Of a stretch of 64,000 bases of DNA, positions 1-64,000 are shown piece after piece (the stretch's first letter is position 1; every line of letters starts with the position of its first letter). The stretch spans positions 496,001 to 560,000 of the forward strand of contig NZ_BCXJ01000003.1 in the NCBI RefSeq assembly GCF_001598215.1, read 5' to 3'. Position numbers and translations under genes: made by a program. Source of the stretch: Shouchella clausii (GTDB taxonomy: Bacteria > Bacillota > Bacilli > Bacillales > Bacillaceae_D). The notes beneath the pieces are model-generated. The model was not told where the DNA came from and ran no database searches. It was given only the letters and a program-made list of their open reading frames with translations.

Positions 1-754
1 ATAGCTGCTTGCCGTCAATAAACGTACCAGTCTCTGTAATCCGAATGACTTTAAGAAGGCCATATTGGTTAATGCCCCGCGGCCACCAAGCAGGTGTGTA
101 CTTCCCTTTTTGATCGCCAAAATCCCCGGGGCTGCGCCAATGGCCAAGGCTTACTCCGTTAAACGTAAACGAAACATCAGATGGCCAATTATCGTTTGTA
201 AAAGGGGCTTCTGACGATAATTCCATTGAAATTTCCAATTCCTTTGGCGTTTCGCCCCCATGAATAAAATTCGAAAGTTTGTACTCAACAAACCCTTTAT
301 AAAACCAAAGGATTTTCGCGTTCACCCGCATTGGGTCAAGAAAATAACGAGGCTCATCAAATTCGCCAACAATCGTTTCTGGCGTGGCCAAGCCACATGT
401 AGGTTCTACATAAAAGTCAGTGAAATGGCCAACAGACACATGGTTCTCATGAAAAGCGCGAGTCGGATCAGTTTCCTTATTAGGAAAAGCGATCTGGGCG
501 TGTGTTACTCGAAGGGAACACATTTTTTGTACGCCTGCCTTGCCCCTTACATGCGCGGTGTCGATGAGCCCCGCCTTTTCTAATTTCTGTACATGTTTTG
601 TCATAATCGCGCTGCTTACTTGCTGCGACTCAGCCAGTTCCTTAATGTTCATAGCCCGCTCTGCCAGCAACTGTAATACATTTAAACGAATCCGGCTTGC
701 CAATGCTTCGTAAACCGGCAAAGACTGTTCTGTTAAGTCTAAATCTAGTTCCAT
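1..754 (-). CDS. ArsR-type winged-helix transcriptional regulator (C-terminus cut by window edge)
   Basis: The frame runs from an ATG at 754 off the left edge, giving 251 codons without a stop. The start is preceded by a good AGGTGG ribosome binding site. Residues about 10-85 read as a winged helix-turn-helix: VYEALASRIRLNVLQLL, then IKELAESQQVSSAIMTKHV, then LEKAGLI, the ArsR/HTH pattern of a sensor repressor. The remaining part, rich in aromatic residues (ILWFYKGFVEY, WWPRGINQYG), is an unrecognised C-terminal sensing domain. The gene reads in the same direction as the sugar importer that starts at 4649. A role in controlling that cluster is inference from position only. Confidence 0.7.
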   Translation of the reverse strand, partial: MELDLDLTEQSLPVYEALASRIRLNVLQLLAERAMNIKELAESQQVSSAIMTKHVQKLEKAGLIDTAHVRGKAGVQKMCSLRVTHAQIAFPNKETDPTRAFHENHVSVGHFTDFYVEPTCGLATPETIVGEFDEPRYFLDPMRVNAKILWFYKGFVEYKLSNFIHGGETPKELEISMELSSEAPFTNDNWPSDVSFTFNGVSLGHWRSPGDFGDQKGKYTPAWWPRGINQYGLLKVIRITETGTFIDGKQL

Positions 755-961
755 CGCGCCACCTATTTTTTCCGTTCATACTCGAACCGATTTCATCCAT
801 TTAAGAAACGGCCTTTAAGCAGTGAAAGCCCTAGCAAACCGAACAACACAAGGAGAAATCAACTCTCTCACCAGTATAATGAACTGGCTTTCTACCTACA
901 AGTCTGTGAAGACGCCCCACTCGCCATTTATAGACCTATAACTTGATTAAAAACGAACAAA

Positions 962-1591
962 TTATGGAGCTGGATGAGGCAACTGCTTCGCCCTTTGGAA
1001 TGCTTTTAGGCTAAAATGGGTGGTAATCCAAGCGAATAAGCTGCCAGCAAAGCAAAATCCAGCAGGAGGCACCAACACGAACAATAGGGCAGCTAGACAA
1101 AGAAAGACCGCCATGAACGCTGCATACCGTATTGAAGCGATCGCTAAGAGGGCAACATTCTTTAAAAAGGGGATGAGCGCCCCGTCAAATACGACTAATG
1201 CCGGGCCAATAAACAAGGCGCCTAACCCATACACGAGCAAACAGAGCATCAATAAAGCTGCAGCCGCTGCCGCTCCTGGAAAATCGAGGTGGAAGACGAT
1301 TAAATAGTCTACTACAAGTATGGCGCCCACAAGGGCAACGAAAAAACCAACAATGTTTGCCCGCCAAAACGCGCCTTTCCATTCTTGATAAAATGTCCTC
1401 ACTAGCGGAACATCGCCTTCTTTTAAACACCATCTTTTCATAACCGCATACATCGCGTACATTGCGGGAAAGAAGCCGACAACCACTCCCCCTAACAAAG
1501 AGAACACAAGCCATAAGCCGTTTAAAGCCGCTAAGCGTACTAGCCAATCACAAAGACGGAGTGCATAGCCGCGAAGACCGCTCTCATCCAT
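962..1591 (-). CDS. DUF624 (YesL-type) membrane protein
   Basis: This 209-residue integral membrane protein has about five hydrophobic segments: residues about 18-45, 75-100, 105-130, 135-150 and 155-190. The N-terminal LVRLAALNGLWLVFSLLG stretch and the MYAVMKRW turn are typical of the DUF624 family. Members (B. subtilis YesL, YteU) sit beside permeases of YesM/YesN-linked oligosaccharide importers, and their exact role is unknown. The gene starts 42 bp after the end of the upstream permease gene, behind AAGGAGGA, so it is the last gene of the importer operon that begins at 4649. Family call is fairly firm; function is open. Confidence 0.75.
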   Translation of the reverse strand: MDESGLRGYALRLCDWLVRLAALNGLWLVFSLLGGVVVGFFPAMYAMYAVMKRWCLKEGDVPLVRTFYQEWKGAFWRANIVGFFVALVGAILVVDYLIVFHLDFPGAAAAAALLMLCLLVYGLGALFIGPALVVFDGALIPFLKNVALLAIASIRYAAFMAVFLCLAALLFVLVPPAGFCFAGSLFAWITTHFSLKAFQRAKQLPHPAP

Positions 1592-1633
1592 TAGCCCATC
1601 CTCCTTTTTATACTTTTATGGCGGCGACCTCTA

Positions 1634-2476
1634 TTATCCCTTAATGCCCGAAAAGCTGACACCTTTGACAATTTGTTTCTCAAACACGAGAAAAGCAATA
1701 ATGACAGGGATTGAGGCAATCGCGTTGACGGTCATCGGCAAAATGTACGTCTCTGAATAATTAGAGTTAAACATCGGTATGCCGACAGGCAATGTATAGA
1801 GCGATTCGGAAATAATCGCTAGAAATGGCCATAAGAAATTGTTCCATGAGCCTATAAACGTCAATATGCCGACAGCAGCAACCGCTGATTTGCCAAGAGG
1901 CAGAACAACGTTCCAATACAAACGGAAATCATTGCAGCCATCAAGTTTTGCGCTTTCAATGAGTTCATTCGGCACGCCATCAAAAAAGCTTTTTAATATG
2001 ATAACGCCTAAAGGAGCGGCAATCCCAGGCAAGATAAGCCCTGCATATGTGTCAAGCAGCCCCATTGAGCCAATAATTTCATAGAGCGGGATAATCATCG
2101 CTTCACCTGGCACCATTAAACCGGCTAAAAAGAACAAATAGAGCGCTTTGCGGTAGCGAAAACGCATTTTCGAGAAAGCAAATGCCGCCATCGACGTCAA
2201 CAGGAGCGTCAGTACTGTCGTCATGAAACCAACAATAAAACTGTTCCAAATCCATAAAAACACATCGCTGCCGAGGATAATGTCGACATAGTTGCCAAAT
2301 GTGTACGGAGGCGCAAACCAATCTAACGGCGATGAAGCCGCCGTCCCTTCTGGTTTTAGGGAAACAAAGAACATCCAAATAATCGGGAACAAAAACAACA
2401 GCGCCGATACAAAGGCGACAGCCACTTTTACAGGACGAAACGGGTCACGCTTATTTTCAAGCTTCGTTTGACTCAT
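1634..2476 (-). CDS. Carbohydrate ABC transporter permease, MalG/AraQ type
   Basis: A 280-residue inner-membrane permease with six predicted membrane spans. The EAA loop (residues about 176-200, ELIESAKLDGCN followed by PLGKSAVA) contacts an ATPase. The LFPIIWMFFVSLK start of helix 1 is typical of MalG-type subunits. Its ATG overlaps the stop of the preceding permease by 4 bp (ATGA), so the two are translationally coupled. With the binding protein at 3384-4649 it forms one importer. No ATPase gene is present, so a shared MsmX-like ATPase elsewhere is inferred. The sugar is unknown; neighbouring arabinofuranosidase suggests arabino-oligosaccharides. Confidence 0.88.
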   Translation of the reverse strand: MSQTKLENKRDPFRPVKVAVAFVSALLFLFPIIWMFFVSLKPEGTAASSPLDWFAPPYTFGNYVDIILGSDVFLWIWNSFIVGFMTTVLTLLLTSMAAFAFSKMRFRYRKALYLFFLAGLMVPGEAMIIPLYEIIGSMGLLDTYAGLILPGIAAPLGVIILKSFFDGVPNELIESAKLDGCNDFRLYWNVVLPLGKSAVAAVGILTFIGSWNNFLWPFLAIISESLYTLPVGIPMFNSNYSETYILPMTVNAIASIPVIIAFLVFEKQIVKGVSFSGIKG

Positions 2477-3354
2477 AGAAGGCGTCCCTCCTTACCGCCT
2501 AAACGGAGCTGAATGACCGATAATACGAGGAGCACCATAAACAGCAAATACGACATAGCCGCTGCATAGCCAAGGTCATAGCGTTCAAAGCCCATTTCGT
2601 AAATGTACAAAATGATTGGACGTGTTGACGTCCCTGGACCGCCATTCGTTATTAACAAAATTTGCGCAAACACTTTGAACGAAGCAAGGATTTGCAAGAG
2701 AAAAATTAACCTTGAAATTGGCAATAGTTGCGGCAATGTGATACGCCAAAACATTTGTTGCCTTGTCGCTCCATCAACTTCGGCTGCTTCATAGAGTTCA
2801 TCGGGGATACCTTGCAACGCCGTCAGGTAGAGAATCATATTAAAGCCGACTGTCCACCAAAGAGTTACAGCAATAATGCTGACCCAGGCGAGTGATGGCG
2901 TCGCCAACCAAAACGGCTCTTTATCTAGTCCAAACGCTTGTAAAATGTTGTTGACGACCCCTGTATACGGTTGCAGCATAAAAATGGCGACAAACGAAAT
3001 GACCGATACACTTAAAATGCTTGGGAGAAAGAAAGATCCCCTAAAAAACGTTTTCAGCTTCGTATTTAAATTGGCCATTAGCGCAAGCACCAATGCCAGA
3101 ATAACCATTGTCGGCGTAGACAAGACGACAAACAATGTGGTATTGCCAAATGCTTCCCAAAAATTAGGGTCCTTCAGTACATTGGCGTAATGGGCAAGCC
3201 CAACAAAATCTTGCTGTTCAATTAACGTCCAGTTAAAAAGGCTCATTTGCATTCCTTTAAAAATGGGGTAAACCGTAAACAGCACATATGCCACAAAAAA
3301 AGCAATTAAAAATGGAACAGGGCGCAAGTCGTCTCGCCATGTCAACTTTTTCAC
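2473..3354 (-). CDS. Carbohydrate ABC transporter permease, MalF/AraP type
   Basis: This permease has six spans and an EAA loop (ELYEAAEVDGATRQQMF), and it pairs with the MalG-type subunit. The longest frame begins at an ATG (3372) lying on top of the AAGGAGGGG ribosome binding site. The GTG at 3354, six bases after that site, is the likely start and gives 293 residues. The gene follows the binding protein gene by about 30 bp and overlaps the next permease by 4 bp. Length and hydrophobic pattern fit the family. Confidence 0.88.
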   Translation of the reverse strand: MKKLTWRDDLRPVPFLIAFFVAYVLFTVYPIFKGMQMSLFNWTLIEQQDFVGLAHYANVLKDPNFWEAFGNTTLFVVLSTPTMVILALVLALMANLNTKLKTFFRGSFFLPSILSVSVISFVAIFMLQPYTGVVNNILQAFGLDKEPFWLATPSLAWVSIIAVTLWWTVGFNMILYLTALQGIPDELYEAAEVDGATRQQMFWRITLPQLLPISRLIFLLQILASFKVFAQILLITNGGPGTSTRPIILYIYEMGFERYDLGYAAAMSYLLFMVLLVLSVIQLRLGGKEGRLL

Positions 3355-3383
3355 GTTTTTCCCCTCCTTCATATGAGTCAGAA

Positions 3384-4649
3384 TTATTGGCGCGTGGTGA
3401 TACGTAATGCCTCGAACATCTGATCAATGCCTTCTTCTGGGGTCAGGCGATTGCTCATAACTTCATCAAGCGCCCGCACCATATCCGTCTCAGCAGGGTT
3501 TTGGTAAATCGTCTTATCGGTAAAAACGACTTTTGATGCTACTTCAGCATATTCGGAGCGAAAAGGCTGTTGTTGGAACTCAGGCGAAGCGACAACGTCC
3601 GTTCTAGCCGGGATATGGCCTGCTTTCGCCCAATCGGCGCCGCGATCGCTAACATAGGCAATGAATTCGGCAATCGCTTGTTGTCTCTCTGCTGTTTGCT
3701 CTTCTTTTATAGGGATAATCAACGTATGGGAGTCTCCTTGTGCCGCTTCGACTTCAAAAGATTGAGGCAAAGGAACGGCTGTAAAGTTCATGTCGCTCCC
3801 TTCCCAAATCCCAGTCGCCCACACGCCTGTCATCAAACCGACAGCATTTCCAGCCTGGAACGTTTCATAAAAATCGCCAATGTGCATCGGGATCACATCC
3901 CCGAAGAAGCTGTGAATATAGGTAGCTGCTTCGATTGCAATTTCCCGATCAAGCGTAATTTCTGGTTCCCGCAAGTCATCGGAAAAAATCGGTGTGCCTC
4001 CCATTTGAAAATAAACCGTCCACCACCAGCGGTACACATCAACCCCTCCCGTTGAAATGGAAAGCGGCGTTTTATCAGGAAGCACTTCCTTTGCTTGTTG
4101 AAAAAATGCTTTAAAGCCTTCAGGCGACTCTTCTATTTTAGGGCGGCCATCTTCATCCAACAGCCCAGCTTCTTCCGCTAAGTCGTTGTTAATATACAGG
4201 ATGAACGGGTGTGTGTCGATTGGCACTGCATAAGCAGCGCCTTCCACTTCAACCGCTTCACGGATGTTGGCTGGAAATAACTCAAAATCAAATTCTGTCT
4301 CCGCCATAATCGGTTCTACAGGTTCTAGCAATCCTTGATTCATAAGTTGTGGAAGCGTTGCTGCGTGAGAGACGGCAATATCTGGCCCTCTATCGGCTGC
4401 TACGCTCGTGACCACTTTCGTATAATAGTCATCCCAATCTTGCAGAATCATGTCAATGTACACTTCATCTTGACTATTGTTATAGTCATCAACAATTGCT
4501 TCCATATACGACAAATCGCCACCTGAAAAAAACACCCAATAATCGAGTTTCATCCTGCCATCACCAGTTGTCCCTGTTGTCTGGGCACAGGCGCCAAGAA
4601 GGAGTGCCGCGCTTGCTAAGACAGCGAACTTGCCAAAAACACGCTTCAT
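3384..4649 (-). CDS. Extracellular sugar-binding lipoprotein (family 1 solute-binding protein)
   Basis: A 421-residue binding protein. Its N-terminus is a lipoprotein signal peptide (hydrophobic AVLASAALLLGAC, lipobox LGAC with Cys at about residue 20), so the mature protein is membrane-anchored outside the cell. The body resembles UgpB/MalE-type proteins (DYWVFFSGGDLSYMEAIVDDYN near the N-terminus, and GLMTGVWATGIWEG in the middle). It is the first gene of an importer operon with the two permeases and the DUF624 protein downstream. The start is preceded by AAAGGAG. A cre-like site lies about 35-48 bp upstream, so catabolite control is likely. Ligand unknown. Confidence 0.87.
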   Translation of the reverse strand: MKRVFGKFAVLASAALLLGACAQTTGTTGDGRMKLDYWVFFSGGDLSYMEAIVDDYNNSQDEVYIDMILQDWDDYYTKVVTSVAADRGPDIAVSHAATLPQLMNQGLLEPVEPIMAETEFDFELFPANIREAVEVEGAAYAVPIDTHPFILYINNDLAEEAGLLDEDGRPKIEESPEGFKAFFQQAKEVLPDKTPLSISTGGVDVYRWWWTVYFQMGGTPIFSDDLREPEITLDREIAIEAATYIHSFFGDVIPMHIGDFYETFQAGNAVGLMTGVWATGIWEGSDMNFTAVPLPQSFEVEAAQGDSHTLIIPIKEEQTAERQQAIAEFIAYVSDRGADWAKAGHIPARTDVVASPEFQQQPFRSEYAEVASKVVFTDKTIYQNPAETDMVRALDEVMSNRLTPEEGIDQMFEALRITTRQ

Positions 4650-4683
4650 ATTGACCGGCTCCTTTCTAAAACGGGCATTATTC

Positions 4684-4697
4684 AGAAAACGCTTTCA
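4684..4697 (-). promoter_or_regulatory. CcpA cre site upstream of importer operon
   Basis: On the minus strand the sequence is TGAAAGCGTTTTCT, matching the Bacillus cre consensus TGWAANCGNTNWCA except for the last base. It lies between the arabinofuranosidase terminator and the binding protein gene starting at 4649. A weak promoter-like TTGATA followed by AATAAT brackets the site, which would let CcpA block initiation. Confidence 0.6.
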
Positions 4698-4710
4698 TAT
4701 CAATTGGTTA

Positions 4711-4743
4711 GAAAGCCGCCTAGCTGCACGCAAGCGGCCTTTC
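4711..4743 (-). terminator. Terminator-like hairpin between the arabinofuranosidase gene and the importer operon
   Basis: The inverted repeat GAAAGCCGC / GCGGCCTTTC has one bulge and a loop of about 14 bases. It sits just after the arabinofuranosidase stop (4749) on the minus strand. The T-run is short, so termination may be partial and some readthrough into the importer operon is possible. Confidence 0.5.
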
Positions 4744-4748
4744 ATGCC

Positions 4749-6308
<1,560 letters not shown>

Positions 6309-6336
6309 TCAAAAACATTTATATTACTTTATGTGA

Positions 6337-6365
6337 ATTATACGCCCGCCTTTTCCACCCGTCAA
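6337..6365 (-). promoter_or_regulatory. Sigma-A promoter of abfA
   Basis: The minus strand shows TTGACG (6360-6365), exactly 17 bases, then a perfect TATAAT (6337-6342). It lies 77 bp upstream of the abfA start codon and directly after the terminator of the preceding importer operon. Confidence 0.8.
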
Positions 6366-6385
6366 CGCGAAATTTAAAACAAACG

Positions 6386-6417
6386 AAAAAAAGAACCCAT
6401 GTAATGGATTCTTTTTT
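6386..6417 (-). terminator. Intrinsic terminator after the second importer operon
   Basis: A hairpin with CCAT / ATGG stem top, GAA / TTC and an A6 / T6 base closes around a 3-base loop. On the minus strand it ends in a run of Ts; the A/T symmetry makes it usable in both directions. It separates the permease gene ending at 6463 from the abfA promoter. Confidence 0.75.
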
Positions 6418-6462
6418 GAATAACAATGTAAGCCAAACATTCCCCTTAAACGGCGCTTCTAT

Positions 6463-7305
6463 TTATTTAAGCCCAGTTGTCGCAATGCCCTCAACCAAGT
6501 GCTTTTGGAAAAACAAGAAGATGATAAATTGAGGCAATAGCGATAAAGTCGACATCGCCAAGAGCGGTCCCCACGATGTGCCCCCTTCTGCATCCATAAA
6601 GTTTCTCAGCCCTAGCGAGACGGTTTGGATGTCAGCACTATTTAAATAAATTAACGGAGCAAGAAAATCATCCCATGCCCACATAAAAGCAAAAATGGCG
6701 ACAGTCACAAGCGCTGGTTTGATTAAAGGCAGAATGATCCGCCAAAAAATCCCAAACGTCGAGCATCCGTCAATGATAGCCGCCTCATCTAGTTCCCGTG
6801 GAATGCCGCGGATAAACTGGATGAGCAGGAAAATGAAAAAAGGCGTGCCCCCTAAAAAAGCGGGAACGATTAGCGGGTAAAACGTATTGACCCAACCGAT
6901 GTTATGGAACATGATGTATTGCGGTATTAATGTTATTTGCACAGGCAACATCACCGTGCCGAGCAAGCAAGCAAATAAGATTTTTTTAAAGCGAAACTGC
7001 AAGCGCGCAAAGCCGTAGGCGACAATGCTCGAAGACAGAATGGCGCCTATGACAGACAAAGCCGTAATAAAAATAGAGTTAGAAAAATAGACGTCAAATC
7101 CAGTTCGCCCAAACCCTTCCCAGCCTTTTGTATAGTTTTCCCACAAAAATTCGCCAGGCCATAACGAAGCGGCGTTGCCAAAAATCTCTGTTTGCGGCTT
7201 TAAAGAGCTTGCCACCATCCATAAGATTGGATACAGCATGACAAAACCGAATAAAACGACAAACGTATAATAAATCGCATCCGCCGTTTTGGTCCGCTTC
7301 TTCAT
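6463..7305 (-). CDS. Carbohydrate ABC transporter permease, MalG/AraQ type
   Basis: A 280-residue six-span permease with an EAA loop (ELDEAAIIDGCSTFGIFW) and the family start LYPILWMVASSLKP. It is closely similar along its whole length to the permease at 14010-14852, also 280 residues. Its start overlaps the stop of the preceding permease by 4 bp. It is the last gene of the importer operon 9557-6463. No ATPase is encoded. Substrate is probably an oligosaccharide from pectin, by context. Confidence 0.88.
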   Translation of the reverse strand: MKKRTKTADAIYYTFVVLFGFVMLYPILWMVASSLKPQTEIFGNAASLWPGEFLWENYTKGWEGFGRTGFDVYFSNSIFITALSVIGAILSSSIVAYGFARLQFRFKKILFACLLGTVMLPVQITLIPQYIMFHNIGWVNTFYPLIVPAFLGGTPFFIFLLIQFIRGIPRELDEAAIIDGCSTFGIFWRIILPLIKPALVTVAIFAFMWAWDDFLAPLIYLNSADIQTVSLGLRNFMDAEGGTSWGPLLAMSTLSLLPQFIIFLFFQKHLVEGIATTGLK

Positions 7306-8237
7306 TTGCTTCCCCCCTCATAATGCACCCAATATTTGGACGTCGCAAACAAAATAAGTGTAATCACGCCAATGATGACAAGCAGAATCCATGCCATTGC
7401 CGACGCATAGCCCATCCGTAAATGCTCAAATGCCGTTTCATATAAATAGACCGCATAAAAATTGGTCGCATCCATTGGTCCACCGTTTGTAATTAAAAAC
7501 GCTTGTGTAAATGTCATAAACGCTCCAATTGTTTGCATGATTAAATTAAAGAAAATAACCGGTGTCAACATCGGCAGCGTGATCCGAAAGAAACGAGTTA
7601 ATGTAGACGCACCATCAACGCTTGCCGCTTCATAAAGCTCCAGCGGAATTTGCCGCAGCCCTGCCAAAAAGATAATGAGCGGCGAACCAAATTGCCAAAC
7701 GACAAGCACAATTAAAATCGATAGCGCGTATGACGGATCGCCGAGCCAATTGATGCCATCAAGGCCAACAGAGGCAAATAACGTATTAATTGCCCCTTCT
7801 CGGCCAAATAGCTGGCGCCACACAACGGCGATCGCCACACTCCCCCCAATGATGGAGGGAATGTAATAAATCGTCGTAAACAACCCTGTCCCTTTTCTCC
7901 CCGTATTAAAGAGCAGCGCTAGCAATAGGGCAAAAATCAGCTTTAGAGGCGTAGAGACAAACACGAATATGAGCGTGACTTTTAAAGACTGGACAAAACG
8001 CGGGTCATTGAACAACACGTTTTTGTAATTGTCGAGTCCTGTCCAAACTGCAGGGGAAAGCATGTCATAATTCGTAAACGAAAAATAAAGAGATGCCAGC
8101 ATCGGCCCTATGACTAACCCTAAAAAGCCAATTAGCCAAGGGGAAATGATCAAGTAGGCAACGAAATCGTTGCGAAACGATCCTTTCAGTGATTTTCGTT
8201 TGAGAGAAGGTTGAATGGTGCTTTGCGTAGGTCTCAT
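7302..8237 (-). CDS. Carbohydrate ABC transporter permease, MalF type
   Basis: A 311-residue permease with six spans. It has the LIISPWLIGFLGLVIGPMLASL first helix and an EAA loop (ELYEAASVDGASTLTRFF). The start follows GGAGGCCAAG. It is strongly similar to the permease at 14857-15801 (shared LIFVFVSTPLKLIFALLLA / IIFLAGLRQIPLELYEAAS blocks). It sits between its binding protein gene (22-bp gap) and its partner permease (4-bp overlap). Confidence 0.88.
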   Translation of the reverse strand: MRPTQSTIQPSLKRKSLKGSFRNDFVAYLIISPWLIGFLGLVIGPMLASLYFSFTNYDMLSPAVWTGLDNYKNVLFNDPRFVQSLKVTLIFVFVSTPLKLIFALLLALLFNTGRKGTGLFTTIYYIPSIIGGSVAIAVVWRQLFGREGAINTLFASVGLDGINWLGDPSYALSILIVLVVWQFGSPLIIFLAGLRQIPLELYEAASVDGASTLTRFFRITLPMLTPVIFFNLIMQTIGAFMTFTQAFLITNGGPMDATNFYAVYLYETAFEHLRMGYASAMAWILLVIIGVITLILFATSKYWVHYEGGSK

Positions 8238-8258
8238 CTTGGCCTCCTGTTCCGATGC

Positions 8259-9557
8259 TTACTTTAAGATCGATTCTGCTTGCTGGCGAAACTGTTCGGC
8301 TCCATCTTCCGGTGTGGTTTGCCCATATTTCAACGACTCCACGACCCGTAAGAAGGCAGCGCGCACTTCACTCTCACCAGGTGGGGGCAGCGGATCGGCT
8401 GGCGCCGAGTTCTCAGCTACATATTCTAAGTACGCAAACGTTTTTTCCACTTCTGGCGAGACTTTGCCCTCAAGATGGGAACGGATCTCAGCTGAAATCG
8501 GCACGCCCCGCTCAGCCTGGAGGATTTCATTTGCCTCAGGATCATTTGTTATAAAGTCAATAAACAGCGCGGCATTTTCTTCTTGGTTCGTATGCTCGCT
8601 AATGGCGAACGACATGCTTGGCCTTACCCAGTTGCCTTCCGTTCCCCCTTCCATTTCAGGAAGCGATTTCAAATCCAATTCTGCTTCTGTTAACGCCTGC
8701 TGCCCAATAATCTGGTTGCTCGCAATCAGCAACATGCTTGTCGTGCCGTCTGCAATCGTTGAATCCCCGCCTTGAATATATTCCATCGTTAATTCATGGG
8801 GCGGCGCTGCTTCGTCTTCGATCATTCCTTGGATAAATTGAAAATAAGAAACGAGCGTTTCATCAGAGTAGCCAAGCCCTTCGCCTGTTTCATTAAACAC
8901 GCTTTCGCCATTCTGCCTTGCATAGGCAAAAAACAGGTCAAACTCAGTGTTATTAAAGTCGTAGCCATAAAAGCCATCGCCAAGTGCGCTTTTTAATTCC
9001 AGCATCGCTGCTTTCATATCGTCGTACGTATAACCTTCGTCTAGCTCAATGCCATGTTCGGCAAACAGTTCGGCGTTGTAAAGCATGCCAAGGGCATTGG
9101 AGCCGAGTGAAATCCCGTATACGGCATCGTCGATCGTATTGACATCTTGGTAGACATCGTCCACATTGGACAAATCAATGGAGCCGTCCTCAATTAGAGA
9201 GGCCAAATCTTTTAATAAATTTCTGGAAATGTACTCGTTCATTTTGGTGTAGTCTAATTGGACGACATCGGGCAAGTTGCTTCCTGCTGCTTGTGTCGTT
9301 AGCCGCTCCCAATAGTTGTCCCAGCTCGTATACTCTGGTTCAACCGTTATATCAGGATATTTTTCTTCAAACAGATCGATCACTTCAAGTGTCATTGTGT
9401 GGCGCTCCTGCCCGCCCCACCACGCAACCCGTAAAACATTGTCGCCGCTGGCGGTCGAACCGTTGTCTTCTCCTCCTGTTCCAACTTGGCAACCTGTTAC
9501 TGCAAGGGCCGATAGGGCCATTGCCGAATAAAGAACAGTGCTCCGCTTTTTTTTCAC
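8259..9557 (-). CDS. Extracellular sugar-binding lipoprotein
   Basis: A 432-residue binding protein with a lipoprotein signal peptide (MALSALAVTGC lipobox, Cys at about residue 23), starting at a GTG behind AAGGAGGAG. The mature part begins with a linker rich in Gly/Asn/Ser and then LRVAWWGGQERH, a motif shared with the binding protein at 15827-17140 (LRVAWWGSQARH). The two proteins also share the APPHEL/APPDV region and the ERGVPIS motif near the C-terminus, so they are paralogues. First gene of the operon ending at 6463. Confidence 0.88.
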   Translation of the reverse strand: MKKKRSTVLYSAMALSALAVTGCQVGTGGEDNGSTASGDNVLRVAWWGGQERHTMTLEVIDLFEEKYPDITVEPEYTSWDNYWERLTTQAAGSNLPDVVQLDYTKMNEYISRNLLKDLASLIEDGSIDLSNVDDVYQDVNTIDDAVYGISLGSNALGMLYNAELFAEHGIELDEGYTYDDMKAAMLELKSALGDGFYGYDFNNTEFDLFFAYARQNGESVFNETGEGLGYSDETLVSYFQFIQGMIEDEAAPPHELTMEYIQGGDSTIADGTTSMLLIASNQIIGQQALTEAELDLKSLPEMEGGTEGNWVRPSMSFAISEHTNQEENAALFIDFITNDPEANEILQAERGVPISAEIRSHLEGKVSPEVEKTFAYLEYVAENSAPADPLPPPGESEVRAAFLRVVESLKYGQTTPEDGAEQFRQQAESILK

Positions 9558-9647
9558 AACAACTCCTCCTTGTATTCCGTGTTCACGTCCCTTGACGGGC
9601 GCGGCTGCTCAGATCCGTTTCTCACACGGCTTGTCTGTATACCACAG

Positions 9648-12452
9648 TTATTTTTGGCCTGATTCCCACTGTTGCTCGACTGTTTCGGCATGTTGATTTA
9701 GTTGTTCTTTCGCTTCTTTCGATACATGGCGTTCGTTTGCCCTGTTATGCAAATGGCGCTTATACTTGTCGACAAACAAGAGCGCTTGCTCCGTCCGCCC
9801 TGCTTCGTTGTGGTACTTTGCCTGCTTAATGGATTGGTTAAGCTGGACAACGAGTGGGCCTTGAACTTCGCCCGCCACAATAAACGCTTCTGTTGCTTTT
9901 TCCAAAAAAGCGAATCGGTCTTCTCCATGTTCATTGAGCAATGGCACATACGCCCAATCAATATCCGAAGCAAAGTAGAAGCTCGGATAAGAAGGCTGGT
10001 TGTAAGTAACATTTTGCCAAGCAATCCCCGTTCGGTATTGGGTATCATGCATCAACGTGTACAGTTTTCGGTCTGTTGGTTCTGTGTTCATATAAATACG
10101 AATCGCAGAACTATCTTCTGTGCGGACGAGAAGTTCTTCCCGCCAATCGCCAAAAATGTCAGCAACAAGGGAAGGATTGCCTTTCGTCCCGTTGTTTGTC
10201 CTTGTCCCTTCCGCAGTCAACAAACGCCCCCTTTGCCAATCATCAATCGTCGGTGTCTCGTCAAGCGCTCCATTGACAATTTGTGTGGTCATGTCAGGGG
10301 ACCATTTAATATTCATGTTTGTTCCTGGCTGCTCGGTGTTCAAACGCTTGCCTGATGCGCTATATAAGCCGACCGCCCACGTTTCGAGGCCGCGCTCGCC
10401 AGGGATGACATCGCCAACCATCCCTCGGCCAGTGTCTTGGCCGCTATACTCTCCGTAAAGGACATCGCCTGTACGCGCATCTCGTAAAGCAAAGCCATAC
10501 GGCGCATACTGGGCCCCTTCAAAAACCATAAACGATTCCAACCCTGGTCTGTCTGGATCAATGTCAGCAACATGAAGGGCATCGCCGTGGCCTAATCTTG
10601 CCATTTCACCTGGAGCTGCACTTTCAGGAGGCAATTCAGCAAACGAGCTATACAAGAGCGTCCCGTCATCGTCAATCGTTGCGGCCCCATAAATAATTTC
10701 ATGTTTGCCATCCCCGTCGACATCGGCAACGCTTAATGAGTGTGCCCCTTGTGTGGTGAGGGTGGCGTATTCGTCATTGGTTCCGTCTACGCCATGGGGT
10801 GAATCTTGAAACGGGTTTTCCATCGGTGTCCAACCGCTGTCAACAAACCAATTCTCGTGCAATTGTTCGCCGTCCCAGTCATAGGCAACAAGTGTTGTCC
10901 TTGTGTAATAGCCTCTGGCAAAAATAGCAGAAGGCTTTTCGCCATCCAAGTATGCAACCCCTGCTAAAAAGCGATCAACACGATTACCTGGTTCAATTCG
11001 GTTCATCGCATAGTCGCCCCACATAAGGCCATCGTCTTCTCTCCCTGGCTTATAATGGATCGTTTGTAATTCCTGTCCTGTCTCACCTGCAAACACCGTC
11101 AAATACTCAGGACCTTCAACGATAAAACCTTCAAAATCCCGCAATTGGTTGTTCGCGCTTCTCGAAGGGGCGTATTCATCGATAAAATAATCCGCTAACG
11201 CCTCCGCATCTCCGCGGCTTAAAGGATAGTCATACATCGGTTCGATCCCGAAAGCCTCTTCAAGCGTCTCTGGCCAATTGCCGTTTTTCACTTCTTCATG
11301 CGCATGCCAGCCCATAAACATCTCGACCACATGGGCATAATAGTCATCGGCACTCATCCGGTAATCGTCTTCATGGCTATAACCTGCCTCCACATCTTCT
11401 TGTGGCATCGTAATGTACGTTTCCGATTCGACTTTGCCATCCCCAGTGAATGTGATCACCTTTGTCCCTGGTGCGGTTTTAAACATAAGTTCCGCCTTGC
11501 CGTCGCCATCAAAATCATAAACAAGCAGTTGCGTGTAATGGGCACCGGAACGGATGTTTTTGCCTAAGTCTATCCGGTATAGCAAATCGCCAGTCAATGT
11601 ATAGGCATCAATATAGGTGTGTCCGGTGTATCCTTTTTGCGACACGTCTTTAGAATTTGTCGGTTCCCATTTCACAAAAAACTCATACTGGCCATCGCCA
11701 TTGACATCGCCGACACTCATGTCATTGGCATGGTACGTGTACGCTTCTCCTGCAGGCGTTACACCATCCTCAGGCTTTTGCAACGGCAAGTCGTAATAGC
11801 CGTTTTCCCACGGATGAACAACGTCACTCGCCTCTTCCTCCCCACTGTTGATAGCGCTTACATAATAACTAGATGATGACGTTCCTTGCTCATCCAAATA
11901 GTTAGTGCTGTCGGTTACCTTTTCAAGAAATTGCCCATCACGGTAAACGTTAAAAACCGTGCCGACCAATCCATGGTCAGAATAGCCGACCGCTTCTTCT
12001 TTCAACAGCCGCCAACTCAAAAAAACGCCTTCTCCTGTATCAACCGCTACTAAGCCACGGTCAAGCGCTTCCAATTGCACATCGAACTGCTTTTCCACAG
12101 GGGATTTTACAGTGGAAGAGCGCTTTCCTTCATCGCCGTTTTTGATAGGAGCGACTTTAAAAAAGTGATTGATATGGGTCGAGCCGTTAAACACAAATCT
12201 CTGTTCTTCCGTCTCGGCTATTTCTTCGTATTCCATCGAATCCGTGTCTTTATTGGCCCAGTAAACTTTATAGGAATCTGCCCCTTCTAGTTTGTTCCAT
12301 TCCAACGTAACTGAGTCACCTGTCACTTCCGTGATGACGACATTCAGGTAGTCTGGTTGCCCATTTGCTACAGCTTGTTCATTTTTTGACAAAGGCAAAC
12401 ACAATGCCAGACAGATGAGTACAACAGCTATGTTCCGAAAGTAAAACGCCAT
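9648..12452 (-). CDS. Secreted rhamnogalacturonan lyase, PL11, with C-terminal FIMAH-like domain
   Basis: A 934-residue secreted enzyme that cleaves the Rha-GalA backbone of rhamnogalacturonan I by beta-elimination. It has an N-terminal signal peptide (VVLICLALCLPLS, cut near AVANG). A fibronectin-III-like domain follows at about 35-115 (VTLEWNKLEGADSYKVYW). The PL11 beta-propeller occupies about 120-850 with repeated calcium-loop motifs (SVGDVNGDGQYE, VYDFDGDGKAEL, SVADVDGDGKHE, VADIDPDRPG, VADIFGDWREE). The last about 70 residues (VVQLNQSIKQAKYHNEAGR to SKEAKEQL) read as a FIMAH domain, a C-terminal module of secreted Bacillus enzymes. B. subtilis YesW is the nearest known type (about 620 residues). 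A shared promoter-region motif lies upstream. Confidence 0.93.
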   Translation of the reverse strand: MAFYFRNIAVVLICLALCLPLSKNEQAVANGQPDYLNVVITEVTGDSVTLEWNKLEGADSYKVYWANKDTDSMEYEEIAETEEQRFVFNGSTHINHFFKVAPIKNGDEGKRSSTVKSPVEKQFDVQLEALDRGLVAVDTGEGVFLSWRLLKEEAVGYSDHGLVGTVFNVYRDGQFLEKVTDSTNYLDEQGTSSSSYYVSAINSGEEEASDVVHPWENGYYDLPLQKPEDGVTPAGEAYTYHANDMSVGDVNGDGQYEFFVKWEPTNSKDVSQKGYTGHTYIDAYTLTGDLLYRIDLGKNIRSGAHYTQLLVYDFDGDGKAELMFKTAPGTKVITFTGDGKVESETYITMPQEDVEAGYSHEDDYRMSADDYYAHVVEMFMGWHAHEEVKNGNWPETLEEAFGIEPMYDYPLSRGDAEALADYFIDEYAPSRSANNQLRDFEGFIVEGPEYLTVFAGETGQELQTIHYKPGREDDGLMWGDYAMNRIEPGNRVDRFLAGVAYLDGEKPSAIFARGYYTRTTLVAYDWDGEQLHENWFVDSGWTPMENPFQDSPHGVDGTNDEYATLTTQGAHSLSVADVDGDGKHEIIYGAATIDDDGTLLYSSFAELPPESAAPGEMARLGHGDALHVADIDPDRPGLESFMVFEGAQYAPYGFALRDARTGDVLYGEYSGQDTGRGMVGDVIPGERGLETWAVGLYSASGKRLNTEQPGTNMNIKWSPDMTTQIVNGALDETPTIDDWQRGRLLTAEGTRTNNGTKGNPSLVADIFGDWREELLVRTEDSSAIRIYMNTEPTDRKLYTLMHDTQYRTGIAWQNVTYNQPSYPSFYFASDIDWAYVPLLNEHGEDRFAFLEKATEAFIVAGEVQGPLVVQLNQSIKQAKYHNEAGRTEQALLFVDKYKRHLHNRANERHVSKEAKEQLNQHAETVEQQWESGQK

Positions 12453-12500
12453 CCATGCTCCTCCTTTCGTTAGAAAAAACCTTATTTATCCATTAGAATA

Positions 12501-12595
12501 ACGAACTGCTATCTATCGGTCTTATTAAATACGGTTCCTCGCTCTCAGTTTCCGAACTTAGCTTTTTTGGCCGCGAAAAAAGACAGTGGTCATTA
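12501..12595 (-). promoter_or_regulatory. Candidate operator/promoter module upstream of the rhamnogalacturonan lyase gene
   Basis: The 304-bp gap 12453-12756 holds a module that recurs upstream of the dehydrogenase operon at 24560. On the minus strand it reads TAATGACCA (12587-12595), then AGTTCGGAAACTGAGA (12543-12558, 16 bp identical in both places), then a TAATAAGACC block. A further block, GACCGATAGATAGCAGT, resembles GACCAGTAGATAGTAGT upstream of the AraC gene at 33453. AGTT/AACT forms a small dyad. The likely reader is the YesN-type regulator or an AraC protein, but that is inference. The rest of the gap holds only a repeat remnant. Confidence 0.4.
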
Positions 12596-12610
12596 TAAGC
12601 CCCTGCCTTC

Positions 12611-12633
12611 AGACTATAGAAAAATAGTTTTGC
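12611..12633 (-). repeat. Remnant of the dispersed inverted-repeat element
   Basis: The plus strand AGACTATAGAAAAATAG followed by TTTTGC matches, in reverse, the right end of the full-length copies at 49496 and 32354 (TTTTGCTATAGTCT type). Only one end is recognisable, so this is a weak call. Confidence 0.3.
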
Positions 12634-12756
12634 TTATGTCATCGGTTGCCCCGTATAATTTCCACTCCGTTAAATGTACTCCTTTTCACTACTAATCTGG
12701 TGAGGTAGTAGGACTTGCATGCAGCAATTCATTCACTTTAATCGGCTTCTTTTCTT

Positions 12757-13989
12757 TTACTGAGCGCCAAACGCCTTCCCCCATGGCAACTGCCAGAGCG
12801 CCCGCCTCTGCTCCTGCCAATACACGGTAAGGACGATGCCTCCTTTCTCTAGAAAAATCTCTTCTTGAATAAGAGTATCTCCTCCTCCATGCCCGCCTTC
12901 CTGTTCGACTACGTAAATCGTTTCCTTTGCTCCGAAAAGGGGATAAAAGTCAATAACTTGTTGTTCTGGAACAGGAAAAGGGATGCGTGCCGGTGCATGG
13001 TACTCCTGCGTTTCCAAGCGCCCCCCTGTCCCGTTGATCGCTAACCTGTACCCTTCATAAGGTAGGGAAAAGTTGACTGAGTACGAAAGAAGGACGCCAT
13101 GTTCATACAGTGCGGCAACCGTATACGTATCTTCAATCTCAATTTCCTCATCAAAGATGCAGGCATCGGGACGATAGTTGCTATATGCATCCATATTTTG
13201 ACCAGCCAACAAATGATCATCCTTTATTGCATGATTGGTAGATCGCCCAAACCAACGAGCATAATAAGCGCACTTATCTGTTTCTGTACAAGTTCCGCAA
13301 TGGCGCCCATTTTGTTTACTTGGGTTCCACACGGACTGTTGTCCATAATAATGGAGGTTGCCATAGGCAAACACTTCTTTCGGACTTTGCGCTAACCACC
13401 AATTAACAAGATCAAAATGATGGGTTGATTTATGGATCGACAATCCGCCTGAGAACGCCCTCATTCGATTCCAGCGCTTAAAATAGCTTGCCCCGTGATA
13501 CGTATCAATGTACCAGTTCAAGTCGACTGAAGTAATCTTTCCTAGTTTTCCGCTCGCGACCATTTCCTTGATTTTTAAATGAATCGGATTGTAGCGATAG
13601 TTAAAAGTAACTGTTACCGTACCTTTGCTTGCTTTTTCAGCCTCGAGCACACGCCGGGCATCGGCAGCAGTTGTTACCATCGGCTTTTCACAAACAACAT
13701 CTAAATCATAAGCAAGGCCTTGCAAAATATAAGCGATATGGGTATCGTCTCTGCTTGTGACGATCAACGTATCCACCTGTTCACTTTCAACCATGCTCGC
13801 GAACGCTTCAGGCAGAAAAAATCGCACCCCCGCCAGTTCGGGATAGTCATTCGCAACAATTTGCCTACGCTTTGGATCTTGATCAAGCAAGGCAACAATG
13901 GAAGCCACATTCGAATAACGCTCTAACACAGGCTTGATAAACATGGAAAGGGCCCGATTGCTTAGCCCGCAAACAGCAATTCTTTTCAT
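12757..13989 (-). CDS. Gfo/Idh/MocA family NAD(P)-dependent oxidoreductase
   Basis: A 410-residue dehydrogenase. The N-terminal Rossmann fold begins IAVCGLSNRALSMF, and DTLIVTSRDDTHIAYI and VVCEKPMVTTAADARRVLEAE (EKP with catalytic Lys) follow. The C-terminal alpha/beta domain carries the HKSTHHFDLVNWW stretch. A cysteine-rich CGTCTETDKC segment near residue 245 is unusual for the family. The longest frame begins 44 codons upstream inside the previous gene; the ATG at 13989 follows AGGAGAATCATC and is the likely start. It is the last gene of the kinase-regulator-importer operon (20084 to 12757), suggesting action on the imported sugar. The sugar is unknown. Confidence 0.85.
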   Translation of the reverse strand: MKRIAVCGLSNRALSMFIKPVLERYSNVASIVALLDQDPKRRQIVANDYPELAGVRFFLPEAFASMVESEQVDTLIVTSRDDTHIAYILQGLAYDLDVVCEKPMVTTAADARRVLEAEKASKGTVTVTFNYRYNPIHLKIKEMVASGKLGKITSVDLNWYIDTYHGASYFKRWNRMRAFSGGLSIHKSTHHFDLVNWWLAQSPKEVFAYGNLHYYGQQSVWNPSKQNGRHCGTCTETDKCAYYARWFGRSTNHAIKDDHLLAGQNMDAYSNYRPDACIFDEEIEIEDTYTVAALYEHGVLLSYSVNFSLPYEGYRLAINGTGGRLETQEYHAPARIPFPVPEQQVIDFYPLFGAKETIYVVEQEGGHGGGDTLIQEEIFLEKGGIVLTVYWQEQRRALWQLPWGKAFGAQ

Positions 13990-14009
13990 GATGATTCTCC
14001 TATTAATCA

Positions 14010-14852
14010 TTATTTGATTCCAGTTGTCGCAATCCCTTGGATCAGGTATTTTTGGAAGAATAGAAACACGATAAACTGGGGAACGAGGGACAGTGTCGCC
14101 ATTGCCAGAAGCGGTCCCCATGACGATGCGCTAGTAGAATCAAGAAAACTGGCAAGCCCAAGCCCTACCGTATAGAGTGACGGGTCATTCAAATAAATCA
14201 ACCCACCAAAAAAGTCATCCCAACTCCATAAGAACGCAAAAATCGTAACGGTGACAAGCACCGGCTTGCACAAAGGCATAATAATCCGCCAGAAGATGCC
14301 AAAGGTAGAGCAACCATCAATGACAGCCGCTTCATCCAGTTCTCTTGGGATACCACGAATGAATTGAACCATTAAGAAGATAAAAAACGGCGTGCCGCCT
14401 ACAAAGGCAGGGACAATTAATGGCAAAAACGTGTTGACCCAGCCAAAGTAATTAAAAAGAATGTATTGGGGAATAAGCGTGATTTGCATTGGAAGCATCA
14501 ACGTTCCAATTAAACAAGCAAACAATACATTCTTTAGCGGAAATTTCAAGCGTGCAAACCCGAACGCGACAAATGAAGATGAAATCAAGGCACCGACGAT
14601 GTTCATGCTTGATACAAAGAGTGAGTTGCGGAAAATTTGGTCAAAGCCAACGCTGCCAAACCCTTTCCAACCTTCTACATAATTGTCCCAATGAAAAGCA
14701 GACGGCAGCAAAGAAGCAGCCTGCTGGAAGATTTCTGCAGGTGGCTTTACGGAGCTGCTGATCATCCAAAGCACGGGGTAAAGCATAAAAAAACCAAACA
14801 GCAGAACAGTAAAGTGATATAGAAACGTTTTGAACCTCCTTTTCGTTTTCAC
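14010..14852 (-). CDS. Carbohydrate ABC transporter permease, MalG/AraQ type
   Basis: A six-span permease with an EAA loop (ELDEAAVIDGCSTFGIFW). The longest frame starts at 14927 inside the previous gene. The GTG at 14852, four bases after AAGGGTGA and just past the upstream stop (14857), gives 280 residues. That is exactly the length of the paralogue at 6463-7305, and the two align from residue 1, so GTG is preferred; an ATG at 14876 is the alternative. Partner of the permease just upstream. Confidence 0.85.
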   Translation of the reverse strand: MKTKRRFKTFLYHFTVLLFGFFMLYPVLWMISSSVKPPAEIFQQAASLLPSAFHWDNYVEGWKGFGSVGFDQIFRNSLFVSSMNIVGALISSSFVAFGFARLKFPLKNVLFACLIGTLMLPMQITLIPQYILFNYFGWVNTFLPLIVPAFVGGTPFFIFLMVQFIRGIPRELDEAAVIDGCSTFGIFWRIIMPLCKPVLVTVTIFAFLWSWDDFFGGLIYLNDPSLYTVGLGLASFLDSTSASSWGPLLAMATLSLVPQFIVFLFFQKYLIQGIATTGIK

Positions 14853-14856
14853 CTGC

Positions 14857-15801
14857 TCACCCTTTCTCTGATTCATAAAACACCCATTTTTTCGAGCTAT
14901 AAAAAAGCAATCCTGTGACAACCGCAATCACAATGAGCAACGTCCAGGCCATCGCCGAAGCATAGCCCATTTCATAATTGGTAAACGCTCGTTCATAGAG
15001 ATACAAAGCGTAAAACAGCGTGCGGTCAAGAGGGCCGCCTTGCGTTGTCACAAATGCTTGTGTAAAAACGAGAAAAGCACCAATCATTTGCATAATCAAA
15101 TTAAAGAAAATGACAGGCGTAAGCAATGGAATCGTGATGGACAGGAATTTGCGAAACTTCCCGGCGCCATCAACGGACGCTGCTTCATATAACTCTTCGG
15201 GAATTTGCCTAAGCCCTGCCAAAAAGATGATCATAGGAGAACCAAATTGCCAAATGACAAGCAAGATCAACACCATTAAGGCATGGTCGGGGCTGGCAAT
15301 CCAACTTTTCCCTTCTACGCCGAAAAACAGCAAAATATCATTGATTGCTCCTTGTCCGCCGAATAACTGGCGCCACATCACAGCTACGGCAACACTGCCG
15401 CCGATAATGGAAGGAATATAAAACAGCGTCGTATAAAACCCTGACCCTTTTCGTTTATTGTTAAACAGCATTGCAATCAACAAGGCAAACGCTAGTTTAA
15501 TTGGCGTTGACACAAACACGAAAAGAAGCGTGACCGTTATGGAAGTACGGAACCTCGGATCATTGGTAAACATCGTGATATAATTGTCCAAGCCAACCCA
15601 ATTAGGGCTCGTCAACATATCAAAATCAGTGAATGAGTAATAAAGCGAAGCGATCATCGGGCCAATGACAAATCCTAAAAACCCGACTAGCCATGGAGAA
15701 ATAAAGGCAAATCCGACTAAATACTGTTTCCAAACGCGCCATTTCGCGCTTGTTTTTCTGTTCGGCGGATACGCGGCTTTTATCGTTTCTGATGGTTTCA
15801 T
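14857..15801 (-). CDS. Carbohydrate ABC transporter permease, MalF type
   Basis: A six-span permease with the FISPWLVGFLGFVIGPMIAS first helix and an EAA loop (ELYEAASVDGAGKFRKFL). The frame's first ATG (15819) lies on the AAAGGAG ribosome binding site. The ATG at 15801, six bases after it, gives 314 residues. It follows the binding protein gene by 25 bp and is paralogous to 7302-8237. Confidence 0.87.
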   Translation of the reverse strand: MKPSETIKAAYPPNRKTSAKWRVWKQYLVGFAFISPWLVGFLGFVIGPMIASLYYSFTDFDMLTSPNWVGLDNYITMFTNDPRFRTSITVTLLFVFVSTPIKLAFALLIAMLFNNKRKGSGFYTTLFYIPSIIGGSVAVAVMWRQLFGGQGAINDILLFFGVEGKSWIASPDHALMVLILLVIWQFGSPMIIFLAGLRQIPEELYEAASVDGAGKFRKFLSITIPLLTPVIFFNLIMQMIGAFLVFTQAFVTTQGGPLDRTLFYALYLYERAFTNYEMGYASAMAWTLLIVIAVVTGLLFYSSKKWVFYESEKG

Positions 15802-15826
15802 TCGTCTCTCCTTTATCATCCACTAG

Positions 15827-17140
15827 CTAATTGCTTAAAATAATCTCAACTTCGTCGCGGAAACGTTCGGCAAATTCCTCGGCGTTCAGCAACTCATACT
15901 CGAATTCTTCAATCATACGTGCGTATAAATCCAAAATCTGACCTGTACCGGCTGGATCTGGTGGATGGATCGGCGCAGCCCTCTGTTCAACTAACTGAAC
16001 ATAATCAAATTGCAGTTGTGTATTTTCGCTAACATGATCATAAAGGTGATCACGAACCTTTTCTGAAATCGGCACGCCCCGTTCAGCATTTAAAATCTCA
16101 TTGGCTTCTACACTATTGACGAAAAAATTGATGAATCGCGCGGCTTCTTCGCTCTTGTCCCCTTGGCTTGTAGCTGAAAATAGCAATGACGGTTTGATAA
16201 AGGAGGCTTCTGATCCCCCTTCCATTGCTGGCAATGTTGTCATCTGAAGCTTACGGCCGGCAGCTTCATTGAGGGCGACAATTTGATTGCTGTGCGGCGA
16301 AAACGTCGAAGCGCGGCCATGGACAATTAATTCATCTTGGAGGCCTTGGACCTCGGCTTTGACATCAGGAGGTGCAGCCACCCCACTGTCGAGCAAGTCT
16401 TTATACATGTTTAAAAAATCGATTAGGTACTTGTCGTCGTCGTAGCCAAGCCCTGTGTTGTCTTCGTTGTACAACCACAAATCATGTTGGCGCAAATAAT
16501 GCTTAAAAAAGTTTAAATTATCGCCGAAAGCGTACGCATACATACCGTCCAAGTTTTCGTTGATTGTTTTGACCGCCTCTATATAGTCATCCCACGTGTA
16601 ACCAGGCTCTAGTTCCGGTACACCTGCTTCGGCGAAAATCTCAGCATCGTAAGCGACTGACATGGCATTGGAACCAAGGTTAATTCCATACAACCCTCCG
16701 TCCACAATCCCGCCTTCTAAATAGATGTCATCGACATCACTAAAATCAAGCGTCCCATCCTCTACGTAAGATGTTAGATCAACAAGCAAATCACGGGAGA
16801 CATATTCGTTAATGTACTGTAAATCCATTTGAATGACGTCTGGCAAGTTTCTGCCTGCTGCTTGCGTTGACATCCGTTCCCAGTAGCCGTCCCAGCCAGT
16901 AAATTCGGTCGTAACGGCGATATCAGGATTTTCAGCTTCAAACAGTTTAATCGCTTCGATTGTGCGGTCATGCCGTGCTTGCGATCCCCACCATGCGACT
17001 CTCAGTTCTGTTTGGCCGCTTTTCAGATCCGCTTTCTCGCCGCCCTCTCCTTCGACCACTTCCGTTTCCGACGATGCGCATGCTGCCAGCGCCATGGCAC
17101 TCACTAAGCACATTCCAGCTAATCCTGGCCATACTTTCAT
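15827..17140 (-). CDS. Extracellular sugar-binding lipoprotein
   Basis: A 437-residue binding protein with a lipoprotein signal peptide (LAGMCLVSAMALAAC, lipobox LAAC), then a Glu/Gly-rich linker and LRVAWWGSQARH. The first in-frame ATG (17179) lies before the AAAGGGGAGG site; the ATG at 17140 just after it is the likely start. It is paralogous to 8259-9557. Located directly downstream of the YesM/YesN-type kinase and regulator genes, it probably delivers the sugar whose presence that pair senses. Confidence 0.87.
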   Translation of the reverse strand: MKVWPGLAGMCLVSAMALAACASSETEVVEGEGGEKADLKSGQTELRVAWWGSQARHDRTIEAIKLFEAENPDIAVTTEFTGWDGYWERMSTQAAGRNLPDVIQMDLQYINEYVSRDLLVDLTSYVEDGTLDFSDVDDIYLEGGIVDGGLYGINLGSNAMSVAYDAEIFAEAGVPELEPGYTWDDYIEAVKTINENLDGMYAYAFGDNLNFFKHYLRQHDLWLYNEDNTGLGYDDDKYLIDFLNMYKDLLDSGVAAPPDVKAEVQGLQDELIVHGRASTFSPHSNQIVALNEAAGRKLQMTTLPAMEGGSEASFIKPSLLFSATSQGDKSEEAARFINFFVNSVEANEILNAERGVPISEKVRDHLYDHVSENTQLQFDYVQLVEQRAAPIHPPDPAGTGQILDLYARMIEEFEYELLNAEEFAERFRDEVEIILSN

Positions 17141-17164
17141 TTTGTCGCCTCCCCTTTTCATAGA

Positions 17165-17178
17165 ATAAAGCGCTTTCA
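17165..17178 (-). promoter_or_regulatory. cre-like site upstream of the binding protein gene
   Basis: The minus strand reads TGAAAGCGCTTTAT, with the cre core intact and the last two bases deviating. It sits about 25 bp upstream of the start codon at 17140, in the gap between regulator and binding protein genes. Confidence 0.5.
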
Positions 17179-17275
17179 TTTAGTAATAGTTTAAAAACTC
17201 TTTTTGTGGGTGAATAGATGACAAAAGGGAAATAGTTTGCACAAAAGACCATTTTTAAAGAAATGTGCGGCGCTT

Positions 17276-18382
17276 TCACTCTTTTTGATTGATAAATTCA
17301 GTTGGACTGGCATGAAAATAACGCTTAAATTGCCTTGTAAAATAATGGACATGGCTGTAACCGACTTGATCAGCAATTTCATAAATATACAGTTCCCCTT
17401 CTAGCAGCAACTGTTTCGCCTTTTCCATCCGAACGCGGGTAAGATAGGACTTAAACGATTCACCGACTGCTTTTTGAAACACAATCCCAAGGTATTTCCT
17501 AGATAAGCCTACCTCTTCCGCAATATCTTTAAGGACAATATCTTGGTTATAATGGGCATGAATATAGTCGATCGTCATTTGTACAGCGCGGCGATGCCTA
17601 GCGTTGCCTTCTGAAATCGAGGCGATGCACGCTTGATCAATTTGCGACTCGATCCATGCTTCTAAGTCTTCGATCGTTAACAATTGGTCAGGTGCCACTT
17701 CCACTCTATTGGCACAGACGTGTTGGCCGGTTCTATTTCGTACAGCATCCCGGATCAACGCTTGCAAGCTGTTTGCATGGAAATGAATGAATGAAGATCG
17801 CTCCAGTTCTTTAGCATCACGTAAATAAGATACGACCGCTCTTGCTGCTTGTTGTGCTTTACGCCAATCGTTGCCACGTACAGCAGTTGCCAATGTTTCA
17901 TAAAGGGGTAGCGACTCGCCAGTTATTTCAAAAGGGCGGTCAAGCAATGGCGCAACCGCATTTAAGCGGACTTCCAATTGTTTGTTTTTCATCTCCTCTT
18001 CCGCCTCTGCCGTTAAGTGACTGACGATTTTCTCAAACACAGTGGTAATCGTCGTTTTCGAAACGGGTTTGCTTAAATACTCATCTACACGTAAGCGCAG
18101 CGCTTGTCGTGCGTACTCAAAATCATCGAAGCCACTTAAAATGACAACCTTTCCAGCAAATCCTTCATCTATCACGGTTTTAACCATTGCCAGCCCTTCC
18201 AACACAGGCATATAAATATCGGTCACGACAATGTTCGGCTGTTTGCTTTGAATCAACTTGATCCCCTCTTCGCCGTCATACGCTTCTCCAACAAAAGTCA
18301 TGTTAAACGTATCCCAAGGAATGATGCCTTTTAGCCCTTCAATTACTTGCCGGTCGTCGTCGATAATAACGGTTTTCCACAT
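17276..18382 (-). CDS. YesN-type response regulator with AraC output domain
   Basis: A 368-residue cytoplasmic regulator. Residues 1-120 are a receiver domain: acidic pocket Asp8-Asp10, phospho-acceptor Asp55 in VVTDIYMP, and a conserved Lys in YLSKP. A linker follows, and residues about 265-368 are an AraC/XylS double helix-turn-helix (DIAEEVGLSRKYLGIVF, then IYEIADQVGYSHVHYFTRQF). Its start overlaps the end of the kinase gene by 44 bp and has its own GGGGAGGAG site. With the kinase it forms a YesM/YesN pair, which typically activates the neighbouring importer genes. Confidence 0.92.
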   Translation of the reverse strand: MWKTVIIDDDRQVIEGLKGIIPWDTFNMTFVGEAYDGEEGIKLIQSKQPNIVVTDIYMPVLEGLAMVKTVIDEGFAGKVVILSGFDDFEYARQALRLRVDEYLSKPVSKTTITTVFEKIVSHLTAEAEEEMKNKQLEVRLNAVAPLLDRPFEITGESLPLYETLATAVRGNDWRKAQQAARAVVSYLRDAKELERSSFIHFHANSLQALIRDAVRNRTGQHVCANRVEVAPDQLLTIEDLEAWIESQIDQACIASISEGNARHRRAVQMTIDYIHAHYNQDIVLKDIAEEVGLSRKYLGIVFQKAVGESFKSYLTRVRMEKAKQLLLEGELYIYEIADQVGYSHVHYFTRQFKRYFHASPTEFINQKE

Positions 18383-20084
18383 TTTTGTTTACTCCTCCCC
18401 AATCGCTTGTTTGCTTTTGCGGAATTTCAATCAATACCGTCGTGCCTGCTCCTACTGTACTGTAAACAGTGATGGTTCCTTCTTCACCAAAAAACGCCTG
18501 TAAACGCGCTGCGACGTTTTGCAAACCATAACCGTTTTTCCGAGGTAGCGGCTCCGTTTGTTCAAACCCTACGCCATCATCTTTCACTTGTAGTCGAAGC
18601 GCTTGTTTATATGGACGAATGGAAATGTCAATTACCCCACGTTGGCGGCGATGAAAACCATGAACAATCGCATTTTCAACAATCGGCTGCAATGTAAATT
18701 TCGGTACATAGTAGTGTCGGACTTCAGGTGGGACATCGATCTCAAATGAAATATCGACGCTTTTTCTAAATTGCTGGATTTGCATATAGTAGCGGATATG
18801 GTCCAGTTCATCGGCAATCGGAATGAAACTTTCTCCTTTCGAGAGGCCAATCCGCAGCATTTTTCCCATCAATTCAATCACTTCACTGATCTCATCTTGG
18901 CCCCGGGCAATCGCCATCCAATTTAATTGGTCGAGTGTATTGTACAAAAAGTGTGGGTTGATGTTTGCCTGTAATGCTGTTATGTCGGCCTCATTTTTAC
19001 GGCGGTGCTCTTCCTCTAAAGACTGGTGCAATGCATGAATTTCCCTGGTCATTTCCGTAAACCCTTCAAATAAATCGCCAAACTCATTTTGATAGCCATT
19101 TGGCACATTTACTTTTTGTGATTTGCCAAATTGCACAAACCCTTGGCGTAGCTGGAGAATTGGCTTTGAAAACGCCGTAGACAGAAACAAAGCAAACAGA
19201 AGCGCCCCTGCAATCGCTACTAGGCTAATTGCTATAAGCACAGCTGTAATTCGTCTTCCCCCTTTCGTTAGCTCCTCCCATGGCGTTACCTCAACAAGAA
19301 ACCAATCGGCACGCTCTAACGCTGACCATACAGCCAGCCCCTGGTCAAGCTCCCTTTTCCCATCTTGGTTTAAAGAATGTTCATCCACAATCCTTCCTAT
19401 TTCTTCGTCAGTTGCATGGGCGGCCATAATGGCCTCTCCATTTTTGCCAACTAACATTCGATGATTTGCATGGTATTCTCTATCAACAAACAAGGCTTCG
19501 AAATCACGGGCGCGGACGTTCAATACTAATATCGCTTTTAATGTTCCTTTTGCGGAATACAGTTTGCACAAGTAAGAGACGACCTTTTCCTCTTCTGTTA
19601 AATGTTTGTCGTGTGTACCTAGCCAGACTTCATTGGCCTCATTCACTTCTTTGTTTTTTGGATGACTGTGCAGATCAATCTTAGAAAGAAAACGGATTGG
19701 ATATTGGCTATCAAAAGTTGGGGGATGATCCATGTATATATCAATGGAATCAATCATCGATGAACTTAATACAACTTGATGCAGATACTTGTGGAGGTTG
19801 TTTCGTTGTCGATTATAAGAAAAGTGTTTGTGTCGGTTATGGATAAATGCTTGTAAATCAGCATTTCTTGAGATAACAACAGCTGTTTCTTCCAACGCCT
19901 TCATCTGGTTATCCAATTCATTCCGGTATAAGTGCAAAAGCTCCTTTTGGTGAGCCGACGTCGAGGCAATCGTTTCCGACACAACCATGCGATAACTTAC
20001 GCCGATCACGACGAAAAATAGGAAAATAGTAAACAGCGCAATGCTTAAAAACAGAATGGTTTTGACCTTTGCCTTTTTAAACAT
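18339..20084 (-). CDS. YesM-type sensor histidine kinase
   Basis: A 581-residue membrane kinase. It has an N-terminal membrane span (ILFLSIALFTIFLFFVVIGV), a large extracellular sensing domain to about residue 275, a second span (AVLIAISLVAIAGALLFALFL) and a HAMP region. Then come the His_kinase domain with phospho-acceptor His in NINPHFLYNTLDQLNW and a HATPase (N box PIVENAIVHG, G box VKDDGVGF). The frame's first ATG is 48 bp upstream; the ATG at 20084 after AAGGTGGT is preferred. First gene of the operon ending at 12757; it probably senses an extracellular oligosaccharide. Confidence 0.92.
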   Translation of the reverse strand: MFKKAKVKTILFLSIALFTIFLFFVVIGVSYRMVVSETIASTSAHQKELLHLYRNELDNQMKALEETAVVISRNADLQAFIHNRHKHFSYNRQRNNLHKYLHQVVLSSSMIDSIDIYMDHPPTFDSQYPIRFLSKIDLHSHPKNKEVNEANEVWLGTHDKHLTEEEKVVSYLCKLYSAKGTLKAILVLNVRARDFEALFVDREYHANHRMLVGKNGEAIMAAHATDEEIGRIVDEHSLNQDGKRELDQGLAVWSALERADWFLVEVTPWEELTKGGRRITAVLIAISLVAIAGALLFALFLSTAFSKPILQLRQGFVQFGKSQKVNVPNGYQNEFGDLFEGFTEMTREIHALHQSLEEEHRRKNEADITALQANINPHFLYNTLDQLNWMAIARGQDEISEVIELMGKMLRIGLSKGESFIPIADELDHIRYYMQIQQFRKSVDISFEIDVPPEVRHYYVPKFTLQPIVENAIVHGFHRRQRGVIDISIRPYKQALRLQVKDDGVGFEQTEPLPRKNGYGLQNVAARLQAFFGEEGTITVYSTVGAGTTVLIEIPQKQTSDWGGVNKNVENRYYRRRPASN

Positions 20085-20156
20085 AGCAACCACCTTATCA
20101 CACAGCCAAGCCAAGGCCATATTTGCCGGCAAAATGAATCAGACGTCTACAGTCAT

Positions 20157-20181
20157 AGCACCCGCGATTGTCGCGAGTGCT
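20157..20181 (-). other. GC-rich hairpin upstream of the kinase gene
   Basis: An 11-bp stem with one mismatch (AGCACCCGCGA / TCGCGAGTGCT) and a 3-base loop. It lies after the dehydrogenase stop (20187) on the minus strand. No T-run follows, so it is a weak terminator or a processing/stability hairpin between the two operons. Confidence 0.4.
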
Positions 20182-20186
20182 ACCTG

Positions 20187-21338
20187 CTACGTTTTCAGCG
20201 TTTCTTTAATTGGAGTAAACGGGAATTGGTGTGGGTTTTCATAGCGTTCAAGCAATGCGTCGGCTAAACCTGGCACGATCCGGTAGCCTTCAACTTGCTT
20301 GACGTTAGCAAACTCGTGAATAGGGTGTTGTTTTAATTGCTCGATGATTTGTACATGGGCGAATGCTGTTTCGTACGTACAAGGGACCGTTCTGCTGGGA
20401 TCAATAACTGCTTCAATGCAATCGTCCAACTTCGCAAATGAATCATCGTGTGTAACGCCAAGCCTGCCATATACTTTTGTAGAACCATCTTTAAAATAAG
20501 CGATGACGTGCCCTGTTTTATTGTTGCACTTATATTCGATTGTCGCTTTTTCAAATTCAAATGCAAACATCGGACCGGCCTCTTCCTCCGTGGCGTGGGA
20601 GGCTACAAACAAGAGCGCTGCTCCTTCGTCTGTTTTTGCTCGTAATACGCATGTATCGAATGTTTCAATTGGGTTGGCCCGATACAATTCAGCGTCGATA
20701 TCAACGACATTGGCACAAGTATCGATTTTGTCGCCTAGCACATACAACAAATGATGAAGAAAATGGGCTGCGGCATTGTTGGCAATGCTATCAAAAATCG
20801 CCTGCCCTTGCTGGGAATAACGTTTTCCTGCCCAATCGGAACGTTGATAGTACTCTGTGTTTCGCGGCCAAAACACCAATGTCTTTAGCGACTTGGCCCG
20901 ACCAAACAAGCCGGCCATTCGGTCACGCTTTAACGCATGGACGGTTTTGCTAAATGACCAGTTAAAACCAATCGCTGCCCATCTATGCGCCTCTCTTACT
21001 GCTTTTTCCCATAAAGGAAAATCATTCGCCACAGCGGAAAGCGGCTTTTCACACAGGACATGGCTGCCGTTCGTTAACGCTTCTAGGGCGTGGACTGTAT
21101 GAAAATGAATCGGTGTGGCGATAACAGCCAAGTCGGCATGATGTTCTTCATAAAACGAGCGTAGTGAATGGTAGACGGGTACACCCCGTTCTCGTAAAAC
21201 GGGCAAATGCGGGCTGCGTTCCGGCGCATTGTCTACAACCCCTGCAAGCAGTGCCCGTTTGTGGGTTAATAGCTTTTTTACATATCCGCTGCCATAACCA
21301 TTAATGCCAGCCACCACTACTGAAACCAAATCCGCCAT
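20187..21338 (-). CDS. Gfo/Idh/MocA family oxidoreductase
   Basis: A 383-residue NAD(P)-dependent dehydrogenase. The Rossmann start is VVVAGINGYGSGYVKKLL, then LAVIATPIHFHTVHALEALTNG and HVLCEKPLSA with the EKP motif. The C-terminal sheet domain includes NNAAAHFLHHLLYVLG. The likely start is the ATG at 21338 after GAGGAGGC, not the upstream in-frame codon at 21371. It is the last of four genes (24560 to 20187) that also encode a second family member, a DUF993 protein and a TIM-barrel isomerase. Substrate unknown; a keto-sugar or sugar acid step is plausible. Confidence 0.85.
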   Translation of the reverse strand: MADLVSVVVAGINGYGSGYVKKLLTHKRALLAGVVDNAPERSPHLPVLRERGVPVYHSLRSFYEEHHADLAVIATPIHFHTVHALEALTNGSHVLCEKPLSAVANDFPLWEKAVREAHRWAAIGFNWSFSKTVHALKRDRMAGLFGRAKSLKTLVFWPRNTEYYQRSDWAGKRYSQQGQAIFDSIANNAAAHFLHHLLYVLGDKIDTCANVVDIDAELYRANPIETFDTCVLRAKTDEGAALLFVASHATEEEAGPMFAFEFEKATIEYKCNNKTGHVIAYFKDGSTKVYGRLGVTHDDSFAKLDDCIEAVIDPSRTVPCTYETAFAHVQIIEQLKQHPIHEFANVKQVEGYRIVPGLADALLERYENPHQFPFTPIKETLKT

Positions 21339-21376
21339 TTTAAGCCTCCTCGTTCGCATTCTTGCCAACAACGCGA

Positions 21377-22198
21377 TTAGACGTGAGCATTAAACCGTTC
21401 AATGATCTTCGCCATTGCTTCGTCACCGGAAAGGTTCCAGAGCGACTGGTTCATAATTTCGACTTCAATCGGTCCCCTATAACCTGCTTGTTCTACTAAC
21501 CGGCGCATGTTCTTTAAGTCGATCACACCATCGCCCATAAGGGACCTGCCTTTAAACATGTCTGTAATAGGAACGTTCCAGTCGGAAACATGGAACCCAA
21601 GTATATGGTGGCCTGCCCGTTCGATTTGTTGATCTAGCTCTGGGTCCCACCAAACGTGGAACGCATCAACGATTACACCGACTTGCTTTGTGCCAATCGT
21701 TTCAGCTACATCATTGGCTTGCCTTAGTGTATTTATGACAGAACGGTCGGCCGCGTACATCGGATGGAGAGGCTCGATTCCGAGTTGAATGCCGCATTCT
21801 TCTGCATAGGGAACAATCGCCTCAATCCCTGCTTGTACATGCTTTCTTGCTTCCACTAAATCTTTGCCGGCAGCTGGTCCACATACAAGTACAAGCACGT
21901 TCGCGCCAAGTTCGGCGGCTTCGTCGATGGCACGCCGATTGTCTTCAATTCGCTGGAGCCGCTCTTGTTGGCTAGCAGCAGGAAACATGCCGCCGCGGCA
22001 TAAGCTGGAAAGGGAAAGACCGGCATCACGAATATGCTCTTTCGCTTCCTTTAAGCCGTACTCATGCAGTTTATGGCGCCAAACAGCCAGCCAGCCCACC
22101 CCGTGGCGAGCGCAGCCTTCAATCGCTTCTGGCAACGTCCATTGTTCAGTCGTAATCTGGTTTAAGCTGAACCGCTCGATTCCTGCAGCACCGCTCAT
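21377..22198 (-). CDS. Sugar phosphate isomerase/epimerase-like TIM-barrel protein
   Basis: A 273-residue xylose-isomerase-like TIM barrel (AP endonuclease 2 superfamily). Visible blocks are LSLSSLCRGGMFPA, VLVLVCGPAAGKD, LGIEPLHPMYAADRS with a metal-binding Glu, VGVIVDAFHVWWDPEL with His, and GPIEVEIMNQ near the end. The ATG overlaps the preceding stop by 4 bp, so it is translationally coupled to the DUF993 gene. Members isomerise or dehydrate sugar and inositol derivatives; the actual substrate cannot be read from sequence. Confidence 0.83.
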   Translation of the reverse strand: MSGAAGIERFSLNQITTEQWTLPEAIEGCARHGVGWLAVWRHKLHEYGLKEAKEHIRDAGLSLSSLCRGGMFPAASQQERLQRIEDNRRAIDEAAELGANVLVLVCGPAAGKDLVEARKHVQAGIEAIVPYAEECGIQLGIEPLHPMYAADRSVINTLRQANDVAETIGTKQVGVIVDAFHVWWDPELDQQIERAGHHILGFHVSDWNVPITDMFKGRSLMGDGVIDLKNMRRLVEQAGYRGPIEVEIMNQSLWNLSGDEAMAKIIERFNAHV

Positions 22199-23373
22199 AG
22201 ACGCACCTCCTGGCCAATACCAGCTGCTTCAAGCGTTAGCACCATCCGAGCAATCGCTCTCTCAGGCTCAACGAGCAAGCCTGCTTGGTCGGCTAACATA
22301 AATAGCTTTGCTAAATGAACAGCTGACCTTGCTCCTTCGGTACCGCCAATCATTCTGAAATGGTTTTGGTGCCCATTTAAGTAGGCCATAAAGACAATGC
22401 CTGTTTTGTATGCGTAGGTCGGCGCTTCAAAAATATGGCGGGCAAGTGGGACAGTTGGCGCCAAGACCTGGTTATATGTTTCGAGATCGCCGCGGTCAAG
22501 CGCTTGGAAAGCTTCAGCGGCTGCCGGCGCAATCGCGTCAAAAATGCCTAATAGCGCATCGCTATAAAAGCCGTTTTCCCCAGCAATCAGTTCAGGATAA
22601 TGAAAATCATCGCCTGTATACATCCTCACCTGTTTAGGAAGCAGGCTGCGCATAGCCACTTCTTTGTTTTTATCGAGAAGCGATAGCTTAATCCCATCTA
22701 TTTTGTGCTGGTGTTCATGAATAATCTCCAAACAAACATCCATCGCCCCGTCAATGGATGGGTCTCCCCAATAACCGGCTAGATTTGGATCAAACATGTC
22801 GCCAAGCCAATGGAGAATCACCGGTTCCTTTGCTTGGCGAAGCAGGCGGCTATACACGTTCCGATAATCATCTCGTGACCGTGCTGTTTTCGTAAGGGCA
22901 CGGCTTGCCATGAGAATCACACGACTTCCTTGTGCTTCCACAAATTCCATTTGCTCTTCATAAGCGGAAATAATCGCATCAAGCCCATAAGCCTCTTTGT
23001 CATTCAAGTGATCCGTCCCCACACCTGAAGCGATTTCACCGCCGACTGCTTTTGCTTCTTTTGCCGAGTAGGCAATCAACTGTTTGGCTGCTTCCCATGT
23101 TAAGCCCATCCCTCTTTGCGCTGTATCCATTGCTTCAGCGACACCGAAGCCGAGTTTCCATAGATGGTGGCGGTAAGAAAGGGTCGCTTCCCAGTCAACT
23201 TTGCCGCCCAGTACTGGCGGTACAGGCGATAACGGATCGGCGACGACGTGGGCCGCTGAGTAGGCACGCCGTGCTGAAAAAGCAGCCGTTTCTAGGCATG
23301 TAGGCTCGGTATTCTGGAGTGTATAGACCATTTTGTTCCTGTCTGCAGTTGGCAATGTAATTGTGTAAGCCAT
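22195..23373 (-). CDS. DUF993 protein (dihydrodipicolinate synthase-like)
   Basis: A 392-residue protein that reads as DUF993, distant TIM-barrel relatives of dihydrodipicolinate synthase/N-acetylneuraminate lyase. Blocks supporting this are the N-terminal ITLPTADRNKMVYTL, VDWEATLSYRHHLWKLGFGV, ILHWLGDMFDPNLAGYWGD and GIKLSLLDKNKEV, where the Lys of GIKLS would occupy the Schiff-base position. Lyase or aldolase activity is therefore plausible but unproven for the family. The gene has a strong site (AAGGGAGG) and lies between two dehydrogenase genes and an isomerase gene, as part of one operon. Confidence 0.8.
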   Translation of the reverse strand: MAYTITLPTADRNKMVYTLQNTEPTCLETAAFSARRAYSAAHVVADPLSPVPPVLGGKVDWEATLSYRHHLWKLGFGVAEAMDTAQRGMGLTWEAAKQLIAYSAKEAKAVGGEIASGVGTDHLNDKEAYGLDAIISAYEEQMEFVEAQGSRVILMASRALTKTARSRDDYRNVYSRLLRQAKEPVILHWLGDMFDPNLAGYWGDPSIDGAMDVCLEIIHEHQHKIDGIKLSLLDKNKEVAMRSLLPKQVRMYTGDDFHYPELIAGENGFYSDALLGIFDAIAPAAAEAFQALDRGDLETYNQVLAPTVPLARHIFEAPTYAYKTGIVFMAYLNGHQNHFRMIGGTEGARSAVHLAKLFMLADQAGLLVEPERAIARMVLTLEAAGIGQEVRL

Positions 23374-23387
23374 TTTTATTGCCTCCC

Positions 23388-24560
23388 TTAAATATGCTTT
23401 TCCGGAACAGTTGCCGTCAGTTTAGGCACGTCGACCCATTTCCGCTCACGCCATGCTTGTAAACCTAAGTCTGATAACTGTGTCCCTTTGGCTCCTTCAA
23501 GCAAGTCCCAAGGAAATGGACTGTCTGTATGAACATGTTTCAAAAACAGTTCCCACTGCGCTTTAAAGCCATTCTCGTAAGGCTCATTGTCTGGCACTTG
23601 CTGCCAGAGTTCCTGGAAGGCGATCGGGTTTGGTATATCTGGATTCCACGTCGGCCGAGGGGTCATCACCCGGTGTTGGATTTTGCAATCCCGTAATCCA
23701 GCGACTGCACTGCCAAATTTTCCGTCAACATGGATCGTCAATAAATCATCACGGTCGACACGCGTCACCCACGAGGAATTTGCTTGGACAACAATCCCAT
23801 TTTCCAATTCAAAAATCGCATAGGCCGCGTCATCGGCTGTCGCCTTGTATAGTTGACCGCCCTCATCCACGCGTTTACTAATATGAGTCGCTCCTAGGCA
23901 AGAAAGAGATCGAATCTCGCCAAACAAGTTGTCGATCACATAACGCCAATGCGCAAACATATCGACAATAATGCCGCCGCCATCTTCTTCTCGATAATTC
24001 CAGCTTGGCCGCTGCCCTTCCTGCCAATCGCCTTCAAATACCCAATAACCAAAATCAAGCTTCACCGAATAAATGTCACCAAAAAAATGGCTGTCAATCA
24101 ATCGTTTTAGCTTTAACAAACCAGGCAAAAACAGTTTATCTTGGACAACGCCGTTTTTCACTCCTGCTTTATTGGCGAGTTCGGCTAATTCAAGCGCTTC
24201 GTCTAAGCTTGTCGCCGTTGGTTTTTCGCAATAAATATGCTTGCCTGCTGAAATCGCTTGCTTAATTGCTGCGGCGCGGCGGCTCGTTGTTTGTGCATCA
24301 AAATAGATGACATTGTATTCGTCTGCCAACGCCTGTTCTAAGTCCGTTTCGATCCGACTTAGCCCGTATTTGCGCCCAAGCGCCTCTAATTTTGCCTCGT
24401 TTCTTCCTACTAACACCGGGTCAGGCATGAGCGTCTCCCCATTAGGAAGCGCAACACCTCCTTGGTCACGGATTGCTAAAATCGACCGGATTAAATGCTG
24501 GTTTGTGCCCATTCTCCCCGTGACGCCATTCATAATAATGCCAATTGGATGCGTAGCCAT
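23388..24560 (-). CDS. Gfo/Idh/MocA family oxidoreductase
   Basis: A 390-residue dehydrogenase. It opens with GIIMNGVTGRMGTNQHLIRS, a nucleotide-binding loop that resembles dihydrodipicolinate reductase more than the usual GxGxxG, then DAQTTSRRAAAIKQAISAG and HIYCEKPTATS with EKP. The large C-terminal domain contains DFGYWVFEGDW and DMFAHWRYVIDNLFG. It is the first gene of the four-gene operon, 14 bp before the DUF993 gene. The 255-bp region upstream holds a repeat element and an operator-like module shared with the rhamnogalacturonan lyase gene. Confidence 0.85.
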   Translation of the reverse strand: MATHPIGIIMNGVTGRMGTNQHLIRSILAIRDQGGVALPNGETLMPDPVLVGRNEAKLEALGRKYGLSRIETDLEQALADEYNVIYFDAQTTSRRAAAIKQAISAGKHIYCEKPTATSLDEALELAELANKAGVKNGVVQDKLFLPGLLKLKRLIDSHFFGDIYSVKLDFGYWVFEGDWQEGQRPSWNYREEDGGGIIVDMFAHWRYVIDNLFGEIRSLSCLGATHISKRVDEGGQLYKATADDAAYAIFELENGIVVQANSSWVTRVDRDDLLTIHVDGKFGSAVAGLRDCKIQHRVMTPRPTWNPDIPNPIAFQELWQQVPDNEPYENGFKAQWELFLKHVHTDSPFPWDLLEGAKGTQLSDLGLQAWRERKWVDVPKLTATVPEKHI

Positions 24561-24610
24561 TCTTATATGCCCCTCTCATCTAAGATCGCTTCTAGTTTAA
24601 TGAAAGCACC

Positions 24611-24666
24611 AGACTGTAGAAAAACACTCGTTGCTCACCTCGGCTGACAAGCGTTTTCTTTCAGTC
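24611..24666 (-). repeat. Short deletion derivative of the dispersed inverted-repeat element
   Basis: Read on the minus strand it starts GACTGAAAGAAAACGCTTGT, continues CAGCCGAGGTGAGCAACGA and ends TTTTTCTACAGTCT. It matches both ends of the 126-bp copy at 49496-49621, with the middle (about 70 bp) missing. Confidence 0.65.
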
Positions 24667-24714
24667 AGGATGATTTTTGTCGACTTTATCGACTAACTCT
24701 TGCTTTCAGTTTAG

Positions 24715-24728
24715 TGAAAGCGCATCCA
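24715..24728 (+). promoter_or_regulatory. Weak cre-like site
   Basis: The plus strand TGAAAGCGCATCCA matches the cre consensus at all but two positions. It lies about 155 bp upstream of the dehydrogenase operon start, close to the shared operator module. Confidence 0.35.
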
Positions 24729-24756
24729 AGTCGTCTTATCACTCCCCGTTTTTCGT

Positions 24757-24791
24757 TCTCAGTTTCCGAACTAAATCAGCTATGGTCATTA
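24757..24791 (-). promoter_or_regulatory. Candidate operator module upstream of the DUF993 operon
   Basis: The minus strand has TAATGACCA (24783-24791), a 10-bp spacer and then AGTTCGGAAACTGAGA (24757-24772), followed by a GATAAGACG block. The same parts in the same order occur at 12501-12595, with an 18-bp longer spacer. Sharing of an intergenic 16-mer between two minus-strand pectin-related units points to a common regulator. Confidence 0.4.
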
Positions 24792-24815
24792 GGGGCCTAA
24801 GCGACTTTTTGGCTA

Positions 24816-25652
24816 TTATTCTGAAACATTGCGATGATGATACTGGCTTAATTGAGTATGCTTATAGACTAGCGGACTAACACCAACTTGCTTTTTAAAA
24901 ACACGATAAAAGGTAGGCAACGATTCAAAGCCAACTTCGAAACAAATCGAAACCATATCAAGGTCGGTTTCTAATAGTAATTTCTTTACGCGGTTTAAAC
25001 GGACTTCGGTTAAATAGCGCATCGGCGTCGTTTCGTATGCGTCTTTAAAGATTTGCTGCATATAGCGGGAGCTTACCCCCATTTTGGCAGCTAATTCTTC
25101 AGCGCGGCTTAACTGGTAGTAATTATTTTCTATATACTCTTTAAGGGCAGCCGCACGCCACTCATTTGTGTTTTGGTAGGTAAATCCTTTTTTCGTCCGC
25201 TTTAATAGCAGCAACAACTCTCCCAGCAAAAGCGACAAGCCGATTTTTTCGCTGTCCCTATATTGGAGTTGTTCGTAAAGCATACGCCTTAGCAATTGGC
25301 GGACTTCACTCCCTTTAAACAAATTGAGGCGGAGCACTTCTGAACGGGCAAACACATCAGCTATAAGCGTGTGCCTGTACTCCACAGGCAGTTGCTTTTC
25401 ATCAAACTCTAGCACGAGCATCGTCATTTTTGATTGTGCGACAATTGAGTGGTGTGTCAAAGGGCGAATGATGAGCAAATTGTCAGAAGCGAGCGCATGC
25501 TTGTGTTTCCCTAACTCGCACTCCCCTTTTCCGTCGAGGACATAGAGAAGCTGGTGTGTATAATGAAAATGGCTATGAATGAAATTTTTCTCTTTATGCT
25601 TATTTTCATATAAATAAACCGCTTCCTTTGGCTTTGTTTTTCCAGTCCTCAC
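24816..25652 (-). CDS. AraC family transcriptional regulator
   Basis: A 278-residue regulator with an N-terminal cupin-like sensing domain (FIHSHFHYTHQLLYVLDGKG) and a C-terminal AraC double helix-turn-helix (RAEELAAKMGVSSRYMQQIF and DMVSICFEVGFESLPTFYRVF). A TTG at 25661 directly abuts the AAAGGAG site; the GTG at 25652, nine bases later, is preferred. It lies between the rhamnose operon and the DUF993 operon, so either could be its target. A rhamnose-responsive role is inference. Confidence 0.87.
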   Translation of the reverse strand: MRTGKTKPKEAVYLYENKHKEKNFIHSHFHYTHQLLYVLDGKGECELGKHKHALASDNLLIIRPLTHHSIVAQSKMTMLVLEFDEKQLPVEYRHTLIADVFARSEVLRLNLFKGSEVRQLLRRMLYEQLQYRDSEKIGLSLLLGELLLLLKRTKKGFTYQNTNEWRAAALKEYIENNYYQLSRAEELAAKMGVSSRYMQQIFKDAYETTPMRYLTEVRLNRVKKLLLETDLDMVSICFEVGFESLPTFYRVFKKQVGVSPLVYKHTQLSQYHHRNVSE

Positions 25653-25776
25653 AGAGCTCAACTCCTTTCCTAAACGTTTTAAAAGGGCGATTCACTCTTG
25701 TGTCATGTTACTCGTACATTTTCGATTTTGCTGCCTTTAATCCTTTTTTTGACTCAATCCCTTTCTATGTCCTAGG

Positions 25777-27051
25777 TTAAGCGCTTTTTCCATAACGTTC
25801 ATGTTGGATTGCTTCCAATGACCGGTTTCTCGTCTCAGGTGCCATGATAACGCCAATGACTAGGCTAATGATCAAGAAAGCAATCATCATCATTCCCGAT
25901 GGTTGAAAGCCAATTTTCGAAATCATTGCCGGAACGACAAGAGAAATCAACCCTACACCAATCCGTACGATGCAAAACATCAACCCTTGGGCTTGGGCGC
26001 GGTATTTTGTATGGAACAATTCGCTAGCAAACAACGCGTAGAACGCTTGGGCACCGAACCCTGCAGCCAAACCCCAAATTGTTACAAACAAGACTAGTTC
26101 TGTCATGCCCATACCGCCAAAAGTCAGAATGAACCAAGCAATGATGCCCAAAACTCCTCCCGTTCCAAACAAAAGCTTACGGTTCACTTTATCGCCAAGC
26201 TTAATAAACACAGCATAAGTAGCTATCACCGTGAACGTCCAAAGCACCCCTTGCAGCAAATTGGCTTGTGCTGCTGACAAGCCGCCTACCGTTTCATAAA
26301 TATAGGGCATAAAATATCCCATTGTGCCAGCGACAAGGTTCCAGAAAAAGTAGATACCGATGAGAAAGACAAGCGCTTTCAAATTTGCTTTCACCGTAAA
26401 CAAATCTTTTAACGAGCCCTTCACAGCAGCCTGGCCTGATTGAGTCAGCCGTGCTTTTTCTTGCTCTTTTTCCCATATTTGCGATTCATTGATTTGCTGT
26501 TGCAATACCCAAGTGATGATCGCCACTACAAACAATTGCGCAAAAATCAAACGGCTGCCTAGCAAACCAAGGGGAGCGAGCGCTACCGACAAAAAAAGCG
26601 TAATAGCAGGCCCAATCGACCAAGCAAACTGGGACCAACCGACTCTGGCAGCCCGTTCACTTGGCGGCGCCTCTTCGGCAATATACGTCCAAGCTGCTGG
26701 AATTAACGCGCCGACAGCAATGCCAACGATGACATAACCAGCAAGCAGCATAGGAAAGGAAAAAGCAAAGACAATGAGAAGCATGCCTGCCATATATAGC
26801 AACAAATCATATTTGTAAATAAATTTCCTGCCATAGCGGTCGACTAAAGCACCACCAATTAGGGCACCGATTGCTGCTCCAAAGCCATTAGCACTCAAGG
26901 CGCCTAGCAGCCCTACCCACATGTCGGTCAACTGCAAATACTCGACCCATAATGTTAGCCCACCAGCGCCAGCAACAATAGCGCCTGCTTCTAAATAATT
27001 GGACATCGCTACCGTAATCGTTGCTTTCATTCCCTTCTTTTGCAGCGCCAC
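25777..27051 (-). CDS. MFS sugar transporter, probable L-rhamnose permease
   Basis: A 12-span major facilitator protein of about 424 residues. The loop 2-3 signature GGALVDRYGRKFIY and the loop 8-9 counterpart FIKLGDKVNRKLLFG are visible, and it resembles sugar-porter/ProP-type carriers. A GTG at 27060 overlaps the AAAGGGGTGG site, so the GTG at 27051 is preferred. It is the last gene of the rhaBA-rhaEW-rhaM operon, starting 13 bp after rhaM, which makes rhamnose (or a related monosaccharide) uptake the most likely job. Substrate is inferred from context alone. Confidence 0.8.
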   Translation of the reverse strand: MALQKKGMKATITVAMSNYLEAGAIVAGAGGLTLWVEYLQLTDMWVGLLGALSANGFGAAIGALIGGALVDRYGRKFIYKYDLLLYMAGMLLIVFAFSFPMLLAGYVIVGIAVGALIPAAWTYIAEEAPPSERAARVGWSQFAWSIGPAITLFLSVALAPLGLLGSRLIFAQLFVVAIITWVLQQQINESQIWEKEQEKARLTQSGQAAVKGSLKDLFTVKANLKALVFLIGIYFFWNLVAGTMGYFMPYIYETVGGLSAAQANLLQGVLWTFTVIATYAVFIKLGDKVNRKLLFGTGGVLGIIAWFILTFGGMGMTELVLFVTIWGLAAGFGAQAFYALFASELFHTKYRAQAQGLMFCIVRIGVGLISLVVPAMISKIGFQPSGMMMIAFLIISLVIGVIMAPETRNRSLEAIQHERYGKSA

Positions 27052-27064
27052 AACAACCACCCCT

Positions 27065-27379
27065 TTATGCTAAATAAAACACTTCTTTTAAATCATGGGA
27101 AACTGGACTTAAATCATCATTTGTCTCCATTAGCGGCGCCATATACGCCCACCATTTTTGGCAAATCTCCGTTTTTGCAACTTTGGCATAAGTTGCTTCG
27201 TCCTCAAGCAGCAAGTAGGCAAACAACTGGCCAGTCTCCTCTAACAGAAAGATCGAATAATGATGGACACCATGGGCTTTTAACATTTCCGCCATTTCAG
27301 GCCAAAGCTTGTCGTGGCGTTGTTTGTATTCATCATACTTATCTTTGTACACCTTCATTACCGTAGCTTTGCGAATCAT
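27065..27379 (-). CDS. rhaM: L-rhamnose mutarotase
   Basis: A 104-residue cytoplasmic enzyme that interconverts alpha and beta anomers of L-rhamnose ahead of the isomerase. The whole protein matches the RhaM/YiiL family: [20 protein letters not shown] with a catalytic His, then [23 protein letters not shown], and a C-terminal [12 protein letters not shown]. Length is the family norm. The ATG follows AAAAGGAG. It lies between rhaEW and the MFS gene in the rhamnose operon. Confidence 0.93.
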
Positions 27380-27420
27380 GCTCGTTCACTCCTTTTCCTT
27401 TCATCGTCTTTTCATACAAA

Positions 27421-27451
27421 TTTCCTCCCCGCCTTTTTAGCGGAGAGGAAA
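27421..27451 (-). other. Stable hairpin between rhaEW and rhaM
   Basis: A 12-bp stem with one mismatch (TTTCCTCCCCGC / GCGGAGAGGAAA) sits directly after the rhaEW stop. It is not followed by a proper T-run. It may lower or stabilise the downstream part of the message, or be a weak terminator. Confidence 0.5.
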
Positions 27452-27457
27452 CCACCC

Positions 27458-29530
27458 TTATCTTGGAAAGGCTGCTGGTACGCCGCCGTCTACAGTCAAC
27501 ATGCAGCCCGTCGTTTTTTCTGACTTGGACGAAGCGAAAAATAAAACAGCCTCCGCAATATCTGCCGGAAAAATATGGACGCCAAGCGTTGTCCGTTTTT
27601 TGTAATGGTCTTCAAGTTCATCAGCTGCAATTCCGTAAGCAGCTGCTCTTTCCTCGCGCCAAGCCGAATCCCAAATAGCCGAACCTTGCAGGACGGCGTC
27701 AGGGAGAACCGTGTTAACGCGAATTCCGTAGGCGCCCCCTTCAGCTGCAATACAGCGTGCGAGATGGGCTTCCATCGCTTTGGCAGCGCTGTAGGCTGAT
27801 GCGTTTTTCCCTGCGTAAACCGAATTTTTCGAGCCGATAAACACCATGCTCCCGCCTGTCCCTTGCTCTTTCATTTGCGCAAACGCTTGGCGGGCGACGA
27901 GAAAGTAGCCTGTCGCGAGCACATCGAGATTGAGTTGCCATTCCTGTAAAGTCGTCTCATCAAAAGGGCTTGATGTGGCAAGGCCAGCATTGTTGACGAG
28001 AATATCAACGCCCCCGTATGTCCGCGCCACGTCGGCAAAAGCTTGCGCGACTGCTTGTTCATCTGTGACATCCATTTTTAGCGCAAGCGCCCGGCCAGCA
28101 CCGAATTGCCCATTTATTTCTGTCGCTACTTCTTCTGCCCTTTCAAGATTGAGGTCAGCCAACACGACGTGTGCGCCTTGAGCAGCGAATTGCCGGGATG
28201 TTTCGCTGCCGATGCCCCCTGCTCCCCCTGTCACAAACGCCACTTTCCGCGAAAACGTTGCCTCTTTTGGCGCAAGCGATAGTTTGTAAAGCTCCAATGG
28301 CCAATATTCGATTTCATACGATTCGGCTTCATTCAGTGAAACAAAGGAGCCTAACGCACTCGTTCCACGCATGACAGCGATCGCTCGTTCGTAAAGAGCG
28401 CGGCTCACTTTTGCGTTTTCAATCGCTTTGCCGCTGCTAATCAGGCCGACGCCTGGGATGAGCAACACACGCGGCGACGGTTCAAACATCTTGTCGCCCT
28501 CACGACAATTGCGCTCAAAATAGCGAATGTACTCCTCTTTGTATGCGGCTATTCCTTTAAGCACCGCTTGCTTCAATCCTTCTTCGTCACTTGCCTCAGG
28601 CACCCAATCGATAAACAAAGGCAATCGCTTCGTATGGACAAGATGGTCAGGGCAGGCAGCGCCAATTTGCGATAACTCCTTTGCCTCTTTGCTGTTGACA
28701 AATTCAAGGATAGGGTCGCTATCATCGTAGGTCACAATCATGTTCCGCCCATTATGGGCCACTGCCCCCCGTAGCGCCGGCATGATGTTGGCCAGCAATG
28801 CTTCGCGCTCTTCTTTTTTCAGCCCTGCTGTTGCTGCTCCGCCAAAAGGCGCGTTTTTGCCTCGCTTTTTCTCGATAAATTGCTCCGCTTCATTAATCAC
28901 GGAAATCGTGCGGTCATAACTTTCTTTTGCTGTTTCTCCCCAGACGACAAGACCATGTTTTTCCATTAGTACAAGCTCCGCTTTCGGGTTCGCGTCTACT
29001 TGTTCTGCAATCATTTTTGACAGTGTAAAGCCAGGGCGAATGTAAGGCACCCATACAAAGCGGTCACCGAATAGCTCTTCGGCCAGCTCGCGGCCATTTT
29101 CAGCACAACATAGGCTAATGATTGCGTCTGGGTGAGTGTGGTCGACATGCTTAAATGGCAAAAAGGCATGAAGCAGCGTTTCAATCGACGGGCGCGGGTG
29201 GTGAGGGTCGATTAGGCAATGCCCCAAATAAGCGACCATCTCCTCATCTGTCATTGCTTCCCGTTCTTTCAGGGGCAAGACATCATCAAGCCGCAAGCCC
29301 GTAAAGTTGTTCGCCCCCATTGTGGCCAGATCTGAGCCACTGCCTTTAACCCACATAACGTTGACTTCATTGCCGCGAAAGTCGATCTCGGTTGTTTTCA
29401 TCGACGTATTGCCGCCGCCCCAATTGCAGACAGTGCGGTCGGCGCCAATTAAATTGGAGCGGTACACCAACTCATCAAGGCCTTGATACAATTTGCTTGC
29501 TTCTTCCTCATTCCAAAGATGTTGTACCAT
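27458..29530 (-). CDS. rhaEW: Bifunctional rhamnulose-1-phosphate aldolase/short-chain alcohol dehydrogenase
   Basis: A 690-residue cytoplasmic two-domain enzyme. Residues 1-420 are a class II aldolase splitting L-rhamnulose 1-phosphate into dihydroxyacetone phosphate and L-lactaldehyde (KGSGSDL near 62, zinc-type HVDHTHPD at 128-135, MEKHGLVVWG near 190). Residues 425-690 are a short-chain dehydrogenase (VTGGAGGIG at 433-441, NNAGLA, YSAAK), which would oxidise lactaldehyde. This fusion is the standard Bacillus RhaEW (YuxG) form. An in-frame codon at 29581 lies inside the previous gene; the ATG at 29530 after AGAGGGAT is preferred, 22 bp past the rhaBA stop. Confidence 0.93.
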   Translation of the reverse strand: MVQHLWNEEEASKLYQGLDELVYRSNLIGADRTVCNWGGGNTSMKTTEIDFRGNEVNVMWVKGSGSDLATMGANNFTGLRLDDVLPLKEREAMTDEEMVAYLGHCLIDPHHPRPSIETLLHAFLPFKHVDHTHPDAIISLCCAENGRELAEELFGDRFVWVPYIRPGFTLSKMIAEQVDANPKAELVLMEKHGLVVWGETAKESYDRTISVINEAEQFIEKKRGKNAPFGGAATAGLKKEEREALLANIMPALRGAVAHNGRNMIVTYDDSDPILEFVNSKEAKELSQIGAACPDHLVHTKRLPLFIDWVPEASDEEGLKQAVLKGIAAYKEEYIRYFERNCREGDKMFEPSPRVLLIPGVGLISSGKAIENAKVSRALYERAIAVMRGTSALGSFVSLNEAESYEIEYWPLELYKLSLAPKEATFSRKVAFVTGGAGGIGSETSRQFAAQGAHVVLADLNLERAEEVATEINGQFGAGRALALKMDVTDEQAVAQAFADVARTYGGVDILVNNAGLATSSPFDETTLQEWQLNLDVLATGYFLVARQAFAQMKEQGTGGSMVFIGSKNSVYAGKNASAYSAAKAMEAHLARCIAAEGGAYGIRVNTVLPDAVLQGSAIWDSAWREERAAAYGIAADELEDHYKKRTTLGVHIFPADIAEAVLFFASSKSEKTTGCMLTVDGGVPAAFPR

Positions 29531-29552
29531 GACGATCCCTCTTTCTAGTAAA

Positions 29553-32237
29553 TTAGCATTGCCTCGCTTTTTCACCTTCACGCTTCAGTTGGACTTGCTG
29601 TTCGTATTCCTTGACGACATCTAGCCACTCCGTTTCTGTCGGCACTCCTTGGCGTTTGCAATACTCATCCCACATGTCGCCAAATGGATACGTTTTTAGC
29701 TGTTCTTGTATGGCTAAGCGCGATGTGAAATCGCCTTCATCTTGCAGCTGCTTTAAATGGCGATGGGGCATTAAGGCTGCATGCAACAGCGCCTTTGCCA
29801 TATTGCGCGTGCCAATGGCCCAGGCAGCGACACGATTAATGCTTGCATCAAAAAAATCAAGGCCAATATGGATGTTGCCAAGAGCATCGTTGCGGACTAT
29901 TTCAATCGCAATTTCTCGGAGCTCATCATCAAAGGTGACTACATGGTCGCTATCCCAGCGGACAGGACGGGAAACGTGCAATGCCAATTGATCGTGAAAT
30001 AATAACATCGCCGACAGTTTGTTAGAAACGACTTCCGTTGGATGGAAATGACCGGTATCAAGCAAATAGAGCTTGTTGTTTTGGTTGGCATAGTTTAAAT
30101 AGAATTCGTGTGACCCGACAACGTACGCTTCTGAACCGATGCCAAACAATTTGCTTTCGACGGTATCAAGAACAAGCATTGGGTCGTATTCGTCTGCATA
30201 AATCGCATCTAAAGACTCTTTTAAACGCTTCCGTGGCGTTAGCCGATCACTAGGCGTATCTTTATAACCGTCTGGCACCCAAATGTTTACTAGCGATGGC
30301 GTCCCCAATTGTTCCCCAAAATAGGCAGCAATTTTCCGGCATGCTTTACAATGGTTAATCCAGAACGTTCGGATTTCCTCATCTGGATGGGCAAGCGTCA
30401 GTCCATCAGCGGCCTTAGGATGGCTGAACACCGTTGGGTTGAAATCGAGGCCAATGCCTAATGATTTTGCCCATTTAACCCACTTTTCGAAATGCTCAGG
30501 CTTCAATTGGTCGCGGTCAATTGGCACGCCATCGGTTTCCGCATACATAGCGTGGAGATTGACGCGGTGCTTTCCAGGAATTAAACTTAGCGCTTTTTGC
30601 AAATCACGCCTCAGCTCTTCACCGTTCCGCGCTCTGCCGGGATAATTCCCCGTTACATCAATGCCTCCAGACAACTCGTTCGCAATCACTTCTGTTCCAT
30701 GAAGGTCATCTCCTTGCCAACAGTGGACGGAAATGGGCACTTGTTTTACTTTCGCAAATGCTGCCTCGACATCTATGCCTAATTGTTCATATTGCACTTT
30801 AGCGCTTTCAAATCGACTCGTCATGTGCCATTCACTCCTTTGCGGTAGATAGTAAGTGACAGGAAACGCTGTCCGTACTAGTGCACGACCTTCCTCTATG
30901 CGAGAAAGTTCTCCGCCTGCAATCGCTTGTACGAGCAGATTGCCAACAGCAGTTGCCTCAGTTGGACCAGCGATCACCGTTTTGTTGGTCCGGTTTGCTA
31001 AACGTTGGTTAATCTCCTCGTTTAGCGCTCCGCCGCCAATAATATGGATTTGCTCATACGTCTTTCCTGAAATAGCTTCAATCTCGGTTACAGCTTTGTC
31101 ATAACTAGCAATCAGACTATCATAAATACACTTAGCCAAATCGCCGGGCGATTCAGGAACAGCAAGCCCTTTTTCGCGGCAAGCTTGTTGAATTTCCTCG
31201 ATCATGTTTTCTGGCTTTAGAAAACGATGTTGATCGACATCAATTTCCCCGGTATACGTTGACCCACTGGCTGCTTGCGCCAGTTGAGAAAAGCTCCAAT
31301 GCCCAGGGAGCAGCCTTTGTACTTCTTGGATCATCCATAAGCCCATGATGTTTTTTAAAAAGCGAACACGGGAGCCGACGCCGCCTTCGTTCGTAAAATT
31401 GGCAGCCATCGCCTGTTGGCTACATATCGGCGTGCGGTTTTCAATACCGATAAGCGACCACGTACCTGAGCTGATGTAAACCGATGTTTGTTTTTCTGGG
31501 AGCGCCGCAATCGCCGAAGCAGTGTCATGGGTAGCAGGCACAATGACTTCGAGTTGGACGCCCAGTTCTTTTTCCATGCTTTCTGTTATAGAACCGATCT
31601 TTGTGCCAGGTTGCTGCAATGGCTGAAACATTCCACAAGGCAAGCCGAGCTCTTTCAGTAGTTGTCTATCCCAATCCTTTGTATTGACATTTACTAACTG
31701 AGTTGTCGTTGCGTTCGTATACTCGTTGACTTTGACACCTGTCAGCAAGAAATGAAAATAATCGGGCACCATTAGAAATGCATGTGCTTGCTCAAGCAAC
31801 TCCGGGTTTTGTTTTTTTAATGCCAACAGTTGGTAAAGAGTGTTGAAAGGCTGAAAAGCAATACCCGTCCGTTCGTATAATGCCTTTTTTCCGTACGTCT
31901 CGATCACATCTTCCATCACGCCGTTTGTTCGTGGGTCACGGTAGGAGACAGCTTCAGTTAACCGCTCGCCTTTTTCATCGAGAAGGACAAAATCTACCGC
32001 CCATGTATTCATGCCAATGCTAACCGGCTGCAAGCCAGATTGAACTGCCACTCGAATGCCTTGCTTGATTTCACAAAACAAGTAGTCAACGTCCCAACAA
32101 TAATGGCCGCCCATCAACTGAGCCTGATTATCAAACCGATAGACCTCTTGTAAATCGATGCCGGTCTCGCTTATTTTGCCAGCCATCACCCTGCCGCTTG
32201 AGGCGCCGATATCAACGGCCAGCCGATATTCCCCCAA
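29553..32237 (-). CDS. rhaAB: Fused rhamnulokinase/L-rhamnose isomerase
   Basis: An 894-residue fusion that carries the first two steps of rhamnose breakdown. Residues 1 to about 468 are the FGGY kinase rhamnulokinase ([48 protein letters not shown] and the ATP site IIGGGALNE at about 399-407). Residues about 472-894 are L-rhamnose isomerase ([51 protein letters not shown]). Both halves look full length and are joined with almost no linker. Kinase precedes isomerase, and such a fused enzyme is annotated in B. clausii. The start is TTG after AAAGGGGGAG. Confidence 0.93.
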
Positions 32238-32353
32238 TTTTTCTCCCCCTTTCTCGCTATAGAACGATTACTTGTATCTTACGTGTTTGTCATGGAAGCC
32301 ACTATAGCGTCATTCACCAAAATACTGTCGTTATTTGCAAATATACGAATCAA

Positions 32354-32480
32354 TTAGACTGATAGAAAACGCTTGTCAGATGGAGAGTGCTGGCAAGGAA
32401 AGATGGGACTAGCACAGAGGGTTCTTGAGCAGGTGACCGAGACAAACGACGACAGATGCGAGCGCTTGTCTACAGTCTAA
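32354..32480 (+). repeat. Full-length copy of the dispersed inverted-repeat element
   Basis: This 127-bp element begins TTAGACTGATAGAAAACGC and ends GCGCTTGTCTACAGTCTAA, so its ends are imperfect inverted repeats of about 22 bp. Internal blocks GGAAAGATGGGA, GGGTTCTTGAGCA and GACCGAGACAAACGACGA match copies at 49496 and 50931. It fills most of the gap between the rhamnose operon and the AraC gene. Confidence 0.7.
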
Positions 32481-32484
32481 CGCA

Positions 32485-33453
32485 TCATTGAGGCGGCGAA
32501 GATCGATGTTTTTTTCGATAAACGAGCGGAGTTGTATGAAAATGCTTCTTAAAAATTTGATAAAAATAGCTGAAGTTGTCATAGCCAATTTCTTGCGCAA
32601 TAACCGATACAGGCACATCCGATTGAACGAGCAACTCCTTTGCTATGTCCAATCTCCTTTCTTGTAACAGCGCTTTAAACGTTTTCCCAGTCTGCTTTTT
32701 GATGACTTTGCTGAGCAAGTAATGGGGCTGGTTCAGCCGTTCAGCTAGCTCATATAGAGAAGCATGTTTGTACTGTTCGTCGATATAAGCAAACGTTTGC
32801 CGAATCCATTGGTTGTGCAGAGAAGGCTTTGGTCTGCCATCTAATGTATTCGCTTTCTTTGCTAACTCAATCATGAGCATGCCGACATACAACTTAATAG
32901 ACGCTTGCGAGTAAGCGTCTGGCTCCATCATTTCCTCAACCATTTTCCTCAGCAGTTGTTGCACAGACTCTTCTTTTGCACATTTAAAATAGAGGAACTG
33001 GCCAAACGGTTCGCCACCATGAATGCTGTCGATAAGGAATGAATAAAAGGGCCCTTCCACATTTAAAAAAGAGAAAATATAATTAAAAAAAGACGGCTGA
33101 ATAATAAAATTAATGATAATATCTTCTGTACCGCATGCCTCTATCTGGTGTTCAATATGCTGGTTCAACACAACCAGCTCCCCTTTTTGCAATTCGACCG
33201 CACGATCGCCAATCGTTTGCTTTAAACTGCCGTTATAGACATAATTCATTTCAATGTAGTCATGTTTGTGTGGAGGAAAATCAATAAAGCGCGTATGCTT
33301 GCGGATCATGATTTCTGCCCCTGGGGCCAGAAACTTATTGGCTTCGATAATAAATTGTTGCTTTGACGTATAACGTGCTTTCATCACACGCCGATATTCA
33401 AGAATGTCTTTTTCTTCCTCTGTAAGCGGCAACATTTTTTCAAGCAATCCCAC
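32485..33453 (-). CDS. AraC family transcriptional regulator
   Basis: A 322-residue regulator with an N-terminal cupin domain (FIDFPPHKHDYIEMNYVYNG, LKQTIGDRAVELQKGELVVL) and a C-terminal AraC double helix-turn-helix (LYELAERLNQPHYLLSKVI and VSVIAQEIGYDNFSYFYQIF). The ATG at 33474 lies upstream of AAAAAGGGGG, and the GTG at 33453 six bases after it is the likely start. It lies just upstream of and in the same direction as the rhamnose operon, making it the best candidate for the rhamnose regulator. Confidence 0.87.
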   Translation of the reverse strand: MGLLEKMLPLTEEEKDILEYRRVMKARYTSKQQFIIEANKFLAPGAEIMIRKHTRFIDFPPHKHDYIEMNYVYNGSLKQTIGDRAVELQKGELVVLNQHIEHQIEACGTEDIIINFIIQPSFFNYIFSFLNVEGPFYSFLIDSIHGGEPFGQFLYFKCAKEESVQQLLRKMVEEMMEPDAYSQASIKLYVGMLMIELAKKANTLDGRPKPSLHNQWIRQTFAYIDEQYKHASLYELAERLNQPHYLLSKVIKKQTGKTFKALLQERRLDIAKELLVQSDVPVSVIAQEIGYDNFSYFYQIFKKHFHTTPLVYRKKHRSSPPQ

Positions 33454-33474
33454 CGTTGGTCCCCCTTTTTTCAT

Positions 33475-33791
33475 CTTGCTTGTCTATCTAGGCTCTAAAG
33501 TTATCGACTACTATCTACTGGTCTTGCATCGATAACATGGTTTGTTCTTCGGTACGTACGCTTAGCGCCACCTGTTCAATCATGCCACTATAGCTTTTGC
33601 TGTCATAGTAAGTATGTGCAAACAATTCATCTTGGCAAGGGGGGCAAAGTTGTTGAAAATCGAGCGTTTTTTGTCCATTTGACTCGCCCTTTTTTAATCA
33701 AATTCAACAAAGAAAAAGGAAAATCCTTCTTTTACTGGATATGAACCCAAACGCCAACATGAATATATATTCGTTTTCTACAATTAAACTA
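33475..33791. other. Intergenic region between divergent genes
   Basis: No gene is seen. On the minus strand near 33500-33530 the block GACCAGTAGATAGTAGTCG lies upstream of the AraC gene and resembles part of the module upstream of the rhamnogalacturonan lyase gene. The rest is AT-rich and leads to the permease promoter at 33792. Confidence 0.4.
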
Positions 33792-33820
33792 TTGATAAAT
33801 GCAAGCACAACGTTTAATAT
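33792..33820 (+). promoter_or_regulatory. Sigma-A promoter of the permease/ureohydrolase operon
   Basis: TTGATA (33792-33797), exactly 17 bases, then TAATAT (33815-33820), 55 bp upstream of the permease start. No operator is obvious. Confidence 0.7.
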
Positions 33821-33874
33821 AATAAGAATTAATGAATTTTTATACAAAAATCCTATGCAACAGGAGCATGACAG

Positions 33875-35293
33875 ATGATGAACAAAAAAGGAATGACTAC
33901 TACTGACTTCTTTGGACTGGCATTCGGTAGCATGATCGGCATCGGTTGGGTGATATCCGTTCCCCAATGGATGGCCTCGGCTGGGAGCTTAGGCGCCATT
34001 ATTGCCTTAGCGGCGACAATACTGCTTATTATTCCAATTGGCTTTGTTTATGGAGAGCTTACGTCCAGTCTAAAATTAAGCGGAGGCGAATTTGCCTATA
34101 CCCATTATGCACTTGGCAAATGGCCAGCATTTATTTGTGGATGGTTTCTTATTTTAGGCTATCTCATTATCTTGCCATGGGTTGCGATTTCCGTGCCGCT
34201 CTTGTTCGCTTACGCTTTTCCGTTATTAAACTCGTATCCACTTTATACGCTAATGGGACAAGTCGTCTATTTACCCCATATTCTGCTCAGTTTGGCGATG
34301 ATCTTCGGTCTATCCTGGTTAAACTTTCGCGGCGCTAAATTGTCAGCACGCTTTCAAACGATTGCTACAGCGATGATGCTCGTCACATTCCTTGCTTTTT
34401 TAGGCGGCGGCTTTTTCCTAGGCGATCCTCAGAATGCAGCACCTTTGTTGCAGACAGAAAATGGGCATGCGTTTAGCGGCATCATTTTAGCGATCTCTTC
34501 GATTCTATTTTTTATGAATGGCTTTGATACTGTTTCAAAAACAGTTGACGAAGCTGAAGCAAACATTAACTATAAAAACTTAGGCAAAGTCACCATTGGG
34601 ACAATTCTTTTAGGCGGTGTACTGTATATGGTTATTGTCCTTGCTTCTGCCTTTTTAATGCCTGCATCTGAAATGGGGGAGATGGGGGCGCTTCCTCTTA
34701 TCCATGCGTTAGAAGCGCGCTCAGGTTCAACCTTGTTGCCACTAATTGTCGTATTTGGTGTGCTCCTTGGCGTCATAACTACATTCAATGGCTTTTTACT
34801 AGCTGGCAGCCGTCTGATTCAATCGTTTGCGGCTCGCGGTTTTATTCCTAAAGGATTTGCGGCAGAGCATACTCGTTATAAAACGCCTTACAAGACGGTG
34901 TGGGCGATGGCGGCCTTTTCTATTGTCGGAACCTTTTTTGGCAGCGGCGCGCTACTCCCCCTCGTTATAATGGGAGGGATCGCTTTTTTAATTGCATGGT
35001 TTTGTATGGCATGTGCAGCTGTCAACATTCGCCTCAAACAGCCACATTTACAAAAGCCATATAAAATGCCAGGGGGCATCTACATGGCTTACGCTGCTAC
35101 ACTATTTTCAGCAATCTTGCTTGCGGCGATGCTAATTCCTGGAACGCCGATTTCGATGGGCATGACGGAGTATATCCTCTTTTTCATCTGGCTCGCAGCT
35201 GGAGCGATCCTTTATGTTTGCTACACACGCCGAAGTGTTCCAAACAAGGTAGAAATTACACAACTAGAAGACAAAGGAGTGCATCAAGCATGA
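33875..35293 (+). CDS. APC superfamily amino acid/amine permease
   Basis: A 472-residue membrane carrier with about 12 spans. The helix-1 signature (TDFFGLAFGSMIGIGWVISVPQWM) and the helix-3 region (LSGGEFAYTHYALGKWPAFICGW) are those of the amino acid-polyamine-organocation family. The start follows CAGGAG. The stop overlaps the start of the ureohydrolase gene (ATGA), so the two are coupled and the transported compound is probably that enzyme's guanidino substrate. The exact substrate is not readable. Confidence 0.85.
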   Translation: MMNKKGMTTTDFFGLAFGSMIGIGWVISVPQWMASAGSLGAIIALAATILLIIPIGFVYGELTSSLKLSGGEFAYTHYALGKWPAFICGWFLILGYLIILPWVAISVPLLFAYAFPLLNSYPLYTLMGQVVYLPHILLSLAMIFGLSWLNFRGAKLSARFQTIATAMMLVTFLAFLGGGFFLGDPQNAAPLLQTENGHAFSGIILAISSILFFMNGFDTVSKTVDEAEANINYKNLGKVTIGTILLGGVLYMVIVLASAFLMPASEMGEMGALPLIHALEARSGSTLLPLIVVFGVLLGVITTFNGFLLAGSRLIQSFAARGFIPKGFAAEHTRYKTPYKTVWAMAAFSIVGTFFGSGALLPLVIMGGIAFLIAWFCMACAAVNIRLKQPHLQKPYKMPGGIYMAYAATLFSAILLAAMLIPGTPISMGMTEYILFFIWLAAGAILYVCYTRRSVPNKVEITQLEDKGVHQA

Positions 35294-36192
35294 AGCCATA
35301 TTCTACTTTTGGCATTGTCGGTTTCCCTTGGGATGGAGGGGCCTCCCTGGGGCGGCCAGGATCACGGTTTGCTCCAGAAAAAATACGGGAAGCCTTTGCC
35401 TGGTTTGCCAATCGCATTGAAAACAACCAAGTGTACAATGTAGAAAAGCGAAAAACGTTCACATTGCCGAAAAATGCGTTAACCGATTATGGCAATATCG
35501 AAATTGCCGCCTATAGCACAGACCAAACGTTTGCACATGCAGAAGCAAAACTGAAAGCAGTGCTTGCTGAAAATGCCTTTCCCTTTGTGCTAGGAGGCGA
35601 CCACTCGATTTCCTACCCGCTCATTAAAGCGCTGCACGACCAGAACCCTGGAAAGCGGATAGGCATTATCCAGTTTGATGCCCATCTTGACCTCGTTGAC
35701 GAATCCCCTGTCCAAGGGAGGTATTCACAAAGCAGTCAAATGCGCAGAGCAATTGAGCTTGAACATGTTTCTGCTAAAGACATTGTCCAAGTAGGGGTAC
35801 GCAGTTATAATTACCCTTGGTACGCCAGCTATTTAAAAGACATCGGCATCCACCAAATTACCGCACAGGAAGTTCACCAGTCTGATCCACTGGCCATTGC
35901 CGAACAGATTAAAGCCGTAATGGAAAACGTCGATCTCGTTTATTTAACATATGATATGGATGTTCTCGATCCGGCATACGCACCAGGAGTCGGCGCCAAC
36001 GAACCAGGCGGGTTGACGCCGGTTCAAAGTTTCGCGATCTTAGATGCGTTGTACCCCCTTGTTGATGCGTTTGATATAGCAGAAGTCAATCCTCTTTATG
36101 ACCATCAAGACATCACAACTGCTATGGCGGCGCGCATTATGTTTGATTGTTTTGTCACTAGGATGGAATGTGGAAAAAACGGTCAAACATAA
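35290..36192 (+). CDS. Arginase/agmatinase family ureohydrolase
   Basis: A 300-residue dinuclear manganese hydrolase that releases urea (or a similar group) from a guanidino compound. Metal ligands are visible: His105 in GGDHSISYP, Asp130/His132/Asp134 in FDAHLDLVDE, and Asp222/Asp224 in YDMDVLDPAYAPG. The C-terminal NEPGGLTPVQ loop fits agmatinase rather than arginase. A longer frame from 35218 lies inside the permease gene; the ATG at 35290 after AAAGGAG is the start. Agmatine, guanidinobutyrate or formiminoglutamate are all possible substrates. Confidence 0.85.
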   Translation: MKPYSTFGIVGFPWDGGASLGRPGSRFAPEKIREAFAWFANRIENNQVYNVEKRKTFTLPKNALTDYGNIEIAAYSTDQTFAHAEAKLKAVLAENAFPFVLGGDHSISYPLIKALHDQNPGKRIGIIQFDAHLDLVDESPVQGRYSQSSQMRRAIELEHVSAKDIVQVGVRSYNYPWYASYLKDIGIHQITAQEVHQSDPLAIAEQIKAVMENVDLVYLTYDMDVLDPAYAPGVGANEPGGLTPVQSFAILDALYPLVDAFDIAEVNPLYDHQDITTAMAARIMFDCFVTRMECGKNGQT

Positions 36193-36193
36193 G

Positions 36194-36240
36194 CAACAAC
36201 AGCGATTTAAACAAGACATGTTTAAATCGCTGTTGTTTTT
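36194..36240 (+). terminator. Strong bidirectional intrinsic terminator
   Basis: A 20-bp perfect stem (CAACAACAGCGATTTAAACA and its complement) with a 5-base loop, followed by Ts on both strands. It lies between the convergent ureohydrolase gene (+) and the VOC gene (-). Confidence 0.85.
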
Positions 36241-36616
36241 ATACAAACAAACTAATTAAATTCCCATCTGGATCTTGGACAATCGCATAACGTTGGCCCC
36301 AAAAGGCATCCCATGGCTCTTTATAGCCAACGTAGCCTTTGTCGACAATCTTCTCATAAAGCTGGTCCAGCGCTTCCCTGCTCTCACAACGAAAGGCCAG
36401 TTCAACCCGGTGCCCCGTTGGTTCTTCCCAGTTTCCGTAAATTTCTTTTGCCATTTCAAGTTTATCAAACGCCAGGCGTACCCCTTCCTGGTCAATTTCA
36501 ACGTGCATGTCGTCATTGTGCGTGTCCGCTATTTGAAAGCCAAGCACCCGGTAGAAATCAAGTGCTTCTCTCATATTGGCAACCACAATTCCAACCATAT
36601 CTAATTTTATCGTCAT
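36239..36616 (-). CDS. VOC (glyoxalase/bleomycin resistance) family protein
   Basis: A 125-residue small protein with two beta-alpha-beta-beta-beta units. Residues 1-55 start MVGIVVANMREALDFYRVLGF, and residues 65-125 contain VELAFRCESREALDQLYEKI, then YAIVQDPDGNLISLFV. The His/Glu metal ligands of active glyoxalases are only partly apparent, so a binding protein or an unknown dioxygenase/lyase is possible. Single gene, good AAAGGAG site, ended by the shared terminator. Confidence 0.8.
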   Translation of the reverse strand: MTIKLDMVGIVVANMREALDFYRVLGFQIADTHNDDMHVEIDQEGVRLAFDKLEMAKEIYGNWEEPTGHRVELAFRCESREALDQLYEKIVDKGYVGYKEPWDAFWGQRYAIVQDPDGNLISLFV

Positions 36617-36696
36617 AACAAATGACTCCTTTCAATAGGCTATAATGCCATTATTGCCTATTATCCCAATCGGGGCTTGAAAAAAACGGACAACCT

Positions 36697-37518
36697 TTAG
36701 CCACTTTTTGATTGACACGCGATTTGTGCCATTACTGTCTGCGGAGCCAATCCGTAAAAACGCTTAAATTGCTTCGACAAATGGGCATGGTCGGCATAGC
36801 CGTAGAATAGAGCCAAATCGGCAAGCCGTGCATGGGCGTTTTGCTGCAAGCCTGCTAACAAACTTTGAAACTGGACGACTTCCATTACTTCTTTCGGCGA
36901 AACGCCGAGCTCATGGGCAAACGTACGGCGCACAGTCCGCTCGCTGTAATGTTCCATTTTTGCAAGTTTATGGACAGAAAGCATGCCTTTGTTCGCAAAA
37001 ATATGAGCCATGCAGCGCTCAAACAAACGTTCCGGCCGATACGCTTTATCTAGCTTTTTTCGTAAAACCGCCTCGACGACCGCAATTCTCTCCTTCATAT
37101 CACGAGCCTGCGCAATGGTCTCGACGATTTCAAAAGCTGGATTTCCCCATACTAGCTCCAGTTCAATGCCTCCATCCCCAAAGTCAGCAGGGTGGTGGTG
37201 CAATAATGTATGGACCGAATCAGAAAAGAAGCGGATTCCGAAAGAAAAGGTTGGCTCTGCCAATGGCAAAACTTCGAATTGGTTCATAAAACCAGCCACA
37301 AATGCCTGTGCGCTGTTGTCATCGATCGTAACAATTAAATCGACGCATCCATCTGGAAGAATACGATGGTATCGCGCTTTCCCTCCTTGAAACGAGCTCG
37401 TCCAATAACAGGCAACATAGGCGGATAAATCACAGCTTGGCGCATACTCAGTATATTGGTAGCTATCATCGCTATCTTGCTGCAACAATGGCGCCTGAAC
37501 AGGACGAAACAAGCGCAT
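36697..37518 (-). CDS. AraC family regulator with DUF6597-like N-terminal domain
   Basis: A 273-residue regulator. The N-terminal half carries YWTSSFQGGKARYHRILPDGCVDLIV, the pattern of the DUF6597/DUF1801-neighbour type sensor found in many AraC proteins. The C-terminal half has the helix-turn-helix pair (VHKLAKMEHYSERTVRRTF and LADLALFYGYADHAHLSKQF). No linked target gene is evident; the divergent or downstream VOC gene and the upstream dehydrogenase gene are candidates. Confidence 0.8.
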   Translation of the reverse strand: MRLFRPVQAPLLQQDSDDSYQYTEYAPSCDLSAYVACYWTSSFQGGKARYHRILPDGCVDLIVTIDDNSAQAFVAGFMNQFEVLPLAEPTFSFGIRFFSDSVHTLLHHHPADFGDGGIELELVWGNPAFEIVETIAQARDMKERIAVVEAVLRKKLDKAYRPERLFERCMAHIFANKGMLSVHKLAKMEHYSERTVRRTFAHELGVSPKEVMEVVQFQSLLAGLQQNAHARLADLALFYGYADHAHLSKQFKRFYGLAPQTVMAQIACQSKSG

Positions 37519-37583
37519 ACACCGATCCCTCTCTTCTTACGTACATGTAGTCTACTTCTTGCCTTCATGATACAGTGCTTAGA

Positions 37584-38375
37584 TTACAAGGCTTTCACTA
37601 ATCCGCCATCAACAAGAAACGCTTGTCCTGTCACATATGTATTGGCCCCGGAGCAGAGAAAAACGGCATGCTTGGCAAACTCCTCTGGTTTGCCGTAACG
37701 ACCAAGAGGGATGCTTTTTTCTGAAGCCTGTTTTACATCTTCGTATGACATTTGCTTTTCTTTGGCTGCTAAACGGTCAAGGCTTTCAACCCGATCCGTG
37801 GCAATGCGCCCTGGACCTAATGTATTAATGAGAATATTGTCTTTGGCCAACTCTTGCGCTAGGCTCTTGGCAAGGCCTAGTACCCCCGCGCGGAACGTAT
37901 TTGACAACAGCAGATTGTCGAGTGACTGTTTTATCGATGAAGAAGTGACGTTCAATATGTGGCCGCCGCCTTGCGCCCTCATATACGGCAGCACTCCGCG
38001 GATAGCGCGAACGTAGCTTAGTAAGTTTAATTCATAAGCGTTTTGCCAATCCCCATCCTCAAACTGGTCGATTCCCCCAGCCGGCGGTCCTCCCGAATTG
38101 TTAATTAATACATCGATAGCCCCGTGTTTTTCGTTTGTAAAAGACAACGCCGCCTCAATATCTTCTGCCCTAGTCATATCGCATCGGCAGCACGCAATCT
38201 GGGGATTGCCTGTATACGCCTGTATTTCCCCAACTGCTGTTTCCAATGCGGCGATATCACGGCTAGCGAGAACAACGCTTGCTCCTTCTGCCGCAAATTC
38301 GCTAGCAATCGCCCGACCAATTCCTTTGCTTGAAGCAAACACAAGTACCGATTTGCCTTTCACATTTAAATCCAT
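37584..38375 (-). CDS. Short-chain dehydrogenase/reductase
   Basis: A 263-residue NAD(P)-dependent oxidoreductase: cofactor loop ASSKGIGRAIASEFAAEG near residues 15-33, NNSGGPPAG, and a C-terminal VTGQAFLVDGGLVKAL. The usual catalytic YxxxK is replaced: the expected place reads SNTFRAGVLGLAKSLAQELA, with no clear Tyr three residues before a Lys. This occurs in one SDR subgroup annotated as 3-oxoacyl-ACP reductase homologues. The start is the ATG at 38375, nine bases after AAGGAG. Substrate unknown. Confidence 0.82.
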   Translation of the reverse strand: MDLNVKGKSVLVFASSKGIGRAIASEFAAEGASVVLASRDIAALETAVGEIQAYTGNPQIACCRCDMTRAEDIEAALSFTNEKHGAIDVLINNSGGPPAGGIDQFEDGDWQNAYELNLLSYVRAIRGVLPYMRAQGGGHILNVTSSSIKQSLDNLLLSNTFRAGVLGLAKSLAQELAKDNILINTLGPGRIATDRVESLDRLAAKEKQMSYEDVKQASEKSIPLGRYGKPEEFAKHAVFLCSGANTYVTGQAFLVDGGLVKAL

Positions 38376-38563
38376 ATCCGTACTCTCCTTCCCCATCGGT
38401 GATTTTGTTTCATTTTAAAGTCATTCCATTTACTTTTCAATCTGTTATCGTCGGACTTCATTAAACGTTTGATTAACTCATGCCAGCGCTCCCTACAACG
38501 CTTAACGCCCTTTGTTCTCTATATTCTTCATTAACAGAAGCGCTCCTCCTTTTTTGAATAGGG

Positions 38564-38592
38564 AAAAAACCTTGCACGTTGAGCGCAAGGTT
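38564..38592 (-). terminator. Intrinsic terminator after the lipoprotein gene
   Basis: The 8-bp stem AACCTTGC / GCAAGGTT with a 9-base loop is followed by TTTTTT on the minus strand. It lies about 70 bp past the stop of the gene 38662-39828. Confidence 0.75.
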
Positions 38593-38595
38593 CAG

Positions 38596-38636
38596 CCTGT
38601 AGATAACGCGTTTCCCGCAAGCGTTTTCTATTTAGG
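38596..38636 (-). repeat. Minimal (ends-only) derivative of the dispersed element
   Basis: On the minus strand CCTAAATAGAAAACGCTTGC is followed after a few bases by CGCGTTATCTACAGG. These are the two ends of the full-length repeat with the interior gone; it could fold as a hairpin of about 15 bp. Confidence 0.5.
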
Positions 38637-38661
38637 GTAATGGTGTCAGACTTATTGGCAC

Positions 38662-39828
38662 TTATAAAGTTGTCTCAATAGATTCGATCGTTACAGAACC
38701 ATCATCATGCATTACGGTGCCTATTGTAATCGCTGCCCCGTGCTCAAATTCCTTATCAAGATCGCGCTTTTGCAATTGTTTCGACAAGTCGTAAATGACT
38801 TCTTGGTGGGGGATGTAAACAAGGATGCTTTGCTTGTTTTCCCCTGTATAGCCTAAAAAGGTTGCGTCCACAAACTGGGCCCGTTCCCCTTCATCAGGAG
38901 TATATGTAATAAAGAATGTTGAAACTTCATTTTCGCCATTTTGTTCTGTAAAGTAGATGCTTAAAACCATGCCAGTACGCACGGATTCAAAACTTGTCTC
39001 TAAACCTTCGCTAAGGACAAACCATTTGGGGCCGTATTCGGTTTCGATCGCAAAGCGGTTGCCGTTAATGTCGACTACTTGGCCGTGATTGTTCCATTGG
39101 ATTATCTCCTGATTGACCGGGCTTTCTTGTTGATCTAGATCACTGCTTTCATTCTCTCGTTCTCCTGTTTCATCTTGTGATGTTGATTCTGTTTCTGCCA
39201 CGCTGCCACCATCCTTTTCCGCCTCATTATTGGCTGCAAGGCCTTCCAATTTATTTAAAGAATCATCATTCAACGTATCATTTGTCGTTTCTGTGCCGCG
39301 GCTACTCGAATCATCCTCTCCAACAAGCGTTGTTGTTTCTTTTGAATGTGTTTGCTTCTGCGCTGGTTCCGCTTTGTCCAGCTTGTTATGTTCGTTGTTA
39401 TGTTCGGATGTTGATTCGGAACTTCCTGTTTCATTATAGGTTTCGAGACTTTCTTCATATGTAGGGTCACTGGTTGTTTTAAATCCATAAACATTCGTTT
39501 CTATGTCACCATCTTTAAGTGTATATAAAAATGTACCTGTATTGCTGGTTCGCTTCTCGACTAGCGAGGCCAACAGCATTTTATACGCTATTGGCGATTG
39601 CCTAATTGCAGGAGCTTCTAAAAAATTCCCTTGGGCAGCAATGGCTACTTGTTCAACACCAGTTCCTATTGCCGGTAAATCAGCAGAAGCCATAGCCGAA
39701 CTTTGGGAGCAACCTGCCATACCAATCGCTACAGAGGACAGGACACCTGCTTTCGTCCTTTCCATACGTTGAACTCGCTTTTTTTGTTTATCCGTTCGGG
39801 CTGTTTCCACCCTAGATAACGTTGACAT
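38662..39828 (-). CDS. Unrecognised putative lipoprotein with Ser/Thr/Glu-rich spacer
   Basis: A 388-residue protein I do not recognise. The start is the ATG at 39828 after GAGAGGAG. The N-terminus is long and basic (about 25 residues with KQKKRVQRMERTK), then a short hydrophobic stretch ending in IGMAGC, a lipobox-like site. Residues about 120-250 are low complexity, rich in Ser, Thr, Glu, Asn and Asp, like a cell-wall-spanning linker. The C-terminal 130 residues form a compact domain starting IIQWNNHGQVVDINGNRF, with alternating hydrophobic pattern and no Cys. A strong promoter lies upstream and a terminator follows, so it is a single-gene unit. Confidence 0.65.
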   Translation of the reverse strand: MSTLSRVETARTDKQKKRVQRMERTKAGVLSSVAIGMAGCSQSSAMASADLPAIGTGVEQVAIAAQGNFLEAPAIRQSPIAYKMLLASLVEKRTSNTGTFLYTLKDGDIETNVYGFKTTSDPTYEESLETYNETGSSESTSEHNNEHNKLDKAEPAQKQTHSKETTTLVGEDDSSSRGTETTNDTLNDDSLNKLEGLAANNEAEKDGGSVAETESTSQDETGERENESSDLDQQESPVNQEIIQWNNHGQVVDINGNRFAIETEYGPKWFVLSEGLETSFESVRTGMVLSIYFTEQNGENEVSTFFITYTPDEGERAQFVDATFLGYTGENKQSILVYIPHQEVIYDLSKQLQKRDLDKEFEHGAAITIGTVMHDDGSVTIESIETTL

Positions 39829-39896
39829 TCCAATCACTCCTCTCGTATTAAAGTAGCCTCTTAGTAGTAGGTCATAACTTCTTCTTTCCACCAAGA

Positions 39897-39925
39897 AGCA
39901 TAGCTTGAAATTAAAAGGCTTTCAA
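39897..39925 (-). promoter_or_regulatory. Sigma-A promoter of the lipoprotein gene
   Basis: On the minus strand TTGAAA (39920-39925), 17 bases, then TATGCT (39897-39902), about 70 bp upstream of the start codon at 39828. The spacer contains a near-palindrome TGAAAGCCTTTTAATTTCA. Confidence 0.6.
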
Positions 39926-40434
39926 TAGTCCAGAGTCCATAGTCGTATAGCCTAGCACTTAAAACCACTCATTTTGCTCTGCATCATTTTGAATGAAGCG
40001 CCTTATATTCCAAAATATACCTTTTAAACTTTTTAATTATAGTAAATTAAAGGAAATCACTGGTTCTAAGATCCTGTTCTCTCTCTATATCAACTTGCAA
40101 TCAAGCTTTGCCATATAAGCCAAAAGGCACTTTTCCGGCTATATTTCTTTTTACCGCCCGAATAAAGAACGTACGTTCCTGTAAATGTAGGAAATCAGAC
40201 TTATTATACACCTCAATTCGTGCTCTTTCTCCGCATATCGCTAACGTTTCCGGGACATAAACAGTCCATTTTGCCAATAACTTTTGTTCCAGAAAAAAAT
40301 TTGTTCACCTAATTCAGGTATATATATTCAGGACTTTTCTCATTAATAGGTATTTTTTAATGGCAAATTAAAAAACTAAGTAAAAATTCCTGATTTAAAT
40401 GGCTATATCGTGATTGCAGTCCCTTAGTCATGCT
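39926..40434. other. AT-rich gap with one possible small gene
   Basis: This is the largest gene-poor stretch (606 bp from 39829 to 40434). Apart from the lipoprotein promoter and a small candidate frame at 40101-40277, I see nothing recognisable. At 40413-40447 a perfect 10-bp inverted repeat (ATTGCAGTCC / GGACTGCAAT) overlaps the stop of the next gene; it lacks a T-run. Confidence 0.5.
40101..40277 (-). CDS. Possible small protein or gene remnant, 58 residues
   Basis: An uninterrupted frame of 58 residues starts at a TTG (40277) and ends at TGA. The composition looks protein-like: AKWTVYVPETLAICGERAR, then a basic C-terminal half with FFIRAVKRNIAGKVPFG. The ribosome binding site is weak (TGGAAC), and an in-frame stop lies about 11 codons further upstream. 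I recognise no family. It may be a real small gene or the tail of a decayed one. Confidence 0.3.
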   Translation of the reverse strand: MAKWTVYVPETLAICGERARIEVYNKSDFLHLQERTFFIRAVKRNIAGKVPFGLYGKA

Positions 40435-41013
40435 TTAGGACTGCAATGGCTTTGGACCGTACTTTTCCAACAGCCGTTGCTTAGACATAAACACGTACAT
40501 CGGGGAAGGGGTTTTCCGTGCTTTGGCGGGAAACTTTGACATGGAAAGCAAAAAAATCGGATGTTGCGATACCCTTTTTAACCCCTTATAAAAGCGATTT
40601 CGAATAGGGTGTGATTCAAACCCGAGTCGCTCACACCCCCTATTTAACATCGTTACGCCAATAATCCCTTTGATGTCCTTCGCATTGGCTTGCCTCTCTA
40701 TGTAAAAAGCAAGAGGAGGCATCGACTCTTTTACTTTTTGCACTAAAACTTTTGCCTTTTTTAAATCGTTATCAATGGCAAACAGTTCTTTAATTAAGCG
40801 AACATTGTGCAAGTGAATTTTTACGAGCACATCATTTTTGCAAATTTCCTGTCCATCTGCCAAACAGATATTCGGCCCTTTATAGCGAATTTGCTTGATT
40901 CGAAAAATGGTTGTATTGGTTTTCGCGCTTTCTGGATAATGAAGCCGGGAAATATAAAAATAAATTGGATCAAGCACACTCCAAGCTGATAAAAAGTATA
41001 GTTTAAATTTCAT
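40435..41013 (-). CDS. YkoP-like conserved protein
   Basis: A 192-residue soluble protein. The middle GPNICLADGQEICKNDVLVKIHLHN (split: DGQEICKNDVLVKIHLHN) is the pattern of the YkoP-like domain known from B. subtilis YkoP, where a small-substrate or membrane role has been guessed but not shown. C-terminal residues GCERLGFESHPI and FMSKQRLLEKYG are also consistent. The start is the ATG at 41013 (a GTG precedes it at 41016) behind TAGGAG. No related neighbours (polysaccharide deacetylase, glycosyltransferase) are present here. Confidence 0.6.
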   Translation of the reverse strand: MKFKLYFLSAWSVLDPIYFYISRLHYPESAKTNTTIFRIKQIRYKGPNICLADGQEICKNDVLVKIHLHNVRLIKELFAIDNDLKKAKVLVQKVKESMPPLAFYIERQANAKDIKGIIGVTMLNRGCERLGFESHPIRNRFYKGLKRVSQHPIFLLSMSKFPAKARKTPSPMYVFMSKQRLLEKYGPKPLQS

Positions 41014-41196
41014 CACGATCTCCTATTTGCCAATGGGGTCCTTTCAGACATTATGATGCGAAATAGGAAAGATGAATATAGATGGGAAATTTAGGGATGA
41101 TGCTGCCTTTCACCACATATGTTTACTCACGCCCTAGTAGCTAGGAGAACCTTTTTGTCATCAACTAAGACTTATGATTTTTTCAAATGCCAGTAG

Positions 41197-41232
41197 AAGC
41201 CTAATTTCTCCATTCAAAGAGAAATTAGGCTT
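41197..41232 (-). terminator. Perfect hairpin after the dehydrogenase gene
   Basis: A perfect 14-bp stem (AAGCCTAATTTCTC and its complement) with an 8-base loop lies 30 bp past the stop of the gene 41262-42311. The following T-run is poor, so termination strength is uncertain. Confidence 0.6.
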
Positions 41233-41261
41233 ATCATCTCACCTAAACAAAGACAACCGTT

Positions 41262-42311
41262 TTACAAGCTAATCGCCCGTTTCTGCTCAGAAGACAAATA
41301 AATGCCTTCCAACATTTTCATTAATTCTAGCCCGTCTTCGGCAGGAGCAGGAGAAGGGGCGCCGGTTAAGCACGCTTCCACAAACGCATCAACTTGTTTT
41401 TGGAACGCACTGTCAAAATGGAACGTGGGATGATCCAATTGCGGCTCAATGTTTAAAATCGTATTTTGTTCTTCTGCTACAAGCATCAGCTCTGGTTCGA
41501 GTTCAGCACCGCCTTTCGTTCCGAATAACTGCATAGAAAGGTGGTCTTTTTTTGTATGAAGAGAGTAAGAAACGTCAACCATAAGCGAGCTGCCATTTTC
41601 AAACGTTATTAAAGCATTAGCTAAATCTTCAACTGTATTCGTAGCTGCATCGTAGTCTGCCGTTTTGTAGAACGAAAGGTGCTCAATGTTGCTACGGTTT
41701 CCGAGTTTATCATAGACCTGGCCAGTTACACGTTCAACGTTTGGCCGTCCCATTAAGTACCAGCAACAGTCAATGATGTGGACACCTAAGTCAATAAGCG
41801 GACCACCCCCAGACAGCTCTTTATTCGAAAACCACCCACCAGGATTGCCGACGCGCCGCAAAAGCGAAGCCTTTGCATAATAAATATCACCAAGCTTTCC
41901 GTTATCAATGAACGTCTTCAGCACTTGCGCATTTGCCCCAAAACGGCGTACATAGCCGACTTGCAAGATCGTGTTCGCCTCCTGTGCTGCCGCTTGCACT
42001 TTTTTGGCCTCGGCGACTGTCAGCGCCAGCGGCTTTTCTACAAGGACATGCTTTCCTGCTTGGAGTGCCGCAACAGCCAAATCCGCATGTGTTTTATTCC
42101 AAGTGCATATGCTGACTGCATCGACATTCGGATCAGCAAAGACATCATCTGCGTCGGTAAATACGTTTGCCACGCCATAGAGCGCTGCCTTTTCATAGGC
42201 ACGCCCTTCATTGACATCACATAATCCATACAGCTCTGCGTTTGCATTGGCTGCGTACGATTTTATATGCATGTCGGAGATTGTCCCTAAACCAATTACC
42301 GCTACACGCAT
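41262..42311 (-). CDS. Gfo/Idh/MocA family dehydrogenase (inositol dehydrogenase-like)
   Basis: A 349-residue NAD(P) dehydrogenase. The Rossmann start is VAVIGLGTISDMHIKSYAAN, then VDAVSICTWNKTHADLAVAALQAG and HVLVEKPLALTVAEAKKVQ with EKP, and the catalytic His region GGGPLIDLGVHIIDCCWYLMG. The start (SD GAGGTGAG) overlaps the end of the isomerase gene by 10 bp, so the two are coupled. Such pairs oxidise and isomerise inositols or sugars. A link to the GDPD operon just upstream is possible but not shown. Confidence 0.87.
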   Translation of the reverse strand: MRVAVIGLGTISDMHIKSYAANANAELYGLCDVNEGRAYEKAALYGVANVFTDADDVFADPNVDAVSICTWNKTHADLAVAALQAGKHVLVEKPLALTVAEAKKVQAAAQEANTILQVGYVRRFGANAQVLKTFIDNGKLGDIYYAKASLLRRVGNPGGWFSNKELSGGGPLIDLGVHIIDCCWYLMGRPNVERVTGQVYDKLGNRSNIEHLSFYKTADYDAATNTVEDLANALITFENGSSLMVDVSYSLHTKKDHLSMQLFGTKGGAELEPELMLVAEEQNTILNIEPQLDHPTFHFDSAFQKQVDAFVEACLTGAPSPAPAEDGLELMKMLEGIYLSSEQKRAISL

Positions 42312-43225
42312 TCGTTGCTCACCTCCTCTGCCGTTACTTTCCAGCCATCTCGTGCAACCTCATTCCACAAACGCTTGACGTTATTCATAGCGATTCTCGA
42401 GCCGGTAAAGCAATCTTCCATCCCTTCAAATTCAATAGCGATGTAGCCATCATAATGATGGACTTTTAATAGGCGGATAATTTCTCGAATCGGCAATTCA
42501 CCGTGGCCGACAATGGCACCGCGCAAATAATTGCCGTTTACTGATCGAAACCATGGCCCTTCCCCGGGATTCTCATAGTATGGGCGCACATAAAAATCTT
42601 TAAAATGGACTGTCGCTGCATGAGGCAAATTTTTACGGATGCCAACAAGCGGATCTTCGTCTGCACAAAGAAAGTTGCCGATATCTAGCGTCGTTTTAAA
42701 GTTTTCCCGGTCTACAGCACGAAGCAGGCGCTGGACACGATCGCTTGACTGGACATTAAAACCATGATTTTCAATCGTTGTTGTCATTCCGTATTGTTTG
42801 GCATAATCGGCAATCAGCCGACACCCGCGTACCATCTCCTCAAAGTGGTCATCAAAATAATGAACTGTTCGCTGTTCCGGTGGTAGGGAAAACGCTGTTA
42901 CGTCGTGGCGCAATAGCTTAATGCCCATATGTTGGACGACATCGACATGTTTATGGATGCGTTCAACTTCTTCCTGAAAAGCTCGTTCCGTCGGCTGGAT
43001 GAAATTGGCCGGCATACAGTAGGCTGACAGCTCAATCCCTGTTTCCGCTGCTTTGTCTCTCAACTTCGTCGCCAGTTCGTAGTCATCTACAACCGAAAAG
43101 CCATAAGGGACGAGCTCCATATGGGCGCCGCCATTGTCGGCTACCCACTGAAGGGCGTCTACTATCGTGGTGCGTCCGTCTTTTAACGCTTGCAACAGGC
43201 TGTATGAACTCAATCCTACTTTCAT
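42302..43225 (-). CDS. Sugar phosphate isomerase/epimerase-like TIM-barrel protein
   Basis: A 307-residue xylose-isomerase-like TIM barrel. It begins KVGLSSYSLLQALKDGRT. Metal-binding candidates are Glu in TTIENHGFNVQSSDRV, Asp/His in LDIGNFLCADEDPL and TVHFKDFYVRPY, and Glu in GYIAIEFEGMED. The family includes IolE/IolI and sugar epimerases. The start follows GAAGGAG. It is the first gene of a two-gene unit with the dehydrogenase, 265 bp downstream of the GDPD gene on the same strand. Confidence 0.85.
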   Translation of the reverse strand: MKVGLSSYSLLQALKDGRTTIVDALQWVADNGGAHMELVPYGFSVVDDYELATKLRDKAAETGIELSAYCMPANFIQPTERAFQEEVERIHKHVDVVQHMGIKLLRHDVTAFSLPPEQRTVHYFDDHFEEMVRGCRLIADYAKQYGMTTTIENHGFNVQSSDRVQRLLRAVDRENFKTTLDIGNFLCADEDPLVGIRKNLPHAATVHFKDFYVRPYYENPGEGPWFRSVNGNYLRGAIVGHGELPIREIIRLLKVHHYDGYIAIEFEGMEDCFTGSRIAMNNVKRLWNEVARDGWKVTAEEVSNECV

Positions 43226-43490
43226 ATGCTTTTACACACTCCTTCGAATGGTTGGCGCTTCCCTCAAAGTCCGCTAAATGTCGCTATCAACTCCGGTACT
43301 GCTCTATAACAAGCATTTCCACTCCCGTATCAAAAACGTCAAAGCATTGGTTCCATTCGTGTATTTCGCCTAAAATGGCTAATTTCCTTTGGGAAATATT
43401 TGCTTTCCTTTTACACTTTTTTGTCGTTTAGGAATGACGCTTTTCACCCAGTTGCCCACTTCAGTTATTATTCCAAGATGTGCCAAACCG

Positions 43491-44192
43491 TTAGGCATGG
43501 TAGTTTTCTTTGAACAGCTCCAATTCGTTTACCGTACATAGCACGTCTGGCCTTTTTGCCATTCTTTTACACGCTTCTTTTGTGTCAACTGGCCAAACAA
43601 TGAGCTGATAGCCACGCTCCTTACACTCATCGGCAAAGGCCTCTGTATAGAAACGAAGCTCCATTGCAATGGAAGACGCCTGTATTTGTTCCATATAAGG
43701 AAACAAGGCTGGCGTTGCGTCACTTTTGATTAAGCCAATTTCCAAGTCGGGGGCAATCTCCCTCAACGTCCCCATCGATTCATGATTAAATGAATTGATA
43801 TAAACGTCATTGGCCATTCTTTTTTCCTCTATTAATGCGGCTACCTTCCTCTCTAACCGAGGATACATGTTCTCGTTTTGCTTTAACTCGATTGCGACGT
43901 TCACCTGCCCTTTTGCCAAGTCCAACACTTCCTCAAGTGTCGGAATCTGTTCGTTGCCGCTCGTTTTTAAACGGCGCAGCTCTTTTAATGTATAGGTGTT
44001 GATAAGGCCAGTGCCGTTGGTTGTACGATCGACCGTTTGATCATGCATAATGACAGGCACTTCATCACGGCTTAAGTGAACATCAACCTCAATATGGGAA
44101 AATCCAAGGTTTATACTTGCTTCATAAGCGGCAAGCGTGTTTTCAGGATACTTTGCGGAATAGCCTCTATGAGCAATTGCTTGTACGTCCAT
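43491..44192 (-). CDS. Cytoplasmic glycerophosphodiester phosphodiesterase
   Basis: A 233-residue GDPD that hydrolyses glycerophosphodiesters to glycerol 3-phosphate and an alcohol. The catalytic blocks are intact: AIAHRGYSAKYPENT (His-Arg and Glu), IEVDVHLSRDEVPVIMHD (Glu, Asp, His) and DRTTNGTG. There is no signal peptide. The frame's first codon lies inside the upstream permease gene; the ATG at 44192 after AAAGGGAGG is the start. It is the last gene of the operon HAD phosphatase-GlpP-permease-permease-GDPD, so it most likely acts on diesters brought in by that importer. Confidence 0.92.
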   Translation of the reverse strand: MDVQAIAHRGYSAKYPENTLAAYEASINLGFSHIEVDVHLSRDEVPVIMHDQTVDRTTNGTGLINTYTLKELRRLKTSGNEQIPTLEEVLDLAKGQVNVAIELKQNENMYPRLERKVAALIEEKRMANDVYINSFNHESMGTLREIAPDLEIGLIKSDATPALFPYMEQIQASSIAMELRFYTEAFADECKERGYQLIVWPVDTKEACKRMAKRPDVLCTVNELELFKENYHA

Positions 44193-44244
44193 TTTATTGC
44201 CTCCCTTTGTTCTTTTATGTTTATGGCGTTTAACCACGTTTTTA

Positions 44245-45123
44245 TTACCCTTTGATCGAACCAATCATGACACCTTTTACGAAAAAACGTTGCAAGAATG
44301 GATACAACACCAACATCGGCAAGCTGGCCACGACGACAACCGCATATTTTAAGCCTTCCACTGTTAAGGCGTGGTTGTCTAATGTCGAATCGCTGACTTG
44401 TACCATTTCAGACAGTTGGTCTTGGATCAGCATTTCTCTTAAGAACAGTTGAAGGGGGAAAAGATTTCTGTCCGTTAAATAAATCAATGCATCAAAAAAA
44501 GCATTCCACTGGCTGACGCCGTAAAACAAAACCATGACTGCAATCACGGGCTTGGACAACGGCAACAATATTTTGATTAGGTATTGGATGTTGGAACAGC
44601 CATCCAACTCCGCCGATTCCCGCAGTTCATTAGGAATATTTTGGAAAAATGTGCGAATAATAACGACATTGTACACCGATACTGCCCCAGGCACGATCAC
44701 TGCCCAAATCGTGTTCAACATCCCCAAATCCCGGACGAGCAAATAAGTCGGTACCATTCCCCCGCTAAAAAACATTGTAAAAACAAGAAAAATCGTCAAC
44801 GCATTTCGACCATAGAAGTCTTTTCGTGATAACGGATAGGCGACCATAATCGACAAAAGCAAATTGAAGGCCGTTCCTAAAGTCGTATAGAGAAAAGTAT
44901 TGCGAAACCCTATCCAGACGTCTTCATTTTGAAACACGCTTTTATAGGACTCGATCGTTGGATCGATTGGGAACAACCACAATTCCCCTCTTAAAATGGC
45001 TGCTGGATCGCTAAACGAAGCACTGAGCACATAAACGAGTGGATACAAAACGATTAATGTAATAAGCGCCACACACATGTAAACAGCTATACCAAAAAGG
45101 CGATCGCCTGTACTTTGTTTCAT
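44245..45123 (-). CDS. ABC transporter permease, LplC/YtcP type
   Basis: A 292-residue six-span permease with an EAA loop (ELRESAELDGCSNIQYLI) and the LplC hallmark YPLVYVLSASFSDPAAILRGE after helix 1. The end GVMIGSIKG is also typical. The start is the ATG at 45123, six bases after GGGGAGGA, rather than the longer frame from 45183 that invades the preceding gene. It pairs with the permease 45137-46084 and with the binding protein encoded divergently at 47883. No ATPase gene is adjacent. Confidence 0.9.
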   Translation of the reverse strand: MKQSTGDRLFGIAVYMCVALITLIVLYPLVYVLSASFSDPAAILRGELWLFPIDPTIESYKSVFQNEDVWIGFRNTFLYTTLGTAFNLLLSIMVAYPLSRKDFYGRNALTIFLVFTMFFSGGMVPTYLLVRDLGMLNTIWAVIVPGAVSVYNVVIIRTFFQNIPNELRESAELDGCSNIQYLIKILLPLSKPVIAVMVLFYGVSQWNAFFDALIYLTDRNLFPLQLFLREMLIQDQLSEMVQVSDSTLDNHALTVEGLKYAVVVVASLPMLVLYPFLQRFFVKGVMIGSIKG

Positions 45124-45136
45124 GTACATTCCTCCC

Positions 45137-46084
45137 CTACCACAAACTCGTCTGGCTTGTTTTCTTTGCTGTGTAATTGACAAGAATCAGAATAAAAAAG
45201 TTAATCGCTGATTCAAATAAGCCGATTGCTGCCGAATAACTGTATTGGGCTCCTGCGATTCCCGTTCGGTAAATATGGGTGGCGATCACGTCAGATGCTT
45301 CCATGTTCAGCTGGTTTTGCATCAAAAATACTTTTTCAAAACCAACGCTCACGATGCTCCCTGTCTGCAAAATCAGCAAGATGATGATCGTCGAGCGAAT
45401 CCCTGGCAAGTTGACATGCCAAATTCGCCTTAGGCGGCTGGCACCGTCGATTTTAGCGGCTTCGTGCAGTTGTGGGTCAATGCCAGCAAGAGCAGCCAAA
45501 TAAATGATCGAGCTCCAGCCCATTTGCTGCCACACATCAGAAAACACGTACGTTGTTTTAAACCATTCAGGCGAAGTCATAAAGGCAATTTCCGAAATAC
45601 CTAACAAGCCGAGAATCTGGTTAACGAGGCCATTAGGTGACAGCAGTAAAAACAGCATCCCTACGATAACGACAGTCGACAAGAAATGGGGCGCATACGT
45701 CACTGTCTGGACAAAACCCTTTGCTTTTTTATAACGAATCTCGTTAATAAGCAAGGCAAGAATAATCGGAATTGGAAAACCAATCACTAAGTTATAGAGG
45801 CTTAAACCGATCGTATTTCCAATCAAACGTTCAAAATAAAAACTTTCAAAAAACCGAATAAAATGTTCCCATCCGACCCATGGGCTCCCCCAAATTCCTT
45901 CGGCAGCGATAAAATCTTTAAAAGCAATTTGCACGCCGTACATAGGGTAATACTTAAAGATCAAAAAATAGATCACAACTGGAAGGACAAGCAAATAAAG
46001 ATCCCAGTTGCGTTTGATTCCATTCCATCTTCTTTTCGGCGGCGCTTTAAGCGGCTTTTTTGCCTGTTCAATGCGATTTTCCAC
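45137..46084 (-). CDS. ABC transporter permease, LplB type
   Basis: A 315-residue permease beginning at a GTG after TTAGGGGG. It has the LplB hallmarks YLLVLPVVIYFLIFKYYPMYG and VQIAFKDFIAAEGIWGSPW. The EAA loop is QLHEAAKIDGASRLRRIW, and it ends in the conserved NYTAKKTSQTSLW. It follows glpP by 11 bp and precedes its partner by 13 bp. LplB/LplC importers usually take oligosaccharides; here the linked GDPD and GlpP genes suggest glycerophosphodiesters, as an inference. Confidence 0.9.
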   Translation of the reverse strand: MENRIEQAKKPLKAPPKRRWNGIKRNWDLYLLVLPVVIYFLIFKYYPMYGVQIAFKDFIAAEGIWGSPWVGWEHFIRFFESFYFERLIGNTIGLSLYNLVIGFPIPIILALLINEIRYKKAKGFVQTVTYAPHFLSTVVIVGMLFLLLSPNGLVNQILGLLGISEIAFMTSPEWFKTTYVFSDVWQQMGWSSIIYLAALAGIDPQLHEAAKIDGASRLRRIWHVNLPGIRSTIIILLILQTGSIVSVGFEKVFLMQNQLNMEASDVIATHIYRTGIAGAQYSYSAAIGLFESAINFFILILVNYTAKKTSQTSLW

Positions 46085-46095
46085 AACAGTACCCC

Positions 46096-46626
46096 CTAAA
46101 TAATGCTAGCTGATACAGCTACTGCTCCTGCATGAAGCGCGCTTTCCATTTCTTGCTTTGTTTTAAACAATCCACCTGCTACAATTGGCACGGTAGTCAT
46201 TTCAACTAATTCCTTTATGACTCTTGGCATTAACCCAGGCATCGCTTCTACTGCGTCAGGCTTGATTTTGTTCACCGTTTGTACCGCTTTTTCCATTGCC
46301 TGTGTATCAATCAAAAATACACGCTGAATCGTCTTTAACCCACATTTTTTTGCCTGGATGATCGACTGGCTTCTTGTGCTAATGATGCCATCAGGTGCGA
46401 TCACTTCGGCGATGTAACGCATGCCATCAGGCGTGTGGCTTTCTATTCCAGAAATCAAATCGACATGGACGAACACTTTTTTATTCTGTTTCTGGAAACA
46501 ATAAACTTGGTCAGGCAGCAAATGCATCTTTCCAGTAAGCAAAAAAATCGTATCCACATTCGAATTACGGCACCTTTTTTCTTGTTGGCTGTCTGTCAGT
46601 GCATGAATAAACGGTTGCGTAAACAT
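46096..46626 (-). CDS. glpP: GlpP glycerol-3-phosphate-responsive antiterminator
   Basis: A 176-residue cytoplasmic RNA-binding regulator. It carries the GlpP signatures KKVFVHVDLISGIESH, APDGIISTRSQSIIQAKK, IQRVFLIDTQAMEKAV and PVIAGGLF-like VPIVAGGLFKTKQEMESAL. In Bacillus GlpP plus glycerol 3-phosphate prevents termination in the leaders of glpFK, glpTQ and glpD. Here the protein ends at ...AVSASII, about ten or more residues earlier than the B. subtilis protein. It lies inside an importer operon whose leader carries a matching terminator element (47457-47545). The bacterium probably has a second, canonical glpP elsewhere. Confidence 0.88.
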   Translation of the reverse strand: MFTQPFIHALTDSQQEKRCRNSNVDTIFLLTGKMHLLPDQVYCFQKQNKKVFVHVDLISGIESHTPDGMRYIAEVIAPDGIISTRSQSIIQAKKCGLKTIQRVFLIDTQAMEKAVQTVNKIKPDAVEAMPGLMPRVIKELVEMTTVPIVAGGLFKTKQEMESALHAGAVAVSASII

Positions 46627-46632
46627 ACGGCT

Positions 46633-47433
46633 TTACCCCTTTATTGTTTGATAGATCTCTTGAACAGATGCATAGACACTAGTTGGGTGATGAGCCGTAC
46701 CGAATAGCTGGTCTTTTGTTGTAACGCCTGAATAGACTAAAATGGTATCCATTCCTAATGCATTGCCGATTCCAATGTCACTTAACAACGAGTCCCCTAT
46801 GATTACCGCATTGTCTATCTTTCCTTCCATTACACGCAACAGCGCTTTTTGCATCCAATAAGATGGCTTGCCGACTGACACTGTCTGGTGGCCAAACCTC
46901 GGATGGTCTAACAATCGGGCCAAAGAGCCCGTATCAATTAAAAACCCTTTTGGATTCGGGCAGAGTAAATCTTCATTGAGCAAAATAAGACTCGCCCCGT
47001 TTTGAATGAGCCAAAGTGCTTCTTGCAATTGGCCGTACGTCAAATCAGGCGACATGCCAAGCACTACAGCTACCTGCTCCGACCCATTGCCCCTTTTACG
47101 GTCACCTATATGCAAACCTAGTTCAGAGAGCTCTTCTCTAATCATGTTCGAACCGGCCACATAAAGTTTCCTGCTTGCCAAGCCATTCGAGTGTACGTAC
47201 TCGACTAAGCCCATAACAGGGGTAAGCAACTGGTTATACGTAATAGCCAGCCCTAACTTTTGCAAATCAGCACTTAACACTTTCCTAGAGCGAACAGGAT
47301 GGTTCGTTAAAAAATAAACGTGCTTGCCGTTGGCGCATAAGGCATCGATTAGCTCCTTTGCCCCCGGCAAAAGCATGCCCCCGTGGAGCAATGTCCCATC
47401 CAAATCAAAGAAATAATGGCTGTATTGGTCCAT
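46633..47433 (-). CDS. HAD-IIA family phosphatase (NagD/AraL-like)
   Basis: A 266-residue sugar-phosphatase-type HAD hydrolase: motif I FDLDGTLLHGG with the nucleophile Asp, motif II FLTNHPVRS, a C2 cap domain at about 80-180, motif III Lys in SVGKPSYW, and motif IV GDSLLSDIGIG. The start is the ATG at 47433, six bases after AAGGAGG. First gene of the glycerophosphodiester operon, so glycerol 3-phosphate or a related ester is a plausible substrate, but the family is broad. Confidence 0.87.
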   Translation of the reverse strand: MDQYSHYFFDLDGTLLHGGMLLPGAKELIDALCANGKHVYFLTNHPVRSRKVLSADLQKLGLAITYNQLLTPVMGLVEYVHSNGLASRKLYVAGSNMIREELSELGLHIGDRKRGNGSEQVAVVLGMSPDLTYGQLQEALWLIQNGASLILLNEDLLCPNPKGFLIDTGSLARLLDHPRFGHQTVSVGKPSYWMQKALLRVMEGKIDNAVIIGDSLLSDIGIGNALGMDTILVYSGVTTKDQLFGTAHHPTSVYASVQEIYQTIKG

Positions 47434-47456
47434 GCCCATCCTCCTTTTTTCCACAA

Positions 47457-47545
47457 CAAAAAACCCTAATAAACGCTGGTACACGTAACATAGGACCAGC
47501 ATTTACAAGGGTTTTCTCATCGTCTCCACCCACATATGCAATTTG
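47457..47545 (-). promoter_or_regulatory. GlpP-type leader with antitermination hairpin (minus-strand operon)
   Basis: On the minus strand the leader reads CATATGTGGGTGGAG (from 47538), a short spacer, GAGAAAACCCT, then a long imperfect stem whose other arm ends AGGGTTTTTT at 47458. The inner stem AAATGCTGGT / ACCAGCGTTT is paired throughout, including one G-U. The T-run abuts the HAD gene's ribosome binding site, so the terminator must be relieved for expression. The 5-prime motif and stem base are shared with the leader at 47771-47842. Confidence 0.75.
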
Positions 47546-47649
47546 CACCTTTTCCCTTTTAGTATAGAAAAGGAATGTTAAGACAGAGTGAAACTGTCAT
47601 TAAGATTTAAAGGCCGCCATCAAGCATGCGTTCACAATGTTGTTCTTTT

Positions 47650-47678
47650 AAAATAATTGAATGCGTTTTCTTTGTCAA
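47650..47678 (-). promoter_or_regulatory. Promoter with internal cre site for the minus-strand operon
   Basis: On the minus strand TTGACA (47673-47678), 17 bases, then TATTTT (47650-47655). The spacer contains a cre-like site (plus strand TGAATGCGTTTTCT, 47658-47671, two deviations), so CcpA could occlude RNA polymerase. This would add carbon control to the GlpP control in the leader. Confidence 0.6.
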
Positions 47679-47720
47679 TGACTCGTTCATTCAATTTGCT
47701 TATTATTTACAATCTTTTAA

Positions 47721-47749
47721 TTGACATTGGCCTGTATTTGGCAGATAAT
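47721..47749 (+). promoter_or_regulatory. Sigma-A promoter of the divergent binding-protein gene
   Basis: TTGACA (47721-47726), exactly 17 bases, then GATAAT (47744-47749). Transcription should begin near 47756, giving a leader of about 125 bases before the coding region. Confidence 0.8.
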
Positions 47750-47770
47750 ATGGCGTAACAACGATTCATA

Positions 47771-47842
47771 TACGGGTGGAGTATTTCTGGAGAAAACCCT
47801 AATTAGCGCCAAGAACCGATGGCGTTAATTAGGGTTTTTCTG
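47771..47842 (+). promoter_or_regulatory. GlpP-type leader with antitermination hairpin (plus strand)
   Basis: The leader has CATATACGGGTGGAG, a spacer, GGAGAAAACCCT, and then an 18-bp stem (AAAACCCTAATTAGCGCC, 47793-47810, with 47821-47838, one G-U pair) and a 10-base loop. A T-run follows at once. It is a textbook terminator sitting between promoter and gene. The upstream GGGTGGAG and the stem base match the leader of the divergent operon that encodes GlpP. Confidence 0.8.
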
Positions 47843-47882
47843 TGTATATGAGCGAACTTAATTGATTGGGGGATACGTCGTT

Positions 47883-49490
47883 ATGACTAAAAAGCAATGT
47901 TTGTTGATCGCTGTGGCCACATTAGGAGTAGCTACAACAGCATGTGCGAACGCTGGGGAGGATACAGCGACAGAAAGCGAAAACAAAGACATCGTTAATG
48001 AATCAGGGTTTCCGATTGTGAAAGAGCCGATTGAATTGACGTTTTTTACTGGCAAATCAGAACCAAACTCGAACAACTTTGAGGAAACATACGTATGGAA
48101 AACGTATGAAGAAATGACCGATATGAAAATTAATTTTGAGCTTGCCGCTTTCGATGGACTAGCGGAAAAACGGAACTTGCTATTTGCAAGCGGCAACTAT
48201 CCTGATGCCTTTTATTCGGCTAGACTGACCGCAAGTGATTTGGCCACGTATGGTGAGCAAGGTATTTTAATCCCGCTAGACGACTTAATCGAAGAATATG
48301 CGCCTAATTTTAAAGCTGTGCTAGACAAACATCCCGATTTACGCAAAGGACTAACGATGCCAGACGGACACATTTACTCGTTCCCATCCTATTACGACCC
48401 CGATTTTTTGCCGATGCTAATTGGTGTACCGCTATGGATAAACGACGAGTGGCTCGACGAACTAGGGATGGATCGGCCAACGACGACAGATGAATTTTAT
48501 GACTATTTAACGGCAGTAAAAAACACGCCAGAATTAGCTGAAGGAGAAATTATTCCGTTTTCAGGCACAAATATGACAGAAATTCGCGGACAGCTTCAAG
48601 GGGCTTGGGGATTTGGCAACCGTGGCGTTGGCCATAAATTTATTGACGTCGACCCGGAAAATGAGGGAGAACTGCGCTTTTTCCGTACCGACCCAAAATA
48701 CAAAGAGTTTCTCGAATACTTGAATAAACTTTATACGGAAGAGCTGATCGATCCTGAAGTTTACACACACGATAGTGCTCAACTGCTGGCGAAAGGAGCT
48801 GAAGGACGAATTGGCGCTGTCATAACGAGCAACCCAGAATCATTAATGAATCAAGAACACTATTCTGGCGGTGAAGCGTTAGAAGGCCCACACGGTGATA
48901 AGTTGTACAGCCATGTCAAACCACCTCTTGTCCATGTCGGCGCATTCGCGATTACTGACAAAAATGAGCACCCTGAAGCGACCGTTCGGTGGATGGATTA
49001 CTTCTTTGGCGAAGAAGGCGCTACTTTTTATTTCATGGGCAAGGAAGGAGAAACGTACACGAAACAGGAAGACGGCTCCCTTGAATACACGGAAGAAATT
49101 ACCGACAACCCTGATGGTTTGACGCAAGACCAAGCATTGGCATCGTACATTACTTGGCTTGGCGGCAGCTATCCTGGCTATGTGCAAGAACACTATTTTA
49201 AAGGCTCAGAGTCGCTGCCAAATTCAATTGAAAATGGTGAAAAAGCCGCGCCAAATGCCCCTGAAGAAATTTGGAATGCTTTTAACTACACAAGAGAAGA
49301 GCAACAATTCCGCGATTCTGTCGGTGCCGACCTTGAAACATTCATCAACGAAACAGAAGACGCCTTCATCACTGGCAGAAAACCATTAAGCGAATGGGAA
49401 GATTATGTCGCTCAAGTCGAAGCGATGGGCTTGGAAGAATATATGTCGATCCAGCAAGCCGCCTATGAGCGGTACCAAGAAGTCGATTAA
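47883..49490 (+). CDS. LplA-type extracellular solute-binding lipoprotein
   Basis: A 535-residue binding protein of the large LplA class: FFTGKSEPNSNNFEETYVW after the N-terminus, then LFASGNYPDAFYSARLTASDL, LIPLDDLIEEYAPN and SFPSYYDPDF. The signal peptide is short (LLIAVATLGVATTAC) with an imperfect lipobox (TTAC). The start is the ATG at 47883 after GGGGGA. It is monocistronic and faces the operon that encodes the two LplB/LplC permeases. Shared leader elements imply joint control by GlpP. Ligand probably a glycerophosphodiester, by context. Confidence 0.88.
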   Translation: MTKKQCLLIAVATLGVATTACANAGEDTATESENKDIVNESGFPIVKEPIELTFFTGKSEPNSNNFEETYVWKTYEEMTDMKINFELAAFDGLAEKRNLLFASGNYPDAFYSARLTASDLATYGEQGILIPLDDLIEEYAPNFKAVLDKHPDLRKGLTMPDGHIYSFPSYYDPDFLPMLIGVPLWINDEWLDELGMDRPTTTDEFYDYLTAVKNTPELAEGEIIPFSGTNMTEIRGQLQGAWGFGNRGVGHKFIDVDPENEGELRFFRTDPKYKEFLEYLNKLYTEELIDPEVYTHDSAQLLAKGAEGRIGAVITSNPESLMNQEHYSGGEALEGPHGDKLYSHVKPPLVHVGAFAITDKNEHPEATVRWMDYFFGEEGATFYFMGKEGETYTKQEDGSLEYTEEITDNPDGLTQDQALASYITWLGGSYPGYVQEHYFKGSESLPNSIENGEKAAPNAPEEIWNAFNYTREEQQFRDSVGADLETFINETEDAFITGRKPLSEWEDYVAQVEAMGLEEYMSIQQAAYERYQEVD

Positions 49491-49495
49491 ATGAC

Positions 49496-49621
49496 CTAGA
49501 CTAATAGAAAACGCTTGTCAGCCGAGGCGCGAAACCGAGTGAAGATGCGAATAGAACGTGGGTTCATGAGCATATGAATGAGGTGAGCAACGAAGGATGC
49601 GAGCGTTTTGCTATAGTCTAA
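49496..49621 (+). repeat. Full-length copy of the dispersed inverted-repeat element
   Basis: This 126-bp element begins CTAGACTAATAGAAAACGC and ends GCGTTTTGCTATAGTCTAA. The ends are imperfect inverted repeats and the interior carries GAATAGAACGTGGGTTCAT and GAGCAACGAAGGATGCGAGC. It starts five bases after the binding protein stop. No flanking target duplication is evident. Confidence 0.7.
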
Positions 49622-49642
49622 GCCTCGCCTGCGGCGGGGCTT
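49620..49642 (+). terminator. GC-rich terminator-like hairpin
   Basis: A 10-bp stem (AAGCCTCGCC / GGCGGGGCTT, one G-U) with a 3-base loop abuts the repeat element. It probably ends the binding protein transcript; the T-run (AAGTTGTTTTCG) is loose. Confidence 0.55.
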
Positions 49643-49752
49643 AAGTTGTTTTCGATACAGATTGTGGCCAATTCCGTTTATTGCTGATAAGCGAAACCCT
49701 TGGTATGCTTTCTTTAACCACGGCTTTTGGCAAAGAAAGAAGGGACTGATGG

Positions 49753-50925
49753 ATGGAATCTGACTGTACATGGAAAGTTTGGCGAACATACGGGTGGCGG
49801 GCCACACTTTTGATCGGAACGGAATTCTTTTTGACGTTCAGCTTTTTTATGTTTGTTCCTTATATTTCGTTGTACGTTACTGGCGAACTTGGCTATTCCC
49901 TTAGCTTTGCCGGTTTGCTGCTGGCACTTCGTTTAACGGGCCAGCAAGGGTTTATGATGTTCGGTGGCTATTTAGGCGATAAGTTTGGCTATAAAGCGAT
50001 GATGTTTATTGGCTTTGTATGCAGAGGCGCTGGATTCGCTGGCATCGGATTCGCCCAGTCTCCTGCTTTGCTGTTGTTTATGGCCGTAATTGGCGGTCTT
50101 GGAGGAGCTTTGTTCAGCCCAGCACTGAAATCTTTATTGATTTACAAACAACCGAAAGCGCATCATAAAAAGTTGTTCTCTTACGTAAATATTACGGGCA
50201 ATGCTGGTACAATTCTCGGCCCCTTATTTGGCGTGTTGTTTTCAGCGCAACAATTTCCGCTTCTTAGCTTGCTTTCCGGGCTTTTGTTTATTCTAATTGG
50301 TTGTACATTGTTAGGGCTGCCGATCCAACAAGAAACAGCAAATAGCGACATTTCGTTCTTATCTGGATTGAAACAAATTGTCGCCAATCAGCCGCTTTTA
50401 ATGATGATTGGGCTGATGATCCCTTATCATTTTATTCACCAGCAATTGTTTTTAACTTATCCCGTCGTTGCGACAAAGATGAGCGGCAGCTCAGGCTGGA
50501 TCTTTACACTTGTCACTGTGATTGTTATCGCGACACAAATGAAAGTAACAGCGTGGACATACCGTTTCACCGCTCGCCAATCGCTCCAAGCAGGTTATCT
50601 GATACTTGGAACGACGTTTTTGCCGCTGCTTGCCTTTGAACATGTCGTTACGCTTACAGTCTCATTGATGGGCATTGCCTTATCGGTTACACTGATGCAG
50701 CCCACCTTTCACTCCTATATAGTCAGCCAAGCTTCTGCGCAAACGCTTGGCATTTTTCTCGGCTTTTCCAATCTTGCCATGGCTGTTGGCGGCGCCCTTG
50801 GCAACATTACTGGCGGCAGCCTCTACGAATGGTTCGAAACCAATCGCTTAGGTGGCTTCTATTGGGCTATTCTTGCGCTACTGTCTTTTATTGCTTATTT
50901 AACAGCAAAAACGCAAAAACATTAA
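49753..50925 (+). CDS. MFS transporter (drug-efflux-like)
   Basis: A 390-residue 12-span major facilitator protein with loop 2-3 GGYLGDKFGYKAMMFIG and the antiporter-like motif C region NAGTILGPLFGVLF in helix 5. This motif points to export by proton antiport rather than uptake. The ATG follows AAGGGA. It lies alone between two repeat elements within the glycerophosphodiester island, but no link to that pathway is evident. Confidence 0.82.
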   Translation: MESDCTWKVWRTYGWRATLLIGTEFFLTFSFFMFVPYISLYVTGELGYSLSFAGLLLALRLTGQQGFMMFGGYLGDKFGYKAMMFIGFVCRGAGFAGIGFAQSPALLLFMAVIGGLGGALFSPALKSLLIYKQPKAHHKKLFSYVNITGNAGTILGPLFGVLFSAQQFPLLSLLSGLLFILIGCTLLGLPIQQETANSDISFLSGLKQIVANQPLLMMIGLMIPYHFIHQQLFLTYPVVATKMSGSSGWIFTLVTVIVIATQMKVTAWTYRFTARQSLQAGYLILGTTFLPLLAFEHVVTLTVSLMGIALSVTLMQPTFHSYIVSQASAQTLGIFLGFSNLAMAVGGALGNITGGSLYEWFETNRLGGFYWAILALLSFIAYLTAKTQKH

Positions 50926-50930
50926 ACCCG

Positions 50931-51085
50931 TACTATAGCTTCTTCCTACAAGCTCCGTCAGAACGAGGAAAGATGGGAATAGAACGGGGGTTCATGAGCA
51001 GCGGTCCTCTTGCGCATAAAACGACAGTTTCAAAGCATATGACCGAGGCCAACGACGAAGTATGCGAACGTTTGTCTAAAGTCTG
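50931..51085 (+). repeat. Diverged long copy of the dispersed element with an insertion
   Basis: The core GAGGAAAGATGGGAATAGAA, GGGTTCATGAGCA and the right end ATGACCGAGGCCAACGACGA to TTTGTCTAAAGTCT match the other copies. About 40 extra bases lie in the middle and the left end is badly eroded. It fills the gap after the MFS gene. Confidence 0.6.
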
Positions 51086-51107
51086 AAGGCGGCATCAAAG
51101 CCGCCTT
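51086..51107. terminator. Bidirectional terminator between convergent genes
   Basis: A perfect 8-bp stem AAGGCGGC / GCCGCCTT with a 6-base loop and a T-run (CCTTTTCT) on the plus strand. It separates the MFS gene (+) from the second GDPD gene (-). Confidence 0.75.
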
Positions 51108-51110
51108 TTC

Positions 51111-51866
51111 TCATATCATTCCATCACGCAAAGCAATGGCACGGCCAGGATAGTCTGTCATGATCGTGCCTACCTCTTTCGCTAGCAGCTGCCGTATTTC
51201 TTGGTCTTGGTTAGCTGTCCAGGCGCGGGTAACGGAAAGCAATCCTTCCTGCTCAAAGGCATTTCCTTCGGTTAAAAGAATCTTTTTGTCGACATGGAGC
51301 GACTCAAATTGAAAGCAGCTCATGTAATCAGCTGCCAACGGCAAATTGACGTTAAGCAACCACGCAATATTAGCGGTTTTGTTAAGCTGTTTGAGCCTTA
51401 AAAGCATCGGCAAGTGAAAAGAAGAATAAATAATTTTCGTTTGACTTCCCCAAGCCTGGACGGTTTCGAGCACACGGCGCTCGATTCCTTGGTGTTTCGC
51501 TAAATGTGGCTTCAGCTCAATATTGGCTTCGGTACCGAACGGCGCAAGAAAGCAAAGCACTTCTTGTAAAGTCGGAATCCGTTCCTGATCCCAACTCGGT
51601 TCATATTCAGGGAAGTTGTTGAAACGGCAGCCTGCGCTTAATGCCTTAAGCTCATGCAACGAATAATCGTGCACGTAGCCTGTGCCATCGGTCGTCCGAT
51701 CTACCGTGTCATCGTGGATCACGACAAGCTCCCCATCTTTCGTCACCTGAATATCCAGTTCCACCCCGTCTGCGCCTTGTTCTAGGGCTGTTTGAAAACT
51801 TAGCAGCGTGTTTTCTGGATGTGTTCCCATTGCGCCGCGATGGCCATAAATGTTTGTTTTTTTCAT
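51111..51866 (-). CDS. Cytoplasmic glycerophosphodiester phosphodiesterase
   Basis: A 251-residue GDPD with intact active-site blocks: YGHRGAMGTHPENT, VELDIQVTKDGELVVIHD and DRTTDGTG. No signal peptide. The start is the ATG at 51866 after AAAGGA; an upstream frame to 51956 overlaps the binding protein gene and is rejected. It is the last gene of the ugp-like operon (56116 to 51111), the usual arrangement where diesters taken in by UgpBAEC are cleaved inside the cell. Confidence 0.92.
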   Translation of the reverse strand: MKKTNIYGHRGAMGTHPENTLLSFQTALEQGADGVELDIQVTKDGELVVIHDDTVDRTTDGTGYVHDYSLHELKALSAGCRFNNFPEYEPSWDQERIPTLQEVLCFLAPFGTEANIELKPHLAKHQGIERRVLETVQAWGSQTKIIYSSFHLPMLLRLKQLNKTANIAWLLNVNLPLAADYMSCFQFESLHVDKKILLTEGNAFEQEGLLSVTRAWTANQDQEIRQLLAKEVGTIMTDYPGRAIALRDGMI

Positions 51867-51912
51867 TCTTATTTTTCCTTTCCCCAGAACGGATCGCTTC
51901 CCTTGTTTGATT

Positions 51913-53241
51913 TTATGAATCGCCGCGCGCTTTATTCGCTTGCTCAATCGCCGCATTCACTTGTTTGACCGCTTCATCAAACGCTGTTTGCGCGTCTGTG
52001 CCATTAAACACATTTTCGAGTGCTGTCTCTATGATTTTTCGTTCTTCTGGAATCATATCCATAAGCGCTCCTTGTGTAGCAACAGACTTTTTCGTCGATT
52101 GGAGTTGCTGCACGGCTGTTTGCAGCTGAGGCATGTCTTCATATGCCTCCTGTACCACTTGTTCGTTATAAGCGTCAGGATTGATGGCAAAATAACCGGT
52201 TCCGACATGCCATTCAGCTTGCACTTCTGGCGTCGCCAAATATTTCATAAAGTCCCAGGCCGCCTCTTGCTCGGCTTCCTCTTTGCCGCTTGACATCCAT
52301 AAGCTCGCTCCGCCAATGACTACACCCTCACGCTCTACTTCTTCGGAGTGGGGAATAAAGGCAACGCCTACTTCAAACGGGGCATTGTCAATGACATCTC
52401 TAGATGTGGCCGACGATTGCATAAACATGGCGACTTCTCCTGCCAAAAAGCCAGCAACCATGTTGTCTGAATTGGTGCCATAATTCATAAACGTGTCTTC
52501 TTCAATCATTCGCTCAACCCACTCAAAAATCGAGCGGCCTTTGTCATTGTCGAATGCCACTTCAGTAGCGACATCGGCCCGTCCATTTTCATTGTTTAAC
52601 AAATGCCCCCCTTGGTTGGCCAACAACTCTTCGAACAGCCATCCATATGCTTGTAAAGCAAAACCTTTCATGCCTTCATTGGCTTCGGCGATTTTTTTGC
52701 TTGCTTCTTCGATGTCTTCAAATGTTTCTGGCGGACTTTCAGGGTCTAATCCAGCCGCTTCAAACGCATCCTTGTTGTAATACATGACAGGAGTTGAAGA
52801 ATTAAATGGCATCGAATAAAATTGGCCATCAATATGATAGTAATTGATAATATTTTCTTCTAAACCGCTCATGTCATATCCTTCTTCATCAATGAACGGT
52901 TGAATCGGTACAATATTGCCGCTGTTAATCATCGACATTGTGCCAATCTCCTGCACTTGGATAATGGTTGGCGCTTCCTCCGTCCCACCAACGCTATGAA
53001 ATTTCGGCAACGATTCCTCGTACGTGCCTTGGAACTCGGCATTTACGTGGACTTCATCCTGTGACTCGTTATAAGAAGAGACGATTTGATCAAGGGCAAC
53101 CTGTGCCTGTCCTCCCATTGAGTGCCAAAAAGTGACAACGGTTTTGTCGCTCTCTCCCCCGCTTGTTCCCCCTGAACTGCCACATGCGGCTAACATGACA
53201 AGCGCGGCGGCGCTGCTAAGTAGTCCAATTCCCTTTTTCAT
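51913..53241 (-). CDS. ugpB: UgpB-type glycerol-3-phosphate/glycerophosphodiester-binding lipoprotein
   Basis: A 442-residue binding protein with a lipoprotein signal peptide (LLSSAAALVMLAAC, lipobox LAAC). The mature start VVTFWHSMGGQAQVALDQIV matches UgpB, as do SFPKFHSVGG-like ESLPKFHSVGGTEEAPTI and MPFNSSTPVMYYNKDAFE. The ATG at 53262 lies on the AAAGGAG site; the ATG at 53241 is preferred. Encoded 3-prime of its permeases, 46 bp before the GDPD gene. Substrate is glycerol 3-phosphate or its diesters by family. Confidence 0.88.
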   Translation of the reverse strand: MKKGIGLLSSAAALVMLAACGSSGGTSGGESDKTVVTFWHSMGGQAQVALDQIVSSYNESQDEVHVNAEFQGTYEESLPKFHSVGGTEEAPTIIQVQEIGTMSMINSGNIVPIQPFIDEEGYDMSGLEENIINYYHIDGQFYSMPFNSSTPVMYYNKDAFEAAGLDPESPPETFEDIEEASKKIAEANEGMKGFALQAYGWLFEELLANQGGHLLNNENGRADVATEVAFDNDKGRSIFEWVERMIEEDTFMNYGTNSDNMVAGFLAGEVAMFMQSSATSRDVIDNAPFEVGVAFIPHSEEVEREGVVIGGASLWMSSGKEEAEQEAAWDFMKYLATPEVQAEWHVGTGYFAINPDAYNEQVVQEAYEDMPQLQTAVQQLQSTKKSVATQGALMDMIPEERKIIETALENVFNGTDAQTAFDEAVKQVNAAIEQANKARGDS

Positions 53242-53262
53242 AAAAAAACACTCCTTTTTCAT

Positions 53263-54081
53263 TTATTTAAGCGCTCCTTCAGCTAGGCCTTGCTGCAATT
53301 TCTTCTGGCCGAGAAACAGCAAGATTAGCGTCGGGAGAATCACAATGACTGCCCCTGCCATGACAACGCCCCACTGGTTTAACGTTTCTTGCGATTGCAA
53401 TTGCTTTAAGCCAATTTGCACAGTCCGGACGGTGTCATCAGTAGTGGCAAGAAGCGGCCACAAATACATATTCCAAGAAGTCAGAAAGCCATAAATGCCA
53501 AGTGTGACAAGGCTTGTACGTGCCATCGGCAAGACAACCGTTAAATAAAACTTAAAGTCGCCCATTCCTAAAATTTCACTCGCCTCTTTTAGCTCAACGG
53601 GAATTTGCTTAAACGTCTGCCGCAGCAAAAATGTCCCAAATGCCATCGCAAAAAACGGCAATGTCAAACCAGGATACGTATTGACAAGCCCTAATTCACG
53701 GATCGTCTGGAAATTCGGAATGATCGACGCTTCAAACGGAATCATCATCGTCGCCACAAATAAAAAGAACAGCATATCCCGGCCTTTAAACGTTAAGAAC
53801 ACAAACGCATAAGCAGCTAAGCTTGATAGAATCAGTTGGCCGACCATAATGACGAGCGAAACAATCAAACTGTTCAACAAGTAATTCAACAGCGGAAACC
53901 GTTGAAACGCTTGAATATAATTGTCGAACGTCCACACCGATGGGATCACTTTACCTGTCAGTGTGTCTGCACTTGTCATAAAACTCATCAAAAATGCTAA
54001 AATCGCTGGTGCAAATAGCACAAAAGCAGAAACGGTGAGAAGCAAATAAAAGAGAAGCTTTTTACGCCATGTCAACGTCAT
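53263..54081 (-). CDS. ugpE: UgpE-type ABC transporter permease
   Basis: A 272-residue six-span permease with an EAA loop (ELKEASEILGMGDFKFYL) and FAPAILAFLMSFMTSADTLTG after helix 1. It overlaps the UgpA-type gene by 4 bp and is followed by the binding protein gene after 21 bp. It forms the membrane channel with the UgpA-type subunit. Confidence 0.88.
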   Translation of the reverse strand: MTLTWRKKLLFYLLLTVSAFVLFAPAILAFLMSFMTSADTLTGKVIPSVWTFDNYIQAFQRFPLLNYLLNSLIVSLVIMVGQLILSSLAAYAFVFLTFKGRDMLFFLFVATMMIPFEASIIPNFQTIRELGLVNTYPGLTLPFFAMAFGTFLLRQTFKQIPVELKEASEILGMGDFKFYLTVVLPMARTSLVTLGIYGFLTSWNMYLWPLLATTDDTVRTVQIGLKQLQSQETLNQWGVVMAGAVIVILPTLILLFLGQKKLQQGLAEGALK

Positions 54082-55007
54082 TGGTAATGCACCTTCTTTT
54101 CGCCAAGCTTAAATTGCACGATCGTCATAAGCAAGATGATCGCAAACAACACAACTGCTTGCGCACTGGCGGTTCCATATTGGTAATTGACAAAAGCTTC
54201 CCGATAAATGGAATAAACGATCAAGTTCGTTTCATTTTGCGGTCCACCTCTAGTGAGCATGTCAATTTGCCCAAATGTCTGGAACGCATTAATCATGGTG
54301 ACAGTGACAACAAAAAACAGCGTCGGCGATAACATTGGAATGGTAATCCGCCTTAATTTGTAAAAATAGCTGGCGCCGTCAATATCGGCACTTTCATACA
54401 AGTAGCGGTCAATGGACTGCAAACCGCCTAACAAAATGAGGAATGTAAAGCCTATATTCATCCAAATCGTTGAGACAGAAACAGAAAATAACGCCCATTT
54501 CGGATCTGTTAGCCATCCGATTGAGCCGACGTTGAGCCAGCCAAGCAGCTGGTTCAAAAAACCGATGCTAGGATGGAACAAAAACAGCCAAAATACAGAT
54601 GCTGCCGCTACTGATATGCCCATCGTCGAAGAAAACACCATCCGAAATATACCGATTCCCCTTAGCCGCTCATTGGCGATAATAGCCAAAAACAAACTGA
54701 TGAGAATCGTTCCTGGCACCGTGTAAAGCACAAATAAAAAGGTCGATGTGAGTGATTTTAAAAAAAGATCTGATGTAAAAATACGCATGAAATTCTCGAA
54801 ACCGACAAAGACCGTTGCCATTCCGCGGTTATCTGTCAGAAAGAAACTTAAATACAACGTCCGTATCATTGGGTAAAACAGAAACACAGTAAACAAAAAC
54901 AAAGAAGGAAATAAAAACAGCATGCCTTTGGCAAAATGCCTCGTACTGCGTTTTCCTTTTTTCGCGGTGCTTGTCTGTTCAGGTACATAGACATACGGTT
55001 CCGTCAT
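54078..55007 (-). CDS. ugpA: UgpA-type ABC transporter permease
   Basis: A 309-residue permease with six spans and an EAA loop (YLYESADIDGASYFYKLR). The helix-1 block LFPSLFLFTVFLFYPMIRTL is typical of UgpA/MalF types. The start overlaps the ATPase gene stop by 4 bp. Together with UgpE, UgpC and UgpB homologues it makes a complete importer, the only one in this window with its own ATPase. Confidence 0.88.
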   Translation of the reverse strand: MTEPYVYVPEQTSTAKKGKRSTRHFAKGMLFLFPSLFLFTVFLFYPMIRTLYLSFFLTDNRGMATVFVGFENFMRIFTSDLFLKSLTSTFLFVLYTVPGTILISLFLAIIANERLRGIGIFRMVFSSTMGISVAAASVFWLFLFHPSIGFLNQLLGWLNVGSIGWLTDPKWALFSVSVSTIWMNIGFTFLILLGGLQSIDRYLYESADIDGASYFYKLRRITIPMLSPTLFFVVTVTMINAFQTFGQIDMLTRGGPQNETNLIVYSIYREAFVNYQYGTASAQAVVLFAIILLMTIVQFKLGEKKVHYQ

Positions 55008-56116
55008 AAGGCGACAACCTCTTGTTGGACATTGGTGGCTGCCGGTTTCAAGAGCTTGCCTGTTTCCGAGTCAAAGAAACTGATATGGGCCATATCAATC
55101 GCGACTGGTACGAGGTCGCCTGCTGTGATTGCCCATTGCCCACTCCATTTGGCCGTCCATAACTCCTTGCCCACTTCGAAAACAACGACCGTCTCATTCC
55201 CTAGCTGTTCAACACTAGCAACAAGCAATGTTACGGTCGGCTTTTCTTTCTCAAAGCGGATGTGCTCAGAACGAATGCCAATCGTCAATCGCGGTCCTAA
55301 TAGATTGCTGTCTAATGGCTGTTTGATTGGCAAGACGATCGTCTCTTCTATAAGCAGCTGCCCATTCTCCGATATAAAACGGGCTTTGCCTATGTTCATC
55401 TTTGGAGAACCAATAAACGTAGCAACAAATAAGTTCGCCGGTGTGTTATACAAATCAATTGGTTTGCCTACTTGCTGGATATGTCCATCGTTTAGCACCA
55501 TAATACGATCGCCCATTGTCATCGCTTCAATTTGGTCATGGGTCACGTAGATCATCGTTAAGCCGAGCTTTCGTTGCAATCTCCGGATTTCAATGCGCAT
55601 ATGAGCTCTTAGTTTTGCGTCTAGATTTGAGAGCGGCTCATCCATCAAGCACAATGGAGCTTCACTGACAACAGCGCGCGCTAGCGCTACCCGTTGCCGT
55701 TGACCGCCTGAAAGTTCCCTCGGCTTTCGCTTTAACAGCGTCGTAAGTCCCATCATCTCAGCTGCCTCTTGCAAACGCCGTTTGCTTTCCTCTTTATTTA
55801 CTTTTTTTGCATGTAAGCCAAATAGAATATTTTGTTCTACGGATAAGTGGGGGTATAACGCATAATTTTGGAAAACCATCGATAGGTTACGGTCTTTCGG
55901 GGCAAGCCTATTTGCTTCCCTGCCATTTATTTTTAAGATTCCTCCCGTCATTTCTTCTAGGCCCGCTATCATTCTGAGCAATGTGCTCTTGCCACAACCA
56001 GAAGGGCCAACTAAAACAAAAAACTCCCCTTGCTCAATTTCAAGATCAATTTCATTTAGGACATTTGTCTCTCTGTCATATGACTTTGTTACATTGATTA
56101 ATTCCACCTGTTTCAT
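55004..56116 (-). CDS. ugpC: UgpC/MsmX-type ABC transporter ATPase
   Basis: A 370-residue cytoplasmic ATPase: Walker A GPSGCGKST at 37-45, Q-loop VFQNYALYPH, signature LSGGQ at 135-139, Walker B with Asp159-Glu160 in LCLMDEP, H-loop His in VTHDQ, then a C-terminal TOBE/OB regulatory region from about 240. First gene of the ugp-like operon, with AAGGAGG upstream. Such ATPases can serve several importers, so it may also power the ATPase-less LplB/LplC and MalF/MalG systems nearby; this is inference. Confidence 0.93.
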   Translation of the reverse strand: MKQVELINVTKSYDRETNVLNEIDLEIEQGEFFVLVGPSGCGKSTLLRMIAGLEEMTGGILKINGREANRLAPKDRNLSMVFQNYALYPHLSVEQNILFGLHAKKVNKEESKRRLQEAAEMMGLTTLLKRKPRELSGGQRQRVALARAVVSEAPLCLMDEPLSNLDAKLRAHMRIEIRRLQRKLGLTMIYVTHDQIEAMTMGDRIMVLNDGHIQQVGKPIDLYNTPANLFVATFIGSPKMNIGKARFISENGQLLIEETIVLPIKQPLDSNLLGPRLTIGIRSEHIRFEKEKPTVTLLVASVEQLGNETVVVFEVGKELWTAKWSGQWAITAGDLVPVAIDMAHISFFDSETGKLLKPAATNVQQEVVAL

Positions 56117-56567
56117 GGAAGCACGTTTCCTCCTTAGCCGGAATGTACGTCCATTTAACCATAGCTTTTTTATTAAATACGGAAATTAACCGAAGACTTA
56201 CATTTTTTTAAAGAAATACAAATCCAGTATCGCTTTACAAACAAAGAATGGCACCGCTTTTTGGCAGTTTTCTCCCGTTTGCTCTCTTAAAAATGTTTAC
56301 ACATCATTTACCCCGCCACTGGCGCTTCTTTCATCATCATTCAATTATTTTTTTAAAACGCTTGTTTTTTCTCCGCTTGTCTCTTTTTTTATGGTAGATG
56401 CGCATCAACCCATTCACAAGGGAGGGAAGTCCACAATCAAATTCTGAACCTATTCAGGTTGGGGAAACGCCATTTTTGAGCACAAAACAGCAAAAAAAAC
56501 TTACGAAATGGAGCTTGTATGAATATGTTGCAGAGTATTGCTAAATATGAAGGAGGATTATCTTTCC
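56117..56567. other. Divergent intergenic region between ugpC and the lamin-tail GDPD gene
   Basis: No gene is seen in these 451 bp. TTTACA (56296-56301), 5 bases and TTTACC (56307-56312) form one pair of PhoP-box-like direct repeats with the 11-bp period known in Bacillus. Another TTTACA lies at 56234. A weak cre-like TTAAAACGCTTGTT is at 56353-56366. A small hairpin CTGAA-CCTA-TTCAG lies near 56453. No GGGTGGAG GlpP-type leader was found, so control may be by phosphate rather than GlpP; that is a guess. Confidence 0.35.
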
Positions 56568-59500
56568 ATGCATGTTAATAAACCAACACCGGCTCTGCTA
56601 ATTACTGAAATCCACCCAGATAATTACGGCAGAGACGATTATGAGTTTTTCGAAATATACAACAACTCTTCCATCAGCTTGTCTGTTGGAAATCGGGACT
56701 CGTCCGCTGATTACCATTTGCTCTTCCGCTATCCTGAAGATAGCCGTGATGATCGTCCTTTTGAACTTGAGACGATTACGATCCTGCCCAAACAAGCACA
56801 TGTATTTTGGCTGAATACGAGCGGACAAACCCTTGGGGCATTTAACCGCAGGTACATGAGCCAATTAAGCTCAAACCAAGTGAGTGAGGTGTCAGGGAAT
56901 ATTCCTGCTTTCTCCAATAGTGAAGCACGGGCTGTCGTTATTGTTGACAACTTGTCAGGACAAGAGGTGGTTCAAGCAAGTTATCAAGCTACAGACATTT
57001 CCGGCGGTTTTGGGGTTCATTTCGCGCTGCCTCCTGCCGGGAGTACAGAACAAACCGTTTTTCTACCAATGAGTCCGGCAACCCCTGGGACGGTCTATGC
57101 CGAACAATCGCTACAAACAGGGGCTTTAGACACACCCATTCCTAAAGTCGTTATATCCCAGTACATGTACGACGCCCCCGCTGCAGATGATGGCAAAGAA
57201 TTTGTCGCCATAAAAAACGTTGAGGACAAAACCGTTGATTTAAGTGGATTCAAAATAGGCGATGGCCTTTTTCTCGGGGAAGGAGAAGGGATGGCGCAAT
57301 TTCCTGATGGCACTTTGATTCATCCTGGACAAGAGCTGTTTTTATCCCAGTCTAGTTTAATCTTTAAAGCCATTTATGGCGCGGTTCCAGACTTTGAATT
57401 CCCATGGTTCAGCACAAACCGCCTTTACGATGACCCTGATGTGCCAACAATGCTCGACGCGAACTGGTCTACAGGCGAAATACGCCTTGCCAATAACGGC
57501 GACAAGCTGTTGCTAATGGATCGACATGACCGCATCGTTGATTTTGTGCCTTACTTGCAAGATATTACCTACCGGGGAAAACAGTATCGTGGCGTAACAG
57601 CGCGTGCTGATGGCAATGGCCAATCGATACACCGCATTTCCGAGTCTAGCGATTTGCGCACTGCTTTCCGCGCTGGGCCGATCCAACGACCGCCAAAACG
57701 GATTCCTGTCTCCCCGAGCAAGTCGCTTTTAATTACTGAATTTATGTACACGCCCTATTTTGATGAAGGCACAAACGAATATGTCGAAATTGCCAATATA
57801 ACTGGCGAAACAATTGACATTAGCGGCTTTTACTTCGGCAACAAAGTAGAAGAAAATGGTGTTGCGAATAAAGCAATGTACAATTTCCCAGAAGGAGCGA
57901 CGCTTGCCCCTTATTCTGCTGCTTTAATTGCCCGCAATGCCCAAGCGGTAAAAAAATTATATGGCGTTACTGCTGATTTTGAAATGGAGACAACGATTGA
58001 CTCTGTCCCTAAGCTCATTCCAAACTGCGATTGGGGCTGCGGAAACTTCCAAATGGCCAACAGCGGCGATGCCGTCGTATTGCTTAACCGAGACAAGGAG
58101 CTTATCGATGCAGTTGTTTTTAAAAATGCCCTTTGTATGGGCCTCTCTTCTCATCCTGGTGTTTTTGCCAAAGGACGCTCCCTTGAACGAGTCAGCGCGA
58201 TTGACACGAAAAACCCTGCTGTTGATTTTGTGGAACAGCCACATCCAACTCCAGGAAAACTGCTTTTCGGCCCTAATGGCGATCCGTCACTTGTTCCGAG
58301 ACCTTCTATTAAAGAAGAGGTGCTAGAAGTCAATGAGCCGAAAACCGCTCTTGTCGCAAGCCCTACAATCATCGATGGCTCAACCGGTATGCCTGACGCT
58401 CTGCCCGCCAATGTTCCTTCTATTCTGTTCAAAGCGGAATGGCGAAACGGCAAACTTGTCGCCAGCAATCGTGGCGTACTGCTTGATGAGGCACTAGATA
58501 CGGTTAAACAAAAAATGCTGCCTATGATCGAGATTAACGAGCACTTCCTTGTTCCTTATGTCCATCAATTGCTTAAGACGAAAGGGATAGACGATGTCTT
58601 TATCCTTTCTCGCCAAGCATCCATTATTGAAGCAATGCGAACATGGAACAATGAATACCGGGGAGCCTTGCGTCTTTCTGGGCAGATGTTGCCTAAGAAA
58701 AAAAGAGACGATGCCATTCGCGCAATCCGCCAATGCCAGTGTTTTACAATACTAGTACAAGCGGAAGCAATCACTGCTGAAATCGTCCATTACTTTCGCA
58801 GCCGGGCGATTACAATATGGGCATACGGGGCTAACAGCGAATTAGCGATACACCGGTTAGCTGCCATTGGCGTCCAAGGTATCGAAACGCCATTATCTGA
58901 AAAAGCAGCTGCTGCTTTACAATCGTACCAATTGGAAAATAGCACAAATCAACAGCCTTTGTTAATTGCCCACCGTGGTGTTTGTTCATTAGCGCCTGAA
59001 AATACAATGCCTGCAATCGAACTCGCTGTCGAGTTGGGCATTGAAGCAGTTGAAATTGACATTATGATATCTAAAGATGGCATTCCAGTCGTCATCCACG
59101 ATTACACGGTAAACAGAACGACAGATGGAAGCGGCTATGTGAAGGATTTGACACTCGCACAATTAAAGCAATTGACAGCGAACAAGACCGACAATTCCGA
59201 GTGGGAGGAGCGTTACAAACTTTATCCAGATGCCAAAATCCCGACACTTGAAGAAGTGCTGGTTTATGCTAAAGAAAAAGAATTAATCCTGTCTATCGAA
59301 ATCAAAACAGACGGTTTGGAAAAACAAGTAGCTGATTTAATCCGCCAGTATGAGATGGAACCCCATGTCTATTTAAGTGGTTTCAACCCTGTTGTCATGG
59401 CTGCGATCCAAGCGCATCACCCCGCCATCGGGGCCATGCATATTTTAGCCGGGCTTTCACCCCATGGAATGACTGCGCTGCAATTTGCTGAAAAAACAGC

Positions 59501-60278
59501 GCGTCACTTAACAAAATTAGGGATGTTTAGCATGCCCGGCGACGGCACGATGACTCAAGCTTTGCTCTCCTATGCAAAACACCGCGGCATCCCCCTCGTC
59601 GGCGGTACGAGCAACAGCAAAGCGAGCATTCAAGCAAAGAAAAAACGGGGCATTACGATGATTTACAGCGACTACCCCCAATGGTCCGAACAGATGCCAA
59701 TTTGCGTCAATCCCATTCCGTTATACAGGGTCGTAAAGGAAGGGGACGTGCTGACTCTAGCTGAAATGGGCGCTACTGTCCATGAACGGTCTGGCGTAGC
59801 AAGCACGCTGCACGGAGGCATTCGCATAATTGGCGAAAACGACGGCGTTGCCTATACAGATGGCGGGAGCTTACTGGCATTAAAAGCAGGCGAAACGTTA
59901 TTCCACCTTTACCATGAATATGAGCCATTTAACCACGAAACAGAAGGCGATCCAACAAAGTTGCCTGACAAATGGCGCATGTATTCGAACCCTGTGCGGC
60001 TTGTCGTCTTGAACGAAGCTGACCTATCAGCCAAACGCTTAGTGGAAGTGGTCCAACGCTATCGCCAGGAAATGAACGTCATCGCTTATGCTTCACTGCT
60101 CTCTTTATCCCAAGCGACGTTCCTATTCGAAAAGTGGGGAGCCTATCAATTGGCAAAGCGCTCGATCGAAAAGACTGAAACAGCATTAATGAAATATATG
60201 GCCGCTAGCCACATAACGATTGAAGCATTTGATGCATTACAGGCCCATATCGCGATCCTTCAAGAGGAATGGAAGTAG
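56568..60278 (+). CDS. Large multidomain protein: three lamin-tail domains, decayed GDPD half-barrel, intact GDPD
   Basis: A 1236-residue protein starting at the ATG after AAGGAGGA (a TTG at 56538 is the longer option). Three lamin-tail domains lie at about 1-165, 192-328 and 384-514 (LLITEIHPDNYGRDDYEFFEI, VVISQYMYDAPAADDGKEFV, LLITEFMYTPYFDEGTNEYV). Residues about 610-785 resemble the second half of a GDPD barrel (AITIWAYGANSELAIHRLAA) without the HRG and ExD residues. A full GDPD domain spans about 795-1036 (IAHRGVCSLAPENT, VEIDIMISKDGIPVVIHD, NRTTDGSG). An unrecognised 200-residue tail follows. There is no signal peptide and an in-frame stop lies just upstream, unusual for lamin-tail proteins. 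Divergent from ugpC. Confidence 0.85.
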   Translation: MHVNKPTPALLITEIHPDNYGRDDYEFFEIYNNSSISLSVGNRDSSADYHLLFRYPEDSRDDRPFELETITILPKQAHVFWLNTSGQTLGAFNRRYMSQLSSNQVSEVSGNIPAFSNSEARAVVIVDNLSGQEVVQASYQATDISGGFGVHFALPPAGSTEQTVFLPMSPATPGTVYAEQSLQTGALDTPIPKVVISQYMYDAPAADDGKEFVAIKNVEDKTVDLSGFKIGDGLFLGEGEGMAQFPDGTLIHPGQELFLSQSSLIFKAIYGAVPDFEFPWFSTNRLYDDPDVPTMLDANWSTGEIRLANNGDKLLLMDRHDRIVDFVPYLQDITYRGKQYRGVTARADGNGQSIHRISESSDLRTAFRAGPIQRPPKRIPVSPSKSLLITEFMYTPYFDEGTNEYVEIANITGETIDISGFYFGNKVEENGVANKAMYNFPEGATLAPYSAALIARNAQAVKKLYGVTADFEMETTIDSVPKLIPNCDWGCGNFQMANSGDAVVLLNRDKELIDAVVFKNALCMGLSSHPGVFAKGRSLERVSAIDTKNPAVDFVEQPHPTPGKLLFGPNGDPSLVPRPSIKEEVLEVNEPKTALVASPTIIDGSTGMPDALPANVPSILFKAEWRNGKLVASNRGVLLDEALDTVKQKMLPMIEINEHFLVPYVHQLLKTKGIDDVFILSRQASIIEAMRTWNNEYRGALRLSGQMLPKKKRDDAIRAIRQCQCFTILVQAEAITAEIVHYFRSRAITIWAYGANSELAIHRLAAIGVQGIETPLSEKAAAALQSYQLENSTNQQPLLIAHRGVCSLAPENTMPAIELAVELGIEAVEIDIMISKDGIPVVIHDYTVNRTTDGSGYVKDLTLAQLKQLTANKTDNSEWEERYKLYPDAKIPTLEEVLVYAKEKELILSIEIKTDGLEKQVADLIRQYEMEPHVYLSGFNPVVMAAIQAHHPAIGAMHILAGLSPHGMTALQFAEKTARHLTKLGMFSMPGDGTMTQALLSYAKHRGIPLVGGTSNSKASIQAKKKRGITMIYSDYPQWSEQMPICVNPIPLYRVVKEGDVLTLAEMGATVHERSGVASTLHGGIRIIGENDGVAYTDGGSLLALKAGETLFHLYHEYEPFNHETEGDPTKLPDKWRMYSNPVRLVVLNEADLSAKRLVEVVQRYRQEMNVIAYASLLSLSQATFLFEKWGAYQLAKRSIEKTETALMKYMAASHITIEAFDALQAHIAILQEEWK

Positions 60279-60372
60279 CAGAACCGTATGATCCCTTTCC
60301 GGCCACGCATTACCCGTAAGTAACAGTTACTAAAAAACGCTATACGGTTGCCAGACTTTACTACCGTTTAAA

Positions 60373-60412
60373 AAAACGCACGAATGTCGCTTTGTAAACA
60401 TTCGTGCGTTTT
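60373..60412. terminator. Strong bidirectional intrinsic terminator
   Basis: A perfect 15-bp stem (AAAACGCACGAATGT and its complement) with a 10-base loop and A/T tails on both sides. It separates the lamin-tail GDPD gene (+) from hmp (-). Confidence 0.85.
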
Positions 60413-60433
60413 GTTTATGGGGCAAGAACGCTT

Positions 60434-61669
60434 TTAAGAAGAAGCGAGCGTCCCCGCTGGACCGAAAAATTCATAGTGGACTTGTTCTTCTGGAACGCCC
60501 CAGTTTTTCAAGATGTGATAAACCGTTTTCATAAAAGGAATAGGCCCACAAAAGTAAAAATCAGCGTGATGATCTTCTATCATGGAACGAAGGAATTGCT
60601 CATCGATATATCCTTCCTTCTTCATATAAGGATTCATCTGGTCTTCTGACGTAGGGCGTTCATAGCAGACAGCGTAGTGGACATTTTCTTTCTGACTCGC
60701 TGTCTGAGCTACATGGTCATGCATCGCATGGTAGGTTCCATCAATGGCAGCATGGATAAACGTCACCTCTTGTTTTGTTCCTTGCTGCATCAGGGTATTA
60801 AACATACTCATAAGTGGCGTGATGCCAACGCCGCCGCTGATTAAAACGATCGGGCGGTCTTCCTCCTGTTTTAAAGTAAAATCACCGGCAGGAGCGGTCA
60901 TTTCTAGTACGTCACCCTCACCAATATGCTCATGTAAATAATTAGAGACGACACCAGGAGGACATTCGGCATTGCCCTCTTCCCGCTTTACGGAAATCCG
61001 ATAATATCCTTTACCTGGAGCGTCTGACAAGCTGTATTGGCGCATATGGGTATACGTATCACCAGGGATATTCACTTTTACCGTCATGTATTGGCCTGGT
61101 TCGTAAGAGGCGATTTCCTTTCCATCTTTCGGCTTTAAATAAAACGATGTAATCGCCTTGCTCTCCTGCTGTTTTTTCTCTACAACAAAAGAACGAAATC
61201 CACTCCACCCGCCAGGAGCTTTGCTGGCCTCATCGTACATTTGCTTTTCTACTTCAATAAACACACCGGCAATGATTTCATACGCTTCTCCCCACGCCTC
61301 AATTACATCATCAGAAGCTGCCTCTCCTAATACTTCTTTCATGGCGGCAAGGAGATTTTCACCAACAATCGGGTATTGTTCCGGCTTAATATTTAAGCTG
61401 CGGTGCTTATGGGCGATGCGTTTCACAACAGGTAAAATCGCTTCCAAATTGTCGATATGCTGGGCGGCAGCATAGATCGAATTGGCCAGTGCCTGAGGTT
61501 GCCTACCTATTTTTTGATTGGTTCGGTTAAATACGTTTAATAGTTCAGGGTGATGGCGAAACATTCGCTTGTAAAAATGCTTCGTGATCGTTTCTCCGTG
61601 TTCCGCTAAAATAGGAACGGTTGCTTTCACCAATCGTTTCGATTCTTCTTTTAACATCACAGTACTCAT
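60434..61669 (-). CDS. hmp: Flavohemoprotein, nitric oxide dioxygenase
   Basis: A 411-residue enzyme that converts NO and oxygen to nitrate using NAD(P)H. Residues 1-140 are a globin (KHFYKRMFRHHPELLNVFN; proximal His region VKRIAHKHRSL). Residues about 155-260 form the FAD domain (MRQYSLSDAPGKGYY), and 270-411 the NAD domain (LISGGVGITPLMSM, FYFCGPIPFMKTV, HYEFFGP). The ATG at 61669 follows GTGAGGCGATC. It is transcribed divergently from the nsrR-like gene, the standard partner repressor. Confidence 0.95.
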   Translation of the reverse strand: MSTVMLKEESKRLVKATVPILAEHGETITKHFYKRMFRHHPELLNVFNRTNQKIGRQPQALANSIYAAAQHIDNLEAILPVVKRIAHKHRSLNIKPEQYPIVGENLLAAMKEVLGEAASDDVIEAWGEAYEIIAGVFIEVEKQMYDEASKAPGGWSGFRSFVVEKKQQESKAITSFYLKPKDGKEIASYEPGQYMTVKVNIPGDTYTHMRQYSLSDAPGKGYYRISVKREEGNAECPPGVVSNYLHEHIGEGDVLEMTAPAGDFTLKQEEDRPIVLISGGVGITPLMSMFNTLMQQGTKQEVTFIHAAIDGTYHAMHDHVAQTASQKENVHYAVCYERPTSEDQMNPYMKKEGYIDEQFLRSMIEDHHADFYFCGPIPFMKTVYHILKNWGVPEEQVHYEFFGPAGTLASS

Positions 61670-61711
61670 GAGTGATCGCCTCACTTAAAATAAGTATTTT
61701 ATATATATATT

Positions 61712-61740
61712 TAAAGTATGCCATTCGCCCTCTTAAATCA
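61712..61740 (-). promoter_or_regulatory. hmp promoter with adjacent AT-rich NsrR-type operator
   Basis: On the minus strand TTGATT (61735-61740), 17 bases, then TACTTT (61712-61717), about 43 bp upstream of the start. Around and just past the -10 the sequence is very AT-rich (ATATATATTTAAAGTAT on the plus strand), resembling known NsrR sites that overlap the start of transcription. A second similar stretch, ATATTTAAAATGCAT, follows at 61740 towards the regulator gene. Confidence 0.5.
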
Positions 61741-61859
61741 ATATTTAAAATGCATATTATACGCATTGTTGAAAATTCGCCACAAACGAGCGCCCCTTTC
61801 CTTCTACATGGCAGAATTATGATATGCTGTAGAAGAGATGACTTTCTGGAGTGAAAACT

Positions 61860-62318
61860 ATGCAATTAACCTCTTATACGGATTACTCGCTTCGTCTCCT
61901 TTTGTATTTAGCTTTACAACCAAAGCATAAACTGTCCAGCGTCAAACAAGTAGCTGATATTTATCACATTTCTTATAATCATCTAACGAAAGTGACTCAC
62001 GAACTCGGGAAGCTTGGTCTGATTGAAACGGTCAAAGGACGGAATGGCGGGATTCGCTTGGCGAAAGAGCCGGAGGAGATTAACATTGGCGAAGTCGTCA
62101 AACAGACGGAAGACAACCTTGAGCTCGTTGAATGCTTTAACCGCGAGACAAACACCTGTATATTAAATCCCGCTTGCCGATTAAAAGGCGTATTGCACGA
62201 AGCACTCGCCGCGTATTTGCAGGTGCTTGAGCAATATACAGTCAAAGACTTAGTGCTAAACGAAGACGACTTGAGGGCATTGCTGGAGCTTAAAACAACA
62301 GAAAACACGCGGACATGA
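61860..62318 (+). CDS. nsrR: NsrR, Rrf2 family nitric-oxide-sensing repressor
   Basis: A 152-residue Rrf2 regulator with an N-terminal winged helix (TSYTDYSLRLLLYLAL, YNHLTKVTHELGKLGLIETVKG, GGIRLAK) and three cysteines at 92, 100 and 106 (ECF, NTCILNPACRL) that bind the Fe-S cluster destroyed by NO. The GTG at 61851 overlaps the TGGAG site, so the ATG at 61860 is preferred. Placed head to head with hmp, it is expected to repress that gene in the absence of NO. Confidence 0.93.
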   Translation: MQLTSYTDYSLRLLLYLALQPKHKLSSVKQVADIYHISYNHLTKVTHELGKLGLIETVKGRNGGIRLAKEPEEINIGEVVKQTEDNLELVECFNRETNTCILNPACRLKGVLHEALAAYLQVLEQYTVKDLVLNEDDLRALLELKTTENTRT

Positions 62319-62377
62319 CGTAAGCTACATGCCCATTAAATGCAGTGCCAGATTAATACGATTGGAGTCGCTCATTT

Positions 62378-62575
62378 ATGATCGCTTTTTTGGAATCATT
62401 GTCCGATTTAAGCCACTTGATCCTAGTAGTTTGTGCATTTGTTTTTTATAGAAAGCTCAAGAAAACCAAGCAGGAAAGAAAACGCACCCCTTTTGAAATT
62501 GTACTCATGGTTCTAATCCTATTTGGCATTTTTTCTTGGGCTGTATCCTTTGCTTTATTACAGACAGTAGCATGA
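62378..62575 (+). CDS. Small two-span membrane protein of unknown function
   Basis: A 65-residue protein with two hydrophobic helices (LSHLILVVCAFVFY and FEIVLMVLILFGIFSWAVSFALL) joined by a short basic loop (RKLKKTKQERKRTP). The ATG has a modest site (TTGGAG) at long spacing. It follows nsrR by 59 bp and could share its transcript. I recognise no family. Confidence 0.6.
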   Translation: MIAFLESLSDLSHLILVVCAFVFYRKLKKTKQERKRTPFEIVLMVLILFGIFSWAVSFALLQTVA

Positions 62576-62671
62576 TTTCCACAAGAAAAATGTGTGACAA
62601 GAATAACTATTTGATCCTTTTTAAGTTTGCATCGACTACAGAACGAACACTGAAAAATGTCAAAAAAATCA

Positions 62672-62700
62672 TTGAAAGCGTTTTTTTGTTGTGATATGAT
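62672..62700 (+). promoter_or_regulatory. Promoter with overlapping cre site for the esterase gene
   Basis: TTGAAA (62672-62677), exactly 17 bases, then TATGAT (62695-62700). A cre-like TGAAAGCGTTTTTT (62673-62686) overlaps the -35, so CcpA binding would block initiation. The transcript starts near 62707, about 105 bp before the coding region. Confidence 0.65.
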
Positions 62701-62742
62701 ATGGAAAATTTAAATACGTTTGGAATGTAACCTTCGGGGCAT

Positions 62743-62790
62743 AACCTAAACTTCTTTTGAATCGAATTCGAAAGAGGTTTAGGTTTTTTA
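62743..62790 (+). terminator. Leader terminator (attenuator) upstream of the esterase gene
   Basis: A 20-bp stem (outer AACCTAAAC / GTTTAGGTT, inner TTCTTTTGAA paired with TTCGAAAGAG, two G-U pairs) closes on a 5-base loop and is followed by a run of six Ts. It lies between the promoter at 62672 and the ribosome binding site near 62800, so transcription must pass it. Upstream, AACCTTCGGGG could form a small competing hairpin. Confidence 0.75.
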
Positions 62791-62812
62791 TATTTCTAAG
62801 GGAGGAACACAA

Positions 62813-64000
62813 ATGAGACAACGAAGAAAACACAAGTGGACAGCACTTGCCCTAATCATGTTGACAATTGCTGGCTGCAGTCAAAATGAACATTCAGAAA
62901 CGGATTCGTCAAGTCCGAACGCCGAAACGCCCCAAAATTCCGAGACAACTGCAACGGCTGAAGACGCAACTCTTCGGGAAACACAATTCGGTATGGTTAA
63001 GGGTTACGAAGAAGATCAAGCACTCATCTGGATGGGAATTCCTTATGGAGGAGATACCTCTGGAGACAATCGTTGGAAGGCACCAACAGATCCAGAGCCG
63101 TGGACAGAGGAACGAGATGCAACAAAGGCTGGCGAAGTCGCTCTACAGGCAGGAGCTGATGGAGTTGTGGGGTCCGAGAACGCATTAAATCTCGATATTT
63201 ACCGTCCCAATAATGATAAAGAAAATTTGCCCGTTCTAGTCTATATCCATGGCGGCAATAATCAAACAGGCAACGCACAGGAGCTTTCTGGCGCTTCATT
63301 CGTAAAAAATCATGATGCGATTGTCGTTTCTGTAAATTACCGGTTAGGCGCTCTTGGCTTTAATCCACTACCCGCTTTAAAAACAGGAAGCGACGAAGAA
63401 AACTCCGGAAACTACACCATGCTTGACTTGCGCAAATCTCTAGATTGGGTTCAGGAAAATATTCGCAACTTTGGCGGAGATAGCGATAACGTAACTGTTG
63501 CCGGTTTTTCAGCCGGAGGTCGTGATGTTATGGCAATGTTGATTTCACCAACTTTTGAAGGCACATTTGACAAAGCGATATCCTTCAGCGGCGGCATGAC
63601 CATCGCTGATGAAGAAAAAAGCCAAAAGGTTTTTGCTGAAGCAATCGCACCGCTAGTTGTCGAAGACGGCATCAAGGAAAACGAAGAAGAAGCAGCTGAA
63701 TGGCTGTTAACGTCTGACGAAAAAGTAAAAGCGTATCTATATCAATTAGAGGGAGATCGTCTAGTTAGTCTGATGGGGAACGCCGGCATCCGCATGAGTG
63801 TTTTCCCGCATTTGTATAATGACGGAACAGTGATTCCAGAAGAGGGCTTTGACACGACTACGTATCATTCCGTTCCGTTGTTCATGCTGACTGGCGAACA
63901 GGAATTTTCTCTGTTTGGTCGTTTTGACCCTTACTTCGCTGAATCTGTTGCAGATGGGCGGATTGATACCGATGAAGAGATTGCGAATCAATATGCATTT
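62813..64000 (+). CDS. Carboxylesterase (type-B/para-nitrobenzyl esterase) lipoprotein, cut by window edge
   Basis: The first 396 codons of an alpha/beta-hydrolase are present. A lipoprotein signal peptide (ALALIMLTIAGC, Cys22) and a Ser/Thr/Glu-rich linker to about residue 55 precede the catalytic domain. The oxyanion motif HGG lies at 146-148 and nucleophile Ser233 in GFSAGG. NYRLGALGF is typical of type-B esterases. The usual EDCLYLN motif is altered to ENALNLDIY, lacking the cysteine. It would be anchored outside the cell. The ATG follows AAGGGAGG. Substrate unknown; cre and the leader terminator suggest regulated carbon use. Confidence 0.85.
   Translation, partial: MRQRRKHKWTALALIMLTIAGCSQNEHSETDSSSPNAETPQNSETTATAEDATLRETQFGMVKGYEEDQALIWMGIPYGGDTSGDNRWKAPTDPEPWTEERDATKAGEVALQAGADGVVGSENALNLDIYRPNNDKENLPVLVYIHGGNNQTGNAQELSGASFVKNHDAIVVSVNYRLGALGFNPLPALKTGSDEENSGNYTMLDLRKSLDWVQENIRNFGGDSDNVTVAGFSAGGRDVMAMLISPTFEGTFDKAISFSGGMTIADEEKSQKVFAEAIAPLVVEDGIKENEEEAAEWLLTSDEKVKAYLYQLEGDRLVSLMGNAGIRMSVFPHLYNDGTVIPEEGFDTTTYHSVPLFMLTGEQEFSLFGRFDPYFAESVADGRIDTDEEIANQYAF

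Follow-up and report, generated by a model that had tools for sequence, protein, structure and literature searches.

Two divergent GlpP-type leaders at an ABC importer locus of Shouchella clausii and their probable link to a GlpP paralogue

The window analysed here (64,000 nucleotides of Shouchella clausii, contig NZ_BCXJ01000003.1, positions 496,001 to 560,000) contains two divergent transcripts with the genes of an ABC importer (Table 1). The minus transcript carries, in this order, genes for a HAD-IIA phosphatase, the GlpP-family protein GlpP2, two permeases and the glycerophosphodiester phosphodiesterase GDPD1; the plus transcript carries the gene for a binding protein. The mechanically called reading frame of the HAD gene starts at 47502, inside a terminator, and the ATG at 47433, preceded by AGGAGG, is the likely start. 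The HAD phosphatase belongs to a class with various named substrates in the PDB. GlpP2 matches PF04309 over residues 7–174 (194.1 bits, cut-off 27) and the structures 3kts (E 8e-29) and 1vkf (E 1.2e-15). The two permeases score far under every NCBIfam cut-off listed, and fail the Ugp equivalog cut-offs (UgpA, 73.1 bits against 335; UgpE, 52.5 bits against 297). The binding protein has PDB matches to 5g62/5g5y and AlgQ1/AlgQ2 and is AlgQ-like, not UgpB-like. No ATPase gene was seen in the minus operon; a UgpC-type ATPase gene lies at 55004–56116 in the neighbouring Ugp-like operon (454.6 bits, cut-off 432).

Table 1. Features of the two divergent transcripts in the window
Feature	Position	Strand	Basis
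Glycerophosphodiester phosphodiesterase GDPD1	43491..44264	-	PF03009, E 1.9e-43
ABC importer permease (BPD_transp_1), predicted LplC-type in the original prediction	44245..45183	-	Best NCBIfam match GlcU, 63.2 bits, cut-off 340
ABC importer permease (BPD_transp_1), predicted LplB-type in the original prediction	45137..46084	-	Best NCBIfam match UgpA, 73.1 bits, cut-off 335
GlpP2, paralogue of the G3P-responsive antiterminator GlpP	46096..46626	-	PF04309, E 1.6e-57; tree
HAD-IIA phosphatase, first gene of the operon	46633..47433	-	TIGR01460, 127.9 bits, cut-off 100.15
GlpP-type leader of the HAD-glpP2 operon	47458..47541	-	Sequence, covariance model, folding
Four TTNAYA-like hexamers, 11-nt period, Pho-box-like, upstream of the HAD-glpP2 leader (candidate only)	47565..47603	-	
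Candidate promoter TTGACA-17-TATTTT of the HAD-glpP2 transcript (candidate only)	47650..47678	-	Promoter scan
cre-like site overlapping the minus-strand TTGACA (candidate only)	47657-47671		Match to cre consensus
Sigma-A type promoter TTGACA-17-GATAAT of the binding-protein transcript	47721..47749	+	11/12 consensus bases
GlpP-type leader of the binding-protein gene	47764..47839	+	Sequence, covariance model, folding
Extracellular solute-binding protein	47883..49490	+	PF01547, PF13416

Several other features lie nearby. A GC-rich palindromic stretch, perhaps a terminator or repeat element as judged by eye, follows the binding-protein gene (49490–49660). A second glycerophosphodiester cluster (51111–60278) contains GDPD2 and UgpB-, UgpE-, UgpA- and UgpC-like genes and, divergent from these, a gene for a protein of 1246 aa that combines three LTD stretches with a GDPD domain. 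At 41262–43225, 265 bp after GDPD1, are genes for a xylose-isomerase-like TIM barrel and a Gfo/Idh/MocA oxidoreductase; among 11 compared regions this pair occurs in L051–L053 only (L and G numbers denote loci and genomes of the analysis), and it might process the alcohol freed by GDPD. At locus L056, a second binding protein (7333–8904; 52.7% identical to that of the window) is encoded inside the operon, between permease and GDPD.

The gap between the divergent genes (47433–47883) contains two divergent leaders. Each consists of GGGTGGAG, a spacer (8 nt on the plus leader and 5 nt on the minus leader), GAGAAAACCC and a long stem ending in GGGTTTTT, followed by the first gene. On the plus leader, GGGTGGAG is at 47774–47781, the second GAG at 47790–47792 and ACCC at 47796–47799, and the T run reaches 47839; on the minus leader, the same elements are at 47531–47524, 47518–47516 and 47512–47509, and the T run reaches 47458. 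The GAG period is not equal in the two (11 and 8 nt). The pattern GGGTGGAGN{3,14}GAGAAAACCC matches twice in the window and never in 100 dinucleotide shuffles. Folding of each leader RNA gives a long stem with the T run at its end (-32.2 kcal/mol, z -4.56, for one and -32.8 kcal/mol, z -3.96, for the other), and 0 of 200 shuffles per leader are as good. A simple terminator scan restricted to loops of 3–8 did not list either stem, so the stems rest on reading and folding. Between 38000 and 56000, no riboswitch or other Rfam family reached its gathering threshold, and E values up to 1 gave just two microRNA families in 47400–47900, far below their cut-offs. The position between promoter and first gene and the presence of a terminator would suit a riboswitch or another RNA already described; given the lack of an Rfam match at threshold in 38000–56000 this reading has a negligible chance, as far as families in Rfam are concerned.

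Twenty-six distinct GGGTGGAG leaders were collected from this and other genomes, of which 23 are in set A1 and, with near-copies left out, 21 in set A3, from which the covariance model R2 was built. In these 21 leaders, GGGTGGAG, GAGA and AACCC are invariant and the stem inside ACCC varies with compensation. The terminator stem is paired in 94.2% of cells, and 57 cells are changed on both sides versus 18.0 in shuffles; counted as stem pairs with any two-sided change, the excess disappears (8 versus 7.1; 176 of 500 shuffles as good), for a tested stem that was written from one alignment row. The leader terminator is near certain, and the paired GAG repeats are certain as conserved sequence.

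The original prediction put a promoter ahead of each leader. This holds for the plus strand, where the TTGAC of the promoter is kept in 5/5 rows of the Shouchella alignment. On the minus strand, the candidate lies ~120 nt upstream of the leader and not directly before it, and the promoter scan as a whole yielded three promoter-like sites versus a shuffle mean of 3.8, i.e. not above chance. Shouchella genomes largely conserve the cre-like site at 47657, and the Pho-box-like repeats agree with the general consensus at 21/24 positions, a score reached by 2/200 mononucleotide shuffles. Hexamers with an ~11-nt period, reached by at most 2/200 shuffles, occur upstream of seven of eight HAD-glpP2 leaders (that of the window included; also L052, L054 and L056–L059), at a distance from the leader that is not constant. 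The eighth upstream region (L055) has no such repeats (43/200 shuffles as good), and the same holds for all five binding-protein sides, whose scores are reached by 19–137 of 200 shuffles. These candidate sites would set phosphate and carbon control ahead of the GlpP2 switch.

GlpP2 is one of two PF04309 proteins above cut-off in the genome. The other is encoded at C5:125022–125540, directly after glpK-glpD, and shares 37% identity with GlpP2 over residues 21–174. A maximum-likelihood tree was built from 53 GlpP proteins of the collected loci, all distinct and 150 aa or longer. It separates a canonical group of 19 from 34 others (support 100/100), and GlpP2 falls outside the canonical group, in a separate group on a long branch; it is not an orthologue of the glpF/K/D-linked regulator. 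The canonical group consists of 18 rows labelled by glpK or glpD plus L170, which lies beside glpT. Among the 34 others, 29 are near ABC, GDPD or HAD genes, one (L186) is near HAD and glpD, and four have none of the queried genes nearby in the fetched piece; these labels come from tblastn within each fetched locus, and locus lengths differ. Three cautions apply to this tree: the leader motif was used to recruit the Paenibacillus rows, long branches come together, and clustering is inflated by near-copies. Rows recruited by protein similarity alone also show the ABC/GDPD/HAD association (L028–L032, L043 and L044; L039 does not). Twenty-four positions are near-invariant in both groups, and Shouchella GlpP2 stops short of the last residues of canonical GlpP. 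By identity and tree position, the glpP gene of the window is a paralogue, not the glpK-glpD-linked regulator. As predicted, a leader precedes the operon holding glpP; this glpP is the paralogue.

We also compared the two leader classes across the whole genome. R2 finds the minus leader at E 4.4e-17 and the plus leader at E 4.6e-15, its only full-length matches; a third row is the complement of the plus terminator stem. R1, a model of glpD leaders, gives one significant match, the glpD leader (E 1.8e-8; next 0.317), and does not find the window leaders. Neither model matches the target of the other in this genome. No GlpP-type leader was seen by eye at the glpK of this genome, R1 gives glpD only, and neither model finds a leader in the 51111–60278 cluster, including its Ugp-like operon (51111–56116) and the LTD-GDPD gene. 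Two other GGGTGGAG matches, at C3:614445 and C8:30907, lie in or beside coding sequence, have no R2 match and were rejected. Judged by the two models, the window leaders are a class apart from the glpD leader of their own genome.

Across 41 genomes of the family, R2 matches with E <1e-14 occur in exactly ten, those with a GlpP2 orthologue of at least 57% identity. If genomes were independent, the chance of this co-occurrence would be 1 in 1.1e9; they are not independent and come from three genera, and eight of the ten contributed rows to R2 training, which leaves the absence from the other genomes as the informative result. Of the other 31 genomes, eight have weaker matches (best 4.5e-10 in G018 and 4.0e-6 in G014; the rest 1.6e-4 to 0.009). 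In Shouchella, seven of 13 genomes have both GlpP2 and strong leaders and six have neither at that level; all seven have both leaders of the divergent pair (on two contigs in G037). Conservation in related genomes is supported, within the genomes that have GlpP2. Non-canonical GlpPs of G006, G007, G025 and G026 have no accompanying R2 match, which, like the failure of R1 to find the window leaders, speaks against a single leader family; near those of G025 and G026, an R1 leader-like stretch precedes a UgpB relative (30.5–31.6 bits).

This distribution bears on two alternatives. The leaders could be driven by the GlpP of the glpK-glpD locus, with GlpP2 redundant or a modulator, since both proteins belong to PF04309 and both leader classes have paired GAG repeats. 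However, all 41 genomes have a GlpP-family match and strong GGGTGGAG leaders occur only alongside GlpP2, and R1 and R2 do not cross-match in this genome, which makes this alternative unlikely. Alternatively, the stems could work independently of GlpP, as ordinary attenuators or as insulators that separate the divergent genes. Terminator stems alone do give weak, partial R2 matches (e.g. positions 21–84), but plain attenuators account neither for the invariant GGGTGGAG, GAGA and AACCC around a compensating stem nor for the co-occurrence with GlpP2, and we consider this reading very improbable. The leaders are a genuine GlpP-type double switch that is conserved, and the protein driving it is most likely a dedicated GlpP paralogue.

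R2, whose training set is confined to GGGTGGAG leaders, also picks up those of glpD (L186 and L187) and glpT (L170; TIGR00712, 792.8 bits, with a cGlpP-like gene upstream), which supports a similarity to leaders of known GlpP target classes; the kinship runs in one direction only, as R1 misses the window leaders. Among 70 glpD upstream regions of the taxonomic order of the window, 53 have an automatic leader call (that of L150 is wrong), and 49 of these 53 have an 8-nt GAG period. The other 17 are not scored as absent, and some show the motif by eye (e.g. L098, L120). The called leaders mostly have the form cGGTY-GGAG-N4-GGAG-A-GACC or a near form, so that in both classes two GAG repeats are accompanied by a 5' arm and by a 3' arm that also serves as the first terminator arm. 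Without L150, L127, L133 and L094, the pool comprised 48 distinct leaders, and 36 of them were used for A2/R1.

The arms found are GGGT/ACCC, GGTY/GACC and GTC/GAC, GATC/GATC in the glpD leader of this genome, and AATC/GATT (L090), CGGT/ACCG (L155) and GGGT/GCCC (L172). In the GGGTGGAG class they never vary. We assembled 90 leaders (52 canonical, 23 GGGTGGAG and 15 chosen by eye from 30 R2 loci), which give 74 distinct arm pairs. A helix of at least 3 contiguous pairs is possible in all 74 with G-U allowed, and in 72 without; for several leaders (e.g. L111, L112, L123 and L165) the best helix is in another register. When arms were permuted over all classes, 0/2000 permutations reached the observed total (z 5.2, relatedness ignored). 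Within the 47 canonical pairs (172/2000 as high) and within the 13 other R2 pairs (358/2000 as high), pairing is not above permutation. It is likely that the two GAG repeats framed by short arms, with the 3' arm doubling as terminator stem, form an antiterminator helix.

Scanning 84,980 species genomes with the pattern gave 27 stretches, versus ~0.7 expected in uniform random sequence: 16 in Paenibacillus, three in Shouchella, two in Bacillus sp. JCM 19041, one each in Alkalihalophilus, Halalkalibacterium, Bacillus sp. SD088 and a Bacillota bin, and two taken as chance. The latter, in Elusimicrobia (L080) and Treponema (L087), lack all of the queried genes and are not part of the leader set. 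A glpP-family gene is present in the fetched piece of 21 of the 27 stretches; L082 and L086 have none before the piece ends, and L084 and L085, with no glpP nearby, were kept as leaders. In Paenibacillus, the order glpP, leader, GDPD, HAD occurs in 12 of 16 pieces, and L063 and L071 have permeases 34–42% identical to those of the window just before glpP. Bacillus sp. SD088 has one leader ~380 nt before glpP2 and another after it.

R2 matches at E up to 0.01 occur in 99 of 398 genomes of the class, with an unreliable tail; matches were inspected up to an E value of about 1e-6, many above that value being partial stem matches. Among the best 30 loci inspected, the first downstream genes are HAD (13), SBP_bac_6 or phnS-like binding protein (5), GDPD then HAD (4), glpP (2), glpD (2), UgpB-like (1) and glpT (1), with two lacking an assignment; these loci are interdependent, as L159–L164 repeat training leaders or near-copies and 15 of these roughly 30 come from one genus (g101). 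Four of the loci (L169, L174, L184 and L185; 1662–2744) have a phnS2-like binding protein behind a GlpP-type leader (172.7 bits for L169, cut-off 392.75; the other three 82–93% identical), and L174 has glpK just upstream. At L172, the gene after HAD codes for a Lamin Tail Domain protein and is cut by the locus end. Elsewhere in the class, similar leaders stand before Ugp-like, phnS-like, GDPD and HAD genes; this means that the wiring is not unique and that the arrangement is wider than was thought in the original prediction.

To describe the wiring of the importer as new was an overstatement: its feedback logic is that of glpTQ in B. subtilis, and GlpP-type leaders precede importer, GDPD or HAD genes in other genera. 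In Bacillus subtilis, antitermination by GlpP at glpD, glpFK and glpTQ was reportedly described by Glatz et al. in 1996 and 1998. Like this B. subtilis system, the window has a PF04309 protein and leaders with an intrinsic terminator and, as judged via the glpD leaders of its order, a pair of GAG repeats that lies within the terminator's 5' arm or immediately ahead of it. Unlike it, the window has (i) a GlpP paralogue whose gene is part of the operon that it would control; (ii) leaders with GGGU/ACCC arms and GAG periods of 8 and 11 nt; and (iii) an ABC importer with GDPD and HAD phosphatase as target. The Ugp importer is a further point of comparison. In Halalkalibacterium (L057), Alkalihalophilus (L058) and G010 (L059), the leader-HAD-GlpP2 operon continues with two permease-like genes, a UgpB relative (49–52% identical to that of the window) and GDPD, whereas in Shouchella the leader operon holds another importer and the Ugp-like operon has no such leader. 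LicT/SacY/BglG differ from the window system in protein family, RNA motif and input, and HutP and TRAP belong to another protein family than GlpP2, the window leaders having only two repeats.

Three GlpP promoters are named in B. subtilis, with a terminator and a GlpP site in the 5' untranslated region (PMC9604022), and the antiterminator is bound by GlpP carrying glycerol 3-phosphate (G3P) (PMC7430163). LicT/SacY/BglG bind an antiterminator hairpin that competes with a terminator (PMC7430163), and HutP (PMC7430163) and TRAP (PMC4027176) recognise leader RNA by its NAG or (G/U)AG repeats. For B. cereus, both a glpPFKD cassette and a Ugp importer are noted, with no link drawn there between the two (PMC4896439); glpP and ugp genes appear in a table (PMC6958937), and the Glatz papers are cited in PMC3997798 and PMC9604022. 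By title or abstract start, no publication among those listed ties GlpP leaders to ABC importers, in a collection with few subscription papers and hence no proof of absence.

We consider it probable that the two leaders are GlpP-type transcription switches serving GlpP2, encoded in the minus operon, with antitermination triggered by G3P. Without ligand, each nascent leader would fold into its intrinsic terminator, and transcription would stop short of the HAD gene on one side and of the binding-protein gene on the other. G3P, made by GDPD1 from imported glycerophosphodiesters, would bind GlpP2, which would then grip the two GAG repeats. The GGGU arm could now pair with ACCC, which is also the 5' arm of the terminator; with ACCC taken up, the terminator could not form. 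Readthrough would yield importer, phosphodiesterase, phosphatase and GlpP2 itself. In this scheme, we infer GlpP2 as the acting protein, G3P as its ligand, formation of the GGGU/ACCC helix and an importer that carries glycerophosphodiesters.

GlpP2 might instead act on the leaders and sense a compound other than G3P, e.g. another polyol phosphate or the imported diester itself. The long-branch group of GlpP2, the AlgQ-like rather than UgpB-like binding protein and a HAD of a class with various named PDB substrates are consistent with this. We regard it as doubtful, given the GDPD in the same operon and in relatives, the UgpB-like importers that take the place of the importer in other genera, and the kinship of the leaders to those of glpD and glpT. 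We tentatively raise a broader possibility: (i) GlpP2 and its relatives may head a second Bacilli GlpP regulon for glycerophosphodiester scavenging, with Lpl-, Ugp- and phnS-like ABC importers, GDPD, HAD phosphatase and secreted LTD-domain proteins; (ii) its RNA code, GGGU/ACCC arms around two GAG repeats, may be insulated from canonical GlpP; (iii) in Shouchella, Halalkalibacterium and Alkalihalophilus, the regulator operon may also need a phosphate-starvation regulator at its promoter, a two-key lock of low phosphate and glycerophosphodiester present; and (iv) the paired GAG repeats with an arm borrowed from the terminator may be the general GlpP target.

The conserved element, i.e. two GAG repeats and a closing arm common to the terminator, provides a specific target for tests of binding and mutation, and the pair of paralogues with two leader classes in one genome is a natural test of specificity. 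If, as is probable, the switches are driven by GlpP2, the machinery for uptake and breakdown of glycerol-phosphate compounds would be made only when these compounds are present. This suggests a role for such importer operons of Shouchella, Alkalihalophilus, Halalkalibacterium and Paenibacillus in scavenging glycerophosphodiesters and perhaps phosphate.
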